32,693 bases of DNA from Xanthobacteraceae bacterium (GTDB taxonomy: Bacteria; Pseudomonadota; Alphaproteobacteria; Rhizobiales; Xanthobacteraceae), in assembly GCA_019745775.1 (NCBI GenBank), contig JAIESR010000037.1:1-32693 (forward strand), read 5' to 3'. Below, piece by piece: positions 1-32,693 of this stretch. Position numbers and translations under genes: made by a program. The notes under the pieces are model-generated. The model was not told the origin of the DNA. It made no database searches and saw only the letters and a list, made by a program, of their open reading frames with translations. Each line of letters opens with the position of its first letter. Position 1 is the first letter of the stretch.

Positions 1-61
1 CAAGCCTAGCTGGGCCAAAAATGCATCAAAACACTTCGCACCGGCCCAAGATGTGAGTTCT

Positions 62-193
62 TCAGCAGCCTGCTAGCTGGCCCGCTGCTTTGACCATGCT
101 GCCGCATCCAACCACGGTGGAAAGGACGTGGAGTTCGCGCAACTTCAGCCGCTGATCGATCCGGCCCCCTTCGAGCAGCTGCCTGACTGTCAT
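62..193 (-). pseudogene. Truncated LysR-type regulator (N-terminal HTH stub, 43 codons)
   Basis: A 43-codon minus-strand frame starts at an ATG (complement of 191-193) preceded by AGAGGAAACTG, a good ribosome binding site. Residues 11-42 read like the start of a LysR-family winged HTH: RIDQRLKLRELHVLSTVV, then GSMVKAAGQLA. The family normally continues with S-Q-P-A-(V/I)-S and about 250 more residues. Here the frame stops directly after QLAGC. The stub diverges from the Bug gene at 282, the usual place for a LysR regulator of a catabolic transporter. The sequence past the break (about 1-75) does not continue the LysR domain in any frame. I infer that a rearrangement, or an insertion whose end lies at the window edge, removed the rest. 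The LysR assignment rests on motif recognition over only about 32 residues. Confidence 0.55.
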
Positions 194-281
194 CAGTTTC
201 CTCTATAGCTCTATCGAATAATCCGTCTTTCTATTTATATCGCGACGACCTATGCGGGGGAACACCCTTGGGAGGCAATCC
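194..281. promoter_or_regulatory. Divergent promoter region between LysR stub and Bug gene
   Basis: This 88-bp gap separates the minus-strand LysR stub from the plus-strand Bug gene. Positions about 200-240 are clearly AT-richer than the flanks, including TATTTATAT near 231-240, a plausible -10 zone for the plus-strand gene. GGAGG at 271-275 lies 6 nt before the ATG at 282 and fixes that start rather than the in-frame ATG at 252. No confident -35 box or LysR operator can be named. Confidence 0.35.
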
Positions 282-1271
282 ATGGTTCTGGCTCGTCGCA
301 AATTCCTGCTGGGTTGCTTTGCGGGTACCGCCGGAGCCGCCTTGCCCTCGCGGGCTAGCGCAGAAAGCTACCCGCTGCGACCGATCACGATTATCGTGCC
401 GTTTCCCCCTGGCGGGCCGAGCGATGTAATTGCTCGTATCGTGGCTGAGCGCATGCGAGAGGCGCTGGGGCAGCCGCTCATCATCGAAAACGTATCGGGC
501 GCGGCGGGCAGCATCGGCACCGGCAGGGTTGTTCGAGCGGCGCCCGACGGCCATACGCTCGTGCTCGGCTATTGGGGCACGCATGTCGTGAACGGGGCGA
601 TCTATAAACTTCCGTACGATGTGGTTAAAGACTTCGAGCCGATCGCCCGGCTGCCCGGGCAGCCCTTGATGATCGTGGCGAAGAAGGCGCTGCCAGCGAG
701 CGACCTGAAGGGCTTGGTGGCTTGGTTGAAGTCAAATCCCGACAAAGCCTCTCAGGGAACCGCCGGCACGGGCAGCATTGGGCACATTGCCGGCCTGTTT
801 TTCCAAAAAGCAACGGACACGCGCTTTCAGTTCGTACCTTACCGTGGTGTCGCGCCTATCATGCAAGACCTGTTGGCCGGCCAAATCGACTTGGCTTTTC
901 CGGTTCCAGTCGCATCAATGGCGCAGGCGCGCGCGGGCCTGATCAAGGCCTATGCCGTTATGGCCAAGAGTCGCTTGGCGATCGCATCCGAGATTCCGAC
1001 AGTGGACGAGGCGGGCGTTCCCGGCCTGCACCTCTCCCTGTGGCAGGGCCTGTGGGCACCGAGGGGAACGCCGCCGCACGTGATCGCCAAACTCAGTGAC
1101 GCCGTCGTGCTTGCGCTTGCAGACCCAGCGATACGCCAGAAGCTCGCCGATCAAGGCTTTGACATGCTGCTGCGCGAGCAGCAATCGCCGGCAGCGCTTG
1201 GCGCTTACCAGCGGGCCGAAATCGACAAATGGTGGCCGATCCTCAGGGCGGCGAACGTCAAGGGCGATTGA
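282..1271 (+). CDS. Tripartite tricarboxylate transporter (Bug-family) substrate-binding protein, Tat-exported
   Basis: This 329-aa protein is a Bug-type (TctC-like) periplasmic receptor, a family that binds organic acids or related small molecules for tripartite tricarboxylate transport. The N-terminus has a twin-arginine signal (ARRKFLLG, residues 4-11) and a likely cleavage after ASA near residue 27. The mature part opens with the family motif YPLRPITIIVPFPPGGPSD (about 30-48), followed by a GAAGSIGT loop and the PDGHTLVLGY segment. The later VPYRG and L(L/M)xGQIDL motifs are also typical. Length is normal. I chose the ATG at 282 because GGAGG sits 6 nt upstream; an in-frame ATG at 252 lacks a site. 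No TctA/TctB membrane genes are nearby, so it is an orphan receptor whose ligand cannot be read from sequence. The truncated LysR gene upstream may once have regulated it. Confidence 0.9.
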   Translation: MVLARRKFLLGCFAGTAGAALPSRASAESYPLRPITIIVPFPPGGPSDVIARIVAERMREALGQPLIIENVSGAAGSIGTGRVVRAAPDGHTLVLGYWGTHVVNGAIYKLPYDVVKDFEPIARLPGQPLMIVAKKALPASDLKGLVAWLKSNPDKASQGTAGTGSIGHIAGLFFQKATDTRFQFVPYRGVAPIMQDLLAGQIDLAFPVPVASMAQARAGLIKAYAVMAKSRLAIASEIPTVDEAGVPGLHLSLWQGLWAPRGTPPHVIAKLSDAVVLALADPAIRQKLADQGFDMLLREQQSPAALGAYQRAEIDKWWPILRAANVKGD

Positions 1272-1326
1272 AGCGGCCGGTGTTCAACGCAGACACGAAC
1301 CAGCCCGACAACCAAACTCGTGAGCG

Positions 1327-1821
1327 GTGTCCATGGCCAGGGTCGTAGGTCTTTTCGTATCTTCTGCTGTCGGCGAATGCATGCAGGCTCGGACCGAGGT
1401 GCGGGCCTTGGCTGGGCAGGGCTTGGAAGGAGATCGTTACGCCCTCGGTCGGGGCTCGTATTCGCGAGGTGCTCGCGAGGTCGCGCGGCATGTGTCGCTT
1501 ATTGCGCGTGACGCCATGGACGCCGCCAACGAAGAATTGAATCAGCGCGGATTGGCGCCATTCGGGCCGGACGAGACGCGACGGAATATCGTCATCGAAG
1601 GCATTGATGTCTACGCACTGTTAGGCCAGGAGTTTTGCATCGGTGCCGTGCGCCTGCGCGGCTCCGACCCCACTAGGCCGTGCCATGTTCCATCAGCGGC
1701 GGCCGGCAAAGCCGGCTTTGCAGAAGCGTATCACAATCGCGGCGGCATCCTCGCCGAGGTCCTGACAGACGGGCTAATTTCGATCGGCGATATTCTGGTT
1801 ACAGAGACGTTGCAAAGCTGA
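1327..1821 (+). CDS. MOSC domain-containing protein
   Basis: This 164-aa protein is a stand-alone MOSC domain, the fold found at the C-terminus of molybdenum cofactor sulfurases and in YiiM/mARC-type proteins. Visible motifs are GLEGDRYALG (32-41), RRNIVIEGID (85-94), the conserved cysteine in DPTRPCHVPS (C119), and a C-terminal RGG(I)LAEVL...ISIGD segment. The family handles sulfur or the molybdenum cofactor, with the cysteine proposed as sulfur carrier or Mo ligand. The start is GTG at 1327 or ATG two codons later at 1333; neither has a strong ribosome binding site. It lies 55 bp after the Bug gene on the same strand and may be cotranscribed. It is one of several Mo-cofactor-related genes in this window. 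Family call is firm; substrate unknown. Confidence 0.85.
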   Translation: MSMARVVGLFVSSAVGECMQARTEVRALAGQGLEGDRYALGRGSYSRGAREVARHVSLIARDAMDAANEELNQRGLAPFGPDETRRNIVIEGIDVYALLGQEFCIGAVRLRGSDPTRPCHVPSAAAGKAGFAEAYHNRGGILAEVLTDGLISIGDILVTETLQS

Positions 1822-1829
1822 AGAAGGGG

Positions 1830-2648
1830 TCACTCCATCCGCACGTTCTTGGAGAAATCGTAGTCCTTGCCGCTGTCGCTGGCGAACTGCCAGCGCACCA
1901 CGCCGTCCCACCGGCCGCCGAACACGTCCGTGAGGAAGCGCTGCTGCGCGGCCCAGCCGGCCTCGGCTTCGGTCTTGCGGTAGCGGCCGGGCATGGTGTC
2001 GTTGAGCCAGCCGTGCGGCGCGCCGCGATAGATGTGGATGTCGTAGCTCTTCTTGTTGGCTTCCAGGCAATTGCGGAAGCGCAGGACGTCGTCGAGCGAG
2101 ATGATATGGTCGCCTTCGCCGAAGGCGCCGAACACCGGGCAGTTGACCGCGGCGATGATCTCCTCCAGCGCCTTCGGCTGGAGCTTGTTGACGGCCCATT
2201 CGCGGGTCGAGGCCGCGCCGTACCAGACCACGGCGGCGGTGATCGGCGTCTCGGCGGCGACCACGAGCGGATGCCGTCCGGTCTGGCAGTAGCCCATGAC
2301 GACGACCTTCGAGGGATCGGCCGCCTTGTGGGTCTTCAGTGTCGCCAGCGCGGCGCGCATCAGCTCGTTCGATTCCGGATCGGTCATGTCGTAACGGCCG
2401 TCGCCGGCGTTGAGCGATTTCTGGTCCGGATGCTTGTAGAAGAAATTCGGCGCCAGCACGGTGAAGCCGTCGCGCGCGCAGCGCATCGCCTGGTCCTTGG
2501 TATGCTTCACCAGCCCATAACGCTCGTGCATCAGCACGACGGTCGGGAATTTCCCGCCGCCGGTCGGATAGGCGAGGAACGCCGGCATGCCGTTGGCGCA
2601 GGTGATGTCTTCGGTGGTGATGTCGATGTGGCGGGCGGCGATGGTCAT
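1830..2648 (-). CDS. Dienelactone hydrolase family protein
   Basis: This 272-aa cytoplasmic alpha/beta-hydrolase belongs to the dienelactone hydrolase (carboxymethylenebutenolidase) family, which opens enol-lactones in aromatic ring degradation and related esters. The likely catalytic triad is C121 in GYCQTGRH, D180 in GEGDH and H212 in GAPHGW, matching the family's Cys-Asp-His arrangement. The nucleophile elbow is usually G-x-C-x-G-G; here it is G-Y-C-Q-T-G-R, a mild departure. HERYGL (41-46) is the oxyanion-side motif often written HExxG. It is convergent with the MOSC gene, with only 8 bp between their ends. No other ring-cleavage genes are nearby, so the actual substrate is open. Confidence 0.85.
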   Translation of the reverse strand: MTIAARHIDITTEDITCANGMPAFLAYPTGGGKFPTVVLMHERYGLVKHTKDQAMRCARDGFTVLAPNFFYKHPDQKSLNAGDGRYDMTDPESNELMRAALATLKTHKAADPSKVVVMGYCQTGRHPLVVAAETPITAAVVWYGAASTREWAVNKLQPKALEEIIAAVNCPVFGAFGEGDHIISLDDVLRFRNCLEANKKSYDIHIYRGAPHGWLNDTMPGRYRKTEAEAGWAAQQRFLTDVFGGRWDGVVRWQFASDSGKDYDFSKNVRME

Positions 2649-2693
2649 TTTTCTCTCCGTTGTTCGGCGTTGGCGCCGCGAACTCGATGTGTC

Positions 2694-2716
2694 CCCTCTC
2701 CCCAGCGGGGAGAGGG
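2694..2716. repeat. Perfect GC-rich hairpin, 10-bp arms
   Basis: CCCTCTCCCC at 2694-2703, a 3-nt loop and GGGGAGAGGG at 2707-2716 form a perfect inverted repeat between two minus-strand genes. This motif is a common intergenic palindrome in Bradyrhizobium-like genomes. It could terminate the upstream minus-strand gene, but no T-run follows on that strand, so I treat it as a dispersed palindrome. Confidence 0.6.
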
Positions 2717-2752
2717 AGCAGGCTGCCGATGCCTCGCGACTTCAGCTACAAA

Positions 2753-3394
2753 TCAAACAGCTCCCATCAACTTCACGGCTTCGTCCACGGTCATCACCCG
2801 CGCCATGCGCGGGAAGACCCGGTCGAGGAAGAATTCGTTGTTGTTGCCGCGCGCCGAATAGCAGCCGTCGCGGATCACCACGATGCCGAGGTCCAGGTCG
2901 CGCGCCGCGAACACCGTGGAGGCGATGCCGACGTCGGTCGAGCCGCCCGCGATCACGATGGTGTCGATACCGCGAACGCGCAGCTGCAGCTCGAGATTGG
3001 TCTGGTAGAATGAGCTCCAGCGATTCTTGCGCACCACGACGTCGCCCTCGATCGGCGCCAGCTCCGGCGCGATCTCCGAGTCCGCGGAATCCTTATAGAA
3101 TCGCGGCTTGATCGGCTGACCGCTCTGCGGTCTCAGGTCCATGTCGGTATCGGTTAGCCGCGCAACGGTGTCGGAGCCGTCCGGGGCGTGCGCGCCCGAC
3201 GGATAGAAGGTGGTCAGCTTGGCGCGGCGGGCCCCCGCCAGCAGCCGCTGGAGGTTCGGCAGGATGTTGCGCTCCTTGAGGAAGGCGACCTTGGCCGGAT
3301 CGCGCGGATGCAGGTAGCCGTTGAGTGCGTCAAAAAGCACCAGGCCGGTGTTGCTGCGATCGAGCGCCGTTTTGAGGCGAGAAATGGCCGCCAT
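2753..3394 (-). CDS. Isochorismatase-like hydrolase lacking the usual catalytic cysteine
   Basis: This 213-aa protein has the isochorismatase / cysteine hydrolase fold. It shows D22 in LVLFDALNGYLH, K123 in VVVRKNRWSSFYQT, and the G(G)STDV segment at about 150-155. In nicotinamidase- and carbamoylsarcosine-type members a catalytic Cys follows TDV; here the residue is glycine (G156, TDVGIAST), and the codon reads clearly as GGC. True isochorismatases (EntB, PhzD) also carry Gly at this position, so hydrolysis without a Cys nucleophile is possible, or the enzyme may have drifted. The start at 3394 was chosen from the family N-terminus; AGGAG lies 13 nt upstream and AGAAGAG lies closer. The frame is open further upstream, but only opposite the neighbouring gene. 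It diverges from the Bug-like pair at 3482, suggesting shared control. Confidence 0.85.
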   Translation of the reverse strand: MAAISRLKTALDRSNTGLVLFDALNGYLHPRDPAKVAFLKERNILPNLQRLLAGARRAKLTTFYPSGAHAPDGSDTVARLTDTDMDLRPQSGQPIKPRFYKDSADSEIAPELAPIEGDVVVRKNRWSSFYQTNLELQLRVRGIDTIVIAGGSTDVGIASTVFAARDLDLGIVVIRDGCYSARGNNNEFFLDRVFPRMARVMTVDEAVKLMGAV

Positions 3395-3481
3395 GTAGTC
3401 TCTTCTGCTCCTGTAGGAAATTGCAATCGGATCGAGGGTCGGCGAGTATTGCGCCAACGTCAAGACAAGAAGGAAACGCCG
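3395..3481. promoter_or_regulatory. Divergent intergenic region, isochorismatase-like / Bug-like pair
   Basis: An 87-bp gap between divergent genes must hold promoters for both directions. AAGAAGGAAA at about 3466-3475 serves as the ribosome binding site of the plus-strand gene. I see no convincing -35/-10 pair or perfect palindrome. Confidence 0.3.
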
Positions 3482-4567
3482 ATGATCTCTACACCCGGGC
3501 GCGCTGCCGGGCTCGCGCTCATGGCCGCGGCAGCGTGGGCGGCGTCGGCCGCTGCGCAGGAGCCGTTCTACAAGGGCAAACGGCTGACGATGCTCGTCAA
3601 CTTCGACGCCGGCTCCGCCACCGACATCGACGCGCGCATTTTTGCGCGGCACTTCATCAAGCATATCGACGGTGCGCCGCAACTCATCATTCAGAACATG
3701 CCGGGCGGCGGCGGCGCCAACGGCACGATGTATCTGGGCGAGGTCGCGCCCAAGGACGGCACGATGGTCGGCTTCCTCACCGCCACCGCCTGGAATTTCG
3801 CGGTCGAGCCCGAGCGCTTCCGCGTCGACTTCAAGACCTACGAGCATGTCGGCTACACCGGCGGCACGGCGGTCTATTACATGCGCAAGGATGTGCCGCC
3901 GGGCATCAACACGCCGACCGATATCGTGAAGGCCAAGGGGCTGGTGTCGGGCGGTGTCAATGCGCGCACCGGCCGCGACATCTCGATCCGGCTGACGCTC
4001 GATACGCTCGGCGTGCCGTTCCGCCACGTCACCGGCTATGGCAGCGGCGAGCGCGCGCGGCTCGCGCTCCAGCGGCAGGAAATCCATCTCTATTCCGACA
4101 CCACGCCCGGCTATCGCGGCGCGGTGGAAGGCACGCTGGTGAAAGACGGCACTGTGATCCCGCTCTGGTACGACCCGCACTGGGACGGCAAGACCCTTGG
4201 CAAGTCGAAGCAGGTCGATGGCCTGCCGATCAAAGCCTTCCATGAGGTCTATCAGGAGATCTTCGGCAAGATGCCGTCGGGCCCGCACTGGGAGGCCTAT
4301 CTCGCGCTGATCACCTTGAACGGCGCGATGCAGCGCATCCTGTCGTTGCCTCCCGGCGCGCCGCCCGCGGCGGTGGCCGCCCTGCGCACCGCGCTCGAGC
4401 GCCTCAACAATGACAAGGAATTTCACGCCGAAGCGGTGAAGACGCTCGGATTCATCCCCGAATACGACGCGGGCCCCAACGTCGCGTCGCAAATCCGCAA
4501 CGCGCTGACCGTCCGCCCCGAGATCCGGGCATTCGTCGCCGACTACGTCAAGCAAGGCGGCAAATGA
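3482..4567 (+). CDS. Divergent Bug-like periplasmic binding protein (paralog 1)
   Basis: This 361-aa exported protein is a long, divergent member of the Bug/TctC binding-protein superfamily. A Sec signal peptide covers about residues 1-25 (cleavage near SAAA-QEP). The mature protein starts EPFYKGKRLTMLVNFDAGS, where classical Bug proteins have YPxxPIxxxVPxxPGG. It continues with TDIDAR, HIDGAPQLIIQNMPGGGG and APKDGTMVGFL. The C-terminal part contains ALERLNNDKEF, shared with its downstream neighbour. The start at 3482 has AAGGAA about 8 nt upstream and begins the signal peptide. It overlaps the next gene by 4 bp (ATGA). The two proteins match along their full length, so they arose by tandem duplication. 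Ligand unknown; the FYKGK opening suggests a subfamily distinct from the other Bug proteins here. Confidence 0.8.
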   Translation: MISTPGRAAGLALMAAAAWAASAAAQEPFYKGKRLTMLVNFDAGSATDIDARIFARHFIKHIDGAPQLIIQNMPGGGGANGTMYLGEVAPKDGTMVGFLTATAWNFAVEPERFRVDFKTYEHVGYTGGTAVYYMRKDVPPGINTPTDIVKAKGLVSGGVNARTGRDISIRLTLDTLGVPFRHVTGYGSGERARLALQRQEIHLYSDTTPGYRGAVEGTLVKDGTVIPLWYDPHWDGKTLGKSKQVDGLPIKAFHEVYQEIFGKMPSGPHWEAYLALITLNGAMQRILSLPPGAPPAAVAALRTALERLNNDKEFHAEAVKTLGFIPEYDAGPNVASQIRNALTVRPEIRAFVADYVKQGGK

Positions 4568-5664
4568 CCGGTAGGAAGCTCAGGATGAGTTCTTTGGGAC
4601 TGCGCGCCGTGCTGCTGGCGGCTGTCTGCGCATGGGGCGCAGACCCAGCTGTGGCGCAGGCGCCGTTCTATCAAGGCAAGCGGCTCACGCTTCTGATCAA
4701 TTTCGCGGCCGGCGGCCCGACCGACATCGAGGGGCGGCTGCTGGCGAAGCACATCGCCAAGCATATCGACGGCCAGCCGACCATCATCGTGCAGAATCGG
4801 GACGGCGCCGGCGGACTCGTCGGCACCAACTATGTCGGCGAGCTCGGTCCGCGCGACGGCACGATGTTCGGCTACTTCACCGGCGCCGCATGGAAGTACG
4901 TGACGGAACCGGAGAGGCACACCGTCGATTTCCGCACCTTCGAGTTCATCGGCTATTCGCCGGGGAATGCGGTCTATTACGTGCGTAGCGACACGCCACC
5001 CGGCCTGAAGTCGGCGGCGGATCTCCTCAAGGCGCAAGGCCTGGTCGCCGGCGGGCTCGCGACGGAATCGTCCAAGGACCTGCTGATCCGGCTGACGCTC
5101 GATCTCTTGGGCGTGCCGCACAAGTACATCACCGGCTTTCGCTCCAGCGTCAACGCGCGGCTGGCCGTGCAGCGCGGCGAGATCCACCTGCATTCGGAAT
5201 CGACGCCCGGCTACCTCAGCGTGGTCGAGCCGACCATGGTGAAGGCCGGCATGGTCATTCCGCTCTACTATGATGCGGACTACAACGGCGAGACGTTCAG
5301 GGTGCCGGCGGCGATGAAGGGCTCGCCGGTGCTGCCGTTCCAGGAATTCTACAAGCAGGTCAGGGGCGGCACGCCGTCCGGCCTGCCATGGGATGCTTAC
5401 CGCACCAATCTCGCGGTCGACTCCGCGATGTTGCGCACCATTGCGATGCCGCCGGGCTCGCCGACGGCCGCGCAGGAAGCGTTGCGGGCGGCATTGGCAC
5501 GCCTCAACAATGACAAGGACTATGCCGCCGATACCATGAAGGCGATGCAGTTCGTTCCGCATTATGAAACCGGCGCGGACATCAGCATGCGCGTGCGCCG
5601 TGCGCTGATGGTGTCGCCGGAAATCAGGACCTTCGTGACAAGCTATATGCGTGGCGGGAGATAG
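4564..5664 (+). CDS. Divergent Bug-like periplasmic binding protein (paralog 2)
   Basis: This 366-aa exported protein is a paralog of the gene just upstream. Shared blocks include FYxGKRLTxLxNFxAG, TDIxxRxxAxHxxKHIDGxP and RLNNDKxxxA. The Sec signal peptide ends near AVAQ-APFY (about residue 31). The ATG at 4564 overlaps the upstream stop by 4 bp, giving translational coupling. An in-frame ATG at 4585 with AGGAAG upstream is an alternative that keeps the signal peptide. The stop codon ends at 5664, immediately against the stop of the convergent minus-strand Bug gene at 5665. Coupled expression suggests both paralogs are made together, perhaps for two related ligands. No membrane permease is encoded nearby. 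Confidence 0.8.
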   Translation: MTGRKLRMSSLGLRAVLLAAVCAWGADPAVAQAPFYQGKRLTLLINFAAGGPTDIEGRLLAKHIAKHIDGQPTIIVQNRDGAGGLVGTNYVGELGPRDGTMFGYFTGAAWKYVTEPERHTVDFRTFEFIGYSPGNAVYYVRSDTPPGLKSAADLLKAQGLVAGGLATESSKDLLIRLTLDLLGVPHKYITGFRSSVNARLAVQRGEIHLHSESTPGYLSVVEPTMVKAGMVIPLYYDADYNGETFRVPAAMKGSPVLPFQEFYKQVRGGTPSGLPWDAYRTNLAVDSAMLRTIAMPPGSPTAAQEALRAALARLNNDKDYAADTMKAMQFVPHYETGADISMRVRRALMVSPEIRTFVTSYMRGGR

Positions 5665-6633
5665 CTATTGCTCGCCCTTCACGCCGGCGTCGCGCACGAT
5701 CTTGCCCCACATCTGCTCTTCCGCCGCGATGTCGGCGGCATATTCCTCGGGCGTCGAGGGGAGCGGCACCGCGCCCTCGCGCGCCAGGCGCTCGCGGAGC
5801 GTGGAATCCTCGAGCGCGGTGCGCAGCGCCGCGTTGAGCCGGTCGATGATCGGGCGCGGCGTCCCTGCCGGCGCCAGCAGCCCGTAGTGCAGTTCGGCCA
5901 CGTAGCCGGTGAGGCCGGCTTCGGCGATGGTCGGCAGATCGGGAAACGCGGCCGAACGCCTGGCGCTCGACACCGCCAGCGCGCGCACCTTGCCGCCCTT
6001 CACGATGCCGACGGCCGAGGGCACGGTCGCGAACATCATGCTGACGTGGCCGCCGAGCAGGTCGTTCAGCGCCGGTCCGCTGCCGCGATAAGGCACGTGG
6101 TTGATCTTCACGCCGGCCATGGACGCGAACAACTCGGCCGCGAGATGCACGCTCGATCCTGAGCCCGTCGACGCAAAATTGAGCTTGCCGGGATCCCTCT
6201 TCGCCAGCGCGATCAATTCCTGGATCGAGTTCGCCGGCACCGAGGGATGCACCAGCACCACGTTGGCACCCGACGCCAGCAGGCCGATCGGCGCAAAGTC
6301 CTTGATCGGATCGTAGCCGACATTCGGATAGAGCGCGGGATTGATGGCGAGCGACGAGGTCGCGATCAGCATGGTGTAGCCGTCGGGCGGGCTCTTCGCG
6401 ACCTGGCGCGTGGCGATGGTGCCGCCGGCGCCGCCGCGGTTCTCCACGATGATGGTGCCGCCGAGCGCCTTGCTCATGCGTTCGGCGACCAGCCGCCCGA
6501 GCACGTCGTTGCCGCCGCCGGCGGGATAGGGGACGACCAGCGTGATCGGCCGGTCGGGATAGGTTTGCGCGGAAGCGGCTCCGGCGAAGGCGAGGAGGCC
6601 CAAGGCAAGTGCAAGGGAGCGGGCGAGTTTCAT
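5665..6633 (-). CDS. Tripartite tricarboxylate transporter (Bug-family) substrate-binding protein
   Basis: This 322-aa protein is a classical Bug receptor. A Sec signal peptide (about 1-22, cleavage after ASA) precedes YPDRPITLVVPYPAGGGND, then GGAGGTIATRQVA and PPDGYTMLIA. Later family marks are NHVPYRGSGPALNDLLGGHV and the C-terminal W in EEQMWGKIV. It lies 54 bp downstream of a 3-hydroxyisobutyrate-dehydrogenase-like gene on the same strand and is probably cotranscribed with it. That pairing suggests capture and oxidation of a hydroxy acid, which is inference. No clear purine-rich ribosome binding site precedes the ATG. Confidence 0.9.
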   Translation of the reverse strand: MKLARSLALALGLLAFAGAASAQTYPDRPITLVVPYPAGGGNDVLGRLVAERMSKALGGTIIVENRGGAGGTIATRQVAKSPPDGYTMLIATSSLAINPALYPNVGYDPIKDFAPIGLLASGANVVLVHPSVPANSIQELIALAKRDPGKLNFASTGSGSSVHLAAELFASMAGVKINHVPYRGSGPALNDLLGGHVSMMFATVPSAVGIVKGGKVRALAVSSARRSAAFPDLPTIAEAGLTGYVAELHYGLLAPAGTPRPIIDRLNAALRTALEDSTLRERLAREGAVPLPSTPEEYAADIAAEEQMWGKIVRDAGVKGEQ

Positions 6634-6687
6634 CGTGTTCTTTCTGAAGAGGTTTCGCCGTTCTTGAACGGCATCGCGCCGGAGTCG

Positions 6688-7527
6688 TCAATCCCCGGGG
6701 GCTTTCGGGGTCGGCCAGCCGCGTTCCTGCTTCACGGTCTTGATCACTTCCTTGATGACCCCGCAGAGCGGCAGGCTGAGGCGCGCGGCGTCGGCCTCCT
6801 TGAGCACGATGGTCATATCCTTTTCCGCCCACGGCATCGGCTTCTCCTCCGGCCGCGTTTCCAGTGACCAGTTGCCGGCGCTGGAGTCGAGCAGCGCGGT
6901 GCGCAGCGTCTCGCGCTCGATACCGAGCGCCTGCGCGAGCTTGAAGCCTTCCTCGTTCGCGGAGATGCAGGCCCACAGGATCAGGTTGTTGACCATCTTA
7001 CCGACCTGACCGGCGCCCACGGGGCCGAGATGGTGGATCGACGTCGCGAAGCTCTCGAACGCCGGCCGGCAGGCGTCGAACGCCGCGCGATCGCCGCCGC
7101 CCATGATCAGCAAGTCGCCGGTTTGCGCCGGGCCTTCGCCGCGGCAGAGCGGGATATCGAGCAGCGCGACTTTCGGAGACGCCGGAAGCCTCGACGCAAT
7201 GCGCTGCATGGTCTGCGGCGCGATGGTCGAGGCGACCGCGATCACGCTGCCGTCGCGCGCGCCGGCGAGCACGCCGCGCTCGCCGAACATCACCGCCTCG
7301 ACCTCCTGGTCGAAACCGACCACGATAATGACGAGATCGCTCGCGGCGGCGACCGCCTGCGGCGACAGCGCGGTCCGCACGCCGGCTTCGGCGGCGCCCT
7401 CCATGGCGTCTTCGGTGACGTCGAAACCCGCGACGGTGAAGCCGCGCTTTACCAGATGGCGCGCCATCGGCAGGCCCATTTTGCCGAGCCCGATCAGGCC
7501 CACATTGCGAATTTCCTTCGGTGCCAC
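6688..7527 (-). CDS. NAD(P)-dependent 3-hydroxyisobutyrate dehydrogenase-family oxidoreductase
   Basis: This 279-aa cytoplasmic enzyme belongs to the beta-hydroxyacid dehydrogenase family (3-hydroxyisobutyrate, tartronate semialdehyde and related). The Rossmann motif GLIGLGKMGLPMA lies at residues 10-22, and the catalytic lysine is K177 in GAGQVGKMVNN. The substrate-loop motif usually written D-A-P-V-S-G-G reads DIPLCRG (124-130), so the substrate may differ from the type enzymes. I chose a GTG start at 7527 because GAGGAG lies 5-6 nt upstream; the frame is open to 7611 but that extension looks non-coding. It diverges from the Bug gene at 7651 and precedes the Bug gene at 6633. Its place between two transporter receptors suggests a small hydroxy-acid catabolic unit. 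Confidence 0.88.
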   Translation of the reverse strand: MAPKEIRNVGLIGLGKMGLPMARHLVKRGFTVAGFDVTEDAMEGAAEAGVRTALSPQAVAAASDLVIIVVGFDQEVEAVMFGERGVLAGARDGSVIAVASTIAPQTMQRIASRLPASPKVALLDIPLCRGEGPAQTGDLLIMGGGDRAAFDACRPAFESFATSIHHLGPVGAGQVGKMVNNLILWACISANEEGFKLAQALGIERETLRTALLDSSAGNWSLETRPEEKPMPWAEKDMTIVLKEADAARLSLPLCGVIKEVIKTVKQERGWPTPKAPGD

Positions 7528-7650
7528 GGCGTCTCCTCTGAGCGTTTCGGCTGCGCCGCATCGTCGCTGGCGGCTGTGCACGGCATCGGCCTTCGCATAG
7601 ACTTGATGCATTCAAGAGCACCAAGAAACGTTGCAAGCAAGGAGGATCAC
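7528..7650. promoter_or_regulatory. Divergent promoter region with short inverted repeat
   Basis: A 123-bp region between divergent genes. It contains the inverted repeat CTTGA-tgcat-TCAAG (arms 7602-7606 and 7612-7616), about 35 bp before the plus-strand start. AAGGAGG at 7639-7645 is a strong ribosome binding site for the GTG at 7651. A regulator such as GntR could bind the repeat, but none is encoded nearby. Confidence 0.35.
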
Positions 7651-8634
7651 GTGACGCGACCGTTTGGCGCGCTGCTCGCCGCCATGCTCTTCGTCAGTCC
7701 GGGCATCCAGGGAATTTCATCCGCCGCCGCGCAGGACTGGCCCAACAAGCCGGTGCGCATCGTCAACACCTTCGCACCCGGCGGCGCCGCCGACTACCTC
7801 GCGCGCACCATCGCCGACGGTCTCTCCAGTACGTTCGGCCAGCAGTTCTTCGTCGAAACGCGCTCCGGCGCGGCCGGCGCGATCGGCGTCAACTCGGTGG
7901 TGTCGACGCCGCCCGACGGCTACAACTTCGTGATCACCAACATCACCATGCTGGTGCTGGCGCCGATCTCAAATCCGCGGCTCGGCTATCATCCCGAGCG
8001 CGATCTCACCAACCTCGCCTATCTCGGCGGCTCGCCGGTCGTGCTGTCGGTCAACGCGAAGAGCCCGATCAAGTCGCTCGCCGACTTCATCGCGCACGGC
8101 AGGAAGGCCGGAAAGCCTTTGACCTATTCGTCGTCCGGTGTCGGCTCGAGCGGGCATCTGTTCGGCGAGACCTTCGCGCGCAAAGTCGGGATCAAGGTCG
8201 AGCACGTGCCCTATAAGGGCGCGGCGCAGGGCCTGCTCGATCTCGTCGGCGGGCATATCGAATGGTCGGCGCAGACCGTCACGTCGTCGGCCGGACAAAT
8301 CCGCGGTGGCACGTTGCGCGGGATCGCCATGACGGCCAAGCAGCGGATGCCCGACTATCCCGACACGCCGACATTCGCCGAGCTCGGCCATCCGGAATTC
8401 AATACGCCGATCTGGTTCACGCTGTCGGCGCCGAAGGGGCTCCCGCAACCGATCGTCGACAAGATGAACGGCGAGATCAACAAGATCATGACCGCGCCGG
8501 CAATGGTCGAACGCATGCAGAAGGAAGGCATGGTGGTGGAGGCGATGACGCCGGCGCAGCTGCAACAGCTGATCGAGACCGAGACGCGCTTCTGGCGCCC
8601 GGCGATCGAGCAGGCGGGGCTGATGCAGAAGTAG
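7651..8634 (+). CDS. Tripartite tricarboxylate transporter (Bug-family) substrate-binding protein
   Basis: This 327-aa protein is a Bug receptor with a Sec signal peptide (about 1-29, cleavage near SAAAQ-DWP). The mature part opens WPNKPVRIVNTFAPGGAAD, followed by RSGAAGAIGVNSVV and PPDGYNFVITN. Family marks VEHVPYKGAAQGLLDLVGGHI and the C-terminal FW in TRFWRPAIEQAG are present. The start is GTG at 7651 with AAGGAGG 5 nt upstream. An in-frame ATG at 7608 would add 14 residues ahead of the signal peptide and is less likely. It is the fifth Bug-type gene in 8.6 kb. Ligand unknown. Confidence 0.9.
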   Translation: MTRPFGALLAAMLFVSPGIQGISSAAAQDWPNKPVRIVNTFAPGGAADYLARTIADGLSSTFGQQFFVETRSGAAGAIGVNSVVSTPPDGYNFVITNITMLVLAPISNPRLGYHPERDLTNLAYLGGSPVVLSVNAKSPIKSLADFIAHGRKAGKPLTYSSSGVGSSGHLFGETFARKVGIKVEHVPYKGAAQGLLDLVGGHIEWSAQTVTSSAGQIRGGTLRGIAMTAKQRMPDYPDTPTFAELGHPEFNTPIWFTLSAPKGLPQPIVDKMNGEINKIMTAPAMVERMQKEGMVVEAMTPAQLQQLIETETRFWRPAIEQAGLMQK

Positions 8635-8640
8635 GCGGCT

Positions 8641-8763
8641 ACTCGCCCTCACTCCGCTCATCCTGAGGGCCCGCGAAGCGGGCGTCTCGAAGGATGGGGC
8701 GGCCCGAATGTGCGGCCATGGTTCGAGACGCCGCGCTTGCGCGCGGCTCCTCACCATGAGGGC
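8641..8763. repeat. Imperfect palindromic interspersed repeat (Rhizobiales type)
   Basis: This intergenic element has nested inverted arms. CTCATCCTGAGG at 8657-8668 pairs with CCTCACCATGAGG at 8749-8761. GCGTCTCGAAGGATGG (about 8682-8697) pairs imperfectly with CCATGGTTCGAGACGC (about 8717-8732). The phrases resemble a dispersed palindrome common in Bradyrhizobium and Rhodopseudomonas intergenic regions. It lies between convergent genes and may also end transcription from both sides. Confidence 0.75.
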
Positions 8764-8783
8764 GGCGCAGGTTGCGCGGCTGG

Positions 8784-9008
8784 CTACTTCTTCCTGATCC
8801 GGAACGTCAGCACCTTCTTCTCCCTGGACTGGCCTTCGAGCTTGTCGCCGGTCTGGTTGAGAAGGGTCGGAATGTCGACGGTGGTGAGCGGGTCGGTACA
8901 TTCGATCACCAGCAAATCGCCGCTCTTGAGGGTGCTGAGCGCCTTGCGGGTCCGCAGCGCGGGCAGGGGGCATTTCAAACCCCGGAGATTCATCGTCTTT
9001 TCAGCCAT
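8784..9008 (-). CDS. tusA: TusA/SirA-like sulfurtransferase
   Basis: This 74-aa cytoplasmic protein is a TusA-family sulfur carrier. It has the N-terminal motif LRGLKCPLPALRTRKAL with catalytic C13 in CPLP, then the typical GDLLVIECTDPLTTVDIP strand-helix segment. Family members receive persulfide sulfur from cysteine desulfurases and pass it on for tRNA thiolation, sulfur oxidation or molybdenum cofactor sulfuration. The start at 9008 was set by family length; no good ribosome binding site is visible. It diverges from the MoeA-like gene at 9063 with 54 bp between, so a role in cofactor sulfur supply is plausible but unproven. The tusA symbol denotes the family only. Confidence 0.85.
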   Translation of the reverse strand: MAEKTMNLRGLKCPLPALRTRKALSTLKSGDLLVIECTDPLTTVDIPTLLNQTGDKLEGQSREKKVLTFRIRKK

Positions 9009-9062
9009 GGCGGAGAGGCAACTTCTGGTCGCGGCGGTGTCCCGACAATATAGTGTGCGGCG

Positions 9063-10181
9063 ATGGCCGGTGAACCCGAAAATCAACGCATCACGCGGCT
9101 GACGCCGCTCGACGATGTGCTCTCCGCGATCAACGCGACCGCGCCGGTCGCGCCGCGCGCCGTCGATCTGTCGAAGGCGCTCAACCGCGTGCTGGCCGAG
9201 GATGTCGTCGCCGCCGCCGGGCAGCCGGCCGGGCCGCTCGCGCTGCGCGACGGCTATGCCGTCCGTGCCGAAGACATCGCTGACGCCGGCTCGTACGCGC
9301 CGGCGCCGCTCGCCGCAGCGCCGGTTCGGGTCGATGTCGGCGACGCGCTGCCGCCGGGCACCGACACCGTTGTGCCGCTCGAAGCGGTCGCCAGCCAGGG
9401 CGGCCGCTTCGAAGCGCTTGCGGCGGCTGCCGCCGGCGATGGCGTGCTTCCAGGCGGCGCCGATCTCCAGGCCGGCGATTTCATCGCGCGTGCAGGATGG
9501 CGGCTCAACGATTTCAATCTTGCGATGCTGGCAATGGCCGGCAAGGCGCAGGTACAGGCGCGCGAGCCGCGCATCCGTCTTGTGAAGGCGCGTGCCGTCG
9601 CCGACGTCGTGCTCGACGCGGTCGGTGATCTCCTGGCGCGTGCGCTGGACGCGCGCGGCTGCGCCGTGCGCCGTAGCGCCGGTGATCTTCCTGCGGCGCT
9701 TGCGGATACGTCGCACGATGCCGTCATCGGCATTGGCGGCACCGGCAGCGGCCGCGACGACGCAAGCGTCGACATGCTCGCCACGCATGGCCGTGTGACC
9801 GTGCATGGCGTTGCGATCTCGCCGGGCGAGACCGCGGCCTTTGGCGTGAGCGGCGACCGCGCGGTGCTCCTGCTGCCGGGGCGGATCGATGCGGCGATCG
9901 CGGCCTGGCTTACGATGGGAATGCCGCTGATCGACCGTCTCGAAGGTAGCAGCGAAGGTTCCGACCCGTCGTCCGTTTCGAAGCTCGCGCGCAAAGTCGC
10001 GTCGCCGATCGGCCTCGTGGAGGTCGTTCCGGTGCGCCTGACGAAGCACGGCGCGGAGCCCATAGCCTCGGGCTATTGGCCATTGGCGCCACTCGCTAAC
10101 ACGGACGGCTGGATTCTGGTGCCCGCCAACAGTGAAGGTTTGCAAGCGGGAAGCGAGGTCGTGATAAGACCGTGGCCATGA
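9063..10181 (+). CDS. Short MoeA-like molybdopterin-binding protein
   Basis: This 372-aa protein resembles MoeA, which inserts molybdenum into molybdopterin, but lacks parts of it. The N-terminal MoeA segment is recognisable (LSKALNRVLAEDVVA, then LRDGYAVRAED at 61-71 and GDALPPGTDTVVPLEAV). The usual PPFDNSAVDGYA reads GPLALRDGYAVRA, so the PPFDNS half is lost. The central domain is shortened: instead of a full STGDE / SGG.S.G.D series there is IGIGGTGSGRDDASVD. It ends with a recognisable domain IV. It overlaps the next gene, itself a MoeA fusion, by 4 bp. The pair may act as a heteromer or as sensors, which is inference. Similar pairs occur in Rhizobiales as I recall. Confidence 0.7.
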   Translation: MAGEPENQRITRLTPLDDVLSAINATAPVAPRAVDLSKALNRVLAEDVVAAAGQPAGPLALRDGYAVRAEDIADAGSYAPAPLAAAPVRVDVGDALPPGTDTVVPLEAVASQGGRFEALAAAAAGDGVLPGGADLQAGDFIARAGWRLNDFNLAMLAMAGKAQVQAREPRIRLVKARAVADVVLDAVGDLLARALDARGCAVRRSAGDLPAALADTSHDAVIGIGGTGSGRDDASVDMLATHGRVTVHGVAISPGETAAFGVSGDRAVLLLPGRIDAAIAAWLTMGMPLIDRLEGSSEGSDPSSVSKLARKVASPIGLVEVVPVRLTKHGAEPIASGYWPLAPLANTDGWILVPANSEGLQAGSEVVIRPWP

Positions 10182-12166
10182 GCGACCGTTTGGACAAGAA
10201 CGCCGCGAACCGCGACCTCATCGATATGATCCGCCGCGCGGCGCGGCAGGAGCAGTTCCTCGAAGTTGTTTCCGCCGACGAAGCGCGCGCGCGTTTTGCG
10301 CGCCATGTCGACTTTGCACCGCTACCGGCGGAGCGTGTCGTGCTGGCGGCATCGCTCGGCCGCGTGCTTGCGCACGACGTCAAGGCGCCGATCGACGTGC
10401 CGCCGTTCGATCGTTCCAACGTCGACGGCTTCGCGCTGCGCGCCGTCGACACCCTGGGCGCAAGCGACACCGCGCCGAAGCGGCTTCGTCTCAACCCGGA
10501 GGTCGTGGTGTGCGGTCACGCGCCGACCGCGGGTGTCGAAACCGGCACCGCGACCACCATCGCCACCGGCGGTGTGGTGCCGCGGGGTGCCGACGCCGTC
10601 GTCATTATCGAGCAGACCGAGCTGGTCGAAGGCGGCGACGCAGCGGTCGATGTGCGCCGCGCCGCCGCGCCGGGGCAATTCGTTTCCTATGCCGGCTCCG
10701 ACATCGCGCGCGGCGAAGTGGTGCTGCGGCGCGGCGCGCGCATCGGCTCGCGCGAGATCGGCATGCTGGCAGCCTGCGGCGTCGCCGAGGTCGATGTCGT
10801 GCGCCGGCCACGCGTCGCCGTGCTTTCGACCGGCGACGAGCTGGTGCGGCCGGGCGAGCCGCTGCGGCCCGCTGCGGTCTACGATTCCAATGGCGCGATC
10901 GTCGCGGCGGCAGTGCAGGAGGCCGGCGGTGAGGCGGTTCCGTTCGGCAGCTTCCCGGATGACGAGATCACGCTCGAGCTCGCAATCCATGCGGCACTCG
11001 AATCCTGCGACTTGGTCCTGCTGTCGGGCGGTACCTCGAAGGGCGCCGGCGATCTCTCGCATCGCGTGGTGTCGCAGCTCGGCGAGCCCGGCGTGGTCGT
11101 GCATGGCGTCGCCCTCAAGCCCGGCAAGCCGCTCTGCCTCGCGGTGGCCGGAGGCAAGCCGCTGGTGGTGCTGCCGGGATTTCCGACCTCGGCGATCTTC
11201 ACGTTTCATGCCTTCGTCGCACCGGTCATCCGCGCCAAAGCCGGCCTGCCGTCGGAAGCCTTGCGCAGCGTCGAGGCCGACGTGCCGGTGCGCATTCCCT
11301 CCGAGCTTGGCCGCAAGGAGTTCGTGCTGGTCGCGCTGGTCGCGGGCGAGCAGCGACCGGTCGCCTTTCCGACCGCCAAGGGCTCGGGCTCGGTGACGAG
11401 CTTCTCGCAAGCCGACGGCTTTCTGGAGATCGACGCGCTCGCCTCGTCGCTCGATGCCGGCACGCGCGCCTCGGTCACGCTGATCGGCCAGGCGGCGGCG
11501 ATGCCCGACCTTATCGTCACCGGCTCGAACGACATCGCGCTCGACATCGTCGTCGGCAAGCTCGCCGAGCAGGGACTTACCACGCGCACGATCGCGGTCG
11601 GCAGCCTCGGCGGCGTCGCCGCGGCGGAGCGCGGCGAATGCGATCTCGCGCCCGTGCACCTCGTCGATCCCGCGACCGGCGCCTACAACGAGCATCTGTT
11701 GAAGCCGGGCTTGTCGCTGGCGAAAGGCTGGCAGCGCATGCAGGGCTTCGTCTTCCGCAAAGGCGACGCACGCTTCGAGGGCCGCACCGCGCAGGAGGCG
11801 GTGGCAGCCGCGCTCGCCGACGCGCAGTGCCTGATGGTCAACCGCAACGCCGGCGCCGGCACGCGCGTGCTGATCGACAAGCTGCTCGGCGGCAAGCGCC
11901 CGCCCGGCTATTCGAACCAGCCGCGCTCGCACAACGCGGTCGCCGCCGCCGTGGCGCAGGGCCGCGCCGACTGGGGCGTGTCGACCTCGTCGGTGGCGGA
12001 ACTCTACGGGCTGGGGTTCCTCTTCATGGCGCCGGAGGAATACGATTTCCTGGTGGTCGAGAGCCGCCGCAGCCGGCCGGCGGTGCAGGCCTTTCTGGCG
12101 GCGCTGCGTGACGACGGCGTGCGCGCGCAGATCGCGGCGCTCGGCATGCGCCCCGCCGATGCCTGA
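10178..12166 (+). CDS. MoeA fused to a periplasmic-binding-protein-like (molybdate-binding type) domain
   Basis: This 662-aa protein joins two modules. Residues about 30-445 are MoeA: VPPFDRSNVDGFALR (74-88), PRGADAVVIIEQTE, STGDELVRPGEPL, LLSGGTSKGAGDLSHRV, ALKPGKPLCLA and LPGFPTSAIFTFHAF. Residues about 446-660 form a PBP-like domain of the COG1910 type (VTGSNDIALDIVVGKLAEQ, then GSLGGVAAAERGECDLAPVHLVDP, NRNAGAGTRVLIDKLLGG and AVAAAVAQGRADWGVS). There is no signal peptide, so it acts in the cytoplasm. The family is proposed to sense a Mo or cofactor species and insert metal. The ATG at 10178 overlaps the upstream stop (ATGA); a GTG at 10172 is an alternative. MoeA plus PBP is a known architecture; its exact function is not settled. 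Confidence 0.85.
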   Translation: MSDRLDKNAANRDLIDMIRRAARQEQFLEVVSADEARARFARHVDFAPLPAERVVLAASLGRVLAHDVKAPIDVPPFDRSNVDGFALRAVDTLGASDTAPKRLRLNPEVVVCGHAPTAGVETGTATTIATGGVVPRGADAVVIIEQTELVEGGDAAVDVRRAAAPGQFVSYAGSDIARGEVVLRRGARIGSREIGMLAACGVAEVDVVRRPRVAVLSTGDELVRPGEPLRPAAVYDSNGAIVAAAVQEAGGEAVPFGSFPDDEITLELAIHAALESCDLVLLSGGTSKGAGDLSHRVVSQLGEPGVVVHGVALKPGKPLCLAVAGGKPLVVLPGFPTSAIFTFHAFVAPVIRAKAGLPSEALRSVEADVPVRIPSELGRKEFVLVALVAGEQRPVAFPTAKGSGSVTSFSQADGFLEIDALASSLDAGTRASVTLIGQAAAMPDLIVTGSNDIALDIVVGKLAEQGLTTRTIAVGSLGGVAAAERGECDLAPVHLVDPATGAYNEHLLKPGLSLAKGWQRMQGFVFRKGDARFEGRTAQEAVAAALADAQCLMVNRNAGAGTRVLIDKLLGGKRPPGYSNQPRSHNAVAAAVAQGRADWGVSTSSVAELYGLGFLFMAPEEYDFLVVESRRSRPAVQAFLAALRDDGVRAQIAALGMRPADA

Positions 12167-12187
12167 TTTCCTGCTACAGTCGTGACG

Positions 12188-13468
12188 ATGGCTCGCGTTC
12201 GTATGGCTCTAGCTGTTGCTGTTCTTGTGGCGGGCGCCGCCGCGGCGCACGCGCAATTGCGCGGTCACGGCGGTCCGGTGCGGGCGCTCGCGATCGCGCA
12301 GGACGGCAAGTCGGCGATGTCCGGCAGCTTCGACACCTCCGCGATCCGCTGGTCGCTGGAGAGGGGCGCCGCGTCGGAAGTGCTGCGCTTCCATGACGGC
12401 GCGGTCAACGCGGTGGCGTTGCTGGGCGATGGCCGCGCCGCGTCCAGCGGCGAAGACACCCGCATTGCGATCTGGAAGCCGGGCGAAGCGAAACCGATTG
12501 CCATGCTCGAAGGCCACAAGGCGCCGGTGGTGTCACTCGCCGTGTCGGGCGACGGCACGACGCTCGCGTCTGCATCGTGGGATCGCACCGCGCGGCTGTG
12601 GCCGCTGGCCGGTGGCGGTCCGCGGGTGCTCGAAGGCCACAAGGATAATGTGAACAGCGTCGCCTTCACGCCCGACGGCAAGTCGGTCGTCACCGCGGCC
12701 TACGACGCGACGCTGCGCATTTGGCCGCTCGTAGGCGGTGCGCCCGAAGTGGTCACGCTGCCGACTCCACTTAACACCGTGGCGATTGCGCCGGATGGCG
12801 AGATCGTCGCCGCCGGCGCCGACGGCAAGGTCTATTTCCTCACCGCCGCCGGAAAGCTGAGAGGCGACGTCGAGGTCGGCACCGTGCCGATCATTGCCGT
12901 TACGATATCGAGCGACGGCAAGCTCGTCGCCGCCGCCGGCATCCGCGGCTCGGTCGCGATCATCGATCGCGCGACGCGCAATCTCGAACGCACGCTGGTC
13001 GGCCCGGGACTGCCGGTCTGGTCGGTGGCGTTCTTTCCCGACAGCCGCACGCTGCTTACCGGCGGCACCGACCGGATGATCCGTCGCTGGGATGCGATCA
13101 CGGGCGAGCCGATCGGCGACGTGCTTGCCGGCGCGCCGGAGGATCCGCTGGCAGCTTACGCGGGCGATCCCGGCGCCGAGGTCTACCGCGCCTGCGTCGC
13201 CTGCCACACCCTCAACGGCAAGGATGGCGTGCGTGCCGGCCCGACGCTCGCCGGCATATTCGGCCGCAGGATCGCGTCGCTGCCCGGCTACAATTTCTCC
13301 GAGGCGCTCCGGAAGATGGACATCGTCTGGACGCCGGAGACGGTGTCGAAGCTGTTCGAGGTCGGGCCGAACGAGTACACGCCCGGCACCAAGATGCCGG
13401 AGCAGCGCATCGGTTCGCCTGAGGATCGCGCCGCGCTGATGCGGTTCCTGGAGAAGGCGACGAAGTAG
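12188..13468 (+). CDS. Exported WD40 beta-propeller fused to cytochrome c
   Basis: This 426-aa protein begins with a Sec signal peptide (about 1-23, cleavage near AHA-QLR). Seven WD40-like blades follow, each with a (L)xGHxxxVxxxAxxxDG-type start; the clearest are LEGHKAPVVSLAVSGDG and LEGHKDNVNSVAFTPDG. Seven blades make a complete propeller. The C-terminus (about 325-426) is a class I cytochrome c: C336-V-A-C-H340 binds heme, GPTLAGIFGR follows, and M403 in PGTKMPEQ is the likely axial ligand. It acts in the periplasm. The propeller probably docks a partner redox protein. The start is ATG 12188 (GTG 12182 alternative), 16-22 bp after the MoeA fusion, so cotranscription is likely. Partner unknown; the neighbouring formate dehydrogenase is one candidate. 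Confidence 0.88.
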   Translation: MARVRMALAVAVLVAGAAAAHAQLRGHGGPVRALAIAQDGKSAMSGSFDTSAIRWSLERGAASEVLRFHDGAVNAVALLGDGRAASSGEDTRIAIWKPGEAKPIAMLEGHKAPVVSLAVSGDGTTLASASWDRTARLWPLAGGGPRVLEGHKDNVNSVAFTPDGKSVVTAAYDATLRIWPLVGGAPEVVTLPTPLNTVAIAPDGEIVAAGADGKVYFLTAAGKLRGDVEVGTVPIIAVTISSDGKLVAAAGIRGSVAIIDRATRNLERTLVGPGLPVWSVAFFPDSRTLLTGGTDRMIRRWDAITGEPIGDVLAGAPEDPLAAYAGDPGAEVYRACVACHTLNGKDGVRAGPTLAGIFGRRIASLPGYNFSEALRKMDIVWTPETVSKLFEVGPNEYTPGTKMPEQRIGSPEDRAALMRFLEKATK

Positions 13469-13483
13469 GCGCAGAAAAATGCC

Positions 13484-15526
13484 TCAACCCTCGCCCTTCT
13501 CCATCCGCTCGCGCTCCTCGCGTTCGCGGATGTAGTCCTCGGTCGTGCGCACGGCGGGACGTGCCGGCGCGCCATAGGGATCGAAGTCGGACTCGGTCGC
13601 GGCGATGACGCGGCAGTCCTCGCACATCTTGAGCACGTCGAGCCGCGATGTCTGGTCCTTGGCCTCCCCCTGGAACATCCAGTGCCTGCCTTCGAGCTTG
13701 GCGATCACGCGCTCGATCGTGCTCCTGGTGCCGAACGGCTTGTCGCAGCGGATGCAGCGGAACGGCTCCTCCTGCTTGAGCACGCGCGCCGACGCGGTCG
13801 CGGCGCGGAAGTCGAGCTGCGGCGTCAGCGTGATCACCTTTTCCGGACAGGTCGCCTTGCAAAGCCCGCATTGTACGCACGCGTCCTCCGAGAAACGCAG
13901 TGTCGGCTTCTCGGGATCGTCGCCGAGCGCGCCGGTCGGGCAGGCCGAGACGCAGGCGAGGCAGAGCGTGCAGCCCTCGACATTGAGCTCGACCTTGCCG
14001 AAGGGGGCGCCCACCGGCAGCGGTACGATGTCGACCGGCGCCGGCGCGGCGCGGTGGAGTTCGCGCAAGGCGAGCCGCAGCACGTCGCGCTTGCCGCCGG
14101 TCGGTAGGAAGCTCGCGGGCCGCGGCGCGCCAACCTGTGGTCCGATCGCGCGCAGCGCTTCGCCGAGCGCGTCGGGATCGTCGGTCTCGATCGGCGCGAC
14201 GCGCCCCGTGCCGAAGCCGAGCCCCGCGAGGATCGGCTCGGCCAGCGCCAACGTGCGATGCAGCCCGGTCACGTCGTGACGCGGCTTTCCGCGCAACAGC
14301 AGGCGCACGGCCACCGCGCCGTAGGCAAAAGCGGCGGCGAACGCTTCAAGCCCGACCTGCGTCACTTCGTTGACCGCGACCGGCAGCGCGTTGGCGGGCA
14401 GCCCGTCGCCATGGCGCGCCAGCGCATCGATGAGCGGCGTGCCGTGGGCGTCATCGTGGAACAGCACGACAGGTTTCGTGCCACCGGCCTCGCTGTAGGT
14501 CGCGAGCAGGGTGCGGAGCTTGCGCATCAGCGCGTCGGCCGATGGCATTGCGTAGGACGCGGCGCCGGTCGGGCACACCGCCGCGCATTGCCCGCAGCCG
14601 GCGCAGATATGCGCGTCGATCTCGACATGGTCGCCAGCGGGTGTGATCGCGCCGGCGGGGCAGAGGTCGAGGCAGCGGTTGCAGCCGACGATCTTCGAGC
14701 GTGAATGCGCGCAGATGTCGGCGTTGAAATCGATGTAGCGCGGCTTGTCGAAGGTACCGGTGAGGTCGCGCGCCTTCAGCACGGCCTTCATGACAGCGGC
14801 GGGATCGCCGGGATCGGCGCGCAGATAGCCGTCGCGGAGGTCGGCGGCCGAGAACAATACTGAGCCACCCGCAATGTCGAGGATGACGTCGCAGCGCGAG
14901 GTTGCGCCGTTCTTCGACGCGCCGAAGCTCAGCGTGCCGCGCGACGACGGTGCCGGCTGCGCATAGTCGTCAACGGTCAGCTCGAACGTGCCGAGATAGC
15001 CCTTGGCGGCGCGGATACTGCCCTTCACGACAGGGAATTCGGACGTCCGCGGCGGCGCGATGTCGGCCGGCGGCCTGATCAATACGGTGACGTCGAGATG
15101 ATCCTTGAGCAGATTGGCGGCTTCGATCGCGCTCTCGTCGCGGCCGTAGATCAGGAGCACGCCCTCGCTTTCGAAACTCACGAACGGGATTTCGGCCGAA
15201 GGTTCTGCGGCCGCCGCGATCAGCGCGGCGATCTTCGGACCCGCCGCCTTCGCGTCTTTCGACCAGCCGGCGGTCTCGCGGATGTTGACGAAGCGGATGT
15301 CGGCTTCTTGCGCGAGTTCGGCGAACAGCGGCGCCTCTTGCGTGCAGGCGACGGTGAGTGACTCGCCGCTCGCTGCTGCTTTGCGAAAGGTTTCTAGCTC
15401 CAGCCGGCAGAGCTGATGCGCGCCCAAGACCTCTGCGCCACGGCAGGCGCGCTTCACCGCGCGCTCGTCGAGCGGCATGGTGTTGTCGCACGAACAGATC
15501 AGGACATTGCGAGGGACTTCGGCCAT
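13484..15526 (-). CDS. Large polyferredoxin (four [4Fe-4S] motifs) linked to formate dehydrogenase genes
   Basis: This 680-aa protein has no signal peptide. It contains two bacterial-ferredoxin-type pairs: C272 with C282-C285-C289 and C308-C311-C314-C318; then C519-C522-C525-C529 and C550-C553-C556-C560. The C-terminal part has two further CxxC pairs (C591/C594 and C635/C638), which look like a zinc-ribbon or rubredoxin-like site. The N-terminal 120 residues carry extra cysteines (CSCDN at 11-13, C40, C61). Similar proteins sit next to formate dehydrogenase genes in Rhizobiales. A role in electron transfer or Fe-S/Mo enzyme assembly is inferred. It diverges from the ligase-like gene at 15633 and ends 15 bp from the convergent WD40-cytochrome gene. 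The C-terminus is a charged, helix-like EREERERMEKGEG tail. Confidence 0.8.
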   Translation of the reverse strand: MAEVPRNVLICSCDNTMPLDERAVKRACRGAEVLGAHQLCRLELETFRKAAASGESLTVACTQEAPLFAELAQEADIRFVNIRETAGWSKDAKAAGPKIAALIAAAAEPSAEIPFVSFESEGVLLIYGRDESAIEAANLLKDHLDVTVLIRPPADIAPPRTSEFPVVKGSIRAAKGYLGTFELTVDDYAQPAPSSRGTLSFGASKNGATSRCDVILDIAGGSVLFSAADLRDGYLRADPGDPAAVMKAVLKARDLTGTFDKPRYIDFNADICAHSRSKIVGCNRCLDLCPAGAITPAGDHVEIDAHICAGCGQCAAVCPTGAASYAMPSADALMRKLRTLLATYSEAGGTKPVVLFHDDAHGTPLIDALARHGDGLPANALPVAVNEVTQVGLEAFAAAFAYGAVAVRLLLRGKPRHDVTGLHRTLALAEPILAGLGFGTGRVAPIETDDPDALGEALRAIGPQVGAPRPASFLPTGGKRDVLRLALRELHRAAPAPVDIVPLPVGAPFGKVELNVEGCTLCLACVSACPTGALGDDPEKPTLRFSEDACVQCGLCKATCPEKVITLTPQLDFRAATASARVLKQEEPFRCIRCDKPFGTRSTIERVIAKLEGRHWMFQGEAKDQTSRLDVLKMCEDCRVIAATESDFDPYGAPARPAVRTTEDYIREREERERMEKGEG

Positions 15527-15552
15527 CAGATGTGGGCCATTAACGGTTCCAA

Positions 15553-15566
15553 ACCACCGCGGTGGT
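15553..15566. promoter_or_regulatory. 14-bp perfect palindrome in divergent promoter (putative operator)
   Basis: ACCACCGCGGTGGT is a perfect 14-bp palindrome in the 106-bp gap between the polyferredoxin gene and the formate dehydrogenase accessory operon. It lies 27 bp before the minus-strand start and 67 bp before the plus-strand start. An AT-rich stretch (TTATAAGTATT, about 15586-15596) adjoins it and could supply -10 elements in either direction. Its position suggests a shared operator; the regulator is unknown. Confidence 0.45.
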
Positions 15567-15632
15567 GGCGAGTAGGGCTCCTAAGTTATAAGTATTCCAA
15601 ACAAAAATCACATCCCCGGGAACGTGGTTGTA

Positions 15633-16364
15633 ATGGCGACCGTGCCGGCCCTCGACCTGCCGCCCCTGTTCCGCCTCGTGACCTTGCGCGAGGTCGGCGA
15701 CGCCATGGCGCATGCGACGGCGATCGCGGCCGATGCGGGTGCTGGCACCCTTGTGCATGTCGGGCGGTTCGACCTCGCCGAGTTCGCCGTTGTGCTGGAA
15801 CCGGACGAGCCGCTCTGGCAGGCGCGGCGCGCGATCTATGCGGGTTTGGCAGCGCTCGCCGATGCGCTGGCGGTGCACGCGCCGCCCGAGAAGCCGATCG
15901 CCTTCGACTGGCCGGATGCGATCCGGGTCGATGGCGGGCTGGTGGGCGGCGTTCGGCTGGAGTGGCCGGCCGACGCCGATGAGAACGAGCCGGCGCCCTG
16001 GCTGGTGTTCGGCGCCATGATCCGCACGGTGTCGCTCGGCGAGAACGAGCCCGGCCTCACGCCGCTCTCCGCCGCGCTCGAAGACGAAGGCTTCGACGGT
16101 TTAGGCTCCGGCCGACTGGTGGAGAGCTTCGCGCGCCATCTCATGAGCGCGATCGATTTCTGGAACGAGAAAGGCTTTGGCGAGATCGAAAAGAACTATC
16201 TAGCGCGGCTCGCACCAGAGAGTGGGGTACGCCGCGCGATCGACGACAACGGCGATTTGCTGGTGCGGCGCGTGACTGCGGCCGAGCCGTTGCGGCTTTC
16301 GCTCGTTGAAGCGTTGTCGCGGGTGTCGTGGCTCGATCCCGAGACGCGAGGGCCGCGCAAATGA
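15633..16364 (+). CDS. Biotin/lipoate ligase-like protein, probably catalytically degenerate
   Basis: This 243-aa protein matches the biotin/lipoate A/B ligase superfamily (pfam BPL_LplA_LipB_2-like). Key places are altered. The N-terminal GTLVHVGRFDLAEFAVVLEPDEPL occupies the position where BirA has a GRGRRGR nucleotide loop, and that loop is absent. In WPDAIRVDGGLVGGVRLEW the BirA-type catalytic lysine (consensus GRKxAGIL) is replaced by G-L. No other lysine can be assigned the role. It heads the formate dehydrogenase accessory operon, so it may bind a cofactor or protein partner rather than ligate. The start is ATG 15633, with GTG 15624 possible; GGGAA at 15618-15622 is the only purine-rich site. 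The alignment was made by eye. Confidence 0.75.
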   Translation: MATVPALDLPPLFRLVTLREVGDAMAHATAIAADAGAGTLVHVGRFDLAEFAVVLEPDEPLWQARRAIYAGLAALADALAVHAPPEKPIAFDWPDAIRVDGGLVGGVRLEWPADADENEPAPWLVFGAMIRTVSLGENEPGLTPLSAALEDEGFDGLGSGRLVESFARHLMSAIDFWNEKGFGEIEKNYLARLAPESGVRRAIDDNGDLLVRRVTAAEPLRLSLVEALSRVSWLDPETRGPRK

Positions 16365-16376
16365 AGCGCGCTTGAC

Positions 16377-16910
16377 ATGAAGCTCTTGCGCACCATCCGT
16401 CTCGATCCATCGGACACGTTCGTGTTCGAACAGGCCGCCGAACCCGGCGAATGGGCGGTGTCGGGCGCGTTCGCGTTCTGGGATCACGATCTCGCTGCCA
16501 TGGACGGCAAGGAGCGCGCGGCGTTCCGCTCGGGATTCCTGGGCGTGCAGTCGCTCGGCTGGTCGACGCTGGTGCAGATCGTCGAGGCGAGCGAAGACGA
16601 TCGCCTCGCCGCGATCGACACGTTGGCGAAGCACCTGGTGGCCGCGTTCGGCGCGCCCAGTGTCGCCGACGCGGTGGCGGCGGCGGAGGAGGAGTTCACC
16701 TTCGCGGCGTCGCTTTGCGATCATCCGCTCGATATGCTGGTCGCGGTCCATCGCACGGTCGAGAACGGTGAGATCAGGGAGGCGTTTCGGACGCTGCGGC
16801 CGCGCGGCGAGCGCAAGCCGATGCGGGCCTACTCATTCCTCGAGGTCGAGGGCGAGGGGGAGCCGGCCGAGACGGTCGATCTGGCGAAGCTCGCGAAGGG
16901 CAATAAGTGA
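16377..16910 (+). CDS. DUF6505 family protein (formate dehydrogenase accessory)
   Basis: This 177-aa protein of unknown function belongs, from its sequence and position, to the DUF6505 family found with formate dehydrogenase clusters. It opens MKLLRTIRLDPSDTFVFE and contains GEWAVSGAFAFWD (25-37) and SGFLGVQSLGWSTLVQI. It has no signal peptide and no membrane segment, so it is cytoplasmic. It starts 12 bp after the ligase-like gene, and its TGA shares one base with the next ATG (TGATG), giving translational coupling. A role in enzyme maturation is inferred from position only. Confidence 0.75.
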   Translation: MKLLRTIRLDPSDTFVFEQAAEPGEWAVSGAFAFWDHDLAAMDGKERAAFRSGFLGVQSLGWSTLVQIVEASEDDRLAAIDTLAKHLVAAFGAPSVADAVAAAEEEFTFAASLCDHPLDMLVAVHRTVENGEIREAFRTLRPRGERKPMRAYSFLEVEGEGEPAETVDLAKLAKGNK

Positions 16911-17917
16911 TGCATGATTTCTGGCTTTCGTGCGGGCACCACCTGCTCGATCGTGACGAGGGTGGCGGACTTGTCGCCACCGACGAGTTCCTGAAGGCCT
17001 ACCTGGCGCGGCCGGAACTCACGCCGCCCGACGACGCCTGCGTGGTCGAGCGCACCTTGCATGCGGCGCTGCTGACCAATCCGCGGCGGCCGCTCGATGC
17101 CTCCGAGATCGCGGCAATCGCCGACAAGGATGCGCGCGAGAACTGGACCATCATGATTGCGTTCCGCGATCTGCTGATGGCTCACAGGACCATCGAGGGC
17201 GCCTATCTGCATCTCGTGCGAAACGGCTTCGGCGCCACGCCGCTCCTGTTCGTGAACCAGATCGTGCACGCGATCCTGCGCAACCTGCTCGACGGTAGCG
17301 ACGACGTCTATGCGCTGCGCGCGGCCGAGATGTTCTTCCGGCCGCAGCGGCTGACGACATACGAGGGCTCGCTGATCGCTGCCGACGAGGAGACCGTCGC
17401 CGGCAGCAATGCCAGCGCCGCGTCGCCGCTCGTTTCGATGCTGGGCATTCCGGCCGAAGCCGCGATCGATGTGCTCAACGACGACAATGCGCACGACTAC
17501 TGGGAGCGCAGCGATCGCTTCGATATGGCGCTCGACCTGACCGCCGGCCGGCGCGGCCTCGCCGCCCTCGGCGGCGTCATCGCGCGCTGGGTGCGGCATC
17601 TCCTCGCCATCGACGTGGCAGTAGAGCCATTGACCGAGGCGCAGGACGTGAAGCTCACCTGGTATGTCGGCCTCGATGCCCAGGGCACCAAGATCGGCGA
17701 CGATCTCTGGAACGGCGAGAAACTCGACGATGCCGCACTCGGGCGCATCGTCGGACTCTACCGGCTGACCTTCCGGGATGATGCGCCGGTGCTCGACAAG
17801 GCCAAAGGCGAGCCCATCTATCTGATCATGGCGATGACGCCGGACGGGATGCTGCGGGTGAAGCCGCAGAATCTCGTGACCGGCCTGCCGATCAGGCATC
17901 TGGAGGACGTGTCGTGA
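16910..17917 (+). CDS. DUF6352 family protein (formate dehydrogenase accessory)
   Basis: This 335-aa cytoplasmic protein of unknown function belongs to the DUF6352 family by pattern and gene order. It opens MHDFWLSCGHHLLDRDEGG. The middle carries FFRPQRLTTYEGSLIAADEE, and the region AAIDVLNDDNAHDYWERSDRF is strongly acidic and aromatic. No signal peptide is seen. The cysteine and histidines in SCGHH could bind metal, which is speculative. I chose ATG 16910, overlapping the upstream stop by one base, over GTG 16907; GAAGGG lies about 9-14 nt upstream. It overlaps the next gene by 4 bp (GTGA). Confidence 0.75.
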   Translation: MHDFWLSCGHHLLDRDEGGGLVATDEFLKAYLARPELTPPDDACVVERTLHAALLTNPRRPLDASEIAAIADKDARENWTIMIAFRDLLMAHRTIEGAYLHLVRNGFGATPLLFVNQIVHAILRNLLDGSDDVYALRAAEMFFRPQRLTTYEGSLIAADEETVAGSNASAASPLVSMLGIPAEAAIDVLNDDNAHDYWERSDRFDMALDLTAGRRGLAALGGVIARWVRHLLAIDVAVEPLTEAQDVKLTWYVGLDAQGTKIGDDLWNGEKLDDAALGRIVGLYRLTFRDDAPVLDKAKGEPIYLIMAMTPDGMLRVKPQNLVTGLPIRHLEDVS

Positions 17918-18429
17918 GTGCCGCGCCTTTCACGCAGATCTCGGTCGGCGTCGTGGTCGAGCGCCGCAACGCCGACAGCCCATGGATCGACTTCACCTGG
18001 CGGCCGATCACGGCATTGCCCGGCGCGCCCTTGGTCGCGCCGTGGACGCAACTGTCGGCCGAGGGCGACAGCGTGACCTTCTATGCGGGCGCCGCCGAGG
18101 TTGCGCTCTATCGCACCGAAACGGCGCACTATCGCGACAATCTCGCATCAGGTTCGCCGTCGCTCTGGGTGGCGTTGCGGCCGACCGAGGCCGAGCCGCC
18201 GTTCGATCTCGTTGCCGTCACTGCCGATCCTGCCGAAGGCGAGGGCTTTACGCAGAATGGCGACCATCTGGTCGAGCCGGTGCCGATGCCGGAACCCGTG
18301 CGCGTGATCGTCGAAGCGTTCGTGGCCGAACACCACGTCGAGCAGCCGTTCGTGAAGCGCAAACGGGATCGTGCCAATCCGGAAGCGCTCGCGCGCCGCG
18401 GACCGCCGCCAAAGGACCGGCTGCGATGA
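17914..18429 (+). CDS. DUF3305 domain-containing protein
   Basis: This 171-aa protein matches DUF3305, a family found with periplasmic formate dehydrogenases. It opens with ISVGVVVERRNADSPWIDFTW and continues with an ALYRTETAHYRDNL segment and a PSLWVALRP strand. The C-terminal 35 residues are basic and proline-rich (KRKRDRANPEAL..RRGPPPKDR). It is cytoplasmic. The GTG start at 17914 overlaps the upstream stop (GTGA) and has GGAGG about 7 nt before it. Its ATGA overlap with the next gene fits coexpression with DUF3306. Function is unknown. Confidence 0.85.
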   Translation: MSAAPFTQISVGVVVERRNADSPWIDFTWRPITALPGAPLVAPWTQLSAEGDSVTFYAGAAEVALYRTETAHYRDNLASGSPSLWVALRPTEAEPPFDLVAVTADPAEGEGFTQNGDHLVEPVPMPEPVRVIVEAFVAEHHVEQPFVKRKRDRANPEALARRGPPPKDRLR

Positions 18430-19172
18430 ACGATCCGGAGAATTTCCTGACGCGCTGGTCGCGCCGCAAACGCGAAGAGGCGGCCGAGCCTGATCGCGCG
18501 AGCGACGAGAAGGACGTGCAAGGCGGTTCGGAAGCAACGGCCGCCGAGCAGAGCGCCGGCGATGCACCACCGCTTCCAGCGACGGGCGACAACCCGGCAG
18601 AACCTGAATTCGACCTTTCGACGCTGCCGCCGATCGAGACGATCGTGGCAGAAACCGACATTCGTGCTTTTCTCCGGCCCGGCGTGCCGGCGGAACTCCG
18701 TCTTGCGGCGCTTCGCCGCGCGTGGGTCGCCGATCCCAAGGTGCGGGATTTTGTCGGGCTCAACGACTACGACTTCGATTTCCACACCCCCGGCGCGATC
18801 CCCGGTTTCGGCGCGCTGGAAATGACGGACGAGCTGCGTCAGGAGGTGGCCCGGATGATCTCAGGGTGGCAGCCGGAGCCCGAGCAGGCCGTCGCGCGAT
18901 CGGCGGACGAGACGGCATCCGAGCCGGCGCCCACGGTTTCACCAGTGCAACCCGCGGTGTCGACTGTGGAAACAAGCGCGCCCTCAGCGCGCGGGACACT
19001 GGAGGTTGACAAAGGTGCAGATCAGGTCGCGCCGCCTCAAGATGAATTGATGACCGATAAAGCAAAAGCGCAGCGCAATAAAGACTATGCTGCGGCGCAA
19101 CAACAGCATTCGGAATCGGAAAATCTGCAAAAACTTGCAAGGCGCGGCCACGGTCGCGCTTTGCCCAAGTAA
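18426..19172 (+). CDS. DUF3306 domain-containing protein
   Basis: This 248-aa protein matches DUF3306. The N-terminus FLTRWSRRKREEA (7-19) is the family signature. It is followed by a low-complexity acidic linker rich in Ala, Glu and Pro, then a folded core about residues 68-148 (FDLSTLPPIETIVAETDI, FLRPGVP, LRRAWVADPKVRDFVGLNDYDFDF). The C-terminal half is again disordered-looking and ends HGRALPK, as in relatives. DUF3306 proteins accompany FdhA/TorD genes; a role in dehydrogenase assembly is inferred from context. The start overlaps DUF3305 by 4 bp. After it comes a 93-bp AT-rich gap, so the accessory operon may end here. Confidence 0.85.
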   Translation: MNDPENFLTRWSRRKREEAAEPDRASDEKDVQGGSEATAAEQSAGDAPPLPATGDNPAEPEFDLSTLPPIETIVAETDIRAFLRPGVPAELRLAALRRAWVADPKVRDFVGLNDYDFDFHTPGAIPGFGALEMTDELRQEVARMISGWQPEPEQAVARSADETASEPAPTVSPVQPAVSTVETSAPSARGTLEVDKGADQVAPPQDELMTDKAKAQRNKDYAAAQQQHSESENLQKLARRGHGRALPK

Positions 19173-19265
19173 TACTATTGACCATAGGGATAGACTATTG
19201 ACCCACGGACAGTCGCATGGGCAAACTTCCGGAAATTAAATTGGAATAACAAAAAAGTTCCTTCC
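19173..19265 (+). promoter_or_regulatory. Promoter/operator region with two 20-bp-phased direct repeats
   Basis: This 93-bp gap before the HTH-TorD gene is AT-rich compared with the surrounding genes. ACTATTGACC occurs twice, at 19174-19183 and 19194-19203, exactly 20 bp apart (two helical turns). Each copy contains TTGACC, which resembles a -35 element, but no good -10 sits at the usual distance. A palindrome TTCCGGAA lies at 19227-19234. No purine-rich ribosome binding site precedes the ATG at 19266. The phased repeats look like binding sites for a dimeric HTH protein, possibly the product of the next gene. Confidence 0.5.
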
Positions 19266-20045
19266 ATGCGCGATGAGGGCCTCGACGAAGCGATTCGTGC
19301 CGCCGGCGGCGTCGGCGCGCTTGCCCGAAAAATTGGCATCTCCCAACCGTCAGTATCGAACTGGTCGCGCATCCCAGCCGAGCGCGTGGTCGCCATCGAA
19401 GCGGCGACCGGTGTCGATCGCAGCGTGCTGCGCCCTGACCTCTACGGCGAGCGGCAGCCCAACGCCGGCGACCCCGAGGAAGTCGATGCCGCGCGCTCCC
19501 AGGAATACACGCTGCTCGCCGCGCTGCTGGCGCGCGCCCCCGATCAGGCCTTGCTCGATCGCCTCGCGACATTGCGTGGCGATCCGTCGCCGCTCGGCGT
19601 TGCGCATGCCGCGCTCGCGGATGCGGCCAGCCGCATGACCTCCGATCGCGTCGAGCGCGAGTATTTCAACCTCTTCATCGGCCTTGGGCGCGGAGAACTG
19701 CTGCCCTATGGCTCGTATTATCAGTCAGGATTTCTGTACGAGCGCCCACTGGCGCGGCTGCGCGAGCAGCTCTCGCGGCTCGGCATCGAGCGCGCGGACG
19801 GGGAGTCCGAGCCCGAAGATCACGCGGCGATCCTGTGTGAGATCATGGCCGGTCTCATCAATGGGCGCCTGGCCGCCGAAGTCGGCGCCGACCGCGATCT
19901 CTTCGAGAACCATCTTTCGCCCTGGATCGGACGATTCTTCGCCGATCTGGAGCAAGCCGAAGCGGCCGAGTTCTACCGTCACGTCGGAACGCTCGGTCGT
20001 CTGTTCGTGGACATCGAGACTGAGGCTTTCGCGCTGCCGTCATGA
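19266..20045 (+). CDS. HTH (YdaS/Cro-like) domain fused to TorD-family molybdoenzyme chaperone
   Basis: This 259-aa cytoplasmic protein has two parts. Residues 1-60 form a Cro/YdaS-type helix-turn-helix (GGVGALARKIGISQPSVSNWSRIPAERVVAIEAATGVDR). Residues about 75-255 are an all-helical TorD/DmsD chaperone domain, with the mark EYFNLFIGLGRGELLPYGSYYQSGFLYERPL and later EDHAAILCEIMAGLI. TorD proteins hold molybdoenzymes and their Tat signals until the cofactor is loaded; here the client is surely FdhA. The fused HTH suggests the chaperone can also bind DNA, perhaps the phased repeats just upstream. It lies 37 bp before the small Tat gene. The absence of a ribosome binding site is odd. Both domains are recognised with confidence; the regulatory role is inferred. 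Confidence 0.85.
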   Translation: MRDEGLDEAIRAAGGVGALARKIGISQPSVSNWSRIPAERVVAIEAATGVDRSVLRPDLYGERQPNAGDPEEVDAARSQEYTLLAALLARAPDQALLDRLATLRGDPSPLGVAHAALADAASRMTSDRVEREYFNLFIGLGRGELLPYGSYYQSGFLYERPLARLREQLSRLGIERADGESEPEDHAAILCEIMAGLINGRLAAEVGADRDLFENHLSPWIGRFFADLEQAEAAEFYRHVGTLGRLFVDIETEAFALPS

Positions 20046-20082
20046 ATGTCGGCGCGCGAACCCGACCAAGGGAGGTACGGCG

Positions 20083-20295
20083 ATGAAGCAAGAGCGCAAG
20101 GCGAGTAGGGTCGGCCGGCGTGAGTTCCTTCGTACGCTTGGCGTAGGTACCGCAGCGGCTGCGGCCAGCACGCCGTTTGTCGGTCCGGCCGCCGCCGACA
20201 CCGAAAGCAACGACGAAAAGCGGAAGGCGCGCTACCAGCCGAACTCGGCCGAGGTGCAGACCTTCTATCGTGTCAACCGCTATCCCACGAAGTAA
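20083..20295 (+). CDS. Formate dehydrogenase-region small Tat-signal protein
   Basis: This 70-aa protein has a twin-arginine signal (VGRREFLRTLGVGTAAAAAS, residues 10-29) and a short, charged C-terminal part ending NSAEVQTFYRVNRYPTK. It matches the small family annotated as formate dehydrogenase region TAT-sorted signal protein (TIGR02811-type). A strong ribosome binding site (AAGGGAGG) precedes the ATG. It sits 14 bp before fdhA and is probably cotranslated with it. Its role is not known; it may be a small subunit or an export partner for the dehydrogenase. Confidence 0.85.
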   Translation: MKQERKASRVGRREFLRTLGVGTAAAAASTPFVGPAAADTESNDEKRKARYQPNSAEVQTFYRVNRYPTK

Positions 20296-20309
20296 CGGGA
20301 GAAGCCGTC

Positions 20310-23249
20310 ATGCTGATCAAGCGAACGGAACGTCAGGCCCGCCGCGGTGTGCTTGCGCAAGGGCTGCCGGGCCAATCCGACGCCGGCCTCGATCGCCGGT
20401 CGTTTTTGCGCCGCTCCGGCCTGGTCGCCGGCGGTCTTGCCGCTCTCGGCAGCCTGCCGCTGGCCAGCGTCCGCAAGGCGGAAGCCGGCCCGCCGGCCAA
20501 GCCGGGCGCTGCGGTCACCATCCGCAAGAACGTCTGCACGCACTGTTCGGTCGGCTGCACCGTGATCGGCAAAGTATCGCAAGGCGTGTGGATCGGGCAG
20601 GAGCCCGGCTGGGACTCGCCGATCAATCGCGGATCGCACTGCGCCAAGGGTGCGGCGGTGCGCGAGCTCGTGCATGGCGACCGCCGGGTGAAGTACCCGA
20701 TGAAGCTGGTCAACGGTCAATGGACCAAGATTTCCTGGGACACCGCGATCAACGAGATCGGCGACAAGCTGAACGCGATCCGCGCCAAATCCGGACCGGA
20801 GTCGGTCTACTGGCTCGGCTCCGCGAAGTTCACCAACGAAAGCGCCTATCTGTACCGCAAGTTTGCGGCCTATTGGGGCACCAACAACGTCGATCATCAG
20901 GCGCGCATCTGCCATTCGACCACGGTCGCCGGCGTCGCCAATACCTGGGGCTACGGCGCGCAGACCAACAGCTACAACGACATCCGCAACGCCAAGACCA
21001 TGATCATCATGGGCGGCAATCCGGCGGAAGCGCATCCGGTGTCGCTGCAGCACCTGCTCGAAGGCAAGGAGCTTAATCGGGCGAACTACATCGTGATCGA
21101 GCCGCGGCTCACGCGCACGGCGGCACATGCGACGGAATACGTCCGCATCCGCTCCGGCACCGACATTCCGGTGATCTACGGGATCCTCTGGCACATCTTC
21201 CGCAACGGCTGGGAAGACAAGCAGTTCATCGAACAGCGCGTCTACGGCATGGAGGACGTGCGCAAAGAAATCGAGAAGTGGAATCCGGAGGAGGTCGAGC
21301 GTGTCTCCGGCGTGCCGGGCGCTCAGCTTGAGCGCGTCGCCAAGATGTTCGCCACCGAGAAGCCCGCCACGCTGATCTGGTGCATGGGCGCGACCCAGCA
21401 CACGGTCGGTACCGCCAACGTCCGCGCATTCTGCATTGCGTTGCTTGCGACCGGTAACGTCGGCTCGTTCGGCACAGGCGCCAACATATTCCGGGGCCAC
21501 TGCAATGTGCAGGGCGCCACCGATCTCGGCCTCGATATCGTGACGCTGCCGCTGTACTACGGCCTCGTGGAGGGCGCCTGGCGGCATTGGTGCCGTGTCT
21601 GGGAAGTCGACTACGACTGGATGCTCTCCCGCTTCGATTCGAAGGAGGCGATGGAGACCGCCGGGATTCCGTCGACCCGCTGGTTCGACGCGACATTGCT
21701 GCCGCAGAAGGAAGTCCGTCAGAAGGACAACCTGAAAGCCATGATGGTGTTCGGGCATGGCGGCAACACCGTCACCCGCATGCCGAAGGCGGCCGAGGGC
21801 ATCGCCGCGCTCGACCTGCTGGTGGTGGCCGACCCGCACCCGACCACCTGGGCGGTGCTCGGAGAGCGCAAGGATAACACCTACCTGCTGCCGACCTGCA
21901 CTTCGTTTGAGAGCGACGGCTCGCGCACCGCGTCGAACCGTTCGATCCAGTGGGCCGAGCAGGTCGTCAAGCCAATCTTCGAATCGAAGAACGACAACGA
22001 GGTGATGTATCTTCTTGCGCGCAAACTCGGCTTTGCCGACCGGATGTTCAAGAACATCAAGGTCAACGGCACCGAGCCCGTCGCCGAAGACATCCTGCGC
22101 GAGATCAACCGCGGGGGCTGGTCGACCGGCTACTGCGGCCAGTCGCCGGAACGCCTGAAGGCGCACATGAAGAACCAGGACAAATTCGACCTGGTGACCC
22201 TGCGCGCGCCGAAGGACATCCCCGAAATCGGCGGCGACTACTACGGCCTGCCATGGCCGTGCTGGGGTACGCCCGAACTTCGGCATCCCGGCACGCACAC
22301 GCTGTACAACACCAGCCTGCACGTCATGGACGGCGGCGGCACGTTCCGCGCCCGCTTCGGCGTGGAGCGTGAGGAGAAGCTGGCCGACGGCACGGTCCGC
22401 AAGGTCAGTCTCCTGGCGAACGGGTCATACTCGCTGGGCTCCGAGATCCGGGATGGCTACCCCGAATTCACCTACGGGGTGTTGAAGAAGCTCGGCTGGG
22501 ACGGCGAACTCACCGAGACCGAGCGGACCACGATTGAACGCGTCGGCGGCAAGAACCCGGACGGCGTGTCCTGGGCCACCGATCTTTCGGGCGGCATCCA
22601 GCGCGTCGCCATGGCACACGGCTGCATCCACTATGGCAACGGCAAGGCCCGCGCCAACGCGTGGAACCTGCCGGATGCGATCCCGGTGCATCGTGAGCCG
22701 ATCTACACCCCGCGGCCCGAGCTGGTCGCGAAGTACCCGACCTTGCCGAACGCGGTGCAGTTCCGCGTTCCCAATGTCGGCTTCGATCTGCAGAAGGCCG
22801 CGGTGGAGAAGGGGATCGCGAAGCAGTTCCCGCTCATCAACACCTCCGGCCGTCTGGTCGAATACGAAGGCGGAGGCGAGGAGACGCGGTCCAACAAGTG
22901 GCTCGCCGAGCTCCAGCAGGACATGTTCATCGAGATCAATCCTGCGGACGCGGCCGAGCGCGGCATCAAGGACGGCCAGTTCGTTCTGGTCACCGGTCCG
23001 GAGATGCCGGCCGGGCGTGCGTGTCGCATGAAAGCGCTGGTGACGGAACGCGTCGGCAAGGGCGTGACCTGGTGTCCGTTCCACTTCGCCGGCTGGTTCA
23101 TGAACGTCGACCAGCGCAGCAAGTATCCGAAGGGCGCCGATCCCATCGTGCTCGGTGAAAGCGTCAACATCGTCACCGGCTACGGCTACGATCCGGTCAC
23201 CGGAATGCAGGAGCCGAAGGCCATGCTCTGCCAGGTCAGGGCAGCTTAA
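20310..23249 (+). CDS. fdhA: Formate dehydrogenase, catalytic alpha subunit (Mo-bisMGD, Cys-type, Tat-exported)
   Basis: This 979-aa protein oxidises formate to CO2 in the periplasm. It has a Tat signal (DRRSFLRRSG, 28-37), then a [4Fe-4S] site at C76, C79, C83 and C111 (CTHCSVGC...SHCAKG). The Mo ligand is C201 in ARICHSTTVAG, with the catalytic His at 202; the codon is TGC, so this is a cysteine enzyme and not a selenoprotein. The motif GAQTNSYNDI (216-225) corresponds to GAMTNHWVDI of E. coli FdnG. Mo-bis-MGD-binding segments follow (IIMGGNPAEAHPVS, YVRIRSGTDIPVIYG, C-terminal GVTWCPFHFAGW). It is led by a GGGAG ribosome binding site and followed 14 bp later by fdhB. Length and order fit the FdnGHI/FdoGHI type. 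Confidence 0.95.
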   Translation: MLIKRTERQARRGVLAQGLPGQSDAGLDRRSFLRRSGLVAGGLAALGSLPLASVRKAEAGPPAKPGAAVTIRKNVCTHCSVGCTVIGKVSQGVWIGQEPGWDSPINRGSHCAKGAAVRELVHGDRRVKYPMKLVNGQWTKISWDTAINEIGDKLNAIRAKSGPESVYWLGSAKFTNESAYLYRKFAAYWGTNNVDHQARICHSTTVAGVANTWGYGAQTNSYNDIRNAKTMIIMGGNPAEAHPVSLQHLLEGKELNRANYIVIEPRLTRTAAHATEYVRIRSGTDIPVIYGILWHIFRNGWEDKQFIEQRVYGMEDVRKEIEKWNPEEVERVSGVPGAQLERVAKMFATEKPATLIWCMGATQHTVGTANVRAFCIALLATGNVGSFGTGANIFRGHCNVQGATDLGLDIVTLPLYYGLVEGAWRHWCRVWEVDYDWMLSRFDSKEAMETAGIPSTRWFDATLLPQKEVRQKDNLKAMMVFGHGGNTVTRMPKAAEGIAALDLLVVADPHPTTWAVLGERKDNTYLLPTCTSFESDGSRTASNRSIQWAEQVVKPIFESKNDNEVMYLLARKLGFADRMFKNIKVNGTEPVAEDILREINRGGWSTGYCGQSPERLKAHMKNQDKFDLVTLRAPKDIPEIGGDYYGLPWPCWGTPELRHPGTHTLYNTSLHVMDGGGTFRARFGVEREEKLADGTVRKVSLLANGSYSLGSEIRDGYPEFTYGVLKKLGWDGELTETERTTIERVGGKNPDGVSWATDLSGGIQRVAMAHGCIHYGNGKARANAWNLPDAIPVHREPIYTPRPELVAKYPTLPNAVQFRVPNVGFDLQKAAVEKGIAKQFPLINTSGRLVEYEGGGEETRSNKWLAELQQDMFIEINPADAAERGIKDGQFVLVTGPEMPAGRACRMKALVTERVGKGVTWCPFHFAGWFMNVDQRSKYPKGADPIVLGESVNIVTGYGYDPVTGMQEPKAMLCQVRAA

Positions 23250-23263
23250 GGGAGGAATGAACC

Positions 23264-23860
23264 ATGGCTCGCATGAAATTCCTCTGCGACGCGGACCGCT
23301 GCATCGAGTGCAACGCCTGCGTCACCGCCTGTAAGAACGAGCATGAGGTGCCTTGGGGCATCAACCGGCGCCGTGTCATCACCATCAATGACGGCAAGCC
23401 CGGCGAACGCTCGGTCTCGATGGCCTGCATGCACTGTACCGACGCGCCCTGCGCCGCGGTGTGCCCGACCAACTGCTTCTACACCACGGCCGACGCGGTG
23501 GTCCTGCACTCCAAGGACCTGTGCATCGGCTGCGGCTATTGCTTCTACGCGTGCCCGTTCGGCGCGCCGCAGTATCCGCGGGTGGGCAACTTCGGATCGC
23601 GCGGCAAGATGGACAAGTGCACCTTCTGCGCCGGCGGCCCGGAGGCCGACAACACGCAGGCCGAATTCGTCAAGTACGGCACCAACCGGCTCGCGGAAGG
23701 CAAGCTCCCGCTGTGCGCCGAGATGTGCTCGACGAAATCGCTGCTCGCCGGCGACGGGGAGATCATCGCCCAGATCTACAAGGAGCGCGTGGTCAAGCGC
23801 GGCTACGGCTCCGGCGCCTGGGGATGGCGGACCGCCTATCGCGAAACGATCGCGACCTAG
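23264..23860 (+). CDS. fdhB: Formate dehydrogenase beta subunit (four [4Fe-4S] clusters)
   Basis: This 198-aa protein relays electrons from FdhA to FdhC. Sixteen cysteines form four ferredoxin-type sites: C13/16/19/23, C55/58/63/67, C87/90/93/97 and C119/122/151/155. This matches FdhB/FdoH of the Fdh3 type. Unlike E. coli FdnH it lacks a C-terminal membrane helix and is shorter, as is common in alphaproteobacteria. It has no signal of its own and probably crosses the membrane as a passenger bound to FdhA. GGGAGG lies 8 nt before the ATG. The fdhC start follows 42 bp after its stop. Confidence 0.95.
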   Translation: MARMKFLCDADRCIECNACVTACKNEHEVPWGINRRRVITINDGKPGERSVSMACMHCTDAPCAAVCPTNCFYTTADAVVLHSKDLCIGCGYCFYACPFGAPQYPRVGNFGSRGKMDKCTFCAGGPEADNTQAEFVKYGTNRLAEGKLPLCAEMCSTKSLLAGDGEIIAQIYKERVVKRGYGSGAWGWRTAYRETIAT

Positions 23861-23902
23861 GCCTTCGCAAACAGCGGCGTAGAAGACAAAGGGAGAAAGA
23901 GC

Positions 23903-24922
23903 ATGACGGCATTTCTCGCGCGCATTCGTGCCGCCGTCGGTGTGTTGGTGCTGCTCGCGGCGGTCATTGCGGCGGCTCCTTCGGGGGCGCAGCAAAAGAA
24001 TCCCGACGGCTCCGTCAACCCGACCGCAAGCGCGGTGCGGGAAGAGCAGCTGTTCAAGGAGATGGACCGGATCACCGGCCGTTGCACGCTGCCCGACCAG
24101 AAGGCCTGCACGCTCGAGCAGCCGGCCGGCCGCGACTGGCGCTACTTCAGTCAGGTGACGCTGCCGTGGATCGGCGCCATCGCCATCCTCGGCATGCTCG
24201 CCGTGCTGGTGCTGTTCTATCTGTTCCGCGGCATGGTTCGGATCGAGGCCGGGCGCTCCGGCCGCACCGTGGTGCGGTTCAACGCGTTCGAGCGTTTCGT
24301 GCACTGGATGACGGCAGCCTGCTTCATCGTGCTGGCGCTCTCGGGCCTCAATATCACCTTCGGCAAGGATCTGCTGTTGCCGCTGATCGGTCCCGACGCC
24401 TTCACCACTTGGGCGCAATGGGCGAAATATGCGCACAACTATCTGAGCTTCCCCTTCACCATCGGCGTGGTGCTGATCCTCCTGATGTGGATCGGCGGCA
24501 ATATCCCCAATCGCACCGACGTCGCGTGGGTCAAGGAAGGCGGCGGTATCGTCGGCCACGGGCATCCGCCGGCCAAGCGCTTCAACGCCGGCCAGAAGCT
24601 GATCTACTGGATCGTCGTCATCGGCGGCGCCGCGGTTGCGATCACCGGCTACATCCTCATGTTCCCGTTCTGGGGCGGTACCAGCATCGTGGGCATGCAG
24701 ACCGCGGCAGTGATCCACGGCATCGTCGGCGTGCTGTTCGTCGCCGCCATGCTCGGTCACATCTATATCGGCACCATCGGCATGGAAGGTGCCTTTGAGG
24801 CCATGGGCACGGGCACCGTGGACGAGAACTGGGCAAAGCAGCACCACAGCCTTTGGCTCGAGGAAGAGAAAGCCAAGGGCAAGGTCGAAGCGCCGGCCGG
24901 GCGGATGCAGCCGGCGGAATAG
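23903..24922 (+). CDS. fdhC: Formate dehydrogenase gamma subunit (membrane cytochrome b556)
   Basis: This 339-aa membrane protein anchors the complex and passes electrons to quinone. An N-terminal signal-like helix (about 8-30, ending PSGAQQ) precedes a periplasmic segment. Four membrane helices follow near residues 85-112, 129-153, 184-208 and 228-255, plus a helix pair at the C-terminal end. Likely heme b ligands are the histidines in ERFVHWMTAACF, KYAHNYLSF and the later AAVIHGIVG and LGHIYIG segments. The cytoplasmic tail ends with TGTVDENWAKQHHSLWLEEE, typical of FdoI relatives. GGGAG precedes the ATG. A hairpin after the gene may end the fdh transcript. Confidence 0.92.
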   Translation: MTAFLARIRAAVGVLVLLAAVIAAAPSGAQQKNPDGSVNPTASAVREEQLFKEMDRITGRCTLPDQKACTLEQPAGRDWRYFSQVTLPWIGAIAILGMLAVLVLFYLFRGMVRIEAGRSGRTVVRFNAFERFVHWMTAACFIVLALSGLNITFGKDLLLPLIGPDAFTTWAQWAKYAHNYLSFPFTIGVVLILLMWIGGNIPNRTDVAWVKEGGGIVGHGHPPAKRFNAGQKLIYWIVVIGGAAVAITGYILMFPFWGGTSIVGMQTAAVIHGIVGVLFVAAMLGHIYIGTIGMEGAFEAMGTGTVDENWAKQHHSLWLEEEKAKGKVEAPAGRMQPAE

Positions 24923-24948
24923 TTCACCCTTCTTTGATTTCGACCAGG

Positions 24949-24972
24949 AGCGCCCGCGGTAGACCGGGCGCT
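24949..24972 (+). terminator. Hairpin after fdhC, possible terminator
   Basis: AGCGCCCG (24949-24956) and CGGGCGCT (24965-24972) form a perfect 8-bp stem with an 8-nt loop, 27 bp after the fdhC stop. Only a weak T-rich tail (TCTGCTAT) follows, so termination may be partial, letting mobB-moeA be read through. Confidence 0.5.
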
Positions 24973-24977
24973 TCTGC

Positions 24978-24985
24978 TATATATA
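24978..24985 (+). promoter_or_regulatory. TATATATA -10-like element immediately before mobB
   Basis: TATATATA lies 6 nt before the mobB ATG at 24992, just after the fdhC hairpin, in otherwise GC-rich DNA. No ribosome binding site separates it from the start codon. If it is a -10 box, the transcript would start at or next to the ATG and be leaderless. Confidence 0.35.
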
Positions 24986-24991
24986 CGCCCC

Positions 24992-25519
24992 ATGCGCGTT
25001 ATCGGCCTCGCCGGCTGGAGCGGCTCCGGCAAGACGACACTGCTGACCAAACTGATCCCGTGTCTGGTGGCGCGGGGGCTCGCGGTCTCGACCCTCAAGC
25101 ACGCCCATCACGGATTCGACGTGGATCAGCCCGGCAAGGACTCGCACAGCCACCGCATGGCGGGTGCGACCGAGGTGCTGATCGGCTCGGCCACGCGGTT
25201 CGCCCTTGTGCATGAGCTGCGCGGCGCGGCGGAGCCCACACTGCACGATCTGCTGGCGCGGATGTCGCCGGTCGATCTGGTGGTGGTCGAGGGCTACAAG
25301 GCGGCGCCGATCCCGAAGCTCGAAGTGCATCGTGCTGCCGTCGGCAAGCCGCTGCTGCACCCGGACGACGACTGCATCGTCGCGGTCGCCTCCGACGCGC
25401 CACTGCCGAAGGTCGAGCTGCCGGTGGTTTCGCTCGACGATATCGAGACGATCGCTGACATCGTGACGGTCGAGTCAGCGCCGCTGGCAGACGTACTGTC
25501 ACCGCAAGGCGCCGCCTGA
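24992..25519 (+). CDS. mobB: Molybdopterin-guanine dinucleotide biosynthesis protein MobB
   Basis: This 175-aa GTP-binding protein aids MobA in making the guanine dinucleotide form of the Mo cofactor. It has the P-loop GWSGSGKTTL (8-17), then the family motif STLKHAHHGFDVDQPGKDS, a SHRMAGATEVLI segment, and the VVVEGYKAAPIPKLEV motif near residue 98. Length is normal. Its stop shares one base with the moeA start (TGATG), so the two are coupled. The 5' side lacks a ribosome binding site. FdhA needs bis-MGD, which explains its position after fdhABC. Confidence 0.95.
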   Translation: MRVIGLAGWSGSGKTTLLTKLIPCLVARGLAVSTLKHAHHGFDVDQPGKDSHSHRMAGATEVLIGSATRFALVHELRGAAEPTLHDLLARMSPVDLVVVEGYKAAPIPKLEVHRAAVGKPLLHPDDDCIVAVASDAPLPKVELPVVSLDDIETIADIVTVESAPLADVLSPQGAA

Positions 25520-26793
25520 TGGCACAGCTCTCCGACGACTGTTTTGCGTTTGGCGGCGCGCTGCTCCCTGTTGCCGAGATGGAGCGGATGATCGTCGACC
25601 GCGTCATGCCGGTCACGGAAACCGAGACCGTGCCGCTCGCGGCCGCGCACGGCCGCGTCGTCGCCGAGGATATCCTCGCGCCGATCAACCTGCCGCCGTT
25701 CGACAATTCGGCGGTGGACGGATTCGCGGTGCGGCATGCCGATCTTGCCGCGACTGGCGACACCCGCCTGAAGGTGGTCGATCGCATCACCGCGGGCCGC
25801 GCCGCGACCCGCGCGCTCGGCGCCGGCGAGGCGATCCGCATCTTCACCGGCGCGCCGATGCCGGCAGGGGCCGACACCGTGTTCATGCAGGAGGACACCC
25901 GCGTCGAGGGCGACACGGTGATGGTGCCGCCCGGCTTGAAGCGCGGCGCCAACAGCCGCGCCGCCGGCGAGGACTTGCGCGCAAGATCGGTGATGCTGCC
26001 GGCGGGCCGGCGGCTCACCACGTCGCATGTCGCGCTCGCGGCCGCCGTGGGACTCACCGCGCTGCCGGTGCGGCGCCGCGTCCGGGTCGCGGTGTTCTCG
26101 ACCGGCGACGAGATCGTCGAGCCCGGCAGGCCCTTGCCGCCGGCGGCCCTGTTCGACGCCAACCGCTTCCTGCTCGCCGGGCTGATCGAACGCATGGGCG
26201 CGAGCTTCACCGATCTCGGCATCCTGCCCGACGACAAGACGCAGCTTGCGCGCGCCATCGCGGATGCGGCCGCCAGCCATGACCTCGTGCTGACCTCCGG
26301 CGGCGTCTCGACCGGCGAGGCGGATCACGTCCGCGACGCGGTCGAGAGCATCGGCAAGCTCGTGTTCTGGCGGGTCGGCATCAAGCCCGGCCGGCCGGTG
26401 GCGATGGGTGTGATCACGGGCGGGCGGGCGGGCGAGGCCGCCGTCTTCGCCGGCCTTCCCGGCAACCCGGTCGCGGTGTTCGTGACGTTCGCGCGGGTGG
26501 TGCGGCCGCTGCTGCTGCGGCTCGCCGGCGCCGAGGTGCTGCCGCTCATTCCGTTGCCGGTGCGCGCGGGCTTTCCCTACCAGAAGCGCAGCGGCCGGCG
26601 CGAATACGTCCGGGTGCGCCTGGTCCGCAATGCGGATGGGACGGTCGACGCCTTCAAGCACGCGCAGGACGGCGCCGGCGTCATCACCTCGCTGACCGAG
26701 ACCGATGGGCTGATCGAATTGCCGGAAGACGTGACGACGGTCGCGGCCGGCGCCACCGTCGGGTTCTTGTCCTACGCCGCGCTGGCGGAGTAG
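25519..26793 (+). CDS. moeA: Molybdopterin molybdotransferase MoeA (canonical)
   Basis: This 424-aa enzyme inserts molybdate into adenylylated molybdopterin. All main MoeA motifs are present: LPPFDNSAVDGFAVR (58-72), TGAPMPAGADTVFMQED, the GEDLRARSVMLPAG loop, STGDEIVEPGRPLP, TSGGVSTGEADHV, IKPGRPVAMG and GLPGNPVAVFVTF. The C-terminal domain IV (GRREYVRVRL) is intact. It starts on the last base of the mobB stop. It is the third MoeA-type gene in the window and the only one with full canonical motifs and length, so it probably supplies housekeeping or Fdh-directed activity. Confidence 0.93.
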   Translation: MAQLSDDCFAFGGALLPVAEMERMIVDRVMPVTETETVPLAAAHGRVVAEDILAPINLPPFDNSAVDGFAVRHADLAATGDTRLKVVDRITAGRAATRALGAGEAIRIFTGAPMPAGADTVFMQEDTRVEGDTVMVPPGLKRGANSRAAGEDLRARSVMLPAGRRLTTSHVALAAAVGLTALPVRRRVRVAVFSTGDEIVEPGRPLPPAALFDANRFLLAGLIERMGASFTDLGILPDDKTQLARAIADAAASHDLVLTSGGVSTGEADHVRDAVESIGKLVFWRVGIKPGRPVAMGVITGGRAGEAAVFAGLPGNPVAVFVTFARVVRPLLLRLAGAEVLPLIPLPVRAGFPYQKRSGRREYVRVRLVRNADGTVDAFKHAQDGAGVITSLTETDGLIELPEDVTTVAAGATVGFLSYAALAE

Positions 26794-26796
26794 TCG

Positions 26797-26922
26797 CTAT
26801 ATCCGCACGCCGGTGGGCGACGTGAAAGCGGTCTCGACCGGCTTCTGCACATAGTTGAGTACGACGGCCGCGCCGACAGCGAGTACGACAATCGCCAGGC
26901 AGGACATCAGGAAGCTACGCAT
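26797..26922 (-). CDS. 41-aa single-span membrane protein
   Basis: This short minus-strand frame encodes 41 residues. It has a strong ribosome binding site (GGGAGGAG, about 6 nt before the ATG at 26922) and a single hydrophobic helix (residues 4-23, FLMSCLAIVVLAVGAAVVLN). The polar tail ends TGVRI. It ends 4 bp from the convergent moeA stop and starts 75 bp after mobA on the same strand, so it may close the fdhD-mobA operon. Similar small predicted proteins occur in Rhizobiales, to my recollection. Function is unknown; the N-in, single-span form could bind a membrane complex. Confidence 0.65.
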   Translation of the reverse strand: MRSFLMSCLAIVVLAVGAAVVLNYVQKPVETAFTSPTGVRI

Positions 26923-26997
26923 GCCGAACTCCTCCCAGATAACGACAGCTGCCAATATCTAGTCGTGCGACGGCGCCGTTATCAAGAGGTCTAAGGG

Positions 26998-27621
26998 CTA
27001 AGAACCGCGCTCTTGCGCCGCAACACGCTCCGCCGCCGCCACGTCTTCGGGCGTATTGACGTTGAAGAACGGGTCGACCGGCTCCGCCGGCCAGTCGGCA
27101 ATGGCGACGCCGTGGCGCGCGGTCCAGATCTCGATCTTGTGCAGGCCCTCGACCATGAGCGCGTGACGCAAGTCCTCGCGCAGCGCCACCGGCCATATCC
27201 CGACGACCGGATGTCGCCAGTCGCCGGAGCGGGCGCAAGCGAGCCGGGTCTTGGCGCTGGCCCGCGCTGCGTCGAGCCGAGCGACCAGGTCGGACGGCAG
27301 GAAGGGGCAGTCGCCAGGGACGCTGGCGACGTCGGCGATGTCCGGCGCATGCGCGGCGACCCAGTCGAGCCCGGCCAGGATACCGGCCAGCGGGCCGGCG
27401 AAGTCCGGCACGCTGTCGGCGACCACCGGCAGGCGCGTATCGGCGAAACGCGCAGGGTCGCCGTTGGCATTGACGATGAGGCGCGCGCATTGCGGCGTCA
27501 TGGTCGCAAGCACGCGTTCGAGGATTGTCCGGCCGCCGATCGTGATGCGCGCCTTGTCGCCGCCGCCCATGCGGCGCGCGAGCCCGCCGGCGAGGATGAG
27601 GCCGAGAGGAAGCTGTGCCAC
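26998..27621 (-). CDS. mobA: Molybdenum cofactor guanylyltransferase MobA
   Basis: This 207-aa nucleotidyltransferase attaches GMP to molybdopterin to form MGD. The signature LILAGGLARRMGGGDK lies near the N-terminus (about 8-23), followed by DFAGPLAGILAGLDW and VPGDCPFLPSDLV, where the Asp binds Mg. The C-terminal FNVNTPEDVA motif is present. A GTG at 27621 with GGGA 9 nt upstream is the preferred start; a TTG at 27630 in the same frame would add three residues. It lies 18-27 bp after fdhD and is surely cotranscribed with it. Confidence 0.92.
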   Translation of the reverse strand: MAQLPLGLILAGGLARRMGGGDKARITIGGRTILERVLATMTPQCARLIVNANGDPARFADTRLPVVADSVPDFAGPLAGILAGLDWVAAHAPDIADVASVPGDCPFLPSDLVARLDAARASAKTRLACARSGDWRHPVVGIWPVALREDLRHALMVEGLHKIEIWTARHGVAIADWPAEPVDPFFNVNTPEDVAAAERVAAQERGS

Positions 27622-27648
27622 GGTCGTCAATCCCGGGAGCGCGGAGGC

Positions 27649-28608
27649 TCAATCGTCATGCACCGCCGCCTTGCGCCGGTGCTTCGCACTCTCCTCCTCG
27701 ACATAGCGCAGGTCCTGGTCGAACACGATGCGGTCTTCGCCTGACAGCGCGACGAAACGCTTGCCGCGCGCGCGGCCGACGAGGGTCAGGTTCGCCTTGC
27801 GCGCCAGCTCCACGCCCCAGGCGGTGAAGCCAGAGCGCGACACCAGGATCGGGATGCCCATGCGCACGGTCTTTATCACCATCTCCGAGGTCAGCCGGCC
27901 CGTGGTGTAGAAGATCTTGTCGTCGGGACGCACGCGATGCTTGAACATCCAGCCGGCGATCTTGTCGACCGCGTTGTGGCGGCCGACGTCTTCCATATAG
28001 ACCAGCGGGCGGTCGCCGACCGCCAGCACGCAGCCGTGGATCGCGCCGGCCTCCAGATAGAGCGAGGGCGTGGTGTTGATCTTGCTGGTCAGCGCATAGA
28101 GCCACGAGGTGCGAAGCTCCGCGTCCGGCAGTTTCACGTCTTCCAACGCTTCCATCAGGTCGCCGAACACGGTGCCCTGCGCGCAGCCGGAGGTCTGCAC
28201 CTTCTTCTTCAGCTTCTTCTCGTAATTGGTCTTGCGCTTGGTGCGCACCACGACGACCGCGAGCTCCTCGTCGTAGTCGACGCCGGTCACGACGTCGTCC
28301 GGCCTGAGCATGTTTTGGTTGAGCAGGTAGCCGATCGCGAGATAGTCGGGATAGTCGCCGATCGTCATCGCGGTGACGATCTCCTGCGAATTGAGGAAGA
28401 TCGTCAGCGCGCGCTCGACCGTCACGCGGGTTTCGACCGGCTGTCCGGTCTGGTCGACGCCGGTGACGCGCTCGGTCAGCCGTCGGTCATGCGGGTCCGG
28501 CTGAATGAGATAGCGCTCGGCCGGCACGCCGACGAGTCGCGCGGCCCTGGCCGCGGCCGGCTTCGCGGCAGTCGATTTTCCCCCAGTTTTGGCCACTTTC
28601 CTGGCCAT
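27649..28608 (-). CDS. fdhD: FdhD sulfurtransferase for formate dehydrogenase, single-Cys variant
   Basis: This 319-aa protein moves sulfur to the Mo-bis-MGD cofactor of FdhA, making it active. Family motifs are clear: ERALTIFLNSQEIVTAM, YLAIGYLLNQ, CVLAVGDRPLVYMEDVGRHNAVDKI, TTGRLTSEMVIKT and the SRSGFTAWGVELARKANLTLVG end. E. coli FdhD has a CxxC loop; here the loop reads TSGCAQGTVF, with C142 but G145 in the second place. A lysine- and alanine-rich tail of about 25 residues (KVAKTGGKSTAAKPAAARAA) precedes the conserved part, and the loop is flanked by the basic KKLKKKVQTS. The first Cys is the one expected to carry sulfur, so function is likely kept. It starts 15 bp from an inverted repeat. 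Confidence 0.92.
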   Translation of the reverse strand: MARKVAKTGGKSTAAKPAAARAARLVGVPAERYLIQPDPHDRRLTERVTGVDQTGQPVETRVTVERALTIFLNSQEIVTAMTIGDYPDYLAIGYLLNQNMLRPDDVVTGVDYDEELAVVVVRTKRKTNYEKKLKKKVQTSGCAQGTVFGDLMEALEDVKLPDAELRTSWLYALTSKINTTPSLYLEAGAIHGCVLAVGDRPLVYMEDVGRHNAVDKIAGWMFKHRVRPDDKIFYTTGRLTSEMVIKTVRMGIPILVSRSGFTAWGVELARKANLTLVGRARGKRFVALSGEDRIVFDQDLRYVEEESAKHRRKAAVHDD

Positions 28609-28619
28609 CGAAGCGCCTC

Positions 28620-28647
28620 TCTGGTATCGCGACGGACTTATACCAGA
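28620..28647 (-). promoter_or_regulatory. Inverted repeat and -10-like box before fdhD
   Basis: TCTGGTAT (28620-28627) and ATACCAGA (28640-28647) are perfect 8-bp arms, 12 nt apart, just 11 bp upstream of the fdhD start. Read on the minus strand, the first arm runs into TATAAG, a fair -10 box. A regulator at this site would block the promoter or the ribosome site. Confidence 0.45.
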
Positions 28648-28672
28648 AAAGCGCGAGCCCGGAAAAAGCGAA

Positions 28673-28692
28673 AGCCCGGCTCGGGCCGGGCT
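28673..28692 (-). terminator. Rho-independent terminator after 27-aa gene
   Basis: AGCCCGGC (28673-28680), a TCGG loop and GCCGGGCT (28685-28692) form a perfect 8-bp stem. On the minus strand it is followed by TTCGCTTTTT. It lies 72 bp after the stop of the 27-aa gene and before the fdhD promoter, so it insulates the two. Confidence 0.7.
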
Positions 28693-28733
28693 CCGCGGGT
28701 GAAACCGTCACCGCGCGTGAATCGCTTCGCAAT

Positions 28734-28771
28734 CAAATGACTTCCCTAGTTCAAATGCCTTCCCTAGTTCA
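28734..28771. repeat. 18-bp tandem duplication at the end of the 27-aa gene
   Basis: A unit reading CAAATGNCTTCCCTAGTT occurs twice in tandem (28734-28751 and 28752-28769, then 2 more matching bases), with one mismatch (A or C). The second copy contains the stop codon of the minus-strand 27-aa gene; the first copy duplicates it downstream. Confidence 0.8.
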
Positions 28772-28847
28772 GGCCGCCGAACAGCCAGATAATCAGAATG
28801 ATCGGAATCGGAATGCCGATCAGCCAAAGCAAAAGTCCTCTACCCAT
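28764..28847 (-). CDS. 27-aa hydrophobic membrane peptide
   Basis: This minus-strand frame encodes 27 residues: a short basic start (MGRG), then a nearly continuous hydrophobic span LLLWLIGIPIPIILIIWLFG, ending GLN. The ATG at 28847 is preceded by TTGGAGAAGCAAC, giving a GGAG ribosome binding site. A rho-independent terminator follows on the same strand, supporting real transcription. I recall near-identical short proteins in other Rhizobiales, but cannot confirm this here. Function unknown. Confidence 0.65.
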   Translation of the reverse strand: MGRGLLLWLIGIPIPIILIIWLFGGLN

Positions 28848-29202
28848 GTTGCTTCTCCAACGCTGTCAAATCGTTCGACCAGGAAAACGGCGGAACAGCG
28901 AAAAGGTTCCCGCCCGTATGGCGCTGACTTTCCGAACCCTTGCGCAGGCCTGCACGTTGCGGGTCGGCGATCCCTCGCACCGTGGCCACCACGGATCGGA
29001 TCGCGGTCATCGCCACGGCTGGCGCAGTCACGCGCGGGATGGCCGTACTGTGACGATCCGTGAGTGAATGCCGGACGGTCGTGTCATTGTCCGTACCCAT
29101 GAGCGTTGCTACCAGCTGACGGTGCAACAGTGATGTGAAATCGCCCGCTGGAACGGCGGGGCCATTGGTATTGGTCGTCTGCTCTTTGCGGCGACCCAGC
29201 GT
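28848..29202. other. 355-bp region without intact gene
   Basis: The stretch between the 27-aa gene and the ABC transporter ATPase has no intact gene I can support. Its right half holds the probable remnant of a small secreted-protein gene (listed separately). The left part must contain the promoter for the 27-aa gene, but no box is clear. Confidence 0.5.
28972..29133 (+). pseudogene. Decayed small secreted-protein gene (His/Arg-rich) with in-frame stop
   Basis: One plus-strand frame reads DPSHRGHHGSDRGHRHGWRS, then HARDGRTVTIRE, a TGA at 29065-29067, and continues in the same frame MPDGRVIVRTHERCYQ to a stop at 29131-29133. The His/Arg-rich part followed by a TVTIRE / DGRVIVRTHERC end is like the C-terminal half of small exported proteins common in Bradyrhizobium-like genomes. 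The in-frame stop and lack of a signal peptide upstream suggest decay. The evidence is only this pattern. Confidence 0.35.
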
Positions 29203-29970
29203 CTAACCAGGCAGGAAAGCGCTCGCCCCGCTCCCGCTGTCGACCAGGCGTTCGATCGGCGCACGGTAGAGCTCTTGCAATTGTTCGCTGCTCAGCACGC
29301 GCTTGACCTCGCCTTCGGCCAGGCAAGTGCCGTCGCGCAACAGGTAGGCACGATCGGCGGTGCGCAGCGCGTGGTTGGGATCGTGGGTGGTGAACAGGAC
29401 GCCGAGGCCGGACGCCGCAAGCGCACGGATCTCCCGCATCACCTTGCCCTGATTGCCGAAGTCGAGGCTAGCCGTCGGCTCATCGAGCACGACGAACTGC
29501 GGCTCCTGCGCCAAGGCTCTTGCCAGCAACACGAGTTGCCGCTCGCCGCCGGAGATCATGGTATAGGGCCGTTCCTTGAGATGCGCGATGCCGAACTCGT
29601 CGAGCGCGCGGCCGGCGACGTCACGGTCATGCGCCGACGGCCGGCTAAACAGCCCGCCGTGGGAGGTGCGCCCCATGAGCACCACGGTCTCGACCGTGAA
29701 TGCGAATGTGGGATTGTGGACCTGCGGCACATAGGCGACGCGCCGCGCGCGGTCGCGGATCGTGAACGCGTCAAGCGAGCGACCGTCGATCTGCGCCTCG
29801 CCGGCGAGCGGCTTGAGAATGCCGAGCAGCGTCTTGAGCAGCGTGGTCTTGCCGCCGCCATTGGGGCCGAGCAGCGCCAGCACCTCGCCCTGCTTGAGTG
29901 TGACATCGAGCCCGCGCCCGACCACGCGGTCGCTGTAGCCGATGGTGAGATCGCGGCCCGCGAGCGTCAC
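29203..29970 (-). CDS. FecE/BtuD-type ABC transporter ATP-binding protein
   Basis: This 255-aa ATPase powers the adjacent FecCD-type permease. Walker A is GPNGGGKTT (35-43), the signature is SGGERQ (140-145) and Walker B is FVVLDEP (159-165), with the switch His in LFTTHDPNHAL. The GTG start at 29970 overlaps the permease stop (GTGA) and has AGAGGA upstream. The family imports iron chelates, cobalamin or, in the MolBCA branch, molybdate and tungstate. Its place next to the Mo cofactor genes fits the last case, which is inference. Confidence 0.9.
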   Translation of the reverse strand: MTLAGRDLTIGYSDRVVGRGLDVTLKQGEVLALLGPNGGGKTTLLKTLLGILKPLAGEAQIDGRSLDAFTIRDRARRVAYVPQVHNPTFAFTVETVVLMGRTSHGGLFSRPSAHDRDVAGRALDEFGIAHLKERPYTMISGGERQLVLLARALAQEPQFVVLDEPTASLDFGNQGKVMREIRALAASGLGVLFTTHDPNHALRTADRAYLLRDGTCLAEGEVKRVLSSEQLQELYRAPIERLVDSGSGASAFLPG

Positions 29971-30977
29971 GACCAGTTCCTCTGCATGCCGGCGAGCAGC
30001 CAGATGAAAAACGGCGTTCCGATCACTGCCGTCAATATGCCGAGCGGGATCTCGATCGGCGCCATGGTGCGTGCCAGCGTGTCGATGAGCAGCAAATAAC
30101 CGCCGCCCAGCAGCGCGCAGGTCGGGAGCAGCTTCGGGAAATCCGGGCCGACCAGCGCACGCGCGAGATGCGGCACCACGAGCCCGACCCAGCCGATGAC
30201 GCCCGAGGCGGCGACGCTCGCCGATGTCACCAGCGTTGCCGCCGCCACGATCGCGATCCGCATCGGCCCGGTCGGAACGCCGAGGGCGCGTGCTTCCTCC
30301 TCCGGCAGCGACATGACGTTCATGCGCCAGCGGAGCGCTACCAGCACGATGGTGCCGAGCGCGACCGGACCCGCGAGCGGGATGAGATCGCCGGCATTGG
30401 TCGCCGCGAGGCTGCCGAGCAGCCAGAACGTCATCGCGGGGAGCTGGTTGTAGGGATCGGCCAGATATTTCACGAGTCCAACGCCGGCTCCGAGCAGCGC
30501 GCCCACGACGACGCCCGTGAGCACCAACACCAGGATCGGGTCGCGCGATTGCAGCGCGGAGCCGATACCGTAAACCGCGGCGACTGCGAGGAGTCCGCCG
30601 AACGCCAGCAGTCCGATACCGATGACACCGAGCGAGAAATAGATGCCGAGCACGGCGCCAAGTGCCGCGCCCGATGACGCGCCCAGGATGTCCGGCGATA
30701 CCAGCGGATTGCGGAACAGACCCTGGAATGCTGCGCCAGCCACCGCAAGTGCCGCTCCTACCAGCACAGCCGCGATCACGCGCGGCCCGCGCACCAGCAG
30801 GATGACGTTTTCGGTGGCCTCCGAGGCCGCCGGCGCACCGCCGGTCGCGCGCGACCATAGGACATCGAACAACTCGCCGAAGCCGACCGGATAGCGTCCG
30901 ACCGCGAAGGCGACGATCAGCCCCGCGATCAGCACAGCGGTGGCGATCAGCAGGCCCGGAAAGAAGCGCTGGGTCAT
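29967..30977 (-). CDS. FecCD-family ABC transporter permease
   Basis: This 336-aa inner-membrane protein has the hydrophobic pattern of a BtuC/FecCD permease with about ten helices. Family marks are VRGPRVIAAVLVGAALAVAGA, FRNPLVSPDILGASSGAALGA, MTFWLLGSL, and GVIGWVGLVVPHLARALVGPD followed by LLPTCALLGG. It overlaps the ATPase gene by 4 bp and lies 11 bp after the binding-protein gene, so the three form one operon. Specificity cannot be read from the permease alone. Confidence 0.92.
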   Translation of the reverse strand: MTQRFFPGLLIATAVLIAGLIVAFAVGRYPVGFGELFDVLWSRATGGAPAASEATENVILLVRGPRVIAAVLVGAALAVAGAAFQGLFRNPLVSPDILGASSGAALGAVLGIYFSLGVIGIGLLAFGGLLAVAAVYGIGSALQSRDPILVLVLTGVVVGALLGAGVGLVKYLADPYNQLPAMTFWLLGSLAATNAGDLIPLAGPVALGTIVLVALRWRMNVMSLPEEEARALGVPTGPMRIAIVAAATLVTSASVAASGVIGWVGLVVPHLARALVGPDFPKLLPTCALLGGGYLLLIDTLARTMAPIEIPLGILTAVIGTPFFIWLLAGMQRNWS

Positions 30978-30988
30978 GCGAGGTTTTT

Positions 30989-32011
30989 TCAGTCGCGTCC
31001 CGCCAGCACGCGGTCGATCTGCAAGTCGTCCAGCGGCACGTGATAGAAGCGCTGGTAGAACTCACGCGTGAGCGTGCGCAGGTCTTCGGGAAACAACTCG
31101 GGATAGAGAATCTTCGCAAGCCACCACAGACCGATCAACCGGTTGACCGAGGGGGGAAAGTCGACCCACCCGAACGGAAGCTTGGGCGACAGATGCACGC
31201 GTTTTGCACGAACCGCCGCGACAGGCCGCCAGACCGGCATTGTCTGGACGTTATCCGCGAAATCCTTGTCGATAGTGACGATCACCTCGGGATTCCACAC
31301 CAGCACGTCTTCGATCGACACGGTGGCGAGGCCGCCGCGTGTGCCGCCCGCTACGTTGCGCGCCAATAGTTCGATTGTTTCTACATTGATCGAACCACCA
31401 AGACCAGTCTCGAGCCCGCGCGGCCCGCGCGCGTAGTAGACGCGTGGCCGTTTGTCGACAGGCGGCAACCGGCTTGTGATCGTCTTGACGGTCTCGTCGG
31501 CATAGAGTGCTGCCGCCTCACCGGCTTCGCGGCGGTCCGTCAAGGCGCCGACGGTGCGGTAGGTATCGGGGATGCCGTCGAATCGCCCGTCGAGCAGCGC
31601 GTAAGGAATGCCGGTCTGCTGTTGCACGCGATCGGCGAGCGAGATGTAGGTGTGGTTGACGATGCCGATGTCGAGGATCATGTCGGGCTTGAGCGCGAGC
31701 ACCACTTCAAGATTGGCGGTGTTGCCGCGTCCGGTGATGCGACCGATTTCCGGCCGAGCGCCAATCTTCTCGTCCAGGAATTCGCGCTCGTCGGCGCGGT
31801 TGGCGCGCGGCCATCCGATCAGGAGATCGGGCGCGACCGTGTAGAGCGTGATGGCGGCAGGCGGCCCGGCTGGGAAGACGCGCGTCACCCGCGCCGGCAC
31901 GGGCACAGCCCGGCCTGCACTATCGGTCACGCCTTGAGCGCGCGCGCGACCTGGCGCGATGAGGGCGGTGGCTGACAAGCCTCCCAAGAATATCCGGCGA
32001 TCGACCAGCAT
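30989..32011 (-). CDS. FecB/BtuF-like substrate-binding protein of the ABC transporter
   Basis: This 340-aa periplasmic protein carries a Tat-like signal (VDRRIFLGGLSATALIA, cleavage near RARA-QGV). The mature part opens VTDSAGRAVPVPARVTRVFP, the usual start of class III binding proteins. It continues with LEVVLALKPDMILDIG and VLVWNPEVIVTIDKDFADNV, and a long linker helix. I start at ATG 32011, which puts the RR near the N-terminus. The frame opens at 32104 but the extra 31 residues look non-coding; neither start has a clear ribosome binding site. Siderophore, cobalamin or molybdate/tungstate (MolA-like) are all possible ligands. Context with FdhA and Mo genes favours an oxyanion, as inference. 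Confidence 0.85.
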   Translation of the reverse strand: MLVDRRIFLGGLSATALIAPGRARAQGVTDSAGRAVPVPARVTRVFPAGPPAAITLYTVAPDLLIGWPRANRADEREFLDEKIGARPEIGRITGRGNTANLEVVLALKPDMILDIGIVNHTYISLADRVQQQTGIPYALLDGRFDGIPDTYRTVGALTDRREAGEAAALYADETVKTITSRLPPVDKRPRVYYARGPRGLETGLGGSINVETIELLARNVAGGTRGGLATVSIEDVLVWNPEVIVTIDKDFADNVQTMPVWRPVAAVRAKRVHLSPKLPFGWVDFPPSVNRLIGLWWLAKILYPELFPEDLRTLTREFYQRFYHVPLDDLQIDRVLAGRD

Positions 32012-32104
32012 GTTCGCGGCTACGGCAGGAGCAATGGGCTGCGCGCTTATAGCAGTGGGAGCAGGGGGGCAGGGTGGTCGGGCTTCTTCGACCTGGCTGC
32101 GCAA

Positions 32105-32571
32105 ATCGGCGGTCCACGATGCCTATCGGCATGTGGGTGATTAGCCAAGTAACGGAGAGTATGATTTCAATAAAAATAGAATAACTACCTCATATTTGAC
32201 GGCAAGTTAGCTTCGAAGGCAAGTCACTACCTATTTATACAGTGTTTATGCACCTGATGATGAAATCTACGGAGCTGAGCTCATCGATACCATATGGAGT
32301 CCGGGTAGATGTCCCAGCCACACTTTCGATCCATTGAAAATCGTTGACTTTTCCACTGTTGCTCTCCTGCAACGGGTATATATAAATCATAAATTACAGA
32401 TAAATTTAACGTTGCCGCTCCCGGCTTCGGGGCTAGTCTGCCGAAGTCCGGAGGGGCATCTCGCGGCGGTGGTTTGTTGGTTACGCCATCGCGAGGTGAC
32501 AGGGGGCTCTCAATGGTGCGCGGCACCTGCGGAGATCGTGACCCTCCAGTAACGCAACTTGGAGGATCAAC
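32105..32571. other. AT-rich intergenic region before porin
   Basis: This 467-bp region holds no supported gene. Positions 32160-32410 are strongly AT-rich compared with the window. The minus-strand transporter promoter must lie at its left side. The right part (32411-32571) is GC-rich and looks like a long 5' leader of the porin, with a possible stem between CTCGCG (32460-32465) and CGCGAG (32490-32495). Confidence 0.5.
32359..32386 (+). promoter_or_regulatory. Possible sigma-70-like promoter of porin
   Basis: TTGCTC (32359-32364), a 16-nt spacer and TATAAA (32381-32386) form a fair -35/-10 pair within the AT-rich zone. It would give a leader of about 180 nt. Other -10-like words are near, so the exact choice is uncertain. 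Confidence 0.3.
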
Positions 32572-32693
32572 ATGAAGATGGTGAAAAGTCTTCTCCTCGG
32601 TTCCGCGGCGGGTGTCGTCGCGGTTGCTGGGGCGCAGGCAGCCGATCTTCCCGTCAAGGCCAAACCGGTCCAGTACGTGAAGATCTGCACGCT
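32572..32693 (+). CDS. Porin, Bradyrhizobium/Omp2b type (5' part only)
   Basis: The first 40 codons of an outer-membrane porin run off the window. The signal peptide MKMVKSLLLGSAAGVVAVAG ends near AQA-ADL. The mature start ADLPVKAKPVQYVKIC is the hallmark of alphaproteobacterial Omp2b-type porins. A strong ribosome binding site (TTGGAGG) lies 6 nt before the ATG. The rest of the gene cannot be judged here. Confidence 0.92.
   Translation, partial: MKMVKSLLLGSAAGVVAVAGAQAADLPVKAKPVQYVKICT

Follow-up and report, generated by a model that had tools for sequence, protein, structure and literature searches.

A TorD-type chaperone fused to a Cro/YdaS-type DNA-binding domain, with a candidate operator at its own promoter, in a formate dehydrogenase gene cluster

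Related systems and the HTH-TorD protein

Cells must match the production of complex metalloenzymes to their capacity for filling them with cofactor. Transcription set by chaperones and enzymes that regulate their own genes are both known kinds of control. In the systems HspR-DnaK, HrcA-GroEL and SicA-InvF, the client occupancy of a chaperone sets the transcription of chaperone or client genes, with chaperone and regulator being separate proteins. Trigger or self-regulating enzymes such as BirA, PutA and NadR bind DNA with the same polypeptide that performs their catalytic or assembly task, and occupancy with the task can therefore set transcription; their signals are small molecules or the membrane state. 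A fusion of a Tat/Moco chaperone with its regulator, accompanied by a conserved operator, was not found in the literature searched on TorD, MobB and Tat chaperones in conjunction with DNA binding or transcription, nor was any TorD or MobB protein with a DNA-binding domain described there (weak evidence, subscription papers being mostly uncovered). Among phage-type regulators, YdaS binds operators overlapping its own promoter (PMC8630535).

The window, i.e. the whole stretch of 32,693 nucleotides of Xanthobacteraceae DNA analysed here, carries a gene for a protein of 259 amino acids, HTH-TorD (Table 1), composed of a Cro/YdaS-type HTH (about residues 4–62), a flexible linker (63–69) and a TorD/NarJ-type chaperone domain (72–256). 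The fusion claimed in an earlier note on this DNA was confirmed by Pfam matches for both domains within the open reading frame: the N terminus matched YdaS_toxin (PF15943; residues 6–62; E 2.7e-17; 62.8 bits vs. a cut-off of 30) and, second, P22_Cro (PF14549; E 1.1e-7; 32 bits vs. 30.2), and residues 107–226 matched Nitrate_red_del/TorD (PF02613; E 1.1e-29; 103.7 bits vs. a curated cut-off of 22.2). When phmmer was run against solved structures, the HTH part retrieved Xfaso1 Cro (3bd1) and the remainder DmsD, TorD and the TorD-family chaperone 9m26. The AlphaFold2 model, based on 30 related sequences, displays two helical domains (mean pLDDT 83.5, pTM 0.67) joined by the linker (pLDDT <50). 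Foldseek assigned the chaperone part, an all-helical TorD fold, to DmsD (3efp_A; E 3.4e-5, TMt 0.68) and YcdY (9m26_C; E 1.1e-4, TMt 0.75), and the HTH part to Xfaso1 Cro (3bd1_A; E 0.01, TMt 0.78). The protein contains YFNLF and EPEDH, corresponding to YxxLF and EPxDH, which we take to be the motifs of the TorD family; P183, E184, D185 and H186 are invariant among the 30 sequences, and the Y of YxxLF is not. In one relative (L060, genome G039), HTH-TorD harbours an internal tandem duplication of 22 residues, with AQEYALLAALLVGAPSADMLQR occurring twice.

HTH-TorD thus resembles the TorD, DmsD and NarJ maturation proteins in Pfam family, all-helical fold, YxxLF/EPxDH motifs and the location of its gene beside that of a Tat-signal molybdoenzyme. 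Unlike the solved relatives found (DmsD, YcdY, NarJ and TorD), which match the chaperone part only, it possesses a fused DNA-binding domain, and a matching candidate operator is conserved. With Xfaso1 Cro, P22 Cro and YdaS it shares fold and sequence of the HTH, and its candidate operator, judged by sequence, is palindromic and near the –35 box; unlike these stand-alone phage or prophage regulators (P22-type Cro/YdaS), which are small proteins, its HTH sits on a chaperone encoded in a chromosomal fdh cluster. In contrast to HspR-DnaK, HrcA-GroEL and SicA-InvF, chaperone and presumed regulator form a single protein that apparently serves one enzyme only, and the likely signal, unlike those of BirA, PutA and NadR, is an unfinished protein client.

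The fusion gene directly precedes a formate dehydrogenase gene cluster in the order small Tat-signal protein, FdhA, FdhB, FdhC, MobB and a MoeA-like gene, and genes for DUF3305 and DUF3306 proteins are located on its 5' side. Comparison of related loci revealed this order to be kept: among HTH-TorD genes for which 450 bp or more of downstream sequence was available, 61 of 67 are followed by the gene for the small Tat-signal protein, and FdhA lies 3' of 36 of the 37 with at least 1 kb, L005 being the sole exception. FdhA, the best NCBIfam match of which is Fdh-alpha (below its equivalog cut-off), is the likely client of the TorD domain. Between the moeA genes and the fdh cluster, the window encodes a WD40-repeat protein ending in a cytochrome c domain (12182–13468), and at its left end several Bug/TctC-like solute-binding proteins (252–1271, 3188–5664, 5665–6633 and 7030–8634; translations judged by eye).

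Table 1 Features of the window referred to in the text (positions count from the first nucleotide of the window)
Feature	Positions	Strand	Basis or remark
moeA-like gene holding the second palindrome	9063–10181	+	PF03453, PF00994, PF03454
Second palindrome, ATAGCCTCGGGCTAT, candidate second target	10062–10076	+	Inside 3' end of the moeA-like gene, ~95 bp 5' of the next gene's start
MoeA-PBP fusion gene, possibly controlled from the second palindrome	10172–12166	+	PF03453, PF12727
First ACTATTGACC copy, locus-specific, unconserved	19174–19183	+	Direct repeat in 1 of 134 upstream regions
Predicted operator, 15-bp inverted repeat ATAG-N7-CTAT (ATAGGGATAGACTAT)	19184–19198	+	Conservation upstream of HTH-TorD genes
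Predicted –35 box TTGACC, first T = last T of the operator	19198–19203	+	Conserved TTGAC near palindrome
Possible weak –10 box CAAACT	19222–19227	+	Weak; none found by generic promoter scan
HTH-TorD fusion, 259 aa	19266–20045	+	Pfam, AlphaFold2, Foldseek
Small protein with Tat signal, formate dehydrogenase region, TIGR02811-like	20083–20295	+	NCBIfam, 44.3 bits, just below cut-off of 48.45
FdhA, molybdopterin formate dehydrogenase alpha subunit, twin-arginine signal DRRSFLRRSGL	20310–23249	+	Pfam, NCBIfam
FdhB, 4Fe-4S subunit	23264–23860	+	Pfam Fer4 families
FdhC, cytochrome b gamma subunit	23903–24922	+	TIGR01583, above cut-off
MobB without HTH	24992–25519	+	PF03205
MoeA-like gene 3' of mobB	25519–26793	+	ORF; tblastn similarity to the moeA-like gene at 9063–10181, E 9.2e-7

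Candidate operator and promoter of HTH-torD

Of 391 genomes sampled from the family, 177 contain the HTH (E up to 1e-9), and for many of these a regulator of formate oxidation would therefore be predicted; in the class it was detected in 14 of 385 genomes (E up to 1e-5). Further, 85 of 150 relatives matched the fusion protein wholly or in part (E up to 1e-3), and a contig search yielded 24 loci, 10 of them with the HTH. The loci analysed represent the fetched part of the genome-search matches. They comprise 155 loci with the HTH, which runs into TorD in 140, into MobB in 10 and into neither in five, one of the latter (L116) being a contig-cut TorD fusion. Removal of L092 (too little upstream sequence) and of exact duplicates left 134 distinct upstream regions: 120 of HTH-TorD genes, one of the cut TorD fusion, nine of HTH-MobB genes and four others.

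The earlier note had seen in two copies of ACTATTGACC, placed 20 bp apart, a suitable site for a dimeric HTH protein. Both copies are exact (the second at 19194–19203, start-to-start distance 20 bp), and since dinucleotide shuffling of the 93-bp intergenic stretch, repeated 5000 times, produced a repeated 10-mer in only 0.2 % of cases, the direct repeat is locally improbable by chance. Its conservation beside other HTH-TorD genes, however, did not hold: of the 134 distinct upstream regions, that of the window locus alone has the repeat, and even an 87 %-identical relative (L001) carries ACGATGGTC where the first copy would stand. The second copy is accounted for by an operator half-site plus the –35 box. 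The direct repeat was therefore rejected as operator, a role which now appears highly improbable despite its exactness over 10 bp and its rarity in shuffles.

A different element, the inverted repeat ATAG-N7-CTAT, overlaps the second ACTATTGACC copy, taking in its CTAT, and occurred in 0.14 % of shuffles of the 93-bp stretch. It is located within 250 bp upstream of 110 of the 120 distinct HTH-TorD genes and of 70 of 78 after removal of near-copies, whereas 200 sets obtained by mononucleotide shuffling of the 78 gave 0.16 on average and never more than 2. The same half-sites with spacers of 3–6 and 8–11 were found upstream of only 0–2 of the 120 genes. The consensus of 71 dereplicated sites is cATAGCCTnaggCTATTGaCC; its inner bases are moderately conserved, with a symmetry no higher than for independent columns, and the window's own site, ATAGGGATAGACTAT, matches them poorly. 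The sequence of the candidate operator differs from the GTTTAGTAA-type repeats of PMC8630535. A long form, ATAG-N7-CTATTGAC, occurred six times in 25 genomes (14 with HTH-TorD, eight with HTH-MobB only and three with HTH-less TorD), vs. two occurrences of a reversed-pattern control; all six lie at an HTH-torD promoter. Among nine fusion loci of 5–11 kb (L001–L009), eight contain exactly one ATAG-N7-CTAT, at this promoter; that of L005 lies elsewhere.

The palindrome is linked to the HTH rather than to TorD. None of 59 HTH-less TorD loci possesses it, and none of the 57 with 420 bp upstream, two loci having shorter upstream sequences (29 and 124 bp); of 65 loci scanned, six (L213–L218) had been set aside as refetched HTH-TorD loci, all with the palindrome. 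Twenty of the HTH-less loci are from the window's family, 18 of which have 420 bp upstream and a TorD 50–63 % identical to the TorD part of the window protein. Fisher's test gave p of about 2e-36 (110/120 vs. 0/57) and about 1e-13 (70/78 vs. 0/18), values that serve as a guide only, because the sequences are related and the counts thus not independent. Since the palindrome is present at the promoters of most HTH-bearing relatives and absent from the HTH-less ones examined, HTH-TorD probably controls its own gene cluster, and autoregulation may be regarded as well supported by comparison of sequences. The earlier proposal that HTH-TorD acts at its own promoter accordingly gains the conserved inverted repeat (110/120 vs. 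0/57) as its basis and loses the direct repeat.

Exceptions bear on the alternative that the palindrome is bound by another fdh regulator, and that the HTH on TorD binds elsewhere or only aids dimerisation of the chaperone. The HTH is found without the exact palindrome in seven of nine HTH-MobB loci and in 10 of the 120 HTH-TorD loci, as this alternative would have it. Among the latter, L113 and L126 deviate by one mismatch; L049 has a damaged HTH (recognition region and LRPDLYG changed); L176, L179 and L181 have diverged HTHs; L005 also lacks FdhA downstream; and L059, L061 and L094 are without explanation. L063, not one of these ten, has lost the HTH; like L049 it retains CTATTGACC and lacks the ATAG half. 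This decay of one half-site along with the HTH favours the candidate operator, an argument weakened by two HTH-MobB loci (L114 and L120) that likewise keep CTATTGACC and lack ATAG beside an intact HTH. Yet the palindrome tracks the HTH even between two TorD copies of one genome, as observed in four genomes (G168, G185, G389 and G399) with a palindrome-bearing HTH-TorD and a palindrome-free HTH-less copy, and it is absent from the 18 same-family HTH-less genes mentioned above. Binding by another regulator is consequently considered improbable. Three HTH-TorD genes from other families of the class (L176, L179 and L181) encode diverged HTHs (45–57 % identical) and have no ATAG palindrome; they perhaps represent separate fusions with other operators.

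The promoter of the window was deduced from conservation, a generic sigma-70 consensus scan of 19000–19400 having found none. Of 111 loci (the 110 HTH-TorD loci with palindrome plus the contig-cut TorD fusion), 83 have TTGAC no more than 45 bp past the centre of the palindrome, and a hexamer beginning with TA follows 16–18 bp past it in 71 of these 83. The distance from palindrome centre to the first T of TTGAC is 7 bp in 48 loci and 15–18 bp in 31 (37 and 15, respectively, after dereplication), so that in 79 of the 111 loci the palindrome takes up either of two positions relative to TTGAC, separated by about one helical turn. Four further distances are 0, 0, 23 and 27; of the two loci at 0, L104 also has TTGAC at 7 and L127 does not. 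In loci with TTGAC, most candidate operators thus overlap the –35 box or lie next to it, an arrangement that is not universal, since 28 of the 111 loci lack TTGAC within the 45 bp. A 10-codon open reading frame at 19218 of the window was dismissed, as L001 has no counterpart of its ATG. A second inverted repeat, GAA-N3-TTC, lies near the expected transcription start in 26 of 79 dereplicated HTH-torD upstream regions (e.g., L003, L044 and L060), mostly 39–56 bp past the centre of the palindrome, vs. a mean of 2.2 and a maximum of 7 in shuffles; it presumably resembles an Irr iron-control box.

Proposed control circuit and further palindromes

The reading preferred here, which appears reasonably probable, is that of an autoregulatory chaperone, probably a repressor released when its TorD domain holds apo-FdhA. 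HTH-TorD would serve both as Tat-proofreading and Moco-insertion chaperone for FdhA and as dedicated local transcription factor. A dimer of the Cro-type HTH would bind ATAG-N7-CTAT, which in most relatives abuts or overlaps the –35 box. The promoter concerned would drive HTH-torD and presumably also the fdhABC-mobB-moeA genes behind it, and the free protein would most likely repress it. Filling of the TorD domain by the signal peptide of unfinished FdhA would weaken DNA binding, and the operon, including genes for chaperone and cofactor functions, would be turned up until the backlog is cleared. If so, the chaperone is itself the transcription factor and reads the assembly backlog without a separate sensor. 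Candidate operator, promoter and natural losses of the HTH render the design directly testable with one protein, 60 bp of DNA and one signal peptide.

Repression is favoured because the –35 box beside the operator is near-consensus; close-to-consensus –35 boxes are seldom found in activator-dependent promoters. The sign could conversely be positive, with free HTH-TorD acting as an activator of fdh in the manner of lambda CI at OR2, and accumulating apo-FdhA sequestering it and thereby switching the operon off; this is the logic of the earlier note, in which fdh expression is matched to unfilled dehydrogenase. The palindrome centre would then lie at about –42/–44 or –52/–54 (reckoned from the –35 box and dependent on the –10 spacing), and two positions about one helical turn apart are what an activator touching RNA polymerase should show; PMC8630535 describes a CI-type protein that activates from a site close to –35. 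Besides the quality of the –35 box, retention of CTATTGACC despite the damaged HTH of L049 and the missing one of L063 speaks against activation. On balance, activation seems rather unlikely.

HTH-TorD may have a second target. The only further exact ATAG-N7-CTAT in the window, ATAGCCTCGGGCTAT, is located within a moeA-like gene. Five genomes of the genus (G000, G002, G003, G004 and G005) share the 18 bases CCC ATA GCC TCG GGC TAT without a difference, even though the four other site-bearing moeA-like genes are 46–77 % identical to that of the window and flanking codons differ; ATA is a rare codon (5 of 216 Ile codons in 14 open reading frames of the window). The palindrome was absent from 21 other moeA-like homologues, one of which (G006) is from the same genus and without the fusion, and in G005 it is present in a draft genome in which no HTH-TorD was found. 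Looser-type palindromes occur within a moeA-like gene of G033 and just upstream of one in G044. This conservation suggests a second target, on weaker evidence than that for the fdh site.

A broad regulon was considered and rejected. The pattern ATAGCCTNNNGCTAT with at most one mismatch yielded eight matches in the own genome vs. 10 for the reversed control. The stricter ATAGSCNNNGSCTAT gave 0–7 sites per genome in 34 genomes (controls 0–3); the high counts (4–7) are from G003, G004 and G005, which belong to the window's genus. Eight HTH-TorD genomes from outside it contained eight sites vs. six in the control. A palindrome 5' of a tupB-like permease gene near HTH-mobB in G217 was dropped, because it is not kept in G322 (permease 92 % identical) or at seven other loci, and palindromes in G267, G049, G022, G030 and G019 have no shared context.

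HTH fusions with MobB and other enzymes

Nine distinct loci from nine genomes encode a fusion of the same HTH (67–77 % identical) with MobB; eight of these genomes are devoid of TorD of this type (E up to 1e-25) and G064 has both. ATAGG-N5-CCTAT is present upstream of two of the nine HTH-MobB loci, and the other seven have no palindrome despite a same-looking recognition helix; nor was the exact ATAG-N7-CTAT found upstream of moeA in seven HTH-MobB genomes. A tree of the HTH required three changes of partner between TorD and MobB, three being forced by well-supported branches; with 64 columns and 125 rows it offers few columns and a rough bootstrap, and some changes may be losses (L049, L116, L176, L179, L181 and identical HTHs were left out). 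These findings tentatively point to a portable Cro-type module that would have switched several times between TorD and MobB, generating direct sensors of waiting enzyme or cofactor that set fdh and moeA transcription. HTH-MobB would then carry the principle from the enzyme to cofactor supply.

Two further fusions of a YdaS-type HTH were observed in other genomes of the class, one with an EPSP-synthase-family enzyme (MurA by eye; L182:247–1713, minus strand) and one with a bifunctional NAD(P)HX epimerase/dehydratase (YjeF_N plus Carb_kinase; L177:1–1701, minus strand). The YdaS-type HTH may thus be a general plug-in on enzymes.
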